Shown here: in pieces, positions 1 through 53,007 of the stretch
How positions within the stretch are numbered: position 1 is the first letter of the stretch
Layout of the letters: each line of letters begins with the position of its first letter
Position numbers and translations under genes: made by a program
NCBI RefSeq assembly: GCF_006861665.1
Contig: NZ_RKLU01000002.1
Coordinates: forward strand, 449,458-502,464
Direction of reading: 5' to 3'
Origin: Halonotius terrestris
Lineage (GTDB): Archaea; Halobacteriota; Halobacteria; Halobacteriales; Haloferacaceae
DNA: 53,007 bases
Notes under the pieces: generated by a model
Databases searched by the model: none
Told to the model about the DNA's origin: nothing
The model's input: the letters and a program-made list of their open reading frames with translations, nothing else

Positions 1-2
1 CA

Positions 3-92
3 GCTACAATCGAGGAAGTCTTCGGAGAAATCAAGCACGCGGTCACGCGTTGTGCTGTCGAGTTTGGCGAGGCTGTCGCCGGTGAACAGTAA
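3..92 (+). CDS. 3' end of an unidentified chromosomal gene (partial)
   Basis: An open frame runs in from the left edge and ends at TAA 90-92. The 29 visible residues (starting ATIEEVFGEIKHAV and ending AVAGEQ) are mostly GC-ending codons typical of a haloarchaeal chromosome. It lies just upstream of the tRNA-His gene, outside the mobile element. Too little is visible to assign a family, so no function is offered. The opposite strand is also open here, as is common in GC-rich DNA, so the strand assignment is likely but not certain. Confidence 0.5.
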   Translation, partial: ATIEEVFGEIKHAVTRCAVEFGEAVAGEQ

Positions 93-290
93 GTCGAGTG
101 TCGCCCCCGCGAACGCGCTTTTCGGGAAGCTGGTGTCCAACTGCGAGGCGAGTTGTCGGTGGTTTTTGACGTAGATCTTGTCCGTTATGGCCACAACTAC
201 CCGGCTGTAGCGGGGGCGACGACAAAAACGTCGCGCTCGGCGGTCGCTCGCTGGATGCCAGCCGTTGCCGCGGAGTCCCCGAGTCGTAAC

Positions 291-299
291 GTATATCTT
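291..299 (+). promoter_or_regulatory. TATA box of the tRNA-His gene
   Basis: GTATATCTT lies about 30 bases before the tRNA-His 5' end at 326, the expected archaeal TATA spacing. The 93-325 interval holds no convincing gene; this box is its only recognisable signal. Confidence 0.5.
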
Positions 300-325
300 C
301 CCGAGTGGAATACGATTGGATGCGT

Positions 326-399
326 GTCCGGGGTAGGGTAGTGGACTATCCTTCAGCCTTGTGGAGGCTGAGACGCGGGTTCGATTCTCGCCCCTGGAC
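326..399 (+). tRNA. tRNA-His (anticodon GTG), integration target
   Basis: The cloverleaf folds by eye. Acceptor strands are 327-333 (TCCGGGG) and 392-398 (CCCTGGA). The anticodon stem is CAGCC/GGCTG (354-358/366-370) with loop TTGTGGA and anticodon GTG at 361-363. The T arm is GCGGG/CTCGC around TTCGATT. An extra G at 326 opposite C399 gives the G-1:C73 pair diagnostic of tRNA-His. No CCA is encoded and no intron is seen. The 3' half of the gene (355-399) forms the start of the attachment site, so insertion left an intact tRNA. Confidence 0.95.
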
Positions 400-403
400 C
401 TTC
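355..403 (+). repeat. attL: 49-bp direct repeat in tRNA-His 3' part
   Basis: Identical over 49 bases to 46748-46796; the match stops at base 354 on the left (C versus T) and 404 on the right (A versus T). It covers the tRNA anticodon arm through C73 and four downstream bases, the usual crossover region for tyrosine integrases. Confidence 0.93.
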
Positions 404-509
404 ATCGCGGTGCTGTACTGCGGTTTTCTTAGGTTGTTCAGTCAAAGGTAACATCGTTTCACGGCTTCCCGAAAACTACCGTGACAAAATCGCCAGACGG
501 CGTACACCC

Positions 510-519
510 TTTAAAAATA
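510..519 (+). promoter_or_regulatory. TATA box of the integrase gene
   Basis: TTTAAAAATA is centred about 26 bases before ATG 541. This predicts a leaderless transcript starting at or next to that ATG and argues against the upstream in-frame GTG at 481. Confidence 0.55.
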
Positions 520-540
520 TCAGGGCTAATACATTATCAT

Positions 541-1650
541 ATGAGCAACCAAAACGAAGTCAAAGCAGTACCGGAGAAAACGAAGAAACGATTGAACGAC
601 CGACAACTCACCGACTACGAGAACTACATGCAGCAACTGGTGGATTGGCTGCTAAACATCGGCAAGAACGTAGACAAAGCGGAAGGCTACAGCAGCCATA
701 CCGTCGAGACCGCAGTCTACCAGATCGACAAGTTCCACCGATTCATCTGGGACGAAGCCGAAGACGGCTACACCTTACAAATTACTACGGATCACGCGGA
801 TCAGTACATGCAGCATATCGCGGTTGAGGACTGGCAGCAGTCGTACAAAGCAAGTCTTCAGAAGTCGGTGAAGCGTGAGATGAAGTTCCGGACTCATCGG
901 CGTGGCGGCAGTACTTGGAATCCGGAGATCAGCTACTACGACAACGGTTCCACCCACCAGCCACGAGACTTCCTGTCCAAAGAAGAACGCATCAAAATCA
1001 GGGAGGCGGCACTGAGCTACGGGTCGATTCCCAGTTACTCCAACCTGACTAAGGAGGAGCGGGATGAGTGGAAGAGTTACTTGGCGCAGCGGTTTGAGTT
1101 GCCGAAGAACAAGGTGGAGAAGAAGCACTGGGGCAGGGCGAATAGTTACAAGTTCCCGTCATTGGTTTGGACGAGTCTTGACGCCGGTCTGCGTCCGATT
1201 GAGGTGGAGCGGGCTGTTGTAGACTGGGTGGACTTGGAGAATAACGTGTTGCGGATTCCGAAGCAGGACTCCAGTAAAAACCAGAACAACTGGGTTGTCG
1301 CGTTGACGGATAGAACAGCAACCGCACTGGAGAAATGGCTGGAGGAACGCGAAAAGTACGATAAGTATAGTGGGCGTGATGAGTTGTGGTTGACGCGCCG
1401 TGGCAACCCGTACAGCAGCGACTCGTTAAGCTACTTGATGAAGAACCTGTGTGATGAGGCTGGGATTAGTTACGAGAACCGTGAGATGACTTGGTACACG
1501 ATCAGGCATTCAGTCGGTACACAAATGACACGGGAAGAAGGACTCGCAGCCACACAATCGCAGTTGAGACATGAGGATGAACGAACCACGATGAGATACG
1601 ACCAAGCACCAGTCGAAGACCGGCAAGAAGCTCTCGACAAAATGGGCTAA
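541..1650 (+). CDS. int: Tyrosine recombinase, element integrase
   Basis: A 369-residue phage/XerD-type tyrosine recombinase that would insert and excise the element at tRNA-His. A SAM-like N-terminal DNA-binding region (about 25-115) is followed by the catalytic domain. Visible catalytic positions are the first Arg in SLDAGLRPIEV, a beta-hairpin Lys in LRIPKQDSSKN, box II WYTIRHS, a His in SQLRHEDE and the nucleophile Tyr in TMRYDQAP. Box II has Tyr where the HxxR His usually sits, a variant that also seems common in haloarchaeal integrases. The gene starts 138 bases after attL and reads away from the tRNA. The gene is intact and not split by att, unlike SSV-type integrases. ATG 541 is chosen over GTG 481 because of the TATA spacing. 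Confidence 0.93.
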   Translation: MSNQNEVKAVPEKTKKRLNDRQLTDYENYMQQLVDWLLNIGKNVDKAEGYSSHTVETAVYQIDKFHRFIWDEAEDGYTLQITTDHADQYMQHIAVEDWQQSYKASLQKSVKREMKFRTHRRGGSTWNPEISYYDNGSTHQPRDFLSKEERIKIREAALSYGSIPSYSNLTKEERDEWKSYLAQRFELPKNKVEKKHWGRANSYKFPSLVWTSLDAGLRPIEVERAVVDWVDLENNVLRIPKQDSSKNQNNWVVALTDRTATALEKWLEEREKYDKYSGRDELWLTRRGNPYSSDSLSYLMKNLCDEAGISYENREMTWYTIRHSVGTQMTREEGLAATQSQLRHEDERTTMRYDQAPVEDRQEALDKMG

Positions 1651-1860
1651 CAACACTCCGCCTCTCCCCTCTATTCTCTAGTTGCGCGTAATCCCTGTAC
1701 AATACTAAGTCGTTCAGTGATTGAAGCCTGATTCAAAACCGTCAGTCCAACCTGTTTAGTACTGGTATGACCTGATCCTGGGCTGGTTTTCATAGCCTTG
1801 TCCCGGAAGTGAAAGTCAACAACCCATTGATATTTGATTGTTGATTTCGAGTGTTCTCGT

Positions 1861-2358
1861 ATGAGTATTGAGATTGAGGAGGCTTCAGGAGCTAAGGAGG
1901 GTTTTCGATCTGTTGATGCTGAACCCCCGGATGGGATCTCTGTGGTTCCGTCTGGTATTGATGAGCACAATTCTCAACAGTTCGTGGTGTATCCTGATGG
2001 CACGGAGACAGTGAGAAAATTGCTGGAGCAGAACGGTATTGACTATGTTTCTTTGGATGTTGAGGAAGATACTTCGACACTGGTTCTCCGGTCTGAAGAA
2101 ATTATTATTCCAACAATTTATATCGCTTACACAGTTGTAAGAGATAATTGGGATCAGATCAAATGGCTTGTTCAGAAGTTGTCAGGGTTTTATTCTAAGA
2201 GGTACGACCAAGATGTTGAGTTTACTGTTGAACAGGAGACCGAGAGTGGGGAAACCGTTCGAATAACATATAATGGTCCTGCGGAAGAGATCGAGACTGT
2301 CTTAGATAAAATCGCTTCGACTGTCGGGGTAGAGGTGGAAGATGAACAAGACGATTGA
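1861..2358 (+). CDS. Hypothetical acidic protein, first of a coupled pair
   Basis: A 165-residue protein with no family that I recognise. The N-terminal third looks disordered and acidic. The C-terminal part (about 100-160) has a predicted helix-strand-strand-helix order with a long amphipathic helix (DNWDQIKWLVQKLSGF) and alternating strands, ending in an acidic tail. ATG 1861 is preferred because GATATTTG at 1829-1836 gives a TATA box at the leaderless distance. The next gene starts inside its last codons (ATG 2342), so the two are probably translated together. Possible roles such as a sensor or antitoxin-like partner are only guesses from context. Confidence 0.75.
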   Translation: MSIEIEEASGAKEGFRSVDAEPPDGISVVPSGIDEHNSQQFVVYPDGTETVRKLLEQNGIDYVSLDVEEDTSTLVLRSEEIIIPTIYIAYTVVRDNWDQIKWLVQKLSGFYSKRYDQDVEFTVEQETESGETVRITYNGPAEEIETVLDKIASTVGVEVEDEQDD

Positions 2359-3121
2359 AGAGTTTGTTGAGGAGTACACTGAAACGGTTCAGGACTGTGA
2401 GAGGTTTACCTTTCTTCCTCGTGGAGAAAGTTACCAGAAAGAAGCGATCAAGAGCCTGTCTGAGTTATTAGAGAAGTCTGGTGATATCCGTATGGAGATG
2501 ATTGAGCAAGGAGATGAAGAAGCTGCTAATCAGGTTCTTGCTTTGAGGTGTATGATTCAAGCCCTCCGATACGAACTCAAGATGTGGATAGATCTAAAAG
2601 AAGAAGACTGGGGAAGTGCTTGGAATGCACTGGTGGACGCTCAGGATTCTGCGAAAAGTGCTAGATCTGCTCATGATCTTGCCGAGCAATGTAATGTAGA
2701 GAATTATCTTGGGAAGTTAGAGATGGTTGAGAAGTTCGTTTTCCCGCCTCAAACTTTCAATAGTCCAGGGCTCTATGTGGAAACTTTTCTTTGTTCTATC
2801 TGCGGCGAAGACTACAGCGAGTGTGAACATATTGCTGGAGAACCGTATTGGGGCTTCTTTTGCCAAAGAGTGGTAGACAATATCGCAGGTACAAGAGAGG
2901 TATCTATCGTTGAGAATCCAGAGGATAAGAAGGCAAGAATGACTGAACACATCACAGATGATGGAATGATAAGAGACCAACTCACTTGGAAAAAGAGAGA
3001 AATGACTGAAGAGGAGAAAGAGAATTATGAAGACCAAGATGATGACTCACTCATCACTCGTGGAATTGTAATGACGGCTGATGATTCTGAAACGGATTTC
3101 ACAGAATATTTTCCTGATTAG
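2342..3121 (+). CDS. Hypothetical zinc-binding protein, second of a coupled pair
   Basis: A 259-residue protein overlapping the upstream gene by 17 bases. The N-terminal half (1-130) is helical and rich in Glu/Lys/Ala (SAWNALVDAQDSAKSARSAH), suggesting a helical bundle. At about residues 151-170 is a clear metal site of the pattern C-x2-C-x7-C-x-H-x2-G-x2-Y (starting CSICGEDYSECEH). The C-terminal third is charged. Similar Cys/His knuckles occur in phage and accessory-region proteins of unknown function. Base composition is lower in GC than the integrase. The function is unknown; the pair could be a small two-gene accessory system. Confidence 0.8.
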   Translation: MNKTIEEFVEEYTETVQDCERFTFLPRGESYQKEAIKSLSELLEKSGDIRMEMIEQGDEEAANQVLALRCMIQALRYELKMWIDLKEEDWGSAWNALVDAQDSAKSARSAHDLAEQCNVENYLGKLEMVEKFVFPPQTFNSPGLYVETFLCSICGEDYSECEHIAGEPYWGFFCQRVVDNIAGTREVSIVENPEDKKARMTEHITDDGMIRDQLTWKKREMTEEEKENYEDQDDDSLITRGIVMTADDSETDFTEYFPD

Positions 3122-3183
3122 ACCTAGTATCTATAACCTCTAATCTGTAGATTGTTCATCAGGCAACATGATTTTGAGGTGGT

Positions 3184-3258
3184 TGCATAGTTTTCTTATT
3201 TAAGTAGTTGAGTTACCTATGCATAGCTTAGTTATTTAAAGGTAGAGAGTTACCTATG
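3184..3258. repeat. Tandem 37-bp duplication covering promoter of the AbiE-like pair
   Basis: Two imperfect direct copies (3184-3221 and 3220-3258) each contain TGCATAG, a TATA-like TTATTTAA (3196-3203; 3232-3239) and AGTTACCTATG (3211-3221; 3248-3258). The second TATA is about 27 bases before ATG 3263, so it fits as the working, leaderless promoter. A 10-bp palindrome CTATGCATAG (3217-3226) spans the junction. The layout is what an autoregulated toxin-antitoxin promoter would look like; binding is inferred. Confidence 0.7.
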
Positions 3259-3262
3259 TATT

Positions 3263-3874
3263 ATGTTGTTGAAGAAGCCGGAGAAAACACGTGGAATTAC
3301 GAAGGAACGTATTCTACGTGTTCTTCTCAACCATACCGGCGAGGATATTACGAAGTACCGGTTGTCGAAGCTTGCTGAAGTTTCAGAGCCTTGGTGCAGA
3401 GAATACACCGAGAAACTGGAAGAGAAAGGGTTGGTCAAAGATACTGAGGTGTTGAAGCCGGTGGAACTGTATCGGTTGTGGAGTGATATTCGTATTGAGC
3501 CGAATCGGTTGGAGGTGTCACTTCAGCAGCCGATGGAGTTGTTAAAGGAAGTGGATTTTCGGTATGCGTTTACGACGTATCAGGCTGAGAACTTGACTCA
3601 GGGATTCCTATTCGCATCGACGACTGATTTCTATATCCCTCCAGACCAGATCGAGGACTGGCTTAGCGTTGTAGAAAACAAAGGTTTGCTTGGCGGTGGG
3701 AACACCCGTATCAGAGTTCTCGACGACCACGTATTCTACAACGAAGGAAAGGTAGACGGATACTCTACTGTTTCCACCCCTCAACTAATCCTCGATCTGC
3801 TTGATGAAGGCGGACCGTGCAGGGAAGCGGCTGAGAAGCTTATCGATTCTTTTCATGGTGATCAAAAGTGGTGA
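3263..3874 (+). CDS. AbiEi-like winged-helix antitoxin
   Basis: A 203-residue protein with an N-terminal winged helix-turn-helix (about 10-60; ERILRVLLNH, YRLSKLAEVSEPW, LEEKGLVKD) and a mixed alpha/beta C-terminal domain. Its stop overlaps the start of a nucleotidyltransferase. In type IV AbiE systems, a winged-helix AbiEi is encoded upstream of AbiEii, represses its own promoter and counteracts the toxin. Here the repeats at 3184-3258 would be the natural operator. Start ATG 3263 fits the TATA box at 3232-3239. The assignment rests on architecture and gene order; sequence identity to characterised AbiEi is not obvious. Confidence 0.7.
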   Translation: MLLKKPEKTRGITKERILRVLLNHTGEDITKYRLSKLAEVSEPWCREYTEKLEEKGLVKDTEVLKPVELYRLWSDIRIEPNRLEVSLQQPMELLKEVDFRYAFTTYQAENLTQGFLFASTTDFYIPPDQIEDWLSVVENKGLLGGGNTRIRVLDDHVFYNEGKVDGYSTVSTPQLILDLLDEGGPCREAAEKLIDSFHGDQKW

Positions 3875-4677
3875 GGCAGTACTATGTTCCGCAGGTTACG
3901 GAGTTGTCTGAGCAGCAGCTCGAATCTGTTTTTGAAGTTGTTGAGCCGCCTGTCTGTTTACTTGGTGGCTGGGCTGTCCATCTCCACGTTAATCCAGGTT
4001 TCCAGTCGGAGCATGGACGAGAATACATCGGTTCCAGAGACATCGACCTCGGTGTCCACGTAGACACCGGTTGGAGCGACGAAGAGATTGTTGAGAAGTC
4101 TGTAGGCAAGTCTATCATGGGTATTGAGGAGCTTGGATACACGAAAAGCCGGTTCGGCTTTGTCCAGAACTTTCTACGAGATACTCAGGAACGCATCACA
4201 GAAGAAGAAGCCAACCAGTACGGCATGCATGAGGTATTCCAAGTCTACGTTGATGTGATTCCGGATACAGCCGAGTTAGAAAATTTCCGGGAAGCATTTG
4301 GGTTCAAACCTCCGGCAGAACCGCTCTTGGAATCAGTGTTTGAGGAGAGTATTGGTGAGCCGTTGTCGGACTACGTTTCGTGGTCGCCTCAGCCTGAGAA
4401 ACGGATTGTGCCTCCGGAACTGTTAGCAGCGATGAAAATCAGGTCACTCCCGGATCGAGATAAGAGCCACAAACGGGTGAAAGATGTCGCAGACCTACAC
4501 GCCCTACTCTGGTACGTCAAAGACTACAATGAAATGAAAACCGGAGTCAAGAAACACGTATCAGAACAGGACTTGACCCGTCTCGACAAAGCAGTCAGTC
4601 AAGAAGTATTCGAAGACGCAGCCCAACTACTACAAATCAACCCGGAGATCATCACCGAATCAATCCAAAGACTCTAA
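3868..4677 (+). CDS. AbiEii-like nucleotidyltransferase toxin
   Basis: A 269-residue polymerase-beta-fold nucleotidyltransferase of the AbiEii/MenT class. Visible motifs are the GG loop (CLLGGWAVHLH, about residue 30), the metal-binding SRDIDLG (about 58-63), and a C-terminal helix with MKIRSLPDRDKSHKRVKDV, matching the family's conserved Lys and KD pair. Such enzymes act as toxins by transferring nucleotides to RNA or protein targets and cause growth arrest or abortive infection. Starts at GTG 3868, overlapping the antitoxin stop by seven bases, so translation is coupled. It is followed by a hairpin at 4698-4723. Confidence 0.78.
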   Translation: MVRQYYVPQVTELSEQQLESVFEVVEPPVCLLGGWAVHLHVNPGFQSEHGREYIGSRDIDLGVHVDTGWSDEEIVEKSVGKSIMGIEELGYTKSRFGFVQNFLRDTQERITEEEANQYGMHEVFQVYVDVIPDTAELENFREAFGFKPPAEPLLESVFEESIGEPLSDYVSWSPQPEKRIVPPELLAAMKIRSLPDRDKSHKRVKDVADLHALLWYVKDYNEMKTGVKKHVSEQDLTRLDKAVSQEVFEDAAQLLQINPEIITESIQRL

Positions 4678-4697
4678 ATCTTGATGTATAAAGGCAG

Positions 4698-4723
4698 ATG
4701 CCCTGAAGGGGATCGCCGGGCAT
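4698..4723. terminator. Hairpin between convergent genes
   Basis: ATGCCC (4698-4703) and GGGCAT (4718-4723) form a stem between the convergent ends of the AbiEii-like gene and the small minus-strand gene. No T-tract follows, so a termination role is tentative. Confidence 0.35.
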
Positions 4724-4730
4724 ATAGGTG

Positions 4731-4979
4731 TTAGTAGGCGGTGTGGCGTTCGATGTTTTCGGCTTCCGGGTTTTCTTCCATTATTCCTTTTGCCTCTGTT
4801 TTTGCGCTGGAGAGTTTGTAGAATCCTACTGGTTTTACTACGCCGTGGATGATCAGGTCAAGGTCGTAATCTTCTCCGGACTTCTGAATCCGTACATCAA
4901 CGTCCTTCTCTTTGTGCTTCCAGTAGTATACGTCGTCATCCGGTGTTTCAACCGTCCTGTAGCCTTCTGGAGCTTCCAT
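4731..4979 (-). CDS. Small hypothetical protein (82 aa)
   Basis: An 82-residue acidic soluble protein (starts MEAPEGYRTVET) with a predicted short beta-rich core (DVYYWKHKEKDVDVRIQKSG; YDLDLIIHGV) and a C-terminal helix. It lies 13 bases downstream of a zinc-ribbon gene on the same strand and is probably cotranscribed with it. I do not recognise the family. Codon usage resembles its neighbours, supporting a real gene. Confidence 0.65.
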   Translation of the reverse strand: MEAPEGYRTVETPDDDVYYWKHKEKDVDVRIQKSGEDYDLDLIIHGVVKPVGFYKLSSAKTEAKGIMEENPEAENIERHTAY

Positions 4980-4992
4980 TCTAAATCACCTG

Positions 4993-5319
4993 TTATAGTT
5001 CGCTGATGGCGTCGTCGATCTTTTCCTTAGCGTCAGTCAGTTTCTGGATTTGTTCTTGTTTGCTGCCTTCGTACTGCTGTACTGCTTTTTCGAGTTCGTC
5101 GGATATATCGATTAGTTGTTCGGCTAAGGCAGTGTCAGGATCGTATGCAACGATGTATGCTTCTACTTCTTCGACGGCTTTGCTGTGTTCGTAGCTGAGA
5201 TGGTATTTTTCGCTCTCATTCTCAGCGCAGCCGTTGCATATCGGCACAACTTCACTGTCTGCATCGGGTTTGATCCATAGATCGTGCTGGTTTCCGCAGT
5301 TTCCAAATGCACATTTCAT
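4993..5319 (-). CDS. Zinc-ribbon coiled-coil protein (108 aa)
   Basis: A 108-residue protein. The N-terminus carries two Cys pairs (MKCAFGNCGNQHDLW and ICNGCAENE), a probable treble-clef or ribbon zinc site. The rest is a long helix with heptad-like spacing (LEKAVQQYEGSKQEQIQKL). Possibly DNA- or protein-binding. The start ATG at 5319 is supported by TTTATAAAG about 27 bases upstream, giving a leaderless transcript shared with the gene at 4731-4979. Confidence 0.72.
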   Translation of the reverse strand: MKCAFGNCGNQHDLWIKPDADSEVVPICNGCAENESEKYHLSYEHSKAVEEVEAYIVAYDPDTALAEQLIDISDELEKAVQQYEGSKQEQIQKLTDAKEKIDDAISEL

Positions 5320-5341
5320 TAACTAGTAATTATACCTCAGT

Positions 5342-5350
5342 CTTTATAAA
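5342..5350 (-). promoter_or_regulatory. TATA box for the 5319-4731 operon
   Basis: Read on the minus strand, TTTATAAAG is centred 27 bases before ATG 5319. Confidence 0.6.
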
Positions 5351-5495
5351 CCCAAGGTGGTATATCCTTCTAAATGTAAGACAACTTTTTAAATAATATA
5401 GGTAATAAGTAAGATAATGGCTTAGTTAGTTGAAGAACTCTGAGGCGTGGAAAAACCCCTCTAATAAAACTCGACCAGGTAAACCAACTCACAGA

Positions 5496-5729
5496 ATGAA
5501 TCCACAGACAATACTCGAAGAATACGGACTCACACGAGAAACCACCGCCCAATACATAGACGCAATCACCCGAAGCAACCAAACACAAACCGCAGAAGAA
5601 CTACAAGTCTCACGCGACACAATCAACCGCTACAAAAACGCCTTCGCAGAAATGAACCCAGAAGAACGCCTACTACTCATCACCACACTAACCCAAAACA
5701 AACTATTAGACCACGCCACAGAACGGTAG
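5496..5729 (+). CDS. Small HTH protein (77 aa)
   Basis: A 77-residue protein (starts MNPQTILEEYGLTRETT) with a helix-turn-helix in TAEELQVSRDTINRYKNA (about residues 28-45) and a second helical segment (NPEERLLLITTLTQNKLL). It looks like a short sigma/transposase-type HTH family that is frequent on haloarchaeal plasmids and may regulate element genes. ATG 5496 is preferred over the upstream TTG 5430 because the extra 22 residues are low-quality and basic. It is transcribed alone, towards the methyltransferase. Confidence 0.72.
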   Translation: MNPQTILEEYGLTRETTAQYIDAITRSNQTQTAEELQVSRDTINRYKNAFAEMNPEERLLLITTLTQNKLLDHATER

Positions 5730-5819
5730 TACTCCTTCAACACGCACACCCGTTATATCCAGGAATTTTGGTCTTTGGCAAATACATATCAGTGTTGAGG
5801 AAGACACACGATGTAATCA

Positions 5820-8360
5820 ATGCGTCATAATGACCTTCCTCATTTGGATCTACATTCGTTTGAGAAGTTCTCCGACCTCTCAGAAGTAGACTCAACGGAG
5901 GTCTTGGATGATGGCTTTAGAATTGATTTGGATGATTCAACCCTGTATTTCTATGCTCCCAGTGATCCGCAAACCCAATTAGAAACCCTTCCCAAGGATA
6001 CTGATCGGGTTTTTATCCCGGTTTTGAGAGGGTTCTTAGAGTTTGACAACGGTACAAACCTGTACTATGATTCTCCAGAGTCAGATCCGCTTGAAGAATT
6101 AGCAGAGAGAATCGTTACACAGCAAGTGCAGCCTGAAGAAATTGGTTTTGACGATACAATGGAGATGCTGATTAATTCCGGATACTTGGCTGGGTTTACT
6201 CCCCAGAAGGTGGCTGAGATCTTGGCTGGATGGGCGGTCTCTGAATCCGATGAATCCGTGTTAGATATTGCGACGGGGTCAGGCAGTCTATTAAAACAAG
6301 CCGCAGAAGAGAACGAAGAAGCAGAATTGCTGGGTATAGAAATAAACCCGATAATCGCTAAACTGGCTCAAACTCGGCTAAAAGACTCTGAAAACGCTGA
6401 AATATTGAATACAGATTTCTTCGACTGGAACCAATTAGGTCAACAGGAACTCGACGGTGATGTCTCTAAGAAGTTTGATGCGGTGATAGGGAACCCTCCA
6501 GTCGGGCAGATACACCGAATCCTCCCCAATCAAATAGATGAGATCCGAGACACGTATCCCGATATTGGTCGTACCGCAGCGGCTGCTTTCGTAGTCAAGG
6601 CAGCAGAGCATCTAAAAAATGGAGGGCGCGGAGCATTCGTACTTCCCAAACACGCCCTGAAAGATGGATTGCTGGAGCATCTTACAGAAACATGTAGCAT
6701 CCACAGGATCGTGGAACTGCCAATTGGTACATTCAACTACGCCCGGACACCAGAACTGGTACTGCTGACACTGAGCAAAGAGAAAAGACCAGAGGATGTA
6801 CGAGAGACAGGAGTTGCGAGATTCAATAAACCTGAACTACCAGACAATGCTCGCGGACTCTTCGAACAACGATTAGAATGCATAATTCAAAGCCGATATA
6901 ACAAATACGACGTTGAGATTGTACAAGCTTCTCACGCTGATTTAGAAGACGGAAACGTGATACAGATCCTTTCTAACCCGCCGATCTACGATATCATTAG
7001 CTCGGAACAATTCACCAGACTCGGCGACTTGTCCAGCGTTACTGTTGGATCAGGAGTTCAGACAGGTGATAACGAATTTTTCCATTTCGATGTTGAGGAG
7101 AAAGAGGAGTCAAATATTGATGAACGGTTCTTCCGACCACTAATCAAGAACCCATCCGATGAAATCCAATCGATTACCGAGAACGAAATCGATCTCTGGA
7201 TCTTAGACCTCCAAGCTTACGTAGAGGAGAAAAAAGAGCAAGGAGTTGAGATCACGGAAGAAAACATACTTGAACAGTTAGAAGACGATGGTTACGAAGG
7301 GTTAGCTAACTATATCGGCGAGTCTAATATTAATCAGCGTAGAATGAAGCCGTACTTTCTACCAGACCGCCGGGGAAAATTCGAGAATCCGGACATGGTT
7401 ATCCCCCAATTCTTCGATAAGCCGCGTTGCTATACGGTAGAGATCGATAATGCGATGTATGATGGTACCGTAATTGGTGTCAACGTTGATGATGATCTGT
7501 CGAAAGATGCTTTGTCACGACTGCTAAATACACCACTCTACAAGGAACTTTTCCAGACATTCGCCAGTAAGATGAACTTTGACTGGTATAGAATGAATAT
7601 TCGCCAGCTCAGGGATATACCGATTGTTGAAACAGCACTTAGTCAGGATGTTCATGATAGGATGGAGCCGTTCTTCCCTCCTGAAGATGACAACGACTTG
7701 GTTAATTTGAATCATATTTTGATTGAGAGCTGCGAGACAGAGGAAGAGAAGCAGGCGTTGAGACGGTACCTGGCTTCGAGGGAAGAGTTCGCGTGGTCTT
7801 GGTTCATGAGCTTATCTGATTGGGAAGAGTTCCAAGAGCTGCTGGAATCTGACCGCAGCCAAGCCGAAGAATTCGTCATTGAGCAATTCGATCAAGAACT
7901 CTTAGATCAGGCGCGGAGTACATTCCAGAATATCGCATTCTTTGAGGAGAGAGGTGATTTCCTCGACGACCTGTTGATGGAGTTTGAGGAAGAACATTAT
8001 AGAGGGTTTCTCGCCGGCATCGTACTACAGTTCGAAGGGGTACTTGCTGATTTGGTAGAAGAGATAGGTGGTGAAGTCATCGAGAAAGAAAATGAGACTT
8101 TATTTGTTGTGCCAAGAAAAAAGGACTCTCCAATGAAAAAGAACTTGGACAACTTGATTTCTCAATTCTTCGATGGAGTGTTCGGAGAATACCTTGATAA
8201 AACAGTGAGACAACGAAGAAACAAGATAGCACACGGAGACGTTATTGAGGACAGCCGAACATTGTCAATACAATTCTTTGTCTCATTCTACGCCCTCTGC
8301 AACGCCTGCTTGAACGCATACATCGAAGAAGTACAGGAAGATTCCGCGGCACCAGCTTGA
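5820..8360 (+). CDS. N6-adenine DNA methyltransferase with HEPN-like C-terminus
   Basis: An 846-residue protein. Residues about 110-330 form an HsdM/Eco57I-type methyltransferase: SAM motif I VLDIATGSGSLL (147-158), acidic loop EINPI (174-178), and catalytic motif IV NPPV (225-228). Residues 390-620 resemble a target-recognition region (GDLSSVTVGSGVQTGDN, later NFDWYRMNIRQLRDIP). The last 150 residues are helical and contain RNKIAHG (R800-x4-H805), the Rx4-6H signature of HEPN domains, which are often RNases. No PD-(D/E)XK motif is evident. It ends six bases from the convergent CARF gene. It may be a stand-alone modification/defence enzyme or a type IIG-like protein with an RNase in place of a DNase. 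The methyltransferase call is firm, the HEPN call moderate. Confidence 0.82.
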   Translation: MRHNDLPHLDLHSFEKFSDLSEVDSTEVLDDGFRIDLDDSTLYFYAPSDPQTQLETLPKDTDRVFIPVLRGFLEFDNGTNLYYDSPESDPLEELAERIVTQQVQPEEIGFDDTMEMLINSGYLAGFTPQKVAEILAGWAVSESDESVLDIATGSGSLLKQAAEENEEAELLGIEINPIIAKLAQTRLKDSENAEILNTDFFDWNQLGQQELDGDVSKKFDAVIGNPPVGQIHRILPNQIDEIRDTYPDIGRTAAAAFVVKAAEHLKNGGRGAFVLPKHALKDGLLEHLTETCSIHRIVELPIGTFNYARTPELVLLTLSKEKRPEDVRETGVARFNKPELPDNARGLFEQRLECIIQSRYNKYDVEIVQASHADLEDGNVIQILSNPPIYDIISSEQFTRLGDLSSVTVGSGVQTGDNEFFHFDVEEKEESNIDERFFRPLIKNPSDEIQSITENEIDLWILDLQAYVEEKKEQGVEITEENILEQLEDDGYEGLANYIGESNINQRRMKPYFLPDRRGKFENPDMVIPQFFDKPRCYTVEIDNAMYDGTVIGVNVDDDLSKDALSRLLNTPLYKELFQTFASKMNFDWYRMNIRQLRDIPIVETALSQDVHDRMEPFFPPEDDNDLVNLNHILIESCETEEEKQALRRYLASREEFAWSWFMSLSDWEEFQELLESDRSQAEEFVIEQFDQELLDQARSTFQNIAFFEERGDFLDDLLMEFEEEHYRGFLAGIVLQFEGVLADLVEEIGGEVIEKENETLFVVPRKKDSPMKKNLDNLISQFFDGVFGEYLDKTVRQRRNKIAHGDVIEDSRTLSIQFFVSFYALCNACLNAYIEEVQEDSAAPA

Positions 8361-8366
8361 TTTTAT

Positions 8367-9275
8367 TCAGTTATTGATTTTGTCGGGGTTTTGTTCGGGG
8401 TGGGTGTTTACCCAGAGTTCTCCTACTGTGTCGAGGGTTGGTTGGTGCCTGTTTTTTTGTTCTTGTATTTTGACGAATCCTTTCTCTACGAGTTGGTTGA
8501 TGTTGTATTGAACTTTGCTTTTGAAAGAGTCTTGATCGATGTTTTGTTCAGATTTGTCGGCGAGTTTTTTAGCGAGGCTGGATATTGATTCGGCTGATTC
8601 TATTTCGTCGAGGAAATGGAGCAGTGTTTTTTCGAAGTCGTGGAGGTCCGAGCTTGGAACTGTCGGGAATTCGATGTGAAGTCCGTCGTTCATTTCTTTT
8701 GCTCCTTGAGTTACTCCGCTACTATCAATCTGGCTGATGATGTCGGATACTTCGTTGTATCGTTCCTCGAATTTGTCTGAGCGATCTTGGTGTTTGTTAA
8801 GGAATTTTTCTTCTTTTCGGAGCTGTTCGATCATTTCTGTGACGAGGTAGTCCTTAGGTGAGACGTAGTAGGTGTGTATCTGGTTTCTGTAGTCGTTGTG
8901 TTCGACGAGGAGGCTGTTTGCGGCGATGGCAAATGCGAATGCTACTGTGCGAGGCATTGAGGAGATGTTGACCCATACTTCGTTTCCTTGTTCGACCTGT
9001 TTTTCAATCATGTCATAGGCGTAAGGGTAGAGATCTTCAAAGTCGAATATTCCTTCTACAGTTCTGCTTTCTACGTCGATCCCGAGGACTGTGTCGAAGG
9101 TTTCCTCCAGTTTACCCAGCATGTTCTCTGCGAGTCTGCGGGCTTCTTCGTCGCTTTCTTCTCTTGATGAGTGGAGTAGATAGACTTGGTCGGCTTCGAG
9201 TTTTCCTTGTGATATTGGTTGGAAGAGTCGTTCGTAGTCGAATCCAACCGGGATTATGTGAACTTGCTTGGTCAT
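8367..9275 (-). CDS. CARF-domain winged-helix regulator (HFX_2341/DUF6293 type)
   Basis: A 302-residue protein. Residues 1-150 match the haloarchaeal CARF-like family by motifs such as QVHIIPVGFDYERLFQPI at the N-terminus and VWVNISSMPRTVAFAFA at about 108-124. CARF domains bind cyclic oligoadenylates or related nucleotides. The C-terminal part (205-290) is a winged helix (LHDFEKTLLHFL, SISSLAKKLADKS, YNINQLVEKGFVKI), so this is a ligand-sensing regulator. Start ATG 9275 is chosen because family members begin at this point; the longer frame adds 34 atypical residues. It is divergent from the CD-NTase/SLATT gene set, with a perfect inverted repeat (9339-9360) in between, its likely operator. 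Confidence 0.85.
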   Translation of the reverse strand: MTKQVHIIPVGFDYERLFQPISQGKLEADQVYLLHSSREESDEEARRLAENMLGKLEETFDTVLGIDVESRTVEGIFDFEDLYPYAYDMIEKQVEQGNEVWVNISSMPRTVAFAFAIAANSLLVEHNDYRNQIHTYYVSPKDYLVTEMIEQLRKEEKFLNKHQDRSDKFEERYNEVSDIISQIDSSGVTQGAKEMNDGLHIEFPTVPSSDLHDFEKTLLHFLDEIESAESISSLAKKLADKSEQNIDQDSFKSKVQYNINQLVEKGFVKIQEQKNRHQPTLDTVGELWVNTHPEQNPDKINN

Positions 9276-9338
9276 TGGCGTTGCCTCTGTATTGTATGTA
9301 CTGCTAGTGTTTGTAAAGGATATGGTACTGGGTGCAGT

Positions 9339-9360
9339 TCGTACAAATTGTTTTGTACGA
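9339..9360. promoter_or_regulatory. Perfect inverted repeat between divergent CARF and CBASS-like genes
   Basis: TCGTACAA (9339-9346), six-base spacer, TTGTACGA (9353-9360). It lies 64 bases upstream of the CARF gene and just upstream of the TATA box for 9439. This is a typical dimeric winged-helix operator layout; the CARF-HTH protein is the obvious candidate ligand-responsive binder (inference). Confidence 0.65.
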
Positions 9361-9383
9361 TATGTAGTGTCGGGCAACCAAAA

Positions 9384-9392
9384 TTTTATAAG
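9384..9392 (+). promoter_or_regulatory. TATA box of the 9439-12046 operon
   Basis: TTTTATAAG predicts transcription from about 9414-9418, leaving a short leader with AGGTG about eight bases before ATG 9439. Confidence 0.55.
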
Positions 9393-9438
9393 AACTGGGG
9401 GCGTTACATTTGATGTAAACAGATAAACCAGGTGTAAG

Positions 9439-10269
9439 ATGAAGATGGTCCCCAGTGAAAATCAACAGGAACCTCCGCAATTAGAGAGACCTCAAGGCGT
9501 TATCCCAAGGATACAGCGGCAGAAGAAGCACGAAGAGTTCTTTGACAGCTTTACCGCCGTGGATACAGTGATGCTTCCTATCACTCATGCCGAGCGACTT
9601 CTTCGGCAGGGATTGACTGCCTCGACCTACACGAACAAGCAAGTGATTACGACTACAACCATACCTGATAATGAATTAAAAAGTCTCGACTGGGAAACTG
9701 AGCGAGATATAGTTCAGCTATTCCAACCTGAGTACCACATTCCTACTGACTACTGGGTCTACGGAGATATGGACTTTCAAGACCGGATTCACAACGTCGA
9801 GTCTCTGACGGAGGGCACCGAGTGGATGTACAACGAACTCAGGGAGACACCAACCCAGCTAATACCTCTGATTAAAGGATACTCACTTGAAGAACGAGCT
9901 ATTTGCTATGAGATGCTCAATAGACTTGAAATCGACTGTGTCAGCTATTATGGGTCACAGTACTTCGGTGGAAGCAGCGGTAACGGCATTGCCAAATTGA
10001 ACGAAGATGTTAGAGACGTGGTTTCTGAGTTCAGTCCTAAGGAACTGCTTCTCATCGGGTTGCAGTCTGAGAAGTACGTAGGGAGACTGCCGCCAGAAGT
10101 CAGTGCTGTGGCAGGGCAAAGATGGATAAGAAAATCTAAACTTCGTGATGTCTCGATTCCAAATGCGAGAGAGGCATACCGTAGTTGGCAAGAGGAAGTC
10201 GTTGATGGTCTCGCGTACGGACAGGCAACTCTCGGTTCTTTCGACACTTCAGCAGGGGTGACCGCTTGA
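9439..10269 (+). CDS. Unknown protein in CBASS-like operon, possibly TIM-barrel/TGT-like
   Basis: A 276-residue protein ending one base before the CD-NTase gene, hence one operon. No transmembrane segment. The central part has alternating strand/helix elements (YWVYGDMDFQDRIHNVESL, LIPLIKGYSLEERAICYEML, IDCVSYYGSQYF, KELLLIGLQSEKYVGRLPP) that resemble the barrel of tRNA-guanine transglycosylase/DpdA-like proteins. I cannot confirm the zinc site of TGT, and the resemblance is from memory of pattern only. Alternatives are a cap/effector protein specific to archaeal CBASS or an unrelated regulator. An in-frame ATG at 9445 is a second possible start. Confidence 0.7.
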   Translation: MKMVPSENQQEPPQLERPQGVIPRIQRQKKHEEFFDSFTAVDTVMLPITHAERLLRQGLTASTYTNKQVITTTTIPDNELKSLDWETERDIVQLFQPEYHIPTDYWVYGDMDFQDRIHNVESLTEGTEWMYNELRETPTQLIPLIKGYSLEERAICYEMLNRLEIDCVSYYGSQYFGGSSGNGIAKLNEDVRDVVSEFSPKELLLIGLQSEKYVGRLPPEVSAVAGQRWIRKSKLRDVSIPNAREAYRSWQEEVVDGLAYGQATLGSFDTSAGVTA

Positions 10270-10270
10270 T

Positions 10271-11365
10271 ATGGGAACTCAACGAACAACTCCCAATCCA
10301 CGTAGTGATGGGGGTACAGCGGCTGCGGCTTCTGGTAGTCGGAGACCGAGCAGCCAACAATCGCTTGCTGATCAAGACGATGAAGACGGGCGACAAGAAG
10401 CTACTGAAGAGATAGAGGAGTCGCATCAGGAACATGCCGAGAACGCGAAGATTACTGATCGGCAGGGTCAGGAGATGGAGGAGCGTAAAGACTCTGTTGT
10501 AGGTTATCTAACTGAAGATGGTTTCCATATCAAGGAGAGCAGTATCTATGGATCTGTGCTTCAAGGTACGGCGACCCGTCCACTTGACAGTGAGACTGAT
10601 GTTGATATTCTTGTAGTACTTGATGAGGAGGAGCACGGTGAATGGGCGAAAGATGGGAAGGGAACCAGAAATGCTCTACGTGCGGTCAAGAGGACACTTG
10701 AGAAAAAATACCCAAATCACGATGTCTCTATTGACCGCAGTGTGGTTGCAGTACAGTTCAGCGATTTCAAAGTTGAGGTGACGCCGGCATTCGATTATTC
10801 TGCTGCCCATAACCCCGAAGAGCCTGGTGATCCAGTAACGGTTGGAGGTGTTGAGCTACCGGTTCTTCCAAGCGGGCGTGATGACCCAAACCAAGGATAT
10901 GTGATTCCTGACACCTACGGCGAGGAGTCTTGGACAGGCACCAACCCACGCCGTTTCCAGTCGATGTATGAAGCCGTCGACGAGAATAATAACGGGAAAT
11001 TACAGCAAGTGGCTGTCACGGCGAAGAAGTGGAACGAAAAGAACGGCAAACCTGTTTCTTCATTTCACATGGTCAATATGGCGTATAAATACTTCAAACA
11101 GGATGCTCCTTCCAACGCCTCCACCACCGAGCATATGCACCGGTTCTTCCGCCAATTACCGGACTATATGCAGAGTGAGACACGGGAACCTGTGTATCAA
11201 GAAAGGTTGGACAAGGGAATGAGCAGTAAAGAGAGACGCCAAGCTGCTGGAAAAGCGTACAACGCCCAGGAGAAGTTGAGGGAGGCAAAAAGGCTTCAAG
11301 AGCAGGGTAAAACCGAGAAAGCTAAAGAAAAATACCGCGAGGTCTACGGGGACAATTTCAAATGA
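10271..11365 (+). CDS. CD-NTase (SMODS, cGAS/DncV-like nucleotidyltransferase)
   Basis: A 364-residue nucleotidyltransferase. The core motif GSVLQGT (94-100) with DVDILVVL (110-117) supplies two metal-binding acids. The third is probably E169 in FKVEVTPAF. This is the pattern of CBASS enzymes that make cyclic di- or trinucleotides upon phage infection. Residues 1-75 are low complexity and charged; residues 180-300 would be the helical OAS1-C-like lobe. The tail (KLREAKRLQEQGKTEKAKEKY) is a charged helix. It lies one base after an unknown gene and 15 bases before a SLATT membrane protein, the classical synthase-effector order. The identity of the cyclic product cannot be told from sequence. 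Confidence 0.87.
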   Translation: MGTQRTTPNPRSDGGTAAAASGSRRPSSQQSLADQDDEDGRQEATEEIEESHQEHAENAKITDRQGQEMEERKDSVVGYLTEDGFHIKESSIYGSVLQGTATRPLDSETDVDILVVLDEEEHGEWAKDGKGTRNALRAVKRTLEKKYPNHDVSIDRSVVAVQFSDFKVEVTPAFDYSAAHNPEEPGDPVTVGGVELPVLPSGRDDPNQGYVIPDTYGEESWTGTNPRRFQSMYEAVDENNNGKLQQVAVTAKKWNEKNGKPVSSFHMVNMAYKYFKQDAPSNASTTEHMHRFFRQLPDYMQSETREPVYQERLDKGMSSKERRQAAGKAYNAQEKLREAKRLQEQGKTEKAKEKYREVYGDNFK

Positions 11366-11380
11366 ATGAAGTGTTTCTAA

Positions 11381-12046
11381 ATGAGCGATAATAGTTTTGA
11401 CTACGAGAGACATGAACGTCTGCGTGAAAGAGTGGCAAACGAAGCGGACAGCGTTCTTTGGACTTTCAAAGCTTATTATGTCGGAGCAGATTGGTATTCA
11501 AGATGGGACCGACGATCTGATTGGGCAGTTTTTGGCATAGCTGGTCTACTGACAGTTACATTGATCTGGGAAGTATTCCCAACAGTAGTTCCGATTGCAT
11601 TGGCTATCACCACTGCCGTAGTTGCAGGGTACCAACGGATGGCAAATCCTGGTGATACTGCAGAGAATTATTATCGTGCTGCTCACGCCTACCAACGTCT
11701 CTTTGATGAGTTCCGCGACTATATATTGTTAGAACTTGCAGACGAAGAAGTTGGTTTAGAACAGATGGAGCAAAGATATCGGGAACTTGCTTCAAGACGA
11801 AGGAACCTCAATGAGGATATGCCAGAAGTCACTGACAGATGGTTCAATGAATTAGATGATTCAATCTACGATGAGGTAGGGACACACGAACGGGCTAAAG
11901 AACGGCTCACAGGTAAAGCGAAATTAACTGAAACAGCGTCCAATCGTGACCTCGATGACTCTGTAAAGAATCGGATTGCTGGAGAAGCAAAGTTGGGTGA
12001 AGAAAAAATAGATCAGGAGCAACCAGGCGAGGGGAAGACATCATGA
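11381..12046 (+). CDS. SLATT-domain two-transmembrane effector
   Basis: A 221-residue protein. Two adjacent membrane helices (about 48-65 FGIAGLLTVTLIWEVF and 68-86 VVPIALAITTAVVAGY) are followed by the conserved SLATT helical region (RMANPGDTAENYYRAAHAYQ). SLATT proteins are predicted pore-forming effectors associated with CD-NTases and SLOG sensors; activation by a nucleotide signal is thought to breach the membrane. The C-terminal 60 residues are polar and acidic. Starts at ATG 11381, 15 bases after the CD-NTase. Together with 10271-11365 it makes a minimal CBASS-like synthase/effector pair. Confidence 0.87.
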   Translation: MSDNSFDYERHERLRERVANEADSVLWTFKAYYVGADWYSRWDRRSDWAVFGIAGLLTVTLIWEVFPTVVPIALAITTAVVAGYQRMANPGDTAENYYRAAHAYQRLFDEFRDYILLELADEEVGLEQMEQRYRELASRRRNLNEDMPEVTDRWFNELDDSIYDEVGTHERAKERLTGKAKLTETASNRDLDDSVKNRIAGEAKLGEEKIDQEQPGEGKTS

Positions 12047-12060
12047 GTACATCAAATATC

Positions 12061-12098
12061 CATTGCGACATGGCAATGATATAACAAACAGGGGGAGG
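12061..12098 (+). promoter_or_regulatory. Inverted repeat, TATA box and strong RBS before mre11
   Basis: CATTGC (12061-12066) and GCAATG (12073-12078) form a perfect inverted repeat directly abutting a TATA-like GATATAA (12078-12084), about 27 bases before ATG 12109. A purine-rich GGGGAGG (12092-12098) lies ten bases before the same ATG. The region could therefore serve both a regulated internal promoter and read-through from the SLATT gene. Confidence 0.5.
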
Positions 12099-12108
12099 AT
12101 TACAAATT

Positions 12109-13482
12109 ATGTCGAACTCAAATCAAGGTCCGCGCTTCGTTCACCTTTCGGATGCACATATTGGTCACCGGCAGTACGGTGTGAAGAAGAGAAGGGATGA
12201 CATGTTTATGTCGTTCAATACCTCGATTTATGAGGCTGTTGAGAAGTCTGATGTGGACTTCGCTGTGTTTGGCGGTGATTTGTTTCATAATAAGGATGTG
12301 AATGCTCGTGCTTTGAGTGATGCTGAGGAGGGTCTTTCTCGTTTTGAGGATGCGGGTGTGCCTGTTGCGGCTGTAAGAGGGAATCACGATGCTAATTTGT
12401 ACAAGGAGGATTTGAACTGGCTGGAGTATCTTCATAGCCGTGGGAAACTGATTCTGTTGGAAGCTGATCTTGGCGACGAGGATGCAAGCTTTGAGAAGCA
12501 TGATTTCGATGATCCGGGTACTTCGTCAGGCTTTGTTGATTTGAATGGTGTCCGTGTTTTTGGAGTTCAGTACTTGGGTCAGAGAACATCTGATAATCTT
12601 GCTAAGGTTGCTGAGGCGATTGAACAGGTGAATGAACGGGAAGGTGAGCCCGAGGCTACGGTTCTAATCGGTCACTTCGGGGTCGAAGGTCATATCCCTG
12701 GAATGAGTGGTGGTATCTCGTTCAATGCTTTGGAGCCTGTTGAAGAGGCTGTGGATTACCTTGCTCTCGGTCACCTACACAAAAAGTACAGTCACGGCAA
12801 CTGGCTGTTCAATCCGGGCTCCTTGGAAGCTCACGATACACGACAAGCGAGATGGGATCTCGGCTACTTTATCGTCGATGTTGAGGACGGCAATATTGAC
12901 TCGGAGTTCCATAAGTCGAAGCGGAGACCGTTTTTCGAGATAAGTTTCGAAGTCGATGCACACGACTCGCCTGACGAACTTGAGTCAGCGTTTGCGGAAC
13001 AAGTGGAGCACAGTCTTTCGAATCTTGACAAGGTTCAGCAGAAACCTCATTTCCAGCGATCCGGGGAGAACCGTGATCCGGTGATTGATCTCAGGTTGGA
13101 GGGCTTGCTACAGTTCAGCCGTTCCAGACTCGATACCGGTGAATTAAGAGATATTGTTGAGGAGAAGACCGGTGCTCTGTACGTCAATCTTAATGATGCA
13201 ACGGAGTCGAAGGAGACTGCGAGCATTATCCAGGAATTGGATGGTGGCGAAGATGCAGTGAGGGATGAGCAAGGTCAGATTGACCGTGGCAAACTTGAGT
13301 CAGCTGTCTTCCAACGGTTGGCAGGGCAGGACTCCCAGTACGGTGAGAAAGAAGAGGATGTTGCGGAGACATTGAGTGTGGTCAAGAAGAGTGTTGTAGC
13401 TGGCGAGAACCCAGAGTCTGTTGCTGAGACAATTAAGAAACGCCGCAGAGACCTTTTCAGTCAAGGAAGTGATCAGGAATGA
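12109..13482 (+). CDS. mre11: Mre11/SbcD-family DNA nuclease
   Basis: A 457-residue calcineurin-like phosphoesterase. Metal-binding motifs in order are LSDAHIG (D15, H17), GGDLFH, RGNHDAN, IGHFG and GHLHKKY, followed by an NPGS element (FNPGSLEAHD) typical of Mre11. The C-terminal 180 residues would hold the capping and Rad50-binding regions. With Rad50 it processes DNA double-strand ends and hairpins. Its stop overlaps the rad50 start by four bases (ATGA). It starts the five-gene block with NurA and HerA. As a copy on a mobile element, it is probably additional to the host's own Mre11. Confidence 0.93.
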   Translation: MSNSNQGPRFVHLSDAHIGHRQYGVKKRRDDMFMSFNTSIYEAVEKSDVDFAVFGGDLFHNKDVNARALSDAEEGLSRFEDAGVPVAAVRGNHDANLYKEDLNWLEYLHSRGKLILLEADLGDEDASFEKHDFDDPGTSSGFVDLNGVRVFGVQYLGQRTSDNLAKVAEAIEQVNEREGEPEATVLIGHFGVEGHIPGMSGGISFNALEPVEEAVDYLALGHLHKKYSHGNWLFNPGSLEAHDTRQARWDLGYFIVDVEDGNIDSEFHKSKRRPFFEISFEVDAHDSPDELESAFAEQVEHSLSNLDKVQQKPHFQRSGENRDPVIDLRLEGLLQFSRSRLDTGELRDIVEEKTGALYVNLNDATESKETASIIQELDGGEDAVRDEQGQIDRGKLESAVFQRLAGQDSQYGEKEEDVAETLSVVKKSVVAGENPESVAETIKKRRRDLFSQGSDQE

Positions 13483-16178
13483 AGATTACCAACGTAGAAC
13501 TATCCAACATCAAGAGTTACGACGATACTATCAACGAGATTGATTTCCGTCCCGGAGTAAACGCGATTATCGGGCAGAATGGCTCAGGTAAATCTACTAT
13601 TCAGGAAGCAGTTGGATTTGCCTTGTTCGATTACCTGGATACAAAAGTTAGTCAAGGCGACTTTGTCCGGAACGGCGAGAATTCGGGTAAAGTCCGGGTG
13701 ACATTTGTTTCGAATAAGAATGGGGAGGAGTATACCGTTGAGAGAGGTGCAAAGCGGTCAACCTACCGTGTTATCCGTGAATCCGATGGTAATGAGTTAG
13801 ATCTGTCTGATAAGGAGGAAACGCTGGGTTGGCTGAAGGAACACTTGGGTATCCCTGAAGAGACTGAGCTTGAGACGCTGTGGCAGTCGAGTATAGGGGT
13901 TCCTCAGACCAAGTTTACGAATGATTTTGCGAAGACTCCAAGAAAGCGTGAGAAGGTTTTCAACCCATTGCTGGAGGTTGATGTATACGATGATGTCTGG
14001 GAGGATCTTCGGGATGTGAATAATGTTATTGAAGACGAAATTAACGAGCTTGAAAAAGATATTGAGGGTTTAGAGGCTAAGGTTGAGGACTTGGATGAGA
14101 AGAAAGAGGAGTTCGAGGAGTTGGAGCAGGATATTGAGGAGAAACAGGAAGAGTTGGAAGAGCTCAAAGACGAGAAAGAGGAGTTGGATGACCGCGAGGA
14201 AGAACTGGAAGAGTTGGAGGAGGAGATATCTGATTTAGAGGACGAAATCGACAAGAAAGAGAATACTATTGAGGATAAAAAGGATAATCTGGAGGACGCT
14301 GAGGACGCGTTGGAAGAGGCTGAAGACGCTCAAGAGGCTGTTGAGGAAGTTGAGGATGAGTACGAAGAGTACGAGGAGAAGGATGATAAGTTGGATGACC
14401 TTCGTGATCAGGAGGACGAACGAGATGATATCCAGGACAAAATAAACGAGTTGGAGAAGAAGCAGACCAAGCTCCAACAGCAAGTAGAGAACCTGAAAGA
14501 TGATGTATCCGATGCTGAGGAAGCTGAGGAGAAGATGGAGGAGCTTGAGGATGATGTTGAACGGCAAGAAGAGTTAGAAGATAAGCTGGACGACATCAAA
14601 GATAAGCAAGATGAAATAGACGAGAAGGAGGACGATTTGGATGATGCGGAAGATGAGTTAGATGAGCTTGAGGATGAGATTGAGGAGTTGGAGGAAGAGA
14701 TATCTGATATTGAGGATCTTAAAGAGACTGCTGACCAGTTGGATGAATTAGAAGAGGAGGAGCAGGATCTACGGGATGAAATGTCTCGTTTGGAAGGTCG
14801 TATCGATGATCTTGTGGAGGCTATTGAGACGTTGGAGGATACTGAAGAGGCTGAGTGCCCTACCTGTGGACAAGATCTTGACAGTGAGCATCGGAGCAGT
14901 GTTCTTGATGAGAAACGGGAGGAGAAGTCCGATGCTGAAGACCGGATTTCTGAGATAGAAGATGAGTTGGAAGATCTTGAGGATGAAATCGAGGAAGCTG
15001 AGGAAGCCGAAAAAGAGGTTAACCGGCTGCCTGACCTCAACGATAATCTCGATGATTTGGAAGATAGCCGAGACGACAAAGAAGATGAGATCGACGATTT
15101 AGAGGAAGAGATCGAGGAGTTGGAGGAAGCAATCGATGAAAAGGAAGACCTCGAAAAAGAGTTAGAGGAGCTTGATGATCCGAAGAGCGACTATCAGGAG
15201 GCGAAAGCCACCTACAAGAACAACAAGGACGCTGAAGACAACCTCGAAAAGGTTGAAGAAGAGCTTGAGGAGGTAGAAGACGAGATCGATGAAAAAGAGG
15301 AAGAGTTGGAAGAATTCCAAGGTCTTGACGAAGAGATCGAGGAGATTGAGGAGCGGTTGGATGAGTTGGAGGATGACCACGAGACCTACCTCAGTAAGAA
15401 GGAGACTGCTGAGAAGGTTGAGGATCGCCAGGAGAAAGTTGAAGCTATCGAGAAGAAGATCGAGGAGTTGGAAGACGATGTTGACGAGTATGAGGGAACT
15501 CTCGAAGAGTTAGCAGAAGAGTTCGATGAGGAAGAATATGAAGAGGTGCAGGATCGGATTGAGGAGGTTCACGGCAAGATCAACAAGCTCGATGGTAAAA
15601 TTGAGACTAAGCAGGATAACTTGGATGATTTAGAAGATGAAATCAGTGAGATGGAGGAGCAGAAGGAGGAATTAGAGGAGAAGCAGCAGGAGCATGAAGC
15701 CTTGGAGAATGATCATGAGTTCGGTGAGTTTGTCCGGGATAGTATGCAGGAAGCCCGTCCATTGATCACTGAGATACTGGTTAAAGAGATCTCTACAGAA
15801 GCAGATCGAATCTACCGGCAGCTTCGAGGGACAACGACGGAGCAGCTGGAGTGGAGAACGGATTACGAGATCGTTATCAAGGAAAATGGTGAGGAAAAAG
15901 AGTTCCACAAATTGAGTGGCGGGGAGCAGATGAGTGCTGCTCTGGCTGTGAGATTGGCTATTCTCAAGCTGTTGAGTGACGTGGATATTGTGTTCCTGGA
16001 TGAGCCTACAGCCAATCTTGATGAAGAGAAGAGAGTGAACTTGGTTGACCAGTTGCAGGAACTGGAAGGGTTTGAACAGCTTACTGTTATCAGCCACGAT
16101 GACACCTTTGAATCCGTGACAGAGCACGCTATAACGCTTGAAAAAGTGGACGGTGCGACTGAGGTGGTGAGTGACTAA
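13479..16178 (+). CDS. rad50: Rad50/SbcC-family SMC-like ATPase
   Basis: An 899-residue protein of classical Rad50 form: N-terminal Walker A IIGQNGSGKST, a very long Glu/Asp/Lys-rich coiled coil, zinc hook CPTCG at 460-464 near the midpoint, second coil, then signature KLSGGEQMSAALAVRLA and Walker B IVFLDEPTANLD with a downstream His switch (VISHDD). Length is normal. It bridges DNA ends and controls Mre11. The extreme GAG/GAT codon content creates long open frames on the opposite strand, which are artefacts. Overlaps mre11 by four bases and nurA by one (TAATG). Confidence 0.95.
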   Translation: MKITNVELSNIKSYDDTINEIDFRPGVNAIIGQNGSGKSTIQEAVGFALFDYLDTKVSQGDFVRNGENSGKVRVTFVSNKNGEEYTVERGAKRSTYRVIRESDGNELDLSDKEETLGWLKEHLGIPEETELETLWQSSIGVPQTKFTNDFAKTPRKREKVFNPLLEVDVYDDVWEDLRDVNNVIEDEINELEKDIEGLEAKVEDLDEKKEEFEELEQDIEEKQEELEELKDEKEELDDREEELEELEEEISDLEDEIDKKENTIEDKKDNLEDAEDALEEAEDAQEAVEEVEDEYEEYEEKDDKLDDLRDQEDERDDIQDKINELEKKQTKLQQQVENLKDDVSDAEEAEEKMEELEDDVERQEELEDKLDDIKDKQDEIDEKEDDLDDAEDELDELEDEIEELEEEISDIEDLKETADQLDELEEEEQDLRDEMSRLEGRIDDLVEAIETLEDTEEAECPTCGQDLDSEHRSSVLDEKREEKSDAEDRISEIEDELEDLEDEIEEAEEAEKEVNRLPDLNDNLDDLEDSRDDKEDEIDDLEEEIEELEEAIDEKEDLEKELEELDDPKSDYQEAKATYKNNKDAEDNLEKVEEELEEVEDEIDEKEEELEEFQGLDEEIEEIEERLDELEDDHETYLSKKETAEKVEDRQEKVEAIEKKIEELEDDVDEYEGTLEELAEEFDEEEYEEVQDRIEEVHGKINKLDGKIETKQDNLDDLEDEISEMEEQKEELEEKQQEHEALENDHEFGEFVRDSMQEARPLITEILVKEISTEADRIYRQLRGTTTEQLEWRTDYEIVIKENGEEKEFHKLSGGEQMSAALAVRLAILKLLSDVDIVFLDEPTANLDEEKRVNLVDQLQELEGFEQLTVISHDDTFESVTEHAITLEKVDGATEVVSD

Positions 16179-17395
16179 TGCCGCTTTATCGTGACCGTGT
16201 TGCTGAAGAATTGGAAGGTAAAAAGGCTGAGTTCACTGGTAAGGCGATTAATCAGAAGGCAGTTGAGGAGTTTCAAAGTGCTGCGCAGGGCCTTACGTCT
16301 GAGTTTTCGTCGGAGGATATTCGAGAAGCTCTTCAGGAGTATGATTTGCCGAGTGCTTTGCCAACTGAGGAGTACAGTGAAAATGGTGACTTGGTGGTTT
16401 CATTTGGGGAGAGTTCTGAGTGGGAGTCGCACGAGGCGGTGAATAATTGGGCGAAAGAGAATATTCGCGGTGTTACTACTGTTGCAGCTGATGGGTCTCA
16501 GATTGATCCTGTTACTGAGTTTGAGCAGCCTGTCGGTCTTGTTCAGGCTGTTTGGATAGGTAATAATCATACTGAGGACGGTGATTATGTGAGGGATGTG
16601 GAAACAAGGGTTCTCTCACCCGAGGATATTCTCTTTGAGGATCCGAATACAGGTCATATCCAGGTGGATAACGAGGAGGTGCCACTGTCAAGGTTTGAGA
16701 CTGAGATGGAGGTATTGGAAAAGCAGATTAAGAAACACAGTGATGAGAGCGAGCCACCGGTTGTTCTCTATGATGGACCTCTTATCATGTCGTTTGCTCA
16801 GATGTTTGATCAACCTGTCAGGGAGCGTTACGGTGAGGCTCTTGCCCGTGTTCTGGCAGCCAGTAAGCATCACGGAGTCCCTGTTGTGGGGTATACAGCC
16901 GGTTCTAAAGCCAGTGATTTTGCGAAGATGATTCAGAAATTGGATTTGATCGATGCAAGTAGTTCTGTACGTGACTATCAGATTTTTGAGGAGATGACTG
17001 AAAACTGGGGTGACAGAACTATTCTATTTAATTCGAGGAGGGATAACTCGTTGAACCAGCTTCAGACGACTTACCACGGTGTTGATTATGATTTCTCGGA
17101 GCGGATTCTGTTCTCTTATATGAAGATTGGAAGCGGTCCGCAGTTAGACCGGCTTGATCTTCCTAAGTGGGTTTTAGAGGAGGACTTGGTTAGTCATGTG
17201 ATGTCCGTGATTCGTTCCGAATGTGGTGTTGGGCGTGGTTACCCTGAGATTTTGCAGGCGGCAGATGCGGATGCGGTTATCAGTCGTCAGGATCGTGAGG
17301 AGTTCCTGAGAATGTATCAGGACTTCTCAGATGAAAACGATATTGAGTTGAGATGGAATAACAAGGCTTTGTCAAAGAAGCGGAGGAGAAGATAA
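16178..17395 (+). CDS. nurA: NurA-domain 5'-3' nuclease
   Basis: A 405-residue protein with NurA features. The first catalytic Asp lies in TTVAADGSQIDPV (D105). A central PPVVLYDGPLIM strand bears a second Asp. A C-terminal segment (LPKWVLEEDLVSHVMSVI) holds the conserved aromatic/acid region, and the tail is basic. NurA is an RNase H-fold 5'-3' exonuclease that works with the HerA hexamer and Mre11-Rad50 to make 3' single-stranded ends. It is embedded between rad50 and herA with 1-base and 4-base spacing, the canonical archaeal gene order. NurA is not a routine haloarchaeal chromosomal gene as far as I know, which suggests it came with the element. Confidence 0.88.
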   Translation: MPLYRDRVAEELEGKKAEFTGKAINQKAVEEFQSAAQGLTSEFSSEDIREALQEYDLPSALPTEEYSENGDLVVSFGESSEWESHEAVNNWAKENIRGVTTVAADGSQIDPVTEFEQPVGLVQAVWIGNNHTEDGDYVRDVETRVLSPEDILFEDPNTGHIQVDNEEVPLSRFETEMEVLEKQIKKHSDESEPPVVLYDGPLIMSFAQMFDQPVRERYGEALARVLAASKHHGVPVVGYTAGSKASDFAKMIQKLDLIDASSSVRDYQIFEEMTENWGDRTILFNSRRDNSLNQLQTTYHGVDYDFSERILFSYMKIGSGPQLDRLDLPKWVLEEDLVSHVMSVIRSECGVGRGYPEILQAADADAVISRQDREEFLRMYQDFSDENDIELRWNNKALSKKRRRR

Positions 17396-17399
17396 TACT

Positions 17400-18023
17400 A
17401 TGACACTGAAAAATAACATCGAGATCGGTTCAGTTGTAGGATCAAACTCTCACATAGACTATGTCGGAGAAATATATACGGAGACGATGCGGGAGAACCC
17501 GCCGGAACCTACCGACTTTGAGTTCGGGCAGTTCGTGTATGTTTCGAAGGAGGTGCAGGGACAGCAACGGGCGTTTGTCGGTATCATCTACGACACGCAA
17601 CTTGTGGATCCGGATCAGGGTAGGAGTGGACCGCGGCTTGCTCAACCGGATGAGCAGAATATCTTCCAACCAAGTTATGTGGATGAAAAGCAGGTTCTCA
17701 CCGGTATAGTGCTTTTAGGTCATGCCAAGGTGGAAGATGGAGAGCTGGTGGATCCTGAACATTCGATTCCTCGTTGGACGCTTGAGATTGATGATGTTGT
17801 GCAGAAACTCTCTGATGAAGCTGTAACCCGGTTCCACGAGGTTGATGGAGAAGTACGGCTGGAATACTACCAGCGTATTGTTGATGTTGCTGGAGGGTTT
17901 GCTGAGGATATTCTTAGCCAGGTCTTGACTCATCTTAAGCAGGAGAAGCCGGGAGAAGCGGATGCGTTGGATGTGATCCAAAAGAATCTGGAGTGGCAGA
18001 CTAAGATGGGGGGTGTTGAGTAA
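17400..18023 (+). CDS. HAS-barrel-like partner of HerA/NurA (207 aa)
   Basis: A 207-residue protein whose first 100 residues are beta-rich and resemble the HAS-barrel found at the N-terminus of HerA (IEIGSVVGSNSHIDYVGEIY, FEFGQFVYVSKEVQ, RAFVGIIYDTQLVD). The second half is helical (YYQRIVDVAGGFAEDILSQV). There is no Walker motif. It sits four bases after nurA and abuts herA (TAA then ATG), so it should belong to the same complex. A role as an adapter between nuclease and translocase is inference; no experimentally known family was recognised. Confidence 0.75.
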   Translation: MTLKNNIEIGSVVGSNSHIDYVGEIYTETMRENPPEPTDFEFGQFVYVSKEVQGQQRAFVGIIYDTQLVDPDQGRSGPRLAQPDEQNIFQPSYVDEKQVLTGIVLLGHAKVEDGELVDPEHSIPRWTLEIDDVVQKLSDEAVTRFHEVDGEVRLEYYQRIVDVAGGFAEDILSQVLTHLKQEKPGEADALDVIQKNLEWQTKMGGVE

Positions 18024-19652
18024 ATGGTAATTGGAATTGTCTCTAAGCCAGGGGAAAATACGAATGAGTTTGTAATCGTTACTCCTGACGATACAGAGAT
18101 TAAGACTGGTGAGTTCGTCTACTACAAGGGTGATGTAGAGGTTCAAAATGATGATGGCAGTGTTGTGGAACAGGAGAAGAAGATTTTCGCCCGTGTTACG
18201 GGGCGTGAGCAGCAGCGAGGGTTCCCTGATCAGTTCATGGCTGATCCCGGTGTGTCCCCGGATGCTGTAGCTCGAAAACTTGGTATCTCTACTGAGGGAG
18301 TCGATCTCTACAATATTACTGCGACGGTTATCGGTTACTACGATGAGAAGCTGAATGATTTCACGAATCCGCGTATTGTACCGAAGCCGGGAACTGAGAT
18401 TAGGTTAGCGTCTGATTCGGATTTAGAGGAGTATCTTACTGAGGCTGTCCCTGAGGAGGGTTCGGCGTTTATCGGTGATTTGATTCATCGTCCTCCGGAG
18501 CAGACTGAGATCCACTTACCGATTGATGCCTTTGCTTCGACTCATCTCTCTGTGCTGGCGTCAACGGGCAGCGGCAAGTCGTACACTGCATCGGTACTGA
18601 TTGAGGAGATGATGCAGCCTGATTCACGGGCAGCAGTACTGGTATTGGATCCACACGGAGAATATGGATCTCTGAAGCAGATGGAGGAAGGCGAAAAGTT
18701 CCAAGATGGTGATTATGCTCCTGAGGTGCAGATTAAGCGACCGGAAAGTATCCAGATCCGGATCAGTGAGCTTTCCTTAGGCGATTTGTTCTCAATCATC
18801 GACGATCCTTCGGATCCACAGGAACAGGTTCTTGCGGAGGCTTGGAACCAGCTTCAGTCTGAGGAAGACGACTATATTTCTATCAATGATCTTCAGAATA
18901 AGGTTGAGGAGGTTGGTGATGAGAAGGATCTTGAGAGCAGTGCTCGTGCGTTAGATTGGCGGATAGACAAGGCTCTTGACCGAGACTTGTTTGATCACAG
19001 CAACCACCTGTCACTTTCGGAGCTGTTGGAGCCTGGTCAGTGTACGGTACTTCAGTTGGATACAATGGATCAGCGCGATCAGCAGATGATGGTCAGTGTG
19101 TTATTCCGTAAAATCAATCAGGAACGTGTAGCACACGAGAAAGGACGAGAATCTGAACTGGAGTTCCCTGTTTTCGGACTCTTAGAGGAAGGGCACCGTT
19201 TTGCACCGGCTGACGGTGATGCCCGGTCACTGCCAGTTCTCAGCACTATTCTGAGTGAGGGTCGTAAGTTCGGAGTCGGTATCGGAATAATCAGTCAGCG
19301 TCCAAGCAAGATCGACGACGATGTGCTGTCACAGTGTAAAACTCAAATCATCATGCAGATTCAGAACCCGTTGGATCAAGACGCTGTAAAGAAAGGTGTC
19401 GAGGATGTCGGCGAGGATCTACTTGATGAACTACCCGGACTAACACCCGGACAGGCAATCATCGCTGGTGACAGCGTCAACACACCATTCCTCTCCCGAA
19501 TCAGAAACCGCTACACAGAGCACGATGCCGAAAGCTTAGAAGCCACAAAACTCTGGCAGGAAAGCTGGAAAGAGCAACAACGGGAGCCTGACGGAATGGC
19601 TGAGCCAGAAGACGAAGAAGGTGCTTCGAACCGAGATCAGCCGTTAGATTAG
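18024..19652 (+). CDS. herA: HerA DNA translocase
   Basis: A 542-residue HerA/FtsK-type ATPase. The N-terminal HAS-barrel (1-110; FVIVTPDDTEIKTGEFVYYK) is followed by Walker A LASTGSGKSYTA (about 178-189), the DPHGEYGSL element, a Walker B region FGLLEEGHRFAP, and sensor/arginine segments (IGIISQRPSKIDDDVLSQC). It forms hexameric rings that pump DNA and stimulate NurA. It closes the mre11 operon and overlaps the end of a convergent minus-strand gene by nine bases. HerA paired with a nuclease is also a recurring phage-defence architecture. Confidence 0.92.
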   Translation: MVIGIVSKPGENTNEFVIVTPDDTEIKTGEFVYYKGDVEVQNDDGSVVEQEKKIFARVTGREQQRGFPDQFMADPGVSPDAVARKLGISTEGVDLYNITATVIGYYDEKLNDFTNPRIVPKPGTEIRLASDSDLEEYLTEAVPEEGSAFIGDLIHRPPEQTEIHLPIDAFASTHLSVLASTGSGKSYTASVLIEEMMQPDSRAAVLVLDPHGEYGSLKQMEEGEKFQDGDYAPEVQIKRPESIQIRISELSLGDLFSIIDDPSDPQEQVLAEAWNQLQSEEDDYISINDLQNKVEEVGDEKDLESSARALDWRIDKALDRDLFDHSNHLSLSELLEPGQCTVLQLDTMDQRDQQMMVSVLFRKINQERVAHEKGRESELEFPVFGLLEEGHRFAPADGDARSLPVLSTILSEGRKFGVGIGIISQRPSKIDDDVLSQCKTQIIMQIQNPLDQDAVKKGVEDVGEDLLDELPGLTPGQAIIAGDSVNTPFLSRIRNRYTEHDAESLEATKLWQESWKEQQREPDGMAEPEDEEGASNRDQPLD

Positions 19653-20051
19653 CTCCTGCACCTGATCGCGGAACACCTCGAATTTTTTCTCCAACTCTTC
19701 TATTTGCTTCTCTAACCCGTGGATTTTCTCGACAAGTTCGTTGTGGCTCAGATCATCGTATTCGTCTATATGTTCTCGCTCCGATTCCTTCAGGTGCTCC
19801 TCTCCTTTTTCGGTTAGTTCTGCTTGTTTGGGGTGTTGGAAGACTCGTTTTTGTCCGTTGATGGTTCGTTCTACGGTTCCTTCGGGTTTTGTGACTTCGA
19901 TGAGTCCTAGATCTTCGAGTTTTTGGAATGCGTAGGTGACGTGGTGGTTTTCGTGGGTGGTGGCTGAGGTGATTTTTTGTACGTCGTTGTTGCCTTGGTG
20001 GATTTGTTGGAGGATTTGGTGGTCTTTGTCTCTGAGTTCTGGAGTGGTCAT
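19644..20051 (-). CDS. Winged-helix regulator with coiled-coil tail
   Basis: A 135-residue protein, last gene of the type IV secretion-like operon. Residues 1-65 form a MarR/ArsR-type winged helix (DHQILQQIHQGNNDVQKI, THENHHVTYAFQKLEDLGLIEV) with a wing carrying RTINGQKRVF. The C-terminal 45 residues form a coiled coil (LVEKIHGLEKQIEELEKKF). Start ATG 20051 overlaps the upstream stop (ATGA); an in-frame extension upstream is proline/arginine-rich and unlikely. It probably regulates transfer genes. Its end overlaps herA by nine bases tail to tail. Confidence 0.8.
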   Translation of the reverse strand: MTTPELRDKDHQILQQIHQGNNDVQKITSATTHENHHVTYAFQKLEDLGLIEVTKPEGTVERTINGQKRVFQHPKQAELTEKGEEHLKESEREHIDEYDDLSHNELVEKIHGLEKQIEELEKKFEVFRDQVQELI

Positions 20052-21955
20052 TGGTTTTCTTGGAGGACGCACTGTGTTTCGAGTTCGGTACAGAATCCGT
20101 CGTTGTCGCGGTAGAGGCAGAAGTTTTCGAGGTCTTCCCGGTCGTTGTGACTGAGTTCGGGGCACTCGTTTTCGACTTGGTCTCGTGTTTCGAGGGTGTC
20201 TTCGGTGAGTTCGAGGATTCGGTATTCCCCTGTTTTGAGTTGTTCTGTGTTGGTTACGGGTTCGCCGTCGGTGGTGTAGTGGCTGTAGGTGCCGTGTTCG
20301 TCTTGGTGTTGGTTGCCGTGGCGGTTGACGGGGTCGGAGAGAATGTTTTCGAGTTTGGCGGCGTTTCCGTTTTCGACGATGTAGAAGACTTCTCGGTCTT
20401 GTTCTATTCCTCTTTTCAGGTTTTTCAGGACTTTGCCTGGTTTGGATAGTGTGCTGTGTTCGGCTTCAAGATGTGCCAATTCATCATCGGGTAGGTGTAC
20501 GTGTCCGTCGGGTTTCTCTTCGCTTTGTCCTTGGTGTAGGAGGTTGACTTGGAAGCCGCGTTCTTCCAATTGTTTCTTGGCTTCTGCGAGGAGTTCTTGA
20601 TGTTTTTCGCCGCCGGCGTTGGCTTGTTTGCCGAGTGATTGCTGTATCTCGATGTTTTGTCCGGGTTGGGAGGCGGTGTGTTGTTTCTTGATCTGGTCTA
20701 CTTTGTCTCTGTCTGTGTTCCAGGGTGGGTAGGTGTCGAAGGTGACGGCTTGTGACTGGTTTTCTTGTGATGGTTTTTGGATTGCTGCCCGGTATTTTCC
20801 GAGTGCTGTCAGGGTGTCTTTGTTGAGTCCTTGAAGCATTGCGGCGATCCGGGCTGTGTTGTCGCTGCCGCTGGGGTTGAATATGATTTTGGTGCGGCAG
20901 TTGTTGGTGACTGCTCTCCGCATTTCGGCGGTGAGTTGGTGGAGGTATTGTGTGGCGAGCCAGCAGCCGAGCCGGTATTCTCGTGCTTCGCTGAGTATTT
21001 TGGTGAAGTTGCTGCCTTCTCCTGCGAAGTTTTGGAGTTCGTCGATGTAGAGGTAGAACGGTGTTCGCTGCTGGATGGGTTGTGTGATCCGGCTTTGTGC
21101 TGCTGCCCAGATCTTGGTGATTACGATGGAGCCGATGAGTTGTGAGACTGTTTCGCCGACCTCTCCTTTCTGAATATCGACGAGTATGATCTTCTCGTTG
21201 TTAACGGCTTCTTGGAAGTCGAACCCGGATTCCTCGGCTCCGATAACCCGTCTGATAGTTGGGTTCATGACGAAGTCGTTTAGTCGGCGTTGGAGAGGTT
21301 CCATTTCGTAGCTGGACATATCCTCCTTGACGCGGACGAGTTGTTCTCGGATAACCGGGTCTTCGGTGGCGTCAATCAGCTTGGAGAGTTCCTCGCTTTG
21401 GGTGACACAGTGAAATACGTCGATTAGTGTTTTGCCGGCGTCGTGGCGGATGTTTTGGTTGAGGTGGGCTCGAAGCAGTGTTTCGAGTACTCTGCCGAAC
21501 TGATCTCCCCAGTTCTCGCTTTGTCTTTTGAATAGGTCGATGAGATCGGAGACGATGATCTCTTTCTGGCTTTCCCTTTGTGCCGTGGTCATATCCTCGG
21601 TGAGCTGTGGTTCTAAGACGTTGACTGGTGTTACGGGTTGCTGGGCAGGATTAATGTAGATGATGTCGTCCAACCGGTGTTCGGGGAGTTTGGCGATGAA
21701 TTCGTCTATGAGGTCGCCTTTCGGGTTGATGATGCCGAGTCCGTATCCCTTCTCCGCATCCTGCAAGGCGACATGCGTCAGTAACTGACTTTTGCCGTAG
21801 CCGGTTGGTCCGATGTTGAGAACGTGTGTCAATCGTTTCGTATCTTCGATGCCGATGTTTTCTTCGACGCCGAAGCTGCTGGTACGGGTTCCGAGGTAGG
21901 TCAGTGCCTGGTCTCCGCTATTCTGTATCAGTTTCTTTACTTCTTCTGGTGTCAT
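20048..21955 (-). CDS. VirD4/TraD-like coupling ATPase
   Basis: A 635-residue P-loop ATPase of the type IV coupling protein class. It has Walker A IGPTGYGKSQLLTH (about 48-61), a NPKGDLIDEF element, Walker B FYLYIDELQNFAG and the downstream LATQYLHQLTAEMRRAV sensor region. The C-terminal 150 residues are acidic and polar. There is no clear N-terminal membrane anchor, unlike classical VirD4. It should bring DNA to the transfer channel. Translationally coupled (ATGA) to genes on both sides, directly in the operon with VirB4-, VirB6- and VirB2-like genes. Confidence 0.85.
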   Translation of the reverse strand: MTPEEVKKLIQNSGDQALTYLGTRTSSFGVEENIGIEDTKRLTHVLNIGPTGYGKSQLLTHVALQDAEKGYGLGIINPKGDLIDEFIAKLPEHRLDDIIYINPAQQPVTPVNVLEPQLTEDMTTAQRESQKEIIVSDLIDLFKRQSENWGDQFGRVLETLLRAHLNQNIRHDAGKTLIDVFHCVTQSEELSKLIDATEDPVIREQLVRVKEDMSSYEMEPLQRRLNDFVMNPTIRRVIGAEESGFDFQEAVNNEKIILVDIQKGEVGETVSQLIGSIVITKIWAAAQSRITQPIQQRTPFYLYIDELQNFAGEGSNFTKILSEAREYRLGCWLATQYLHQLTAEMRRAVTNNCRTKIIFNPSGSDNTARIAAMLQGLNKDTLTALGKYRAAIQKPSQENQSQAVTFDTYPPWNTDRDKVDQIKKQHTASQPGQNIEIQQSLGKQANAGGEKHQELLAEAKKQLEERGFQVNLLHQGQSEEKPDGHVHLPDDELAHLEAEHSTLSKPGKVLKNLKRGIEQDREVFYIVENGNAAKLENILSDPVNRHGNQHQDEHGTYSHYTTDGEPVTNTEQLKTGEYRILELTEDTLETRDQVENECPELSHNDREDLENFCLYRDNDGFCTELETQCVLQENQ

Positions 21956-22926
21956 GGTTTGCTGTCTGGGATGTTCTGCTGGCTGCGGTCTGGGATCGAT
22001 ACGAGTGCTGCGAGCTCTTCGGTTGAGGTGTGGAAGCGTCGGTGCCAGGAACTGAATCTACGCTGCCGGACTGCGGAGGCAAAGTCGAGGATGCGGCTCT
22101 GCAATGTGTGGATGGTTACGGCGTTGAGGTACTGCCCTGTATCCGGGTTTTCGTAGATGTTGAATGCACCAGCCAGTTCCTTCACGCGGCTTGGCGTGTA
22201 CTCCTTGCTGTTGATGAACAGGAGTCGGATAGAGGTGTAGAATCGGGTGGTACCGGCTTTGCGTTCTACGGCGTCTGCCTGTTGTTTTTCACGGGGTGTT
22301 GGTGATCGACTGTTCCACAGCTTCTGTTTCTCTTTCCTGAGGTACCCGATGCGCTGGTATGTCCGCCGGTTCCTGTACCACCGCCTCACAGGTTTGCCGG
22401 CAACCGGTTTGAACAGTACTTGGATCACTGCCTGCGTGTTCTGCATGGCGTGACGGTGCAGTGCTCCAACCAAACTGTTGGTCGGTGGCTGATCGTAACC
22501 GGTCTGTAGAGGATACCAATCTCTTCTCCCCGAGGTGAGTATGCCGCCGCCGACCGAGTCACCTTCTGTCACCAGGAGCTGGTTGGTTCCCTCGGAGAGT
22601 TGGATTCCGTCGAGTTCGTTTTTGATTTGGCTTCGAACCTTTCGTTCAAGTCTCCTGCTCGGAACTGAGAACTGTATCTGTATGTTTTCGGGTGTGTGGC
22701 GTCGGATTTCGAATGAAATGGTTGGTGAGGTGTTCTTGAGTCCGAGCCAGCTGGTCTGGAGTTCGGTGATGCCTTTTATGAAGGTGTCCAGTGTTTCCGG
22801 GTGGTCGGCGTTGGGACTGGTTTTGACTTGGACGGTGTGCCAGCCACCAACCGGTTTAGACAGTTCTTCCGCCTGTGTTTCGGTCAGGGTTGTGTAGCAG
22901 GGCAGGAGGCGTTTTACCGGGTTCAT
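21952..22926 (-). CDS. Unknown T4SS-operon protein (324 aa)
   Basis: A 324-residue protein with no membrane helix and no recognised catalytic motif. The sequence is basic for a haloarchaeon, especially in the centre (RWYRNRRTYQRIGYLRKE). The N-terminal 110 residues (WHTVQVKTSPNADHP; SFEIRRHTPENIQIQFSVPS) look like a beta/alpha domain similar to the N-terminal part of VirB4-like proteins, so it could be a detached VirB4 N-domain or a DNA-binding adapter. It overlaps both neighbours by four bases, so a structural role in the transfer machine is likely. Confidence 0.75.
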   Translation of the reverse strand: MNPVKRLLPCYTTLTETQAEELSKPVGGWHTVQVKTSPNADHPETLDTFIKGITELQTSWLGLKNTSPTISFEIRRHTPENIQIQFSVPSRRLERKVRSQIKNELDGIQLSEGTNQLLVTEGDSVGGGILTSGRRDWYPLQTGYDQPPTNSLVGALHRHAMQNTQAVIQVLFKPVAGKPVRRWYRNRRTYQRIGYLRKEKQKLWNSRSPTPREKQQADAVERKAGTTRFYTSIRLLFINSKEYTPSRVKELAGAFNIYENPDTGQYLNAVTIHTLQSRILDFASAVRQRRFSSWHRRFHTSTEELAALVSIPDRSQQNIPDSKP

Positions 22927-25061
22927 GCCTGTTCGCCTCCCTGTATGACTGCGTGTTCTTGTGGCGTGGATTCGACTCTGAGCCGTGTTTTGATTCTGCC
23001 GGAGACGTGGAGTAGTGCTTCGCTGTACGGTGATTCTGTCCCGGTTCGTAGTTCGTATAGTTCCTGTTTTTCGCGTTGTGACAGGTTGAAGTAGTCTACT
23101 ACTGATTCTGGGACTCTGTCGTGCCGCATGAAGATTTTGCCGGGCATGTTGTCGAGGATTTCTCGTCCTTCCCGGCTGTGAGTGAAGTGTGAGGCGTTCT
23201 GCGTGATCAGGGTGATTGCGGTGTTGGTGTCACGTCCTTCGAGAACAAACTGGTTCAGGACCCTGCGACCGTCCTCATCGTTGAGTAAAATACGGGCTTC
23301 ATCAACGAGAACAAGTGTCCTTTCTTGGTCTTGGCTAACGCTGCTGTAGACTTGTTCGACGGCGTCGGTCAGCAGTTCGACGTTCTCGCTTTGCCCACGC
23401 TCACTTACTGATAGACAGGTGGCTTGATTATCGAGACTGTAATCTGTGGTTTCTTCGAGTGTTTCTACGTTGCCGCCGAGTGATTGGATTAGGTGTTTGT
23501 ATTCCTGTTTGGGATCGACGACGATGATTTTCAGGTCTTGGTAGATGAGTGCGGATCGCAGCAGTTCGATCTTGGCGGCGTAGCTTTTGCCGGAGCCGAC
23601 TGCTCCCATTCGTGCCATGCTGTGGCTGCTCCAGTTGAATCGGTTGAGGAGTACCGGGTTGCCGCTGTAGGTGTCTGCGCCGTAGATGATGCCGGTGTCT
23701 TCGGTGTTTTGTGTGGCGAAGGGGAAGCCTGCGGCTGCGCTGCTGGATGGGACGAGCAGTGAGTGGTTTAACGGGTTTCTGTACAGCGGTGAACTGGTTT
23801 TGTAGGCTTGATCGGTTCTGAGAACCGGTTGACTGTATTCGAATCTGAGTGTGTCTAACCGGTTGCACACCTTTTCGAAGGTTTGCCCCGCCCTCTCCTT
23901 CTTCGGGTGGTGAACGGTGAGGTATGCGCTGTATTCGACGGGATGTGCTTCTTTCTCCGCCAGCAGGTTGAGGAACTGGTTGGCGTCTTCGAGCAGTGAT
24001 TCAAGTTTGTTGGTTCCTCTGTGTCCGCCGGCGAGCAGCGAGTCGATCTCCGCATTCAGTTTTTCCGCGACCCGGTTCAGTTTCTTGACTGCTTTACTGG
24101 TGTTACACGGTTCAATCACTTGGACGGTGTCAACCATGCCACGGATTCGAAGCAGCTGTACTGGCCACGCCAAGTCAATTTTAGACGGGTATTCGTCCAG
24201 TTGAATCGTCTTCCTGTACTGACCGCCCTGTGTTGTCCACTGTGGCGACGGATTCGGCGTAGTGTGTTTCTCGGCGGATGTGAATTGGGTTAGTTGGGTG
24301 TCTGTGAGGCGTTCTGCGTTGAGGTCTGAGGTGTTGAGTGCTTCCAGTACTTCGCGGCATCGGCTATCGAGTTCGCTTCGCAGTGCTTCGTCATTCTCCG
24401 ATTTGACGCCGTCTCCGAGGTACTCGCTGTATTTTTCTTGTAGGAAGCTGAGTCCGTCTTGTTCGACGTGGACTACGATGTAGTGCTGTGTCAGGGTCAG
24501 CTCTTGATTCTCGAACTCTTCGCAGAACTCGACGTAGTCAGTTTTCAATAGTTCGCTGCTGGATTCGCAGCTTTCCAAGTGGTCGAGGTATTTGTCGAGA
24601 TCTAACCGTTTTTGCCGTGAGTGGATTTGAACTGGGTAGTTCACCGTCTCGATGAACTCTTGGTACAGGTTGTGGACTGCTCCCTGCTCGGCACCGGTCT
24701 TCAAGTCGAGATTGGTGGGCTCTATCCTGATGACTGTGCCCAGTCCGCCTTCCCCGGTTCTGAACGCGTTTTCTTCGACCTCACCCGTCAATGAATCCGA
24801 GCTGTCTGCTTTCTTCTCCAACTGCCTCTTTCCGATCAGCCAGCGTGCGGTGTGGAAGACGTGACCGTCTAACGGGCGTCCGTATGGTTTCCAGAAGAAC
24901 CATACAAGGCTGATCAGTACTCCGGCGGCGATCCCGACCAGGTTTTGGGTGAGGACGCCTGGAACCAGTGGTAGGGAGATTCGAGCCAGGTCTTTGGCTT
25001 TGATTCTGCCGAACAGCCGCATCGGGACTTCGAGGTCTCCTGGCATCCAGACCGGCTTCAT
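22923..25061 (-). CDS. VirB4-like conjugation ATPase with N-terminal membrane segment
   Basis: A 712-residue VirB4/TraC-type ATPase. The N-terminus (1-70) has hydrophobic stretches (LVPGVLTQNLVGIAAG, VLISLVWFFW) reminiscent of a VirB3/PrgI-like fusion. The ATPase core contains MGAVGSGKSYAAK (Walker A), IIVVDPKQEY, LVLVDEARILL (Walker B) and the LITQNASHF motif. VirB4 powers assembly of the mating channel and is the hallmark gene of conjugative systems. Overlaps the upstream gene by one base (TGATG) and the downstream by four. Confidence 0.88.
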   Translation of the reverse strand: MKPVWMPGDLEVPMRLFGRIKAKDLARISLPLVPGVLTQNLVGIAAGVLISLVWFFWKPYGRPLDGHVFHTARWLIGKRQLEKKADSSDSLTGEVEENAFRTGEGGLGTVIRIEPTNLDLKTGAEQGAVHNLYQEFIETVNYPVQIHSRQKRLDLDKYLDHLESCESSSELLKTDYVEFCEEFENQELTLTQHYIVVHVEQDGLSFLQEKYSEYLGDGVKSENDEALRSELDSRCREVLEALNTSDLNAERLTDTQLTQFTSAEKHTTPNPSPQWTTQGGQYRKTIQLDEYPSKIDLAWPVQLLRIRGMVDTVQVIEPCNTSKAVKKLNRVAEKLNAEIDSLLAGGHRGTNKLESLLEDANQFLNLLAEKEAHPVEYSAYLTVHHPKKERAGQTFEKVCNRLDTLRFEYSQPVLRTDQAYKTSSPLYRNPLNHSLLVPSSSAAAGFPFATQNTEDTGIIYGADTYSGNPVLLNRFNWSSHSMARMGAVGSGKSYAAKIELLRSALIYQDLKIIVVDPKQEYKHLIQSLGGNVETLEETTDYSLDNQATCLSVSERGQSENVELLTDAVEQVYSSVSQDQERTLVLVDEARILLNDEDGRRVLNQFVLEGRDTNTAITLITQNASHFTHSREGREILDNMPGKIFMRHDRVPESVVDYFNLSQREKQELYELRTGTESPYSEALLHVSGRIKTRLRVESTPQEHAVIQGGEQA

Positions 25062-26128
25062 CAGTCGTCACCTCCGACAACCGAGTCTCTGTAGTCTGGT
25101 TTGTTTCCGTGCTGTTTGAGGCGTTCCTGCCGGTAGCGATGCCAGTCTCTCTGCCGTTTCTCGCGGCGTTTCGCGCGTTTCCGTTTTTTCCAACGTGTTT
25201 TGACGCTGCCTGTGACTGCGTATGCTTGTCCGACGACGGCTTGGCTGGCTCCGTAGAGTTGGTAGGGTACGAGGATCAGGAGTACTGCGGAAGCCATTCC
25301 GAATATCCAGTTTGCGATGGATTGTCCGAGGTTGGCTCCTTGTCCTGACATCAGTGTGAATGTGAATTTGAGGACGATCATGTCGAGCGGTGCCATCATC
25401 AACGCGGTGAACCAGCCGGCGATGAACGAGTCGGCGTAGCGTTTGACTTTCGGCAGGCTCCATCCCAAAGCGAGTAACGGGCTGATGGCGGCGATGAACA
25501 TCAGGTAGGCTGATCGGACTACGAATATCAGGACAACAACCAGCAACAGCCATGAATTGATGACCCAGACGATGGCGATGGTTGCGGCAGTCCCGTACAT
25601 CTCACCTATCGAAGTCTCCAGTATATCCGGTCTGAACGCGTAGGTCAGTGCGTTAGCCAAGTCAATCTGATACTGGAGCAGCGGCAAAGCTACTGAGGCG
25701 AATACCAGTGCCGCGATCACACGCGGAAGAATTATCCTGACCTCCCGGTAGCTCACACCGAGGACAGGACCGATCATATGCAGTAAGCCGGCAGCCATGA
25801 ACGCCAAGGTCGCCAACAGGTATGAGATCAAAAGTGATTGCTGGTAGACCTCTTCGACGGCAGGGTTCGGGTATACATCCGGCGTATGCAGTAGTAGGGT
25901 GGCGAGGATCGAGACCAGCATGTTCAACAACGCGAGGAAAGGATCGAACAACACTGATCTTACAACGCTTTCCAGTGTTTCATCCCAGCTGTCGGTGAAG
26001 CTGCTGAGTTCGTCAAACAGGTTATCAATCGAATCAGCTATCCCACCGTTGTCTGTGTCTGTTTGAGCCGTTGCTGGGGTCGAACAGAGGAGAACCACCG
26101 CTGCCAAGATGAAGAGGTGTTTCTTCAT
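25061..26128 (-). CDS. VirB6/TrbL-like polytopic membrane protein
   Basis: A 355-residue protein with a signal peptide (MKKHLFILAAVVLLCSTPATAQ) and about seven hydrophobic segments between residues 65 and 300 (e.g. LLISYLLATLAFMAAGLLHM, VIAALVFASVALPLL, IAIVWVINSWLLLVVVLIF). The C-terminus is strongly basic (RWKKRKRAKRREKRQRDW). This matches the inner-membrane channel component VirB6/TrbL. It starts on the stop of the pilin-like gene (TGATG), indicating tight coupling. Confidence 0.82.
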   Translation of the reverse strand: MKKHLFILAAVVLLCSTPATAQTDTDNGGIADSIDNLFDELSSFTDSWDETLESVVRSVLFDPFLALLNMLVSILATLLLHTPDVYPNPAVEEVYQQSLLISYLLATLAFMAAGLLHMIGPVLGVSYREVRIILPRVIAALVFASVALPLLQYQIDLANALTYAFRPDILETSIGEMYGTAATIAIVWVINSWLLLVVVLIFVVRSAYLMFIAAISPLLALGWSLPKVKRYADSFIAGWFTALMMAPLDMIVLKFTFTLMSGQGANLGQSIANWIFGMASAVLLILVPYQLYGASQAVVGQAYAVTGSVKTRWKKRKRAKRREKRQRDWHRYRQERLKQHGNKPDYRDSVVGGDD

Positions 26129-26484
26129 CAGCAGATTGCACCTCCCATCTGAGAGACAAGGTAGGAGACAATCATATTGGCAGACAACAGCAGGACTACA
26201 CCGATGAACACGTTCTTGGCTACACCTTTCCCACGTCGAGTCCAGTCTTCTCCCGGCAGCATCAGAAAGATACCAGCCGTCAGGAACCCGATAGTGCCGA
26301 TACTGACACCTGCGAGGAAGGCAAGTTCACCGAGGCTGTGAAGCAAATTGATTAACGGTGAAAGCGAGTCGGGTGGTGTGCAATCCAAGCTGCTGTGTGC
26401 TGCTGCTACAGGCTGGACGATGAGCAGAACCGATGCGAGTGCCGGTGAGAGCGTTGCCACTCTCCGAACTATTTTACTGGACAT
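26128..26484 (-). CDS. VirB2/TrbC-like pilin-type protein
   Basis: A 118-residue protein with a leader/hydrophobic N-terminus (about 11-28, ending VAAAHS) and two closely spaced hydrophobic helices (LAFLAGVSIGTIGFLTAGIF; VFIGVVLLLSANMIVSYLV) separated by a basic loop PGEDWTRRGK. This is the layout of VirB2-type cyclic or membrane pilins. It is the first gene of the operon, with a good RBS, GGAGGT, ten bases before ATG 26484. The paired Cys residues (C36 and the C-terminal Cys) could form a disulfide. Confidence 0.78.
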   Translation of the reverse strand: MSSKIVRRVATLSPALASVLLIVQPVAAAHSSLDCTPPDSLSPLINLLHSLGELAFLAGVSIGTIGFLTAGIFLMLPGEDWTRRGKGVAKNVFIGVVLLLSANMIVSYLVSQMGGAIC

Positions 26485-26579
26485 GTCTGTCGTTGACCTC
26501 CAAGCCCTGTTTCAAGGCTGCAAACCGCGTCTCACAGCCATTCTATGGGGCTTGGCAGGCTGGACTAAGGCTGGGATTA

Positions 26580-26590
26580 TGATAATTAAA
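26580..26590 (-). promoter_or_regulatory. Possible TATA box of the T4SS-like operon
   Basis: On the minus strand the AT-rich TTTTAATTATC lies about 100 bases before ATG 26484, predicting a leader of about 70 bases consistent with the Shine-Dalgarno GGAGGT. The divergent 26485-26737 interval contains no other clear feature. Confidence 0.35.
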
Positions 26591-26737
26591 ACTAATTTAT
26601 GGCTCTGGAACGGGTTCGATTTTTAGAAACAGTTGAATGACAGAAGAAGGGGTTGGTAGAGAGATAGGGTTAATCCGGAAAAGTCAGTTCATTGGATTTG
26701 CATAATGGTTATTTGATGACATGGTTTGTTTTGGGGT

Positions 26738-27193
26738 ATGGATGTTGATTATGAGTTGATTAGGACTCGGGAAGTTAGGTCGCAGAAGAAGATTAATTTT
26801 CCTGACAAGGTTCAGCGTAATGTTTCCTTTGAGCACAGAGCACATGGAGAGTCTGTTGAATGGCATTATGAGGAGAATGAGGGTGTGGCTGTCATTTCAA
26901 ATGATAGGTTGAGCGACGAGAGATATGTTCATATCAAGCGAGCGAACGTGATGGATGATGGTGTTAATATACGCCCTCCAAATGACCTTATCGAAGATCT
27001 TAGCAGACCTATCTACAAAGGTATGACTACTGTTTATTTGGCGCATGAGGATATGCTGGAAGGTGATATCAGGTCGGTTTATCTTTTGACCGAGAGTCAG
27101 GCATTTACTCTAATTGGTGAAAGAACGGATGACTCAAAGGAGCTGAGGGAAGTACTGTCAAACACACCAAGGTTCCTACCTATCCCGGAATGA
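26738..27193 (+). CDS. Hypothetical protein coupled to M48 protease (151 aa)
   Basis: A 151-residue soluble protein (starts MDVDYELIRTREVRS), beta-rich and without recognised motifs. The ATG 26738 start is preferred over TTG 26726. The stop overlaps the ATG of the membrane protease gene (27190), so the pair is translated together; it may be a substrate, inhibitor or chaperone of the protease. It is divergent from the T4SS-like operon. Confidence 0.7.
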   Translation: MDVDYELIRTREVRSQKKINFPDKVQRNVSFEHRAHGESVEWHYEENEGVAVISNDRLSDERYVHIKRANVMDDGVNIRPPNDLIEDLSRPIYKGMTTVYLAHEDMLEGDIRSVYLLTESQAFTLIGERTDDSKELREVLSNTPRFLPIPE

Positions 27194-29148
27194 GAATCAG
27201 CAGACAAGTATGGAGTCCTGAAAACACGTTTAATGAGGCTGCTGAATCTAAACTAACTGGTTCTTTCGGAGAGCCTGATGAAGAAGGAGATCTGCTGAAA
27301 TGGTCTCAAAAAAAATTGCTTGGTCTACACCGTCAGGAAATCGTTTTCAATACTGGTGAGTGTGAAGTTACGGTAAGTACTGAGGCAAACCGGTTTCTGT
27401 ATTTCCTTGTTGTAGGTCTTCCATTGGTGTTTTCAGCTTTATTGTTGTCCTCGAACTTTGGCTTGGGCGGTATTCGAGTAATATTTTTGTTCTTGATTTA
27501 TGCAGGTGTCTCGTATTGGCTGTTTACTCCTGGTCGTATTGAGTGTTTAGAGGAGCTTGCTATTTTGTCAGAACAAGAAGATAATTCATTGCCTTTCCTA
27601 TTGATAGGCAGTGGACTTCTCTTGATGTGGTATAAGTTTCAAATTTTATATCCAACCGGTTTAGTTAGCAGGTTTATGATACTTATATTTATTATTTTCT
27701 TGGGCTATTCCCTCAGCTATAATTTGATTCCGTTTGTTTCGGTGAATCCTGGTTTGAGAATCTTAGCGACACCTGTCACAGCCCTGTTTTGGTTGATGAT
27801 CCCACCAATTCTCTTCGTTGTCTTTGCATTCCAACCAGGTTATTTATATCTCAAATCTAATTTCCATCAGTCTATTTTCCAGAATATGACTTTGACGAGG
27901 TATAATGCGAGTATAATTACAGATATGTATGGTAGTATTCCTTCGATAGAGGCTATTGATCTCTTGGTGGCTCAGAGGTCTTTAGAATTTTTCATGATTA
28001 TGATTTTGTTGATTATATTAGTATTAGTTTTGATGGCTGTTCAGGCTAAAAGACAACTTTCCAGTTTTAATTCGATTAATGTCACTAGTTTTGAATCTTC
28101 AAAGCTGAGATCGGCTGCTTTTGCCGTATTTTTCACTTCAAACATTGCAGTCTTGGTGACGGTGATACCGGCTGCTGCTATCCTATTTTACGGTGTTTTT
28201 GAACAGTTTCCTTTCAGTGGAATTGACCTGTTATACACTCAGGCGTTCACATATCAACCGCTTGAGTTTCAGATAGAGACTGCACGCTTTGTGAACAATA
28301 CGTCTGTTACTGAACCGGTGATGATTGAAGAGTCGAGACAGATTCAGCCGGAGGAATTAGTAGCTGCGAGTTATGAGGTTCTTGATACGGCATTTAGGAA
28401 CTCTGAGTTCCTTCCTCCGCGTGTTCTGTCTATCTCGTTCTTCGGTTTTTTGTTTGCACCGCAGATATTGCTTGGGAACTACTGGATGTACAGTTTATAC
28501 TCAGGTATTCGAGAAAAGTTTGGGCTACTGTTGAAGGCTGAGCAACTGGAAAGAGATTCAGACGTTGTTCCAGAGGATATTCAAGTACTGGTTATTGAAG
28601 AAGAACAGTCATCCGTTCTTGTCAACCCAATGTCTCTCCTATTTGGCTGGAGAAATTATATACTCATCAACAGGTCTGTAGAAAAAGAGCTTACATCCGA
28701 TGAGCTGGATGCTGTATTAGCTCATGAAGTATACCATATCAACCATCAGGATTTGAAAGTCAACGCAGCGGCAAAGATCATATCTTTAGGATTTGGCGGC
28801 TCTAATGCTTTACTCGCCTTCTATGATTATCCGAAGATCGAGGAAGAAGCAGATGATTACGCACGAAATAAAATAGGGGCAACTGCCACTATCGTAGCAA
28901 TCGATAAGATGGATATCCTCGCCCAACGATCTTCCGGTAAAACGATACCAGGCTTGTCGCCCGGCTTTGTCGATACCCCAGAGTTCATACAATCCGGTTG
29001 GAATTCTCTTTCAGGAATAAGAACGACACTGGATGAATACAGCAGTTCACCGTATAAACTGTTGTTCGGAAAAGTTATTCTCCACACTGCCCACTTGGAA
29101 CCAAGAGAACGGATAGCACGAATCAGACAGAACAGTCAAGATGAATAA
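27190..29148 (+). CDS. M48-family membrane zinc metalloprotease
   Basis: A 652-residue membrane protein. It has clusters of hydrophobic helices between about 70 and 430 (e.g. FLYFLVVGLPLVFSALLL, SFLMIMILL-like region around 275). The C-terminal protease domain carries HEVYH (H512, E513, H516) and the downstream EEEADDYA glutamate, the M48/HtpX zinc site. Family proteases degrade membrane proteins or activate signals. This one is larger than HtpX because of extra membrane segments and an extracytoplasmic-looking loop (about 350-410). Low-GC, adjacent to the transfer operon; it could process surface or transfer proteins, which is inference. Confidence 0.85.
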   Translation: MRISRQVWSPENTFNEAAESKLTGSFGEPDEEGDLLKWSQKKLLGLHRQEIVFNTGECEVTVSTEANRFLYFLVVGLPLVFSALLLSSNFGLGGIRVIFLFLIYAGVSYWLFTPGRIECLEELAILSEQEDNSLPFLLIGSGLLLMWYKFQILYPTGLVSRFMILIFIIFLGYSLSYNLIPFVSVNPGLRILATPVTALFWLMIPPILFVVFAFQPGYLYLKSNFHQSIFQNMTLTRYNASIITDMYGSIPSIEAIDLLVAQRSLEFFMIMILLIILVLVLMAVQAKRQLSSFNSINVTSFESSKLRSAAFAVFFTSNIAVLVTVIPAAAILFYGVFEQFPFSGIDLLYTQAFTYQPLEFQIETARFVNNTSVTEPVMIEESRQIQPEELVAASYEVLDTAFRNSEFLPPRVLSISFFGFLFAPQILLGNYWMYSLYSGIREKFGLLLKAEQLERDSDVVPEDIQVLVIEEEQSSVLVNPMSLLFGWRNYILINRSVEKELTSDELDAVLAHEVYHINHQDLKVNAAAKIISLGFGGSNALLAFYDYPKIEEEADDYARNKIGATATIVAIDKMDILAQRSSGKTIPGLSPGFVDTPEFIQSGWNSLSGIRTTLDEYSSSPYKLLFGKVILHTAHLEPRERIARIRQNSQDE

Positions 29149-29306
29149 CCAAAATATCCTCTACGATCAGTTCGACAGGATTGCCGCCAATAGTGATCCA
29201 TGATTGTTGTTAACGTACCGATAAAACTTCTATTGGAAGGTTAAGCTATTAGTTGTTCTCTTCCTACTGTTCATTTCGTTCAGGTCTTCCTAACTGATTC
29301 CGAGTG

Positions 29307-29798
29307 TTATGGGTGTATTTGATTTATTTCTGCTTCGAGTCCGTATTCTTCTAGTGCTGTTACTGCGTCTTCTGCCCGTTCAAGACCATCTTCACGATCA
29401 AGATCGTATGTGTTAATCTGCCATTGGCTTTCTGTCCCTGGAACGTACTTGATTTCTGTTCCTGGTGTGCCTGGTAGATCAGTTTCAGGTACATCTGGTT
29501 CTTCTATTTCTACACTACCTGTAACATTCCTGTAGACAAGTGATGCTGGGTCTTCTTTTCCTTGGATTACGTCCTGTATTTCGTCTCCTGCGATGTGGAC
29601 GAAGAAATTGTCGTCAGAACCAAGTTGTCCCAGTAGTTCATCTATTGCCTCTTCAGGTGTTTCTCCAGAAGTAGTCATGCCATTTGTGCGGTCTGAGTCT
29701 ATTCTGGCTTGGTATCCTGTTACGTTGTATCCGGCGGTTTCAAGAGCTTTTTGTCCTTGTTGTAGGTTATCAACCAGTTCTGTTCTAATATCTATCAT
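29307..29798 (-). CDS. Hypothetical acidic protein (163 aa)
   Basis: A 163-residue, very acidic protein (starts MIDIRTELVDNLQQGQKA) without hydrophobic segments or motifs that I recognise. The repeated element ALE(T/E)xGYxxxxxxI at the N-terminus (ALETAGYNVTGYQA) and C-terminus (ALEEYGLEAEINQI) suggests two similar helix-strand units. ATTATAAAT at 29821-29829 gives a TATA box for a leaderless start at ATG 29798. It is divergent from the DUF932 gene. The 29149-29306 interval shows nothing. Confidence 0.7.
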   Translation of the reverse strand: MIDIRTELVDNLQQGQKALETAGYNVTGYQARIDSDRTNGMTTSGETPEEAIDELLGQLGSDDNFFVHIAGDEIQDVIQGKEDPASLVYRNVTGSVEIEEPDVPETDLPGTPGTEIKYVPGTESQWQINTYDLDREDGLERAEDAVTALEEYGLEAEINQIHP

Positions 29799-29830
29799 AT
29801 TTCACTAATACATAACAAATATTATAAATA

Positions 29831-30904
29831 TTGGAAAGATATCATCGGAAACCGGGTGTATCGGTTGATACCTACCGGTTAGTATCTGTGTTCTTGGTAA
29901 GAGGTGGTTCACGAATTAGATCTGATGTGTATGTTTTCGATGGTTTGGACGAGCTTTACGAAACTGCGGAAGAGTTGCCGGTGGTTGATCGGCATGATGT
30001 CTATGCTCATCATGAAGGGAGTGATGAGTGGGAGGAGGTGCCGTACCGTGACAGTTTGTGGACTGATGATGGTAGGACGACGGGTGTGGTTTCCAGCAGT
30101 GAGGATTTCTACAATATTATTCAATACGGGGATGTGTTGGAGACGGTTGGTGATGCCATTGATCGCCACGGTATCGAACCTTCTGGCAGAGTGTCCGTCT
30201 CTCCGACCGCGCATAAGATGAGTGCGTCTGTCGAGTTCGATGGAGCCACGGTTTATGCTTCGCAGGATGATCCTGTTGATCTTGGACTCCAGATTCAGAC
30301 TGGGCACAGCGGGTTCCACGGGTTGAAGTACGATATTGGTGCGGAACGGCAAGTATGCAGTAACGGGATGACGGCTTTCATCTCCGAGCTCGGATTCGAG
30401 CAGACCCACGGTGAACCATTTCAGCCCGGCTTGGCGTACAACGCTGTTGACGCTGTGGTTGAGTCGCCGGCGGAGATCGAGCAGCGACTAGCACAGGCAC
30501 AGAACCGAGAACTATTCAACCAGGATGAAGCCCTGCTGGTGTTGATGGAGTCAGGGATTGACCGGTATTTGGAGAATCCTGTTCCGGATTTGTTGACGGC
30601 GATGCAGGACGAGGTCAGTGATCCGAATTCTCCGACGCTTTGGGAGACGTACAACGCTGCCACACGCGCACTGACACACTACACCCATGACGTGCCGGAT
30701 TACGAGGTTGCGGAGGGATTGGAGAAGGCTGCTCAGCTCTTGGAGGATGGTACGAACAGTATTCCTGATCCTGAACGGCTTGGTGAACAGGTTGTCAACA
30801 ATCGTTCCCGCCAACTGATCGAACACGGTGACTCGGAGCCGTACTGGCCTGAAGAAGAGCAAACCCTGAGAGAATTGATGCAAGAACACGAACTCACAGC
30901 ATAA
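29831..30904 (+). CDS. DUF932-like plasmid/phage protein
   Basis: A 357-residue protein resembling the DUF932 family of plasmids and phages, with the region LGLQIQTGHSGFHGLKYDIG followed by RQVCSNGM, matching the family's SNG-type core. The function of DUF932 is not established; such genes are frequent in mobile elements. The C-terminal 130 residues are helical. The start is uncertain: TTG 29831 gives the longest frame, but TATA spacing would also allow GTG 29888. It lies upstream of two eroded small genes, likely one former operon. Confidence 0.7.
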   Translation: MERYHRKPGVSVDTYRLVSVFLVRGGSRIRSDVYVFDGLDELYETAEELPVVDRHDVYAHHEGSDEWEEVPYRDSLWTDDGRTTGVVSSSEDFYNIIQYGDVLETVGDAIDRHGIEPSGRVSVSPTAHKMSASVEFDGATVYASQDDPVDLGLQIQTGHSGFHGLKYDIGAERQVCSNGMTAFISELGFEQTHGEPFQPGLAYNAVDAVVESPAEIEQRLAQAQNRELFNQDEALLVLMESGIDRYLENPVPDLLTAMQDEVSDPNSPTLWETYNAATRALTHYTHDVPDYEVAEGLEKAAQLLEDGTNSIPDPERLGEQVVNNRSRQLIEHGDSEPYWPEEEQTLRELMQEHELTA

Positions 30905-30922
30905 ACAGAGGTGATACAAATC

Positions 30923-31319
30923 ATGTCAATAAATAATAGATCTGACCTAGGAGGCGAAACGGAAAATCTTGGAGAACCGGTGCAGGTGACCTACAATCAC
31001 TGATTACGACGATGAGGAGCCAATAGCGGCTTGGGAAGCTGCTTTCCTACCAGACTGGGAGTGGGAAGCTTACGACAAGGAAGACGACGACGTGTACTTC
31101 GGACGAGTTAAATCTCCGAATACGTACGGCAGCTGGGAATACGGCTACTTCACCCAGACCCAGCTCGAAAAGGCTGGGGCTTACCGAACCGATCTTGATC
31201 CAGATGATGAGGAACCGTTGTTCCCGGATGGCGGCACTGTCGAGGAAATCGTCGGCGTCTACGAAACCGAGTTAGAAGCACTGCTCGAAAAAGAGGGTGA
31301 GTACCGATTCGACGAGTAG
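30923..31319 (+). pseudogene. Frameshifted small gene (SPxTYGSWEYGYFT family)
   Basis: A good RBS (GAGGTGATA, 30910-30918) precedes ATG 30923, but that frame stops after 26 codons at TGA 31001. Another frame, open from 30990 without an early start codon, encodes a plausible continuation (DYDDEEPIAAWEAAFL, SPNTYGSWEYGYFTQTQLEK) to TAG 31319. A single indel near 30990-31000 would restore a protein of about 131 residues. A downstream GTG at 31092 could give a 75-residue product. The family is unnamed to me. Either a real frameshift, a sequencing error or programmed shifting explains it. Confidence 0.6.
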
Positions 31320-31324
31320 ACGAC

Positions 31325-31756
31325 GTGATCGAAGAGTACACTGATGAGAAAATGTTTGTCGAGGAGAGGAAGCCGTACTGGTTGAATCTTACCGGTGGCA
31401 CCAGTTTCTCCGGGGAACTACGGTTTGAACTGGAGAACTACTTTCCAGAAGCCCATTACAAGCAAGCCGTTGACAACGCAATGGATAAAGAGGAAGAGAT
31501 TCGCCCGGATGGTGGCAGCTTGACGCAGTATTACTGGAGTGGAGAAGACGGGATCGTATACCATACAGAGACCAGCGGAGGAATGGTCGATCCGTTCTTC
31601 AACACTGTAGAAGAAGCCGAACAATACTTCGAAACACTCGCCGACACACACGGCAAAAACCAGTACGAAGGCTTAGTACTTCGAAAATCAGGAAACCGGA
31701 AAGTCATGGAAGCCACAGACGTACTCACCGAACAATCCGGCTTAACAGACTGGTGA
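31325..31756 (+). CDS. Hypothetical protein (143 aa)
   Basis: A 143-residue acidic protein starting at GTG 31325, six bases after the previous gene. The segment YWLNLTGGTSFSGEL...ENYFPEAHYKQAV resembles a segment of the next, broken gene (NEYFPHLHYKAAA), so the two are probably paralogues. No catalytic motif is evident. Presumably part of the small accessory operon behind the DUF932 gene. Confidence 0.6.
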   Translation: MIEEYTDEKMFVEERKPYWLNLTGGTSFSGELRFELENYFPEAHYKQAVDNAMDKEEEIRPDGGSLTQYYWSGEDGIVYHTETSGGMVDPFFNTVEEAEQYFETLADTHGKNQYEGLVLRKSGNRKVMEATDVLTEQSGLTDW

Positions 31757-32147
31757 AACACCGCCAATCCAAGAATCGGTAGACGAGTTTGGTAGAACAC
31801 TCGGAGAACAAGTCAGAGACCAAATTCTCCGAGAATACCAACTCAACGAACAAAGCCACGTCCTCGAACAAGAATACAGCTCAGACGTAACCCATCAAGA
31901 CGGCAACCTCCCCTACAGAATGCAGATCACCTACGAAAACGGCGGCCCCAGCTACCAAGTCAACGAATACTTCCCACACCTCCACTACAAAGCCGCAGCC
32001 ACCTTAGCAAACCAAAACTACGACCAACTAATCAAATGGGGCAATGAATACGATTCGCTTCAAGAGGCAGATCCAAGCTCGGAACCGCTGGAGAAATTGG
32101 CTGCGAGAGGTGCTAACTCAGATATCGGCGATCTCGATATTTTCTGA
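31746..32147 (+). pseudogene. Start-less remnant related to 31325 gene
   Basis: The frame is open from 31746 to TGA 32147, with convincing codon usage and protein-like sequence upstream of its first ATG at 31920 (ESVDEFGRTLGEQVRDQIL; QEYSSDVTHQDGNLPYRM), yet no ATG, GTG or TTG precedes that ATG. The gene therefore lost its 5' end or was shifted out of frame with the preceding gene. It shares the YFPxxHYKxA motif with that gene. A 75-residue product from ATG 31920 is possible. Confidence 0.5.
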
Positions 32148-32200
32148 GGTAACTGATGGCTGCCGGAACTATTAACAGTGTAACCCCAGCAGTAGTTTGT

Positions 32201-33781
32201 ATGGCAATTGCGAGAGATTCTAATGGTGAACTTGAAAAGAAACTCTGGGAGACTGCTGAAAAACTAAGAGGTCCTGTCGATCCGTCCGAATACAAGGACT
32301 TCGCTCTTGGCCTCCTTTTCCTGAAGAGTATGTCCGATTCTTTTGAGGCACGGAAACAGGAACTCGAAGAGAAGACTCACGATGAAGACTCCCGATATTA
32401 CACTGAAGATGAGCAAGAACGCCAGTACATACTAACGGACAAAGACGAATACAAGCGGGAGAATGTCTTCTATCTCCCCGAAGAAACACGATGGCAGTAC
32501 TTCGTTGACAACGCCACAGATCCGCAGATCGGCAAGAAAATCGACGACGCAATGCGTGCAATCGAGGAAGAAAACCCACGCCTCAAAGGAATACTACCGA
32601 AAGGATACTCCCGTTCATCTCTCTCCGATAACTCATCAGACGCACTTGAGGGACTCATCAACCTGTTCGCAGATATCGATATGGAAGCCGGAAACGGTGA
32701 TGAAGACGAGGACATTTTCGGCCGAATCTACGAATACTTCATCAAACAGTTCGCAATGGAGGGCGGGCAGAAAGGAGGTGAATTCTACACGCCCAAGAGT
32801 GTCGTTGAGCTGATGGTCGAAATCTTAGAACCCTACGAAGGTCGTATCTTCGACCCATTCAGTGGTTCTGGAGGGATGTTCGTACAAAGCCAGAAATTCA
32901 TCAAGGAACACGGCGGCGACACAGACAAAATCTCAATCTACGGTCAAGAGATCAAAGAAAGCACACTCCAAATATCCAAGATGAACCTCTACCTCAGAGG
33001 ATTAGACGGGAACATCAAACAAGGAGACAGCATCCTCAACGACCAACACAAAGGACTCGAAGCAGACTACATCATAACGAATCCTCCGTTCAATATGAGC
33101 GAATGGGGGAAAGATCAAATAGCAGACGACGATCCCCGATTCGAATACGGGATGCCTCCCTCCAACAACGCGAACTACGCCTTCATCCAGCACATGATAC
33201 GCCATCTCAACGATACAGGAATGGCAGCAACAGTCATGGCAAACGGAGCTATGTCTGCACAGAGTAAAGAAGGTCAAATTCGGGAGGAAATAATAAATAA
33301 TGATCTACTTGATGGTGTGATTGCCTTACCAAAGGAATTATTTTTCACAACGAGTATTCCTGCTTGTATTTTTATTTTGAGTAAAGGGAAAAAGGACGAT
33401 AAGTATAGGGATCGTTCTGGTGAGACACTATTTATTGATGCAAGAGATCAATATGAAAGTATAGATAAAACTCAAAATATTCTTAATAAAGATAATATAA
33501 CAAAAATAGCAGATAAGATTAGATCATACAGAGGTGAAGAAGACTCTGAAGATTATACTGATGAAAAAGGTTTCTGTAAAAAAGTAGATATTGAAGATAT
33601 AGCAGATAATCGTTATATTATTACTCCTGGCAGGTATGTCGGGGTGAAAGAAGCTGAGGGAGATGATGAACCGTTTGAGGTAAAAATGGAAAGATTATCA
33701 GCAGAACTACGCGCTACCTTCGAAGAATCGAATGAATTACAAGATCAAATTGAGGAGAATTTAGAGGTGATTGGATTTTGA
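32201..33781 (+). CDS. hsdM: Type I restriction-modification methyltransferase subunit
   Basis: A 526-residue HsdM. The N-terminal helical domain (ELEKKLWETAEKLRGPVDPSEYKDFALGLLF begins the family signature) is followed by SAM motif I IFDPFSGSGGMF, NPPF catalytic motif IV (IITNPPFNMSEWG), and a C-terminal helical tail that contacts HsdS. Methylates adenine within the HsdS-specified site. ATG 32201 is preferred to ATG 32156 because family members start just before ELEKKLW. The stop overlaps the hsdS start. From about 33270 the DNA becomes much richer in A/T, a compositional break within the gene. Confidence 0.93.
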   Translation: MAIARDSNGELEKKLWETAEKLRGPVDPSEYKDFALGLLFLKSMSDSFEARKQELEEKTHDEDSRYYTEDEQERQYILTDKDEYKRENVFYLPEETRWQYFVDNATDPQIGKKIDDAMRAIEEENPRLKGILPKGYSRSSLSDNSSDALEGLINLFADIDMEAGNGDEDEDIFGRIYEYFIKQFAMEGGQKGGEFYTPKSVVELMVEILEPYEGRIFDPFSGSGGMFVQSQKFIKEHGGDTDKISIYGQEIKESTLQISKMNLYLRGLDGNIKQGDSILNDQHKGLEADYIITNPPFNMSEWGKDQIADDDPRFEYGMPPSNNANYAFIQHMIRHLNDTGMAATVMANGAMSAQSKEGQIREEIINNDLLDGVIALPKELFFTTSIPACIFILSKGKKDDKYRDRSGETLFIDARDQYESIDKTQNILNKDNITKIADKIRSYRGEEDSEDYTDEKGFCKKVDIEDIADNRYIITPGRYVGVKEAEGDDEPFEVKMERLSAELRATFEESNELQDQIEENLEVIGF

Positions 33782-35082
33782 CCTCTGAACAGGCCGAAAT
33801 ATCTGATTTAGAAGAAGCGTCGAGCAAAGCAGAGAAGGAAGAATATAACAGTGTTAATCTATCCGAAGTAATTGAACCTATTCTAGGAAAAACACCAAAA
33901 AGACAGAATGATGATTATTGGGGTGGTGATATTAAATGGGCTAGTGCCAAGGATATCTCGCAAAATAACACCAGAAAAATCAGACGAACAGCGGAGAAAA
34001 TAACGGTTGCAGGCAAAGAAGCCTCTAATGCCAAAATAATGCCGGAGGGGACTCTAGTGGTTGTAGCCCGTGGTTCTGTAGGCAAGTCAGCACAACTTGG
34101 AGAACCTATGGCATTTAATCAGACTTGTTATGGTTTGGAAGCCGACAATAACAGGTTGATAAACGATTTTCTGTATTATGCCTGGCAATACAAATTTAAT
34201 CAAATTCAGGCAGTTACTCACGGAACAATATTTGATACAATTACAATGGCATCTTTCGAAGATATCCAAATACCGTTGCCAAATATAGAGGAACAAAAAA
34301 GAATATCCGAAGTACTCACTAATTTTGATGATAAGATTGAAAATAATATCAAAAATAATCGTGAACTTGAAGATATTGTCCAGACTATTTTTGAATCATG
34401 GTTTGTTGACTTCGACCCATATGTTGATTTCAAGAAATGTGATATAGGTGAGATACCGAAGGATTTTGAGGTTGTTGAAGTTTCAGATTTGTGTAATAAT
34501 ATACGTAACGGGGGAACGCCGAAAAGATCCAATGAAGAATACTGGGGTGGAGAGATATCTTGGGTGAAGACAGGAGAATTAAATGGAGAGGTAATTACTG
34601 AGACAGAAGAAAAAATCACGAAAAAAGGTCTTGAAGACAATAATTGTAATATTGTAGGGGAAAACACAGTATTAGTAGCTCTTTATGGTGCATCTGTCGG
34701 GAATATTGGTTTAACAAAAATACCTGCTACATTTAATCAGGCATGTTGTTCTTTGGAAGCTAAAGAGAATATCGGATTTGGATTCCTTTTCCAAACACTC
34801 AAACATCTTAAGCCCAAATTAAAGCAACTTTCACGAGGTTCTGCACAGCAAAATATAAGTCAAGGAATCATAAAAGAACAAAAAGTAGCCTTACCCCCTG
34901 AAGAGGATCTCAAAAAGTTTAGAGAAAGAGTTCACCCGTTTTATGAGATGATGAAAATAAATAAGAACCAATCACGAGTTCTTTCTGAAATTAGGGAAAC
35001 ACTGCTTCCGAAGCTGATGTCAGGTGAAATAAGGGTTAATGACATTAATCTTGGGAATGTAGAGGTTGATAGTGAGGCTTGA
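33778..35082 (+). CDS. hsdS: Type I restriction specificity subunit
   Basis: A 434-residue HsdS with two target-recognition domains. Each starts with a similar motif: GKTPKRQNDDYWGGDIKWAS (about 37-56) and NGGTPKRSNEEYWGGEISWV (about 243-262). The central and C-terminal conserved helices are visible (IEEQKRISEVLTNFDDKIEN; SRVLSEIRETLLPKLMSGEI). It sets the bipartite DNA recognition site. Starts at TTG 33778 overlapping the hsdM stop. Strongly AT-rich compared with the first two-thirds of hsdM and with hsdR, suggesting recent exchange of specificity. Confidence 0.93.
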   Translation: MTSEQAEISDLEEASSKAEKEEYNSVNLSEVIEPILGKTPKRQNDDYWGGDIKWASAKDISQNNTRKIRRTAEKITVAGKEASNAKIMPEGTLVVVARGSVGKSAQLGEPMAFNQTCYGLEADNNRLINDFLYYAWQYKFNQIQAVTHGTIFDTITMASFEDIQIPLPNIEEQKRISEVLTNFDDKIENNIKNNRELEDIVQTIFESWFVDFDPYVDFKKCDIGEIPKDFEVVEVSDLCNNIRNGGTPKRSNEEYWGGEISWVKTGELNGEVITETEEKITKKGLEDNNCNIVGENTVLVALYGASVGNIGLTKIPATFNQACCSLEAKENIGFGFLFQTLKHLKPKLKQLSRGSAQQNISQGIIKEQKVALPPEEDLKKFRERVHPFYEMMKINKNQSRVLSEIRETLLPKLMSGEIRVNDINLGNVEVDSEA

Positions 35083-35088
35083 TTTGAT

Positions 35089-38079
35089 ATGTCGATGAAT
35101 GAGATGGGTTTGTCGGAGGAGCCGGCCTTGCAGGCTTTTCAGAACATTGGTTATGAGTATAAGCCTGGTTCTGCGTTGGGGCCAAATAGTGATGATCCTG
35201 AGCGGGATTCGTTGTCTGATGTTGTTCTTCGTGGACGGCTTGAGCGGAAGCTACGCGAGTTTAACCCATCTCTACCAGATGAAGCTATTGAGGATGCGAT
35301 TTCGCAGTTACTAGGGTACAACTCGACGCGGCTTCTAAAGAATAATAGAAATTTCCATGAAAACTTGACTAACGGTATTCAGGTTGAATATGAAGAGAAT
35401 GGAGAGCCGAAAGGTGATTTTGCAGATGTAATTGATTTTGATAATCCTGAGAATAACGATTTCTTGGTTTCAAATCAGGTTACTATCCAGTTTGGTGATA
35501 ATCCTGAGAGACGCCCTGATATTGTGGTCTTCATCAATGGGTTGCCGATTGGCGTTTTGGAGATGAAGAATCCGACTGATCCGAATGCTACTATCGGGAA
35601 GGCGTATAAGCAGGTGACGGATCGCTATGTCAACGATATTCCTGATTTGTTCCATTACAATGAGTTGATCGCTGTAATGGATATGAGTAACGCGCGGATG
35701 GGTTGTCTTAGTGCTGGTTGGGAGTGGTTTTCTCCGTGGCGTTACATTGATCAGGAGGAAGATGCGACGGATGAGTACGCCCCTTCTGAGGTGCTGATTC
35801 GAGGGGCTTTCCACCCTGATCGAGTTTTAGATCTGATTCAAAACTTTATACTATTCTCTGATGACGGTGGAGAGTTGAATAAGAAGCTTGCTGCGTATCA
35901 TCAGTTCTACGCGGTCAACAACGCTATTGAGAGCAGTAAAGAGACTGTGCCGAATCCGGATGATAACAGGATTGGTGTTGTCTGGCACACTCAGGGCTCT
36001 GGAAAGTCGCTGTCAATGGTGTTCTACGCGAATAAGGTTCGGCAGACGAAGGAAGCTCGAAATCCCACCCTCGTTTTCCTGACTGACCGTAACGACTTGG
36101 ACGAGCAGTTGTTCAAGGAGTTCAAAAAACACGGTTTGCCAGCGGAGTGGGCAGATGATGATAACCGGATGGAACTCAGAAATCGCCTCGACAGAGAATC
36201 TGGAGGGATTGTATTTGCTACAGTTCAGAAGTTCCAGACGACGGATGATGAGGCGGTGTATCCTGAGGTCAACGACCGTCAGAATATGATCGTTGTCGCC
36301 GATGAAGCCCATCGTACCCAGTACAAAGAGTTGGCTGCGAATGTGCGGAGAGCACTACCTAATGCCTCGTATCTCGGGTTTACCGCTACACCGATAGAGA
36401 AAGAAGACCGGTCTACAACAAACACATTCGGCGGCTATATCAGCCAGTATACTATCGACCAGTCCCAGAAAGACGGTTCCACGGTTCCAATCTACTATGA
36501 AAGCAGGTTGGCGAAGCTTCAAATCAATGATCCGGAGATCGGTAAGCATTTTGAGGAGTTGATGCGGTCTAAGTCGGATGATCTACGCCAAGAAATGACG
36601 AAGCGGTGGACGAGCCTGCGGCGGGTTATCGAGAACAGTGATGAGCGTACCCGGCAGATCGCTGAAGACATTGTCAACCACTTCAATGACCGGGAAATCG
36701 AAGGTAAAGGATTGGTTGTAGCAATCAGTAGGGAGGCAGCAGTCAATTACAAGGAAGCTATCGAAGAAATTCCGGAAGCTCCCGAAGTAGAGGTGGTCAT
36801 CTCTGGAGCTGAAGATTTCATTGATGATCCAGAGGATAACGAGGATTTGAAACGCCGATTCAAAGATGATGAAGACCCTCTCAAACTCGCTGTAGTATGC
36901 GACAAGTGGCTGACTGGTTTCGACGTTCCTTGCCTCCACACGATGTACATCGATAAGCCGATGAAGAACCACAATCTGCTTCAGGCTATCGGCAGGGTAA
37001 ACCGCGTCTACAAAGACAAGCCGGGGGGCTTGATCGTCGATTACATGGGTATAGCTGAGAACCTAAAGCAGGCACTCGATAAGTACACTACTGAGATTCA
37101 AGAGACTGCGATGCTGGATCTTGAGGAAGCTGTCGAGGTCATGCGCCAGAAGCACGAGAAGGTTGCCAGCTTCTTCGATCATGTCGAGTACAATGATTGG
37201 CCTGAGCTGGATAAACTGGAAAAGCAGCGTCGTGTTCACAAAGCCCAGAACGATGTCTTGGTGACTGAAGAACGCGAGGAGAAATTCAAAGAGGCGATGA
37301 AAGAGTTGAACAAGGCATTTTCACTTGTTTCGCCCCACCCGGCTTCTAACGATATTCGCCAGGATCTGGTATTCTTCCGTGGGGTCTTGGACAGCATCAA
37401 GAGCATGGAAAATCCGGGCGGCGATGACGACGTAGAGGAGTTGGATTCCGCGATGAAGGAAATCGTGGCTGATGGTGTTGGTATAGAGGACTTGGTGGAG
37501 TTGTCTGGTTTCGATACGTGGGAAGAAGAGAAGCCGATTCTGGGAGACAAGTTCATGGCGGACGTTGAGGAGGTCGAGTTTGAAAATCTACAGGTGAAGA
37601 TGCTGGAGCAGTTGATCAGGAACGAGATTTCTACCAGGAAGAAAGGTAACTTAGCGAAGTACGAGTCCTTCGAAGAAGAGCTTGAGGAGACTATTGAAGA
37701 GTATAACAATGACTTCCTTTCCACGCAGGAGGTTATTGAGGAGCTCAAAGGCTATGCCGAAGAGATTCAGGAGACTGATGATCGGCAACATAAACTCGAT
37801 CTAAGTGATGAGGAGTTAGCTTTCTATGATGCAATCTCCGCCAATACTGATACCGAGATTGAGGAAGAGGTTTTGAAAAATATTGCCCGTGAGCTGAAGC
37901 AGAGTTTGAAAGACAGTACCGAGGTTGACTGGACGAACAGGGAGAAGATACGGGCTGAGATAAAGACGGAGGTCAAGGGAATTCTAAGGAGTAACGGCCT
38001 CAGCTTATACGAGCATGAAGAGTTGGTTGATCCAATTGTTTCACAGGCGGAAGCCTTCTACGGCGGGGCTGCCGCCTAA
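35089..38079 (+). CDS. hsdR: Type I restriction endonuclease/translocase subunit
   Basis: A 996-residue HsdR. The N-terminal PD-(D/E)XK nuclease shows RPDIVVFINGLPIGVLEMKN (about 150-170). The SF2 motor carries Walker A HTQGSGKSLSMVF (about 303-315), the TDRNDLD element, DEAH box VVADEAHRTQ, GFTATPI, and late motif QAIGRVNR. The tail is a coiled coil. It cuts unmodified DNA after translocation. Starts seven bases after hsdS, so hsdM-S-R form one operon; base composition returns to that of the rest of the element. Confidence 0.94.
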   Translation: MSMNEMGLSEEPALQAFQNIGYEYKPGSALGPNSDDPERDSLSDVVLRGRLERKLREFNPSLPDEAIEDAISQLLGYNSTRLLKNNRNFHENLTNGIQVEYEENGEPKGDFADVIDFDNPENNDFLVSNQVTIQFGDNPERRPDIVVFINGLPIGVLEMKNPTDPNATIGKAYKQVTDRYVNDIPDLFHYNELIAVMDMSNARMGCLSAGWEWFSPWRYIDQEEDATDEYAPSEVLIRGAFHPDRVLDLIQNFILFSDDGGELNKKLAAYHQFYAVNNAIESSKETVPNPDDNRIGVVWHTQGSGKSLSMVFYANKVRQTKEARNPTLVFLTDRNDLDEQLFKEFKKHGLPAEWADDDNRMELRNRLDRESGGIVFATVQKFQTTDDEAVYPEVNDRQNMIVVADEAHRTQYKELAANVRRALPNASYLGFTATPIEKEDRSTTNTFGGYISQYTIDQSQKDGSTVPIYYESRLAKLQINDPEIGKHFEELMRSKSDDLRQEMTKRWTSLRRVIENSDERTRQIAEDIVNHFNDREIEGKGLVVAISREAAVNYKEAIEEIPEAPEVEVVISGAEDFIDDPEDNEDLKRRFKDDEDPLKLAVVCDKWLTGFDVPCLHTMYIDKPMKNHNLLQAIGRVNRVYKDKPGGLIVDYMGIAENLKQALDKYTTEIQETAMLDLEEAVEVMRQKHEKVASFFDHVEYNDWPELDKLEKQRRVHKAQNDVLVTEEREEKFKEAMKELNKAFSLVSPHPASNDIRQDLVFFRGVLDSIKSMENPGGDDDVEELDSAMKEIVADGVGIEDLVELSGFDTWEEEKPILGDKFMADVEEVEFENLQVKMLEQLIRNEISTRKKGNLAKYESFEEELEETIEEYNNDFLSTQEVIEELKGYAEEIQETDDRQHKLDLSDEELAFYDAISANTDTEIEEEVLKNIARELKQSLKDSTEVDWTNREKIRAEIKTEVKGILRSNGLSLYEHEELVDPIVSQAEAFYGGAAA

Positions 38080-38140
38080 CATTCCATCTGAACTTTGGTG
38101 TATCGAGTCTCTGTAATGTTCTTCTGAGTTATTTTGTTCT

Positions 38141-40123
38141 GTGGAAAGTGCGAACAATCGACTGTTAGAATTAGCTGACAGAAACGGAGTTTTAGATGAA
38201 GAAGCGATACAGAAACTGGTTTTGGCGTCTGGACTTTCGAGTAGCGAGCATCTCCAAAATTCTGTTTCGAAAGCTGTGTTGGCGAAGTCGATTCAACGGT
38301 ACAGATATCCGTTCGACGGTCAGCCTACGTTTGGAGATGTTGAGTTAGGTTGTACATTTCAGAATCAACCGTTCTACATTTCTGAGGCGGATTTAGCGAG
38401 GCATCTTCTTTCGGTGGGGCAAACTGGTTCAGGTAAGACGACGTTGTTCTACAGTTTGATGAGTGAGTTGGATAAGCCGTTTTGGGCGTTTGATTTGAAG
38501 CAGGATTACCGGCATTTGGATGATGTGTTGGTGTTGCCGTGGACGAAGCTGAAGTTTAATCCGTTGCGGCCGCCGGAAGGTGTTTCTCCGAGGCGTTGGG
38601 CTCAGGTTTTCGCCGAGATTTTTGGTCACGCTACCTCTCTTCTCAGTGGTTCGAAGAATTACTTTATGAAGAAGATTATAGAGCTGTATCGGCTTTACAG
38701 CTTGTTTAACCGTGTTTCGGAGCCGTTTCCGTCGTTGCATGAACTGGAGTTGTTGGTCAAGTCTGACAAGATGAATTTTGTTAGGAAGCAGAGTGATTAC
38801 CGCGAAACGGTTCTCAACAGATTGGAGGCGATGAACCTGGTTGCTGGAACAGTCTTCGAATGCAGCCAGGGTTACTCTATCGAAGAACTGCTTCAACGTA
38901 ACGTAGTGTTCGAGTTTGACGGTGTCAGCAGGGATGTGCAGAACTTCTTGATGGAGATCTTGTTCGCGTACGTCTACGAGTACAGGTTGGCGCAGAACCA
39001 TCGAGGTCAAGGGCTTAATCATGTCTTTTTCCTTGATGAGGGTAAGCGGGTTTTCTCTGTGTATAAGGAGAGGCAGGATGCGGCTGGTATTCCTGCGATT
39101 GATGAGTTGACGGCGAAGATGCGGGAGTTCGGTGAGGGATTGGTTGTTGCGGATCAGGAAGCCAGTAAGTTGACGGATTCGATCAAGGCGAACACGTTTA
39201 CGAAGGTGTTGTTGCCGACGGCAGGACGGAAGCAGTTTCAAGCGATGGCGGAGGCGATGAATCTGTCTGAGAGACAAGCTGAGTTCGCACAGCAGCTTGA
39301 GACAGGCGAGGCAGTGATACAGGCCGGCGGCCAAGATCCGGTGTCTGTCCAACTCAGAAACTACCAAATCGAGAAACAGGTTTCGGATAGGGAACTCGAA
39401 AAGAGGATGAGAAGTGATTGGGAGGATCTCCAGTACGAGCCTCGGAAGACTACCAAAGGTTTCGAGGACGAAGTCAGACCGGGCAACGACAGTTCCGGTT
39501 CAGAGAAAGAGATTCCCGATGATCCCAGCGAGGTAGAGTTGTCAAATGAAGCCAACCGGTTACTGGAGGACATCGTAGAACACCCGTTCAAGCGGTTGAC
39601 TGAGAGGTATAGCCTGTTTTCCAGCCGGTACAAAGGAAACAAGGCTAAAGACGAACTCGTCGATCAAGGAATAGTCGTGGAACGCCAAGTCAAATCACAA
39701 GACGGTAAACGAAAACTGCTGCAACTTACTGAGAAAGGACGTGACTACACTGGAAACAGTCTAGATTTGGATACGAAACACCAGGGTAGAGGAGGAATTG
39801 TACACAGGTATTGGCAGCACAGGATTAAGAAGGCATTTGAAGAGGCGGGTTGGCACAGTTTCCTCGAAAAGTTCGACGCTGATGTCTACATCAATATGGG
39901 AAACACGGAATTAGCAGTCGAAGTCGCAATGGGAGACAATCCAAGAGAAATCCAGCACCTAAGTGATCACCTCGAACGTGGATTCACTGTTTGGATCGCA
40001 GCCAGAAACAAGGAAGTCTTGGACGGATTGAAACAGCGAATACAGGAGAAAGACTTGGACACAGATTCCGTGATATTTCGACTGGTTCGGGACTTCAACG
40101 AAATGGAGTCGGGCGCGTTATGA
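38141..40123 (+). CDS. HerA/VirD4-like ATPase with winged helix and nuclease-like tail
   Basis: A 660-residue protein starting at GTG 38141. Walker A VGQTGSGKTTLFY (92-104) and Walker B VFFLDEGKRVF place it with HerA/FtsK/VirD4 translocases; the FNPLRPPEGV and VADQEASKL elements fit. Residues about 465-540 look like a winged helix (ERYSLFSSRYKGNKAKDELV, LTEKGRDY). The C-terminal 110 residues (GIVHRYWQHRIKKAF; FDADVYINMGNTELAVEVA) resemble a PD-(D/E)XK fold, though the usual Lys is not evident. It could be a plasmid partition/transfer motor or a defence translocase beside the type I system. Confidence 0.78.
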   Translation: MESANNRLLELADRNGVLDEEAIQKLVLASGLSSSEHLQNSVSKAVLAKSIQRYRYPFDGQPTFGDVELGCTFQNQPFYISEADLARHLLSVGQTGSGKTTLFYSLMSELDKPFWAFDLKQDYRHLDDVLVLPWTKLKFNPLRPPEGVSPRRWAQVFAEIFGHATSLLSGSKNYFMKKIIELYRLYSLFNRVSEPFPSLHELELLVKSDKMNFVRKQSDYRETVLNRLEAMNLVAGTVFECSQGYSIEELLQRNVVFEFDGVSRDVQNFLMEILFAYVYEYRLAQNHRGQGLNHVFFLDEGKRVFSVYKERQDAAGIPAIDELTAKMREFGEGLVVADQEASKLTDSIKANTFTKVLLPTAGRKQFQAMAEAMNLSERQAEFAQQLETGEAVIQAGGQDPVSVQLRNYQIEKQVSDRELEKRMRSDWEDLQYEPRKTTKGFEDEVRPGNDSSGSEKEIPDDPSEVELSNEANRLLEDIVEHPFKRLTERYSLFSSRYKGNKAKDELVDQGIVVERQVKSQDGKRKLLQLTEKGRDYTGNSLDLDTKHQGRGGIVHRYWQHRIKKAFEEAGWHSFLEKFDADVYINMGNTELAVEVAMGDNPREIQHLSDHLERGFTVWIAARNKEVLDGLKQRIQEKDLDTDSVIFRLVRDFNEMESGAL

Positions 40124-40181
40124 CATGTTCGGGGAATTCGGAGTATCGGAGTAATAGTATATTATTGTTACCCAAGTAAAA

Positions 40182-41588
40182 TCAGAATTGGTGGGTGACA
40201 AGGTTCTTGTATTCTATCCTGTGGTCTTCTAAAACTGAATCTTTTATTTTATTATCTAGTGGAATATCTAATCCGAATTCTTCCATCGTCTCTTTCATTA
40301 TTGGTTCCAGCTTTTGTATAGCTTCATCTTCAGTCATTTTGACCAGATTTTCAAACTTGTACTGGTCTGATCTGTGAATATTTCTTCCCAATTGGTAACC
40401 CAATATATGACCTGCCATCGTGGAATTACCTATATCGTGATTTAACAGGTAGGTCCTATATCTCTTGATATTATCAATATCAACCAATTCCAGTGTTTCT
40501 CTTGCTTCTTGAATGTATTCTCTCGTCGCTTGCTTGAGTTCTGGAGGTGATAGATAGTAATATTCAGATGGAGATGCGAGAAGGTTCAATAGTAGTCTCC
40601 CTTCTTTTTGTGAAGTGAATCCGGCATTTTCGAAGAAAGGTTGGGCGTAGTTCAGAGTATGGTGCTTTAGATGATATTCATAAGATGATTCTTCTGGAGC
40701 TTTGATTATTTTTAGTGATGCTTTTTCATTCATACTGGGCGGGAGAACTCTTGTAAATAGGAAAATATCGTCTAATGTCTTCTTTATCACGGATTTATCA
40801 TTTGTAATGTAATACTCTGGGATATTCCCATTGTTTTCATGCTTCTGTTTAAAATCTCTCACTCTCTCGTCAACCTCCATGACAAAGTCATCATACTCTC
40901 TACGCAAATCGAAACCATCCTTTGTATAATCACTCACATCTCTCAATCTACTTTCCGCAAAATCTAAAACCTCTGTTAGTTCGTCAGTAATTTTCAAGAG
41001 AGATGCGATATGTGATTCAGGAGATTCACTCTCTAACTCCTCTAATCTCGAATTACAACTTTTATAATAGCTAGAGAGTTGATCGATATCCTTCAATAGC
41101 AAAACTGCACCCATCGCTACTGATTCCCGATACAAGTATTGTGCAACGGTCTTGTATCGGTCTTGGTCTCCCTCAAAGATGCCACTGAGCTTGTGACCTG
41201 TTTCATGAAATATATCTTCCGCAATATCTCCTTCACTGTCCTCTTTGGATTCCAATAATCTGAATAAGGGGAAGTGGCCTTCTGCTTGTGGTATAGTTAT
41301 TCTCCAGCGTTCAAGATCAGCAGAGGGGTTAGGACCTACAGGGATGATGTTGATTGGTTCATTAACCTTCGAATGATCTATATCCCATTCACTGGCTATT
41401 TTCTTCCTCGCATATACTTCGATCTCACGTGCAGAGCACTCTTTTAGCTCATCTATACTCAAATCATCTAACCGATTGAAAACCTGATCTTCGTTAGTTG
41501 TAAATTTAGAGCTTATTCTTTCGATATTTTGAACATGTTTGCCAGCAAAATACACACCTAACGTCACAGAATCAGTAAAAGCACTCAA
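40182..41588 (-). CDS. Putative zinc metalloprotease (HETGH), AT-rich
   Basis: A 468-residue protein. Residues 126-133 carry IFHETGHK, an HExxH zinc site (H128, E129, H132), with YRESVAMGA (E155) at a distance suitable for the third ligand of gluzincins. The rest is helical and acidic, with no membrane segment or signal peptide, so it would act in the cytoplasm. It is the second gene of a two-gene minus-strand operon, 64 bases after 41653-42378. The DNA is distinctly AT-rich. I do not recognise the family; a protease effector in a two-gene defence unit is plausible but unproven. Confidence 0.78.
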   Translation of the reverse strand: MSAFTDSVTLGVYFAGKHVQNIERISSKFTTNEDQVFNRLDDLSIDELKECSAREIEVYARKKIASEWDIDHSKVNEPINIIPVGPNPSADLERWRITIPQAEGHFPLFRLLESKEDSEGDIAEDIFHETGHKLSGIFEGDQDRYKTVAQYLYRESVAMGAVLLLKDIDQLSSYYKSCNSRLEELESESPESHIASLLKITDELTEVLDFAESRLRDVSDYTKDGFDLRREYDDFVMEVDERVRDFKQKHENNGNIPEYYITNDKSVIKKTLDDIFLFTRVLPPSMNEKASLKIIKAPEESSYEYHLKHHTLNYAQPFFENAGFTSQKEGRLLLNLLASPSEYYYLSPPELKQATREYIQEARETLELVDIDNIKRYRTYLLNHDIGNSTMAGHILGYQLGRNIHRSDQYKFENLVKMTEDEAIQKLEPIMKETMEEFGLDIPLDNKIKDSVLEDHRIEYKNLVTHQF

Positions 41589-41652
41589 CAGGCCTATAAC
41601 CTCATTATTTGATTACATTAGATTGGATACATTAATATCTTCGGCTGGGTCA

Positions 41653-42378
41653 TTAGAATGTCTGAGTATTCTTTCTGTGGTCTAACCAGTTTTGAACAAG
41701 TGAGTCAATCAATGATTTGGCGTCCGAATGATTCAATGGGTCTTCAGGTGCAGGTATATTTCTCCCTGCATGTCGGGCATCGTCACCAATTGCATCTCTG
41801 CTATTCGCAGTCTGTTTGAAAAGGTCTTTTTCACTACTAGACCACCAGCCTCGTTCAACGATATTGTCTTCTCCATCGATATTCGCTTGGATGAATTCGT
41901 AGACTCGATACAGATTCACCCATTCATCGCCTTGGTCAAGTAGGTTAACCAGTTCCTGCACTTTTTCATCTTCTAATGCAAGCTTTGTTAGGTCGTATGT
42001 TCTGTCGGCAGGTCGGTGAACCTCTTTGTTCCCTTCCTCATCGATAGTGGTCACACGGACAGGTCCTGCGCTGATTCCAATAGTTGCTGGTTCGGTGCGC
42101 ACGAAAACCTGGTCAGTACCGTCTTCGTTGGTTTTGTAGATGTGAGATGCCTGCAAATCGTCTATGTTTAATGAGTCTCTAACTCCCAAATTACGGATGG
42201 TTCGGACAACTTCTTCTGCTCTACTCCTAACTTCATTTGAATCCTCGAGATCCTCAAACCGACTACTCCAGAGGAAAAAATTCTCATCGTCTCGGAAGAC
42301 TTCGGGGTCATCATTGAAACTCTCAACCAACGTTTCCAATCCTCTGTTATCTCCTTCGAGTCGCACTTTCCATTCCAT
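41653..42378 (-). CDS. Hypothetical protein (241 aa), first gene of protease operon
   Basis: A 241-residue soluble protein. The N-terminal 80 residues look like a ligand- or substrate-binding alpha/beta unit (starting MEWKVRLEGDNRGLETLV; ENFFLWSSRFEDLEDS). The C-terminal third contains a conserved-looking tail (DDARHAGRNIPAPEDPLNH; AKSLIDSLVQNWLDHR). I have seen similar N-termini in unnamed bacterial proteins but know no function. A strong TATA box at 42404-42416 precedes ATG 42378. Its position suggests a sensor or inhibitor for the downstream HETGH protein. Confidence 0.75.
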   Translation of the reverse strand: MEWKVRLEGDNRGLETLVESFNDDPEVFRDDENFFLWSSRFEDLEDSNEVRSRAEEVVRTIRNLGVRDSLNIDDLQASHIYKTNEDGTDQVFVRTEPATIGISAGPVRVTTIDEEGNKEVHRPADRTYDLTKLALEDEKVQELVNLLDQGDEWVNLYRVYEFIQANIDGEDNIVERGWWSSSEKDLFKQTANSRDAIGDDARHAGRNIPAPEDPLNHSDAKSLIDSLVQNWLDHRKNTQTF

Positions 42379-42403
42379 CTCGGTTATGGTAGCTGACGTA
42401 CTA

Positions 42404-42416
42404 TACTTATTTAAAA
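42404..42416 (-). promoter_or_regulatory. TATA box of the 42378-40182 operon
   Basis: On the minus strand TTTTTAAATAAGT lies about 30 bases before ATG 42378. No other promoter-like element is evident before 40182. Confidence 0.55.
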
Positions 42417-42627
42417 ATTAGACACCAAATTTCAATTGAAAACCCAAACGAAGGAAGGAGACTGGCAAAGCACGATAAGTAATAGATGTTCACCGCTAAT
42501 ATCGAGGCGGGTCCTGCCATTGTATAATCCATTCAGTGGCTGCCCATTCGAACGGCGGTGTTCAATGGTCAACTGAAGTCGTGTGTACCCTGGTTCTCCT
42601 TCTAATTGCAACCGTGATTACTACATT

Positions 42628-43857
42628 ATGTCTACTACGCAACACGTCGATGTCAACAGAACCCTTCAAAATCTCGAAGACGAAGTCGAAAACGAGAATG
42701 TAGAGGCGGTCAACGAATTTGTTGATCACTGCGCTGCTGAAGGAATCAGCGAGGTACAGCAAGATCGCCTCGTCTGGTCGTGGAAGACCTTGCTTCAGAA
42801 GTTCGCTCCTGACGACTTTCAAATGAAGGGAGCGTCGAAAAGTGAGCTGAAGAAGTTGATGGCGGAGGTCAATAGAAGCGACTACGCTGATTCTACCAAG
42901 GTCAAGTTCAAAACAGCAGTCAAGAAGTTCTACCGTATCCAGAACGGAGGGCACGAACAACCCGACAAAACACGATTCTTCAAAGTCGGCAAGGAAAGCT
43001 CGTCAGTAGAAAGAGAAGACCTGTTCACCGAAGAAGAGCTGAAACGATTGTTCCGCAGCTTCTCGAATGTCCGTGACCGAGCATTCACTAAGGTACTCTA
43101 TGAATCCGCAGCACGTCCTGGAGAACTTCTGTCCCGCAACATAGCCGACTTCACCTCAAACAGCAAAGGTGACTTCATCTATCTTCAAGGACTGAAAGGG
43201 ACGCCGGACAGGACAAATCAGTTGATCCGAGCCGGTCGAACAGTACGAGAATGGCTGGAGCAACACCCGCTTGGAGGACAGCTCGGCGAAATCGATGATA
43301 CAAGTGCCCCGCTGTGGGTGAAGACCGAACAACAGGAATGCGAAAAATGTGGAGAGATACCGCGCCGCCACGGCGACAGCCATGATTACCAAGCTGATAT
43401 GAGGGATCGGATGAACTACAGCAGCTACTACCGACGCTTCAAAGCTGCCTGCGAGAAGGCAGATATCCCGGAAAACAAGACGAAACCATACAACTTGAGG
43501 CATACTCGTTTGACTGAGGTAGCGACCTTCATGGGGTACGAACAGTTGAACAAGTTCGCCGGCTGGGTGCCAGGCAGCGACCGTGCCAAAGTCTACGTCC
43601 ACCTCAACAACGACGACGTAAACAGAGCGATCAGAGAAGAATACGGGCTCAACACTAGCCAAGACGAAAATCAGTCGAAGAACTGCCCGTTCTGCGGAAC
43701 AGAAAACCAATCCAGCCACAGCGAATGCCGAAACTGCGGACGACCACTAAGCCTCGAAGACGAGTCAAAGAAAGAGGAGAAGCAGGAAGTTCTGGAGCGT
43801 TTGACGGAGCTTGATGAGAACGGGGTACTAGAGAAGCTTGAGAAGCTAGAGACCTAA
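42628..43857 (+). CDS. Tyrosine recombinase with C-terminal zinc ribbon
   Basis: A 409-residue recombinase. The N-terminal SAM-like domain (10-110; VSWKTLL-like helices) precedes a catalytic domain with ESAARPGELLSRN (Arg I), PYNLRHTRLTEVA (box II RH) and AKVYVHLNND (Tyr nucleophile). A catalytic-domain insert ECEKCGEIPRRHGDSH and a terminal ribbon (NCPFCGTENQ, CRNCGRPL) supply two Cys sites. The C-terminus is a Glu/Leu helix. The two Cys sites set it apart from the 541-1650 integrase. It may resolve dimers, act in excision or serve a different att site. ATG 42628 is preferred to an upstream ATG at 42583 because the extra 15 residues look non-coding. Confidence 0.88.
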   Translation: MSTTQHVDVNRTLQNLEDEVENENVEAVNEFVDHCAAEGISEVQQDRLVWSWKTLLQKFAPDDFQMKGASKSELKKLMAEVNRSDYADSTKVKFKTAVKKFYRIQNGGHEQPDKTRFFKVGKESSSVEREDLFTEEELKRLFRSFSNVRDRAFTKVLYESAARPGELLSRNIADFTSNSKGDFIYLQGLKGTPDRTNQLIRAGRTVREWLEQHPLGGQLGEIDDTSAPLWVKTEQQECEKCGEIPRRHGDSHDYQADMRDRMNYSSYYRRFKAACEKADIPENKTKPYNLRHTRLTEVATFMGYEQLNKFAGWVPGSDRAKVYVHLNNDDVNRAIREEYGLNTSQDENQSKNCPFCGTENQSSHSECRNCGRPLSLEDESKKEEKQEVLERLTELDENGVLEKLEKLET

Positions 43858-43948
43858 CCTCCAGAACCTCTCTTCCTTCTTTCAGGCACTCATGTGAAGT
43901 CCGGGCTCTCCCCCGCAAGGAAAACTCTCGTTCATACATTCAACATGT

Positions 43949-44101
43949 ATGAGTCGTGTATCGCCAAACGAACTACTGGAAGCCGAAGATCTCTTGGACG
44001 AAGTCGGTTCTTGGAGTGATGAAGAGATCGAGGAGTTGCCAGAACTGTATCAAAAGAAGGCACGGGAGTACAGAGATCTACTGAACCACGGTGAAGACTA
44101 A
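43949..44101 (+). CDS. Small hypothetical protein (50 aa)
   Basis: A 50-residue acidic helical protein (MSRVSPNELLEAEDLLDEVG at the N-terminus). Codon usage is coherent and its stop overlaps the GTG start of the next gene, suggesting a two-gene unit. Function unknown. Confidence 0.5.
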   Translation: MSRVSPNELLEAEDLLDEVGSWSDEEIEELPELYQKKAREYRDLLNHGED

Positions 44102-44525
44102 TCTACAAACCATTCATTTTCTTTACAATTGTTTCGTGGAATACTTCGACTACGACCTCGAAACACCGGCAAAAGATTTTGATGTGGAAGAGTTCCTACG
44201 CCGCAGTGAAGAAAACGCTGAACAACGCTTGGAAGAAGAGTTAGAGCGGATTGAGAAGCAGTTGGACGACAGACAGCAGTTGTTTGAGGATGCAAGGGAC
44301 GAACTGGAGTCCAAGATTGAATTATATCTTGAGAGACTGGAGACTGCTTATAGAACCAGGGGAAGCCCTGAAGAGTTGAAACAGTTGATCGATGAGGTAT
44401 ATCAAGAACTTCGGAGGGAGAAGCTGAAGCATTGGCGTGACAAGCAGGAGCTTGAAACCGAGAGAAGAGAAATTCTGCGTGAAATCAACGAGTTGGAACA
44501 CAGCGATGTTGAACACCTTCTATAA
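44091..44525 (+). CDS. Coiled-coil protein (144 aa)
   Basis: A 144-residue protein, almost entirely charged coiled coil from residue 30 onwards (EELERIEKQLDDRQQLFEDA; EIRREI-type repeats). Starts at GTG 44091 overlapping the previous stop; GTG 44136 is a second option that would remove a hydrophobic N-terminal stretch. Its end overlaps the convergent Orc1/Cdc6-like gene by six bases. It may be a partition or structural factor of the replication module; function is not known. Confidence 0.65.
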   Translation: MKTNLQTIHFLYNCFVEYFDYDLETPAKDFDVEEFLRRSEENAEQRLEEELERIEKQLDDRQQLFEDARDELESKIELYLERLETAYRTRGSPEELKQLIDEVYQELRREKLKHWRDKQELETERREILREINELEHSDVEHLL

Positions 44526-45548
44526 TTCGGGAGACTGCTTCGTCGGTTTGATGCCGGCTAACTCTATCTCCCGAGTCTTTCCCTTCTTTCCTCCGTAATG
44601 GTATTCGGTATTGATCAGGTTCAGTTTCTCTAACTGTTTCAGGAAGTCGCTAAGCCGTCGATCAGATAATGAACTGGTTTCCCCAGTCAAGGAGTGGTAT
44701 TCTTTGTAGACACTTCCAGCATTTACACTGGTGTTCTCTCTGCAAAGTTGTTCGACGGCTTCGTACAGTTGTTTGTGATGGTTCGAAAGCCGGGCTAACT
44801 TGGAGTCATTGTATGAGTTCACTGCTGTTTCCCGGTTGTCTCGAACTGTTGTTTCAGTGATTGAGTCTTCGCTGGTTTCTGCACTGGTTCGAAGCCATGT
44901 CAAGCCAAAACAGAGGTTCTGGGTCTGCGTGGAGATGTGTTTCAAGGCGTTTCTGTGGATTGACTGTGGTTTGAGGCTTTTCGAGGCTCGGTCAGCCAGT
45001 ACCTCGTACACTTTTTCCTCGGTGTACGGTTCGAACCTCAGTTTTTGGCTTTGGAGTGTGCTGCTTGTCCTGGGTTCGATGTGTTCCCGGAGGTCTTCGA
45101 TATTGGCTGAAATCGTAGCTATCTGGAAACCCTCTGTTCTCGACAGGGTGTATAGTAGGTCGTCGCCGTCATTGAACAGCAGGAAGTCGAGTTCGTCAAG
45201 TACTACGGTTATATCGAATACTTCGGCTTGGTCTTCGAGTTGTCGTTGTAGTTCTGAGGTGTGGTGTCCTGTCGAGACCGGTTCCCGTTTCAGTTTCTCC
45301 AGTATTTTCCGTAGTACTTGGTACTGGGTGTCGTGTTCGATGCAGTGGATGTAGGCGGTTTTGTTGTTTACCTTGGATAGTGCTCTCTGTGTGAGATGTG
45401 TTTTCCCGGTGCCTCGTTCTCCGTAGATGTGGAGGTTACTGGTTCCCTGTAATCCGGAGTTAAGCTTTGAGACAAGGTTTTCTCTGTTTACAATGGTTTC
45501 AGGCAGGTGGTTCTTCTGTAGGGGTTTGGGATCGTCGATCAATTTCAT
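44520..45548 (-). CDS. Orc1/Cdc6-like replication initiator ATPase (full-length)
   Basis: A 342-residue AAA+ protein. Walker A IYGERGTGKTHL, Walker B VVLDELDFLL, and sensor 1 (ATISANIEDLREH) are followed by the lid and a C-terminal winged helix (SVYKEYHSL, RLSDFLKQLEKLNLI). This is the Orc1/Cdc6 architecture that binds origin boxes and loads the MCM helicase. ATG 45548 is chosen because the longer frame would run through the origin-like repeats. It is divergent from a second, shorter Orc-like gene across the putative origin. Confidence 0.82.
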   Translation of the reverse strand: MKLIDDPKPLQKNHLPETIVNRENLVSKLNSGLQGTSNLHIYGERGTGKTHLTQRALSKVNNKTAYIHCIEHDTQYQVLRKILEKLKREPVSTGHHTSELQRQLEDQAEVFDITVVLDELDFLLFNDGDDLLYTLSRTEGFQIATISANIEDLREHIEPRTSSTLQSQKLRFEPYTEEKVYEVLADRASKSLKPQSIHRNALKHISTQTQNLCFGLTWLRTSAETSEDSITETTVRDNRETAVNSYNDSKLARLSNHHKQLYEAVEQLCRENTSVNAGSVYKEYHSLTGETSSLSDRRLSDFLKQLEKLNLINTEYHYGGKKGKTREIELAGIKPTKQSPEL

Positions 45549-45576
45549 ACTGTGTTCGACTGAGGAAGTAGGTGTT

Positions 45577-45686
45577 ACCGGTTTGTTGCCGCACCGGGTT
45601 TCGTTTGAAAAACTTTGATTGGTCAATCTTTGAATACTTATCCGGCATGTGAAACAGGGTGTGGGGAACCCGATTCAACAACCGGT
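45577..45686. other. Putative replication origin with mirrored origin boxes
   Basis: Two inverted elements flank an AT-rich centre. The left one (45577-45602), read on the minus strand, has GAAACCCGGTGCGG followed by CAACAAACCGGT. The right one (45651-45686) has GAAACAGGGTGTGG followed by CAACAACCGGT. The centre (45603-45650) contains the near-palindrome GATTGGTCAATC (45617-45628). Inverted GAAAC...GG boxes around an AT-rich unwinding region next to orc genes are the hallmark of haloarchaeal origins. This is a sequence-pattern call, not demonstrated. Confidence 0.65.
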
Positions 45687-46529
45687 GTATCATTTGTACC
45701 AAGGAGGGGTGAACTGAAACTGTTCGAATCAAAAAACAACGGTAGAGGCGTTTTACGCAGCGAAACCTATCTTGATACTAGCCATCAACCGACCGACCCG
45801 GTAGGCAGAGACTCTAAGATCAACAGGATAGCCGATGCTGTACGGCCGCTTAACCGGCGTCGAAAACCGGAGAACCTGTTGATCTACGGCCCGGCCGGAG
45901 TAGGAAAAACAACCTGTGTCAAACATGTCTTCAACCAGTTAGAGGAGCAGACCAGGGTCAAAACTGTGTATATCAACTGCTGGCAGTACAACACCCGTTC
46001 CTCACTACTAACAGAACTCCTGATCCAGCTCGGGTACCCAGCACCACGGAAAGGCAAACCTGTCGACGAACTGCTCGCTAAAATCAGCGAATGGATCGAA
46101 AAGAACCGAGGAGTCGCAGTCGCACTCGACGAATTTGACCAACTCGACGAACACAACGAAATCATCTACGACCTCGAAATGATGAACAACGACTCAGAAA
46201 ACCAAGTAGGACTCCTCATGGTATCCAACCAACAACCCGAAACCGTCGAACTCGACCCACGGAGCAGAAGCCGCCTCAACTGCCAAACACTTCAATTCAA
46301 ACCCTACACCGCAGACAAAATCACTCAGATACTCCAAGACCGCGTCGACCAAGCATTCCGCCCCGGAACCGTACCCAGCGAAACCATACAACGAATCAGC
46401 GAAATAGTCGCAGACAACAGCGGCGACCTCAGAAACGCACTCCAACTCCTCCTCCGCGCAGGACGCAAAGCCGACAAAGAAGGCCGAAAAAAAGTAGACA
46501 TAGACATGATCTCCAAAAACTCAGAATAG
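45615..46529 (+). CDS. Orc1/Cdc6-like AAA+ ATPase lacking C-terminal winged helix
   Basis: An AAA+ protein of up to 304 residues. Walker A IYGPAGVGKTTCVKH, Walker B VAVALDEFDQL, sensor 1 GLLMVSNQQPE, and lid region (DNSGDLRNALQLLLRAGR) are present, but the frame ends where the winged-helix domain would start. The start is unclear: TTG 45615 is the first initiator in frame but lies inside the origin-like repeats; no ATG or GTG is in frame before the AAA+ core. CTG 45714, six bases after a strong GGAGG (45703-45707) and downstream of a TATA-like AATACTTATC (45633-45642), would give 271 residues and is attractive. Possibly a regulator of, or partner for, the divergent initiator. Confidence 0.82.
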   Translation: MIGQSLNTYPACETGCGEPDSTTGVSFVPRRGELKLFESKNNGRGVLRSETYLDTSHQPTDPVGRDSKINRIADAVRPLNRRRKPENLLIYGPAGVGKTTCVKHVFNQLEEQTRVKTVYINCWQYNTRSSLLTELLIQLGYPAPRKGKPVDELLAKISEWIEKNRGVAVALDEFDQLDEHNEIIYDLEMMNNDSENQVGLLMVSNQQPETVELDPRSRSRLNCQTLQFKPYTADKITQILQDRVDQAFRPGTVPSETIQRISEIVADNSGDLRNALQLLLRAGRKADKEGRKKVDIDMISKNSE

Positions 46530-46747
46530 GGAAACGGATTCAGGATGGGTTGATTCTGTAGAATTTAGGGAGTATCCTTCGCAATCTGCCCCTTCCTTCA
46601 CTGATCATATTTTTCCTGTTAACCTGACTGGTCAAACCGGTGGGTTTATTTAAATGGAGTCATTTGTATCAAGTACGACAACCGAAGAAAACCGCTATAC
46701 AGTAGTTCATTTAAGGGGTTGAACTGACGACTCGCTTATATTATCTT

Positions 46748-46796
46748 AGCCTTGTGGAGGCTGAGACGCGGGTTCGATTCTCGCCCCTGGACCTTC
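46748..46796 (+). repeat. attR: second copy of the 49-bp tRNA-His repeat
   Basis: Exact copy of 355-403, carrying the tRNA-His anticodon arm, T arm and 3' acceptor strand but no 5' half, so not a functional tRNA. It marks the right end of the element. The 46530-46747 interval just inside it contains AT-rich TTTATTTAAAT (46644-46654) and TGACTGGTCAAACCGG, similar to the centre of the putative origin, but no gene. Confidence 0.92.
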
Positions 46797-46819
46797 TCCG
46801 AACGTTACCTTGTGAGCGT

Positions 46820-46837
46820 GTGCTCCGTACGGAGCAC
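46820..46837. repeat. 18-bp perfect palindrome
   Basis: GTGCTCCGTACGGAGCAC is identical to its own reverse complement and could form a hairpin or protein site. It lies 23 bases beyond attR, in the gene-free interval 46797-47121. Confidence 0.6.
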
Positions 46838-46874
46838 CGCGAATAGAACGCTGTGAGGAGAAGGTTCAACGAAA

Positions 46875-46935
46875 GAGAATCGAAGCAGGGAGCAGCTTCG
46901 CTGCGACTGAGGTTCGATTCTCGCCCCTGGACCTT
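46875..46935 (+). repeat. Second tRNA-His 3' fragment inside an inverted repeat
   Basis: Bases 46911-46935 repeat 25 bases of the tRNA-His 3' end (equal to 378-402). Its TTCGATTCTC (46913-46922) is the exact reverse complement of GAGAATCGAA at 46875-46884, and a small hairpin GCAGC-TTC-GCTGC (46892-46904) lies between. Likely the scar of another integration at the same tRNA. Confidence 0.7.
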
Positions 46936-46981
46936 TTTGCTCCGAGCACTTACGCGAGGAGCTACAAGTCCGTCTGAAGAG

Positions 46982-47055
46982 ATCGAACCCTGCCAGTCGC
47001 GCGCAGCGTTAGCGAGCACGTCTGGCTCCGGTTCGATTCTCGCCCCCTGGACCTT
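46982..47055 (+). repeat. Third tRNA-His 3' fragment inside an inverted repeat
   Basis: Bases 47030-47055 repeat the same tRNA end with one extra C. Its GGTTCGAT (47030-47037) is the reverse complement of ATCGAACC at 46982-46989, and GCCAG/CTGGC form an inner stem. Together with 46875-46935 it fills the gene-free interval beyond attR. Confidence 0.65.
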
Positions 47056-47121
47056 TCTTGTCGACAGCAGGAGTCAGAGCGACCGCAATTCCCTTGACGT
47101 TGGTTCTACTCTGGACTGACA

Positions 47122-47589
47122 ATGACGCCTTGGCGACGAGTACTCGCAGTCATGCTGCTACTGGGGCTGCTGTTCGGACTGTCAGTGTGGCATGGAACAC
47201 TCACCACTAACGCCGCCGATGGTCGCTATCCGGGAACCGAGGCGATTGCGGACGATCCAACCAGTATTCTCAACGAAGAAGTCACGGTCTGGGGAACTGT
47301 TGTCGACACTGACCCGGTCGTGATCGAAGTCGAACCCGAAGGCGAGAGGTTTGAACTAACTCTGACCGGCGACGCCGTCGCGGACGTAGGTATTGGCGAC
47401 GCAGTCGGTGCCCACGGCGTGCTCAACTCACCCGATACTATAGCCGTAACGAACGCCGTTATTCAGAGTGCGTGGGAGCTACAGTACCTCTATCTCGTCT
47501 CCTTCCTTGCTGGCCTCTGGGTACTCGGTCGGTTCCTCCGTGGCTGGCGGCTGGACTATAGCACGCTCACAGTTCGTCCACGGGAATAA
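47122..47589 (+). CDS. Membrane-anchored OB-fold protein
   Basis: A 155-residue chromosomal protein. An N-terminal hydrophobic helix (about 6-25, VLAVMLLLGLLFGLSVW), a beta-rich OB-fold-like domain (50-115; EEVTVWGTVVDTDPVVIEVE, VGAHGVLNSPDTIAV) and a second membrane helix (about 120-138) followed by a basic tail are visible. Such proteins are common in haloarchaea and uncharacterised. GC-rich and acidic, clearly chromosomal. Start ATG 47122 is the first after the att scars. Confidence 0.8.
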   Translation: MTPWRRVLAVMLLLGLLFGLSVWHGTLTTNAADGRYPGTEAIADDPTSILNEEVTVWGTVVDTDPVVIEVEPEGERFELTLTGDAVADVGIGDAVGAHGVLNSPDTIAVTNAVIQSAWELQYLYLVSFLAGLWVLGRFLRGWRLDYSTLTVRPRE

Positions 47590-47686
47590 GCCACACTGGG
47601 AGCAGGGACGGCTTCGTAGCATCCCCGGCTCATGACAGTCACCAGTGAGGAGAAACGATTTTATATTGCCCCATTGATGAGTTGCC

Positions 47687-48061
47687 ATGACCCAGCGGGC
47701 GATCGTCGTCGACGACTCGTCGTTTCAGCGGAACATCGTCACCAACACGATAGAGAACTGGTTCGACGTGATCGGGACTGCGGCAAACGGTCGGGAGGCC
47801 GTCGAGGTATTCAGGGAGAAGCGGCCGGAGGTGGTCACAATGGATATCATGATGCCGGAGATGAACGGCATCGAAGCGCTCGCGCAGATCAAGGAAATCT
47901 CGCCGGAGACGACTGTCGTGATGGTCACAAGCGTTTCTCAAAACGAGAAAATGCGCGAGGCAGCACGAGCCGGAGCCGACGGCTACGTGACGAAACCGGT
48001 CGAAACCGAACAGCTCCGCGAGGAGTTCGACGATGTCCTCGATTTCCCGGTCACGCGCTGA
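47687..48061 (+). CDS. CheY-like response regulator receiver protein
   Basis: A 124-residue single receiver domain. The acidic pocket (IVVDDSSF), phosphoacceptor Asp in TMDIMMPEMNG (about 53), the Thr/Ser switch (VMVTSVS) and the Lys-Pro (YVTKPVE) are all present. No output domain, so it probably acts in chemotaxis/motility or as a phosphorelay. TTTTATA at 47659-47665 gives a TATA box about 25 bases upstream of ATG 47687, a leaderless start. It may be CheY itself, but no other che gene is in view. Confidence 0.9.
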   Translation: MTQRAIVVDDSSFQRNIVTNTIENWFDVIGTAANGREAVEVFREKRPEVVTMDIMMPEMNGIEALAQIKEISPETTVVMVTSVSQNEKMREAARAGADGYVTKPVETEQLREEFDDVLDFPVTR

Positions 48062-48070
48062 CGACGCCTC

Positions 48071-49120
48071 CTATAGTTCGCCCGCAATTCGTTCTCCGAG
48101 AGCCACACCGTTCCAGAGCGCTTCGTGTGCCCGACCTTCGCCGACGACCCAGTCGCCAGCGACGTACAGCCCGTACGATTCCAGCGGCGCGACGGCCTCG
48201 CTGTCGACAGCGGCATCCGGTAGCGCGTATCGCCAGCCCTGATCATCAACCCAATCGGGGTCGCGTAGGCGGTCCTCATCAAGCAGTTGAGCGGCCATAT
48301 CGGCTACGTCGTCAACGATCTCATCGAGTGGACTGTCGTAGGTTGCTGTCGACCAGTCGGGAGCCATCTGGACGACGAGCAGTTCCTCGCCGTCGGGGAT
48401 GTGACCGGGCTTGCAGGATTCACGCGCCAGCCAGCCGATGTCGTGCTCGCGGTCGTCGTTGACCAAGGCGTAGTAGGGTCGGTCGATCTCAAACGGATAG
48501 TGGAGCATGACAGCCCGAATCGTTCGGTAGGGAACCCGATCGACAGCGTCGATCGCTGCCGAGAGATCGTTGTCGGCACCGTGGATTTCGGTAGCGCGGA
48601 GCAGGTCGGCCGTCTGCGGAGCCGGCGGCGTCATCACGACGGCGTCGAACGGGCCGTGCGTCGAGCCGTCTGTATCAGTGACTGTCCAGCCCGTTGAGCT
48701 GTGGCGGAGTGCGTCAACGAGTGTGTCCTTCCGAATCTCAGCATCGGTCCGCCCGAACAGCCGTTTTGCGAGTTGGGTGATCCCCTCTGCCCACGTCCAT
48801 TTGTGGGCTTCTGGTCGTTCGCTCTCGGAGATAGTGCCGTCGGAATCGAACGGCCACACCGGGGCGTCGATATCGGCGAACCCCTCGGTGCCGAGTGACT
48901 GCAGCAACTCGCGGGTTCGCTCGTCGCTGTCCTTGATGTAGTTCGCGCCGTGATCGTACCGACAGCCGTTGCGCCGTCGGGTAGCAGCCCGTCCGCCGAC
49001 GCCACGGCTCTTTTCGAGCACCGTCACCGAGACGGACTCCTCGCGGAGCGCGTCGGCGACCCCGGCCGCGGCGAGGCCGGCACCGACGATACACAGGCGA
49101 ACCTCGTCGTCTGTGGACAT
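48071..49120 (-). CDS. FAD-dependent renalase-like oxidoreductase
   Basis: A 349-residue flavoprotein. The N-terminal Rossmann motif CIVGAGLAAAGVADAL, the second glycine-rich segment EKSRGVGGRAATRR and DHGANYI fit the renalase/amine-oxidase-like family; the C-terminal YVAGDWVVGEGRAHEALW is the closing FAD motif. The substrate is unknown. GC-rich, in codon use typical of the chromosome. Convergent with the CheY-like gene, ten bases apart. Confidence 0.87.
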   Translation of the reverse strand: MSTDDEVRLCIVGAGLAAAGVADALREESVSVTVLEKSRGVGGRAATRRRNGCRYDHGANYIKDSDERTRELLQSLGTEGFADIDAPVWPFDSDGTISESERPEAHKWTWAEGITQLAKRLFGRTDAEIRKDTLVDALRHSSTGWTVTDTDGSTHGPFDAVVMTPPAPQTADLLRATEIHGADNDLSAAIDAVDRVPYRTIRAVMLHYPFEIDRPYYALVNDDREHDIGWLARESCKPGHIPDGEELLVVQMAPDWSTATYDSPLDEIVDDVADMAAQLLDEDRLRDPDWVDDQGWRYALPDAAVDSEAVAPLESYGLYVAGDWVVGEGRAHEALWNGVALGERIAGEL

Positions 49121-49170
49121 ACACAGGGATAGCGAGCCAACGGCTAAAACCTCTCGTCGCTGGCTCCCGA

Positions 49171-49875
49171 TCAGCTTTCGACGCTACGGGCTTCGAGTTT
49201 CCGAACCCGCGTTGCCAACGCCCAAAACAGCGGCAGAACCGTCAGAACGACCGCTGCCCACGCCGCCAGCTGAAACGCCGTCGCCTCCAGTGCGATCGGC
49301 GTCTCGCGGGCCAGCGGGATCGTCGTGTGGTGTGGCTCGCCGAGAATCGGAATGAAGTAGTCGACCGTCAGATCGATCGTGTACCACAGCACCGCGAGGC
49401 CGACTGCCCGAACCGGGAAGTCGGTGATCCGATGGAGGACGAACGCTTGGACGACCATGGCGAGATGGCTTACGAGGAGAAATCCATACAGCGGCAGCGA
49501 CGTGAACGCGAGGAACTCCTCAGCGAAGACAACGAGTACCCACGGCGTCCAGAGTCCGAGTTTGATGTTGCCGAAAAACGCCAGCGCGGTCAGCGTGTCG
49601 TGTTGCCGCCCCAATGCCCACAGCGCGAACGCGCCGGCGATGAACAGCGTCGCCATCGGGCTGTCGGGGACGAACAGCCACATTTCAGTCGGTGTTGCGG
49701 CGAACTGCGCCCGATAGTACCAAAAGCCGAAGGCCGTACCTGCGAGGTTGATAGCAACCACGAGCCAGACGAGTCGCAACCCGAGGTTCTCCAGCGCGGT
49801 CGGCACCGGCGACAGCCACCACGGCAGGTCGTCACGAGCGGGCAGGGACTGTCGATCACGCAGCAGCCGGGACAT
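49171..49875 (-). CDS. DUF1405 membrane protein
   Basis: A 234-residue protein with about six hydrophobic helices (LRLVWLVVAINLAGTAFGF, MATLFIAGAFALWALG, LWTPWVLVVFAEEFLAF, FLLVSHLAMVVQAFVL, VGLAVLWYTIDLTVDYF, FQLAAWAAVVLTVLPLFW). The pattern matches DUF1405, an uncharacterised integral membrane family of archaea and Firmicutes. It may be cotranscribed with 49919-51208. Confidence 0.82.
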   Translation of the reverse strand: MSRLLRDRQSLPARDDLPWWLSPVPTALENLGLRLVWLVVAINLAGTAFGFWYYRAQFAATPTEMWLFVPDSPMATLFIAGAFALWALGRQHDTLTALAFFGNIKLGLWTPWVLVVFAEEFLAFTSLPLYGFLLVSHLAMVVQAFVLHRITDFPVRAVGLAVLWYTIDLTVDYFIPILGEPHHTTIPLARETPIALEATAFQLAAWAAVVLTVLPLFWALATRVRKLEARSVES

Positions 49876-49918
49876 ATCTGAGGTGGGCCGGCGAGTTCAA
49901 TAAGTGGCGTGGATGCGG

Positions 49919-51208
49919 TCAGGCACCCGTCTTCTCGACGTGGTACCACGTGCCGTCCCAGCTGAAGGCGTACTCAAGGATCGACTTCAGCATCAACACG
50001 CCGAAAACCGGGTAGACCAGCGGCGCGACGAGCGCGATCGTGACGACCGAGTCGATGTCGCCAGCCCTGGCGTCGGCCCACCCGACACCGGCAGCGATGA
50101 GTGCAGTGGCGAAGATCGGCAGTAGGTAGTACAGCGTGGCGTTCAACAGCACCAACACGAACAGCTTCGAGAGCAACACCAGCAAGAAGACGCTCCCGCC
50201 GATGCTCGTGATCATCCGCGATATCGAGATCCAGCGGCGGTGTCGAACGCCATCGGTAAGCTGGCCCGTGAGCGTCGCGTGCAGCACTTCGACCTGTCCG
50301 ATCCGCCATCGTTTGCGCTGGCCCCAGAAGTCAGCAAGCGTGTGCGGAGCCTCCATCAGGCTAGTGTAGTTTCGGGCCTGTCGAACCGAGAGGTCATGGC
50401 GGTAGCACTTGTGTGCGAAGGCGAGATCCTCGGTCAGGAGATCGTCGTAGCCGCCGACCGTCTCGTAGGCTTCCCGGGTGAAGACCGTCGATGAGCTTCG
50501 GCAGTTGCGAAACCCGGTGAGTTCGACCAGTTTGTAGCTGGCGTGGAACGTGACGCGCTCGCAGTAGGCCAGCGTCTCGACGAGTCCGTTCGGTTCGGGG
50601 ATGCGGCGACCCTGAAACACGTCGTGGCCCTCGATGTGGAGCGCGCCCATGCCGCTGGCGAGGAACGCCTCGTCAACGACTTCGTCGGCGTCGAAGACAG
50701 CGAAGGAGTCGCTTGCGGATCGCTCGACAACCGTTTGGATCGCGCCGGCTTTCGAGCCCGGATACTCATTGCGCATCACCGACACCATATCGTCAGCCAT
50801 GGACTCGGCGGTCGCAATCGTCGCTTCGTCGTCGGGTTCGCAGGCGATGACGATCTCGAGGTTCTCGTAGCTCGACTGTCGCAGGCTCTCGACGCTCCGG
50901 TGAAGGACGTTACCGTCGCGGTACACCGGAATGATGGCCGTCAGTTTTGGGCCATCGGTGATCTCAGTTACGTTGGTCGCGGGCGTCGAAACCTCGTGAA
51001 TCAGCAGTAGTCCGGTGAATAGAAGGAAGCCAGTGAAGACGAGGCTGGCCGAGACGGCATCGAGCCAGACGACTTCGAGGGAGAGCCAGAGCAACTCGAC
51101 GGTGAGCACCTGCTGTTGGATCCCCTGATAGAGGCCGACGAGGACCAACAGGAGGGCGGTTCCGGCCCACCCGAGGGTTTCGAACGCACGCTGGAGTCGT
51201 GCTTTCAT
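49919..51208 (-). CDS. Family 2 glycosyltransferase, membrane-bound
   Basis: A 429-residue protein with two N-terminal membrane helices (about 12-28 and 50-72), a GT2 catalytic domain (LTAIIPVYRDGNVLHRSVES; nucleotide-sugar Asp motif FAVFDADEVVD; acceptor/catalytic LLTEDLAF; and QRKRWRIGQ equivalent to QxxRW), then C-terminal membrane helices. It resembles processive cellulose-synthase/hyaluronan-type enzymes and may make cell-surface polysaccharide or glycolipid. GC-rich chromosomal gene. Upstream 51209-51403 shows only the start of the divergent hydrolase region. Confidence 0.88.
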   Translation of the reverse strand: MKARLQRAFETLGWAGTALLLVLVGLYQGIQQQVLTVELLWLSLEVVWLDAVSASLVFTGFLLFTGLLLIHEVSTPATNVTEITDGPKLTAIIPVYRDGNVLHRSVESLRQSSYENLEIVIACEPDDEATIATAESMADDMVSVMRNEYPGSKAGAIQTVVERSASDSFAVFDADEVVDEAFLASGMGALHIEGHDVFQGRRIPEPNGLVETLAYCERVTFHASYKLVELTGFRNCRSSSTVFTREAYETVGGYDDLLTEDLAFAHKCYRHDLSVRQARNYTSLMEAPHTLADFWGQRKRWRIGQVEVLHATLTGQLTDGVRHRRWISISRMITSIGGSVFLLVLLSKLFVLVLLNATLYYLLPIFATALIAAGVGWADARAGDIDSVVTIALVAPLVYPVFGVLMLKSILEYAFSWDGTWYHVEKTGA

Positions 51209-51442
51209 AGCGGGGGTACTATTGGACTAGGTCGTCGCTAATCAGCATAAAAGCCCCGAAACGCCGTTCAGCGTCAGACACGGCGAAATTCGGTGACTAA
51301 CCGGCCCTCAGTTGGCAGTTCACGGTCGTGTACAAACGACCGTTTAGATTAGTACTCGATCCTTGATTCGGGTCAACGGTTTAGTTCCCAGCCGACAGAT
51401 GCGATGTATGAGCAACGAAGCGATCCCGCGATCGGAGTCCCC

Positions 51443-52417
51443 ATGAGCGATTCAGCGCGCCCCCATGGCCGTCGTCGCCCGAACGCACGGGCCCAGCAGT
51501 CGCTTCGGCGACCAACGCCGGAGGCGTATTCGACCCGCAGAGTCGAGTTCGACAGCGACGGTGAGACTTGTGTCGGGACGCTGTACCTGCCTGCCGCCTT
51601 CGACACCCCGCCGGTCGTCGTGATGGCTCCGGGGCTCGGCATGTGGCGATCCTTCGTCCTCCCCGCTGTCGCCGAGCGGTTTGCGGCCGCCGGCTTCGCC
51701 GCCTTCGTTTTCGACTTCCGGCACCACGGCGACAGCGAGGGCGAGCCTCGGCAACTCGCCGACCCACAGAAACAGGTCGGCGACTACGAGGCCGCAATCG
51801 AAGCGATGATTGACACCGACGCTGTCGATAGCAACCGCCTCGTCCTCTGGGGGTACTCCTTTTCGGGCGGTCACGTTCTCTCAGTCGCTGCCGACGACTT
51901 CCGCATCGCCGGCGTGATCGCAACGGCACCCTTCGTTGACGGCCGGCAGGAACTCCGCCGCTCGCTGCGACAGCCCACGCGGTTCCTCAAATCGACGTTC
52001 GCGGGGCTGCGGGACGCCGTCGGCTCGAAGATCGGCCGGGGCCACGAGGTACGACTCGTTGACGACCCCGGCGAGTTCGCGGTGCTCACCGCGCCCGGCG
52101 CGAGACGGGCGATCCTTGATGCGGTCGATCGTGACTCGGAGTGGGTCAATCGGCTGCCGGCCCGTATCTTCCTCGCGCTGCCGGGGTATCGACCGATCAC
52201 GACCGCCGCGGAAATCCGTTGTCCCGCGCTCGTCATCGGCGGCCGTAACGATCAAATCGTCCCCGCCGAGGGACCGGAGGCTGCCGCTGACCGGATTCCG
52301 GAGTCGACATATATCGAACTCCCGGCCGATCATATGAGCGTCTTCGATGCGGACTTCGAGACGGTCGTCGGCCACCAACTCACCTTTCTCCGGTCGACAG
52401 TGGATCATCGACAGTGA
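51443..52417 (+). CDS. Alpha/beta hydrolase
   Basis: A 324-residue hydrolase. It has an oxyanion strand (VVVMAPGLGMWR), HHGDSEG, nucleophile elbow GYSFSGGH (Ser), acid GGRNDQIVP (Asp) and terminal DHMSVFD (His), completing the Ser-Asp-His triad. Similar to the dienelactone hydrolase/esterase group; substrate unknown. ATG 51443 is taken as the start; ATG 51404 in frame would add 13 residues. Located between the glycosyltransferase and hmgA. Confidence 0.88.
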   Translation: MSDSARPHGRRRPNARAQQSLRRPTPEAYSTRRVEFDSDGETCVGTLYLPAAFDTPPVVVMAPGLGMWRSFVLPAVAERFAAAGFAAFVFDFRHHGDSEGEPRQLADPQKQVGDYEAAIEAMIDTDAVDSNRLVLWGYSFSGGHVLSVAADDFRIAGVIATAPFVDGRQELRRSLRQPTRFLKSTFAGLRDAVGSKIGRGHEVRLVDDPGEFAVLTAPGARRAILDAVDRDSEWVNRLPARIFLALPGYRPITTAAEIRCPALVIGGRNDQIVPAEGPEAAADRIPESTYIELPADHMSVFDADFETVVGHQLTFLRSTVDHRQ

Positions 52418-52489
52418 TCGTGCGCTGATCGCCGACCGTTGACAGCGACAACCGACAACCCTTAGCAACCGCCGCCCGCAGGCCTCCCT

Positions 52490-53007
52490 ATGACCGCAGA
52501 CGCCGACCGCGTGGCCGAGCTCGTCGAGCGCGTCGACGCCGGCGACCTCCGCCTCCACGAACTGGCCGACCACACCGATTCCGATACCGCCGCCGCCGTC
52601 CGCCGGCAGGTCGTCGAAACCGCTGCCGACGCCGACTGCAAGGCGATCGGCGACTACGGTTTCCCGGCGGAGGTCGCCGAACCAAACATCGAGAACATGA
52701 TCGGTACCGTACAGGTACCGCTCGGCGTTGTCGGACCCGTGAATATCAACGGGGCCGCTCTCGACGACGAACGCTACCTTCCGCTGGCGACGACCGAAGG
52801 CGCGCTGTTGGCCTCCGTCAACCGCGGCTGCTCGGTCATCAACAAGGCCGGTGGCGCGACCGCCCGCGTGACGAAAGCTGGGATGACGCGCGCGCCGGTG
52901 TTCAGCGTCACCGATGTGGTTGAGGCCCTAGCACTCGTCGAGTGGGTCCGGGACAACGAAACCGCCCTGCGAGAGGCCGCCGAAGAGACGACGAACCACG
53001 GCGAGCT
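52490..53007 (+). CDS. hmgA: Hydroxymethylglutaryl-CoA reductase, 5' part
   Basis: The first 172 codons of HMG-CoA reductase, cut by the window edge. Visible conserved segments are ENMIGTVQVPLGVVGPV, LATTEGALLASVNRG (which includes the catalytic Glu) and the following INKAGGATARV. The enzyme reduces HMG-CoA to mevalonate, the committed step to archaeal isoprenoid lipids, and is the statin target in haloarchaea. Start ATG 52490 fits a weak TATA-like CCTTAGC at 52460-52466, suggesting a leaderless transcript. Chromosomal housekeeping gene. Confidence 0.95.
   Translation, partial: MTADADRVAELVERVDAGDLRLHELADHTDSDTAAAVRRQVVETAADADCKAIGDYGFPAEVAEPNIENMIGTVQVPLGVVGPVNINGAALDDERYLPLATTEGALLASVNRGCSVINKAGGATARVTKAGMTRAPVFSVTDVVEALALVEWVRDNETALREAAEETTNHGE

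Follow-up and report, generated by a model that had tools for sequence, protein, structure and literature searches.

A haloarchaeal integrative, putatively conjugative element with a minimal type IV secretion system and no recognisable relaxase

The element and its secretion operon

We analysed a stretch of 53,007 nucleotides of Halonotius terrestris (the window). It contains an element of 46.4 kb, measured from attL to attR, inserted at a tRNA-His gene. The features are listed with their coordinates in the window and their strand; backbone genes marked 7/7 are found in all seven att-bounded elements described below.

327..400 (+): tRNA-His(GTG), the integration target (ARAGORN)
355..403 (+): attL, a 49-bp perfect direct repeat formed by the 3' half of tRNA-His
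481..1650 (+): tyrosine integrase (int1) adjoining attL (PF00589, 2e-17); its relatives adjoin tRNA-Thr
12109..19652 (+): Mre11-Rad50-NurA-(207-aa protein)-HerA cassette, cargo-like (3/7)
19644..20051 (-): winged-HTH regulator (DUF2250/MarR-like), closing the operon
20048..21955 (-): VirD4/TrwB/TraG-like coupling ATPase, with no TM helix
20276..20662 (-): C-terminal domain of VirD4, putatively PD-(D/E)XK-like (invariant H, PD, E-x-E, T, P and N; weak family matches)
21952..22926 (-): VirB4-NTD-like protein of 324 aa (AlphaFold and Foldseek; fused counterparts on plasmids)
22923..25061 (-): VirB4 ATPase, showing Walker A/B motifs and an N-terminal region of its own
25061..26128 (-): VirB6-like polytopic membrane protein (topology, position, conservation)
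26128..26484 (-): VirB2/TrbC-like pilin with a signal-like segment
26726..27193 (+): divergent neighbour of the operon, no family assigned, present at nine other loci
27190..29148 (+): polytopic M48/M56-type membrane metallopeptidase
29831..30904 (+): DUF932 backbone protein (7/7)
31325..31756 (+): backbone protein, no family assigned (7/7)
32156..38079 (+): type I restriction-modification system (HsdM, HsdS, HsdR)
38141..40123 (+): HerA/FtsK-type ATPase with wHTH and REase-like C-terminus, backbone (7/7)
42583..43857 (+): second tyrosine recombinase (int2) with zinc ribbon, backbone (7/7)
44091..44525 (+): coiled-coil-like backbone protein, no function assigned (7/7)
44520..45626 (-): Orc1/Cdc6-like replication initiator
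45615..46529 (+): Orc1/Cdc6-like replication initiator
46748..46796 (+): attR, where the 49-bp repeat recurs
46888..46936 (+): third att-like copy, incomplete and outside attR, matching 25 bp of the tRNA 3' end exactly

The partial copy beyond attR is possibly the scar of an earlier insertion. The host assembly holds only this copy, attL and attR, and an assembly of this kind would not reveal an excised circle. Three Halonotius congeners present the empty site, where tRNA-His is directly joined to the right flank.

The operon consists of six minus-strand genes (26484..19644): first the pilin gene, then those for VirB6, VirB4, the 324-aa protein, VirD4 and the HTH protein. The pilin/VirB6 and VirB6/VirB4 junctions are of the TGATG type, while ATGA joins VirB4 to the 324-aa gene, the latter to VirD4, and VirD4 to the HTH gene, whose most likely start is 20051 rather than the GTG at 20165. 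Gene order is maintained at VirB4 identities as low as ~34%, hence the arrangement is not due to chance. The pilin has two TM segments flanking a basic loop; it matches T4SS_pilin (PF18895, 8e-8) above the family cut-off and TrbC/VirB2 (PF04956) at 1.8e-5. VirB4 matches AAA_10 in Pfam (8e-15) and the conjugative VirB4 families of NCBIfam (down to 2e-36), whereas VirD4 matches the Pfam families TraG-D_C (9e-9) and TrwB (1.6e-7). Both ATPases thus belong to conjugative VirB4/VirD4 families, and not to the type IV pilus or DNA-repair families that the earlier note had raised as an alternative. The third membrane component has eight hydrophobic segments, one of them signal-like, and no Pfam family match. 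Its profile weakly matches the TrbL/VirB6 protein found at the same place on plasmid pHTS138 (hhalign probability 63%), and we call it VirB6-like on the basis of topology, position and this match. The locus therefore encodes a VirB4 ATPase, a VirB2 pilin and a presumptive VirB6-like channel, and the VirB2/VirB6/VirB4/VirD4-like set initially proposed for these six genes is borne out by junctions, Pfam and NCBIfam, VirB6 being the weakest assignment.

The 324-aa gene, at first without any family, now has a probable assignment. Its AlphaFold model (mean pLDDT 70.5) matches TrwK/VirB4 in Foldseek with an E-value of 7e-7, and the top 13 matches are all TrwK/VirB4 chains, with query TM-scores of only ~0.44. 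On the haloarchaeal plasmids pHGLR3 and pHAR01 its counterpart is fused to the N-terminus of VirD4, while on pHTS138 and a Haladaptatus plasmid it is a separate gene immediately 5' of VirD4. These counterparts were matched by hhalign with E-values of 7e-11 to 4e-9, against 0.2-0.7 for controls. The profile shows no sequence match to the N-terminal region of the element's own VirB4. Since the model resembles a VirB4 N-terminal domain and the counterparts are fused to VirD4, the protein is probably a split-off N-terminal domain of the coupling protein.

Relatives and spread

Close relatives of the operon occur in 14 of the 170 other species of the window's family, and the conjugation machine is present in about 20 other haloarchaea. 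Six relatives are also bounded by att sites, at tRNA-Thr or tRNA-Gly, and are 32.5-56.1 kb long. The backbone common to the seven bounded elements comprises int1, the operon, the DUF932 protein, the 31325-type protein, the 38141-type ATPase, int2, the 44091-type protein and two Orc1/Cdc6 proteins. The elements have a GC content of 47-52%, compared with 61-71% in their flanks. In the tree, a Natrinema sequence (Natrialbaceae) clusters with one from the family to which the window belongs (support 100/99), and H. pteroides clusters with Halobellus, apart from the Halonotius of the window. These groupings indicate spread across families. We found no close relatives in IMG/VR, and the papers searched contain no description of precisely this haloarchaeal family.

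The operon is thus patchily distributed and att-bounded, rather than chromosomally fixed in relatives, and the locus unites a site-specific integrase, a tRNA gene flanked by att repeats, empty sites in relatives, and a VirB4 with a coupling protein, as expected of an integrative and conjugative element (ICE). Site-specific insertion at tRNA-His, the empty sites, the conserved backbone and the horizontal spread of the family are observed directly and, together with the integrases and the perfect att repeats, uphold the earlier proposal of an archaeal integrative, putatively conjugative element. We consider it likely that the Halonotius locus is a haloarchaeal integrative element of the conjugative type, one that has a minimal single-membrane T4SS but lacks a relaxase.

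Its protein families and anatomy suggest how such an element would work. The integrase would excise it as a circle, on which the Orc1/Cdc6 proteins would start replication. The VirB2-like pilin and the VirB6-like protein would make up pilus and channel, with VirB4 as their presumed power source, and the DNA would be fed in by VirD4 and the VirB4-NTD-like protein, which together would form a coupling complex of two pieces. The HTH protein would regulate the operon.

DNA preparation without a recognisable relaxase

Bacteria begin DNA transfer with a relaxase. None had been recognised in the element at the outset, and the profile search against relaxase and HUH families that was then suggested agrees, having retrieved nothing inside the elements. 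Pfam detected no relaxase among the element's proteins, four relaxase/Rep families (PF03432, PF08751, PF01076 and PF02486) searched over 11 genomes had no match inside elements, and no HUH motif is conserved in the 13 backbone families. In this respect the element departs from the bacterial type of conjugative element. Among the shared noncoding blocks, considered as oriT/clt candidates, two of the three best conserved are small conserved ORFs, and the remaining one (42405-42461) is short and promoter-like. Enrichment analysis of 8-mers in the elements gave no repeated clt-like 8-mer.

Our preferred guess, unproven, is that the coupling complex itself would prepare the DNA, which the VirD4 C-terminal domain would cut or hold. 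The PD...E-x-E residues are invariant in 17 VirD4s, and the 34 plasmids carrying this domain are all typed non-mobilizable. By its residue pattern and by very weak matches (PDB 'Nuclease' 4qbn, E 0.75; an AHJR-like REase, E 0.028, one member), the domain may resemble a PD-(D/E)XK nuclease; none of the family matches is significant. That in haloarchaeal conjugation such a domain replaces a separate relaxase, so that the T4SS motor both cuts and loads DNA, is a tentative proposal, and on its own an unlikely one.

Similar, low credence goes to HerA and NurA, encoded by the element's cassette or by the host, resecting the circle to yield a single strand for export. A resection model of this kind has been published for Ced and Ted (PMC9905601). 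The cassette abuts the operon convergently (the HerA end at 19652 overlaps the HTH end at 19644), and of 79 genomes from the family 77 encode NurA, with a second, non-element copy in genome G000. Yet only three of the seven bounded elements carry the cassette. Its absence from the other four rules it out as a fixed component of the system and leaves the element's own HerA/NurA, suggested in the earlier note, unsupported as a replacement for the relaxase. The host nevertheless supplies NurA, and host HerA/NurA might act instead, but no observation ties the host copy to transfer. Moreover, between the window and relative G085 the cassette is 80-92% identical, against 51% for VirB4 and 75% for VirD4, which indicates that it moves independently, like cargo.

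It is rather doubtful that the 38141 ATPase chooses and processes double-stranded DNA in the manner of the FtsK-like TraB of Streptomyces, a mode of transfer that involves a motor with a DNA-reading winged helix and a clt repeat site. The gene is found in all seven bounded elements and at further loci, encodes a HerA/FtsK-type motor, has a CedD-like family match (2e-9), and its model combines a wHTH with a REase-like fold, matching a Holliday resolvase (4tkd), a tRNA endonuclease (3ajv) and XisH (2inb). However, the REase-like matches obtained by Foldseek of the C-terminus against PDB and viral models are all weak (PDB E 0.01-0.05), an alanine occupies the third catalytic position (E-V-A), the ATPase also matches the defence ATPase mad8 (1e-22), the gene lies outside the T4SS operon, and the 8-mer analysis found no enriched repeat in the elements. 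A common origin of the 38141 and VirD4 C-terminal domains is unsupported (hhalign probability 3%).

We find it equally doubtful that a genuine T4SS here serves DNA uptake, protein export or adhesion, or that the element is now immobile. Precedents exist: Ced/Ted and most Patescibacteria T4SSs have no relaxase and serve other purposes (PMC9905601, PMC12102498). Some copies are also broken (that of G099; the VirB4 of G026). Against this, most copies are intact, the system includes a coupling ATPase, and an integrase, att sites and replication genes accompany the operon as it moves across families.

A relaxase supplied in trans by another replicon, or too divergent for recognition, is very improbable: one Relaxase-family match lies outside the element in G070 (contig C2), but the other ten genomes had none above cut-off, no backbone family conserves an HUH motif, and a non-mobilizable type was assigned to all 34 plasmids that share the coupling domain.

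Comparison with known systems

Among the archaeal conjugative plasmids described so far, none is reported to have a recognisable relaxase (PMC9905601, PMC12857230), which raises the question of how DNA is readied for transfer in archaea. The Halonotius family offers a compact machine of conserved gene order that encodes a pilin, along with precisely defined att sites and strains in which the site is empty. Haloarchaea have laboratory genetics (Haloferax volcanii), and the same machine occurs in the other haloarchaea counted above, which makes the question testable; the PD...E-x-E of VirD4 (D483, E497 and E499) provides concrete residues for doing so.

The best NCBIfam matches of VirB4 are the Mbov_0397 and CD1110 families, of the MPF_FATA systems of Firmicutes/Tenericutes ICEs, and these are best-family matches only. 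In contrast to those systems, the element has no relaxase, no VirB1, VirB3 or VirB8 homologue was seen in it, and its replication is of the archaeal Orc1/Cdc6 type. The Ced/Ted systems (PMC9905601, PMC11868833) share the VirB2-, VirB6- and VirB4-like set and also divide the VirB4-NTD function between proteins (CedB/CedD). They are domesticated, import DNA and do not lie on att-bounded elements, and the descriptions consulted name no VirD4 as one of their components. The mobile, att-bounded setting with a coupling protein sets the element apart from them.

Relaxase-free conjugative plasmids and ICEs are known in archaea (PMC6563490, PMC12857230): the Sulfolobus plasmids, the thaumarchaeal ICEs and Thermococcus pT33-3 have VirB4 and VirD4 without relaxase, as here, and the thaumarchaeal ICEs also integrate at tRNA genes. 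The Halonotius element differs from them by a recognisable VirB2-like pilin and a strictly fixed operon order, whereas thaumarchaeal conjugation genes are reported to be non-syntenic. The earlier note had suggested looking for the operon on haloarchaeal plasmids, and the same gene order is indeed found on pHTS138 of Haloterrigena salifodinae and pHGLR3 of Haloferax gibbonsii (pilin ... VirB6 - VirB4 - [VirB4-NTD-like] - VirD4), with the same C-terminal motif in VirD4 and, again, a non-mobilizable typing. Their VirD4 is much longer and only ~30% identical to that of the element, the NTD-like domain is fused in some of them, and they are plasmids instead of a tRNA-integrated element. Relaxase-free archaeal conjugative elements are thus already known, and the Halonotius family is a further variant.

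A secretion operon within an integrated element

The Halonotius genome that holds the window (2.84 Mb; contig G000:C19) encodes a type IV secretion system (T4SS) operon, whose content and coordinates the earlier note had described correctly.

26484 to 19644, minus strand: six-gene T4SS operon, neighbouring genes overlapping by one or four bases
Its products: VirB2/TrbC-like pilin, polytopic VirB6-like protein, VirB4, 324-aa protein, VirD4/TrwB-like ATPase and winged-HTH protein
26726-29148, divergent from the operon: unknown protein and polytopic M48/M56-type peptidase

Walker motifs are intact in both the VirB4 and VirD4 ATPases, the latter lacking a membrane helix. The divergent pair may have a role in sensing, regulation or pilin processing.

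The element (47% GC vs 63% outside) is bounded by a perfect 49-bp repeat of the tRNA-His 3' half (355-403 and 46748-46796), and a tyrosine integrase adjoins the left copy. In three congeners (G057, G059 and G058) the left flank up to the tRNA is directly followed by the right flank, which reveals an empty site. Outside attR, part of the tRNA-His 3' end is present a third time (46888-46936), perhaps as the scar of an older insertion. Elsewhere the element carries a type I RM system, genes for another recombinase and for two Orc1/Cdc6 proteins, and a set of defence-like genes. The defence-like cargo at 3868-12046 comprises AbiEii-like, large N6-methylase, CARF and TGT-like proteins and a CD-NTase/2TM (SLATT) effector pair, also present in another genome (G021). 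A small conserved protein (ITDYDDEEP..., 30985-31319) has a conserved N-terminus upstream of any in-frame ATG, GTG or TTG; its relatives start with ATG (genome G090), GTG (G018) or apparently ATT/ATC, with overlap of a small upstream ORF ending in TYN[HY]*. At 43947-44101 an ORF that lacks an annotation, about 51 aa long (MSRVSPNELLEAEDLL...), is conserved in five of the six bounded relatives.

Relatives and spread

Of the 170 other species in the window's family, 14 have a relative of VirB4 (34-53% identity); relatives of VirD4 (54-75%) were found in named Haloferacaceae, Haloarculaceae and Natrialbaceae. All six genes are in order at 12 of 15 loci (the pilin is not recognisable in two others and one is decayed), and also at five more named loci (L095, L096, L097, L102 and L104). 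Att sites also bound six of the relatives (32.5 to 56.1 kb), which lie at tRNA-Thr or tRNA-Gly, and the seven bounded elements have one backbone and gene order in common. In the VirD4 tree, Natrinema altunense joins G090, from the window's own family, at 100/99, and H. pteroides groups with Halobellus clavatus rather than with the window's Halonotius. Horizontal spread is therefore well supported. One haloarchaeal VirD4 adjoins an integrase on a contig of a MAG labelled Halanaerobiaceae bacterium (PWFW01000150.1), which is probably mis-binned.

The proposal of an archaeal integrative and conjugative element thus holds on its integrative side, through att repeat, integrase, empty sites, common backbone and spread; its conjugative side is read from the T4SS genes. 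The family is integrative and putatively conjugative; its T4SS is minimal, and it lacks a visible relaxase.

Candidates for the role of the relaxase

The absence of a visible relaxase was borne out: Pfam scans found none in the window element's proteins, four relaxase/Rep families searched across 11 genomes had no match inside any element, and an HUH scan of the backbone families found nothing in any element. Elsewhere, one haloarchaeal genome has a PF03432 (Relaxase) match above cut-off (G070:C2:7823-8047), distant from its T4SS element.

The VirD4 C-terminus keeps H, PD, E-x-E, T, P and N invariant across 17 sequences, at identities down to 28%. This pattern resembles that of a PD-(D/E)XK nuclease in which Glu replaces Lys, as in BamHI; since nuclease matches in family and PDB searches were very weak, we can only infer this activity. 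All plasmid records with the domain (34/34) are typed non-mobilizable, and the plasmids are haloarchaeal among the matches listed. A second candidate is the HerA/FtsK-type ATPase at 38141..40123 (+), present in all seven bounded elements, which ends in a REase-like part and also contains a winged helix, but is similar to a defence ATPase as well. Host-supplied HerA/NurA is a possible processing factor, because NurA occurs in almost all genomes of the family. HerA/NurA-type factors had been suggested earlier as a possibility. Those of the element itself would suit a published ssDNA model (PMC9905601), but the HerA-NurA-Mre11-Rad50 cassette occurs in only three of seven bounded elements and its genes are 80-92% identical between the window element and that of G085, vs 51-75% for the T4SS genes; it therefore behaves as cargo. 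Between NurA and HerA, all three cassettes encode an uncharacterised 207-aa protein (17400-18023 in the window; 76-90% identical).

A probable split coupling protein and known systems

The 324-aa protein was modelled with AlphaFold from 12 sequences (mean pLDDT 70.5). The best 13 PDB matches of the model are exclusively TrwK/VirB4 chains, all from the secretion system of R388, at E 7e-7 to 7e-5. On the haloarchaeal plasmids pHGLR3 and pHAR01 the same domain forms the N-terminal part of a fusion with VirD4; on pHTS138 and a Haladaptatus plasmid it has its own gene immediately before VirD4. Unrelated control proteins reach E values of 0.2-0.7. Model and gene arrangement together suggest that the 324-aa protein is probably the coupling protein's N-terminal domain, split off into a gene of its own. 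The 324-aa/VirD4 pair would parallel CedB and CedD, between which the function of the VirB4 N-terminal domain is shared out (PMC11868833).

A relaxase is likewise missing from published archaeal conjugative elements, as described in PMC9905601, PMC6563490 and PMC12857230. Archaeal conjugation without a relaxase is already known, and this haloarchaeal family is therefore a variant rather than the first of its type; what it adds is a probable split coupling protein and, within it, a testable candidate nuclease.
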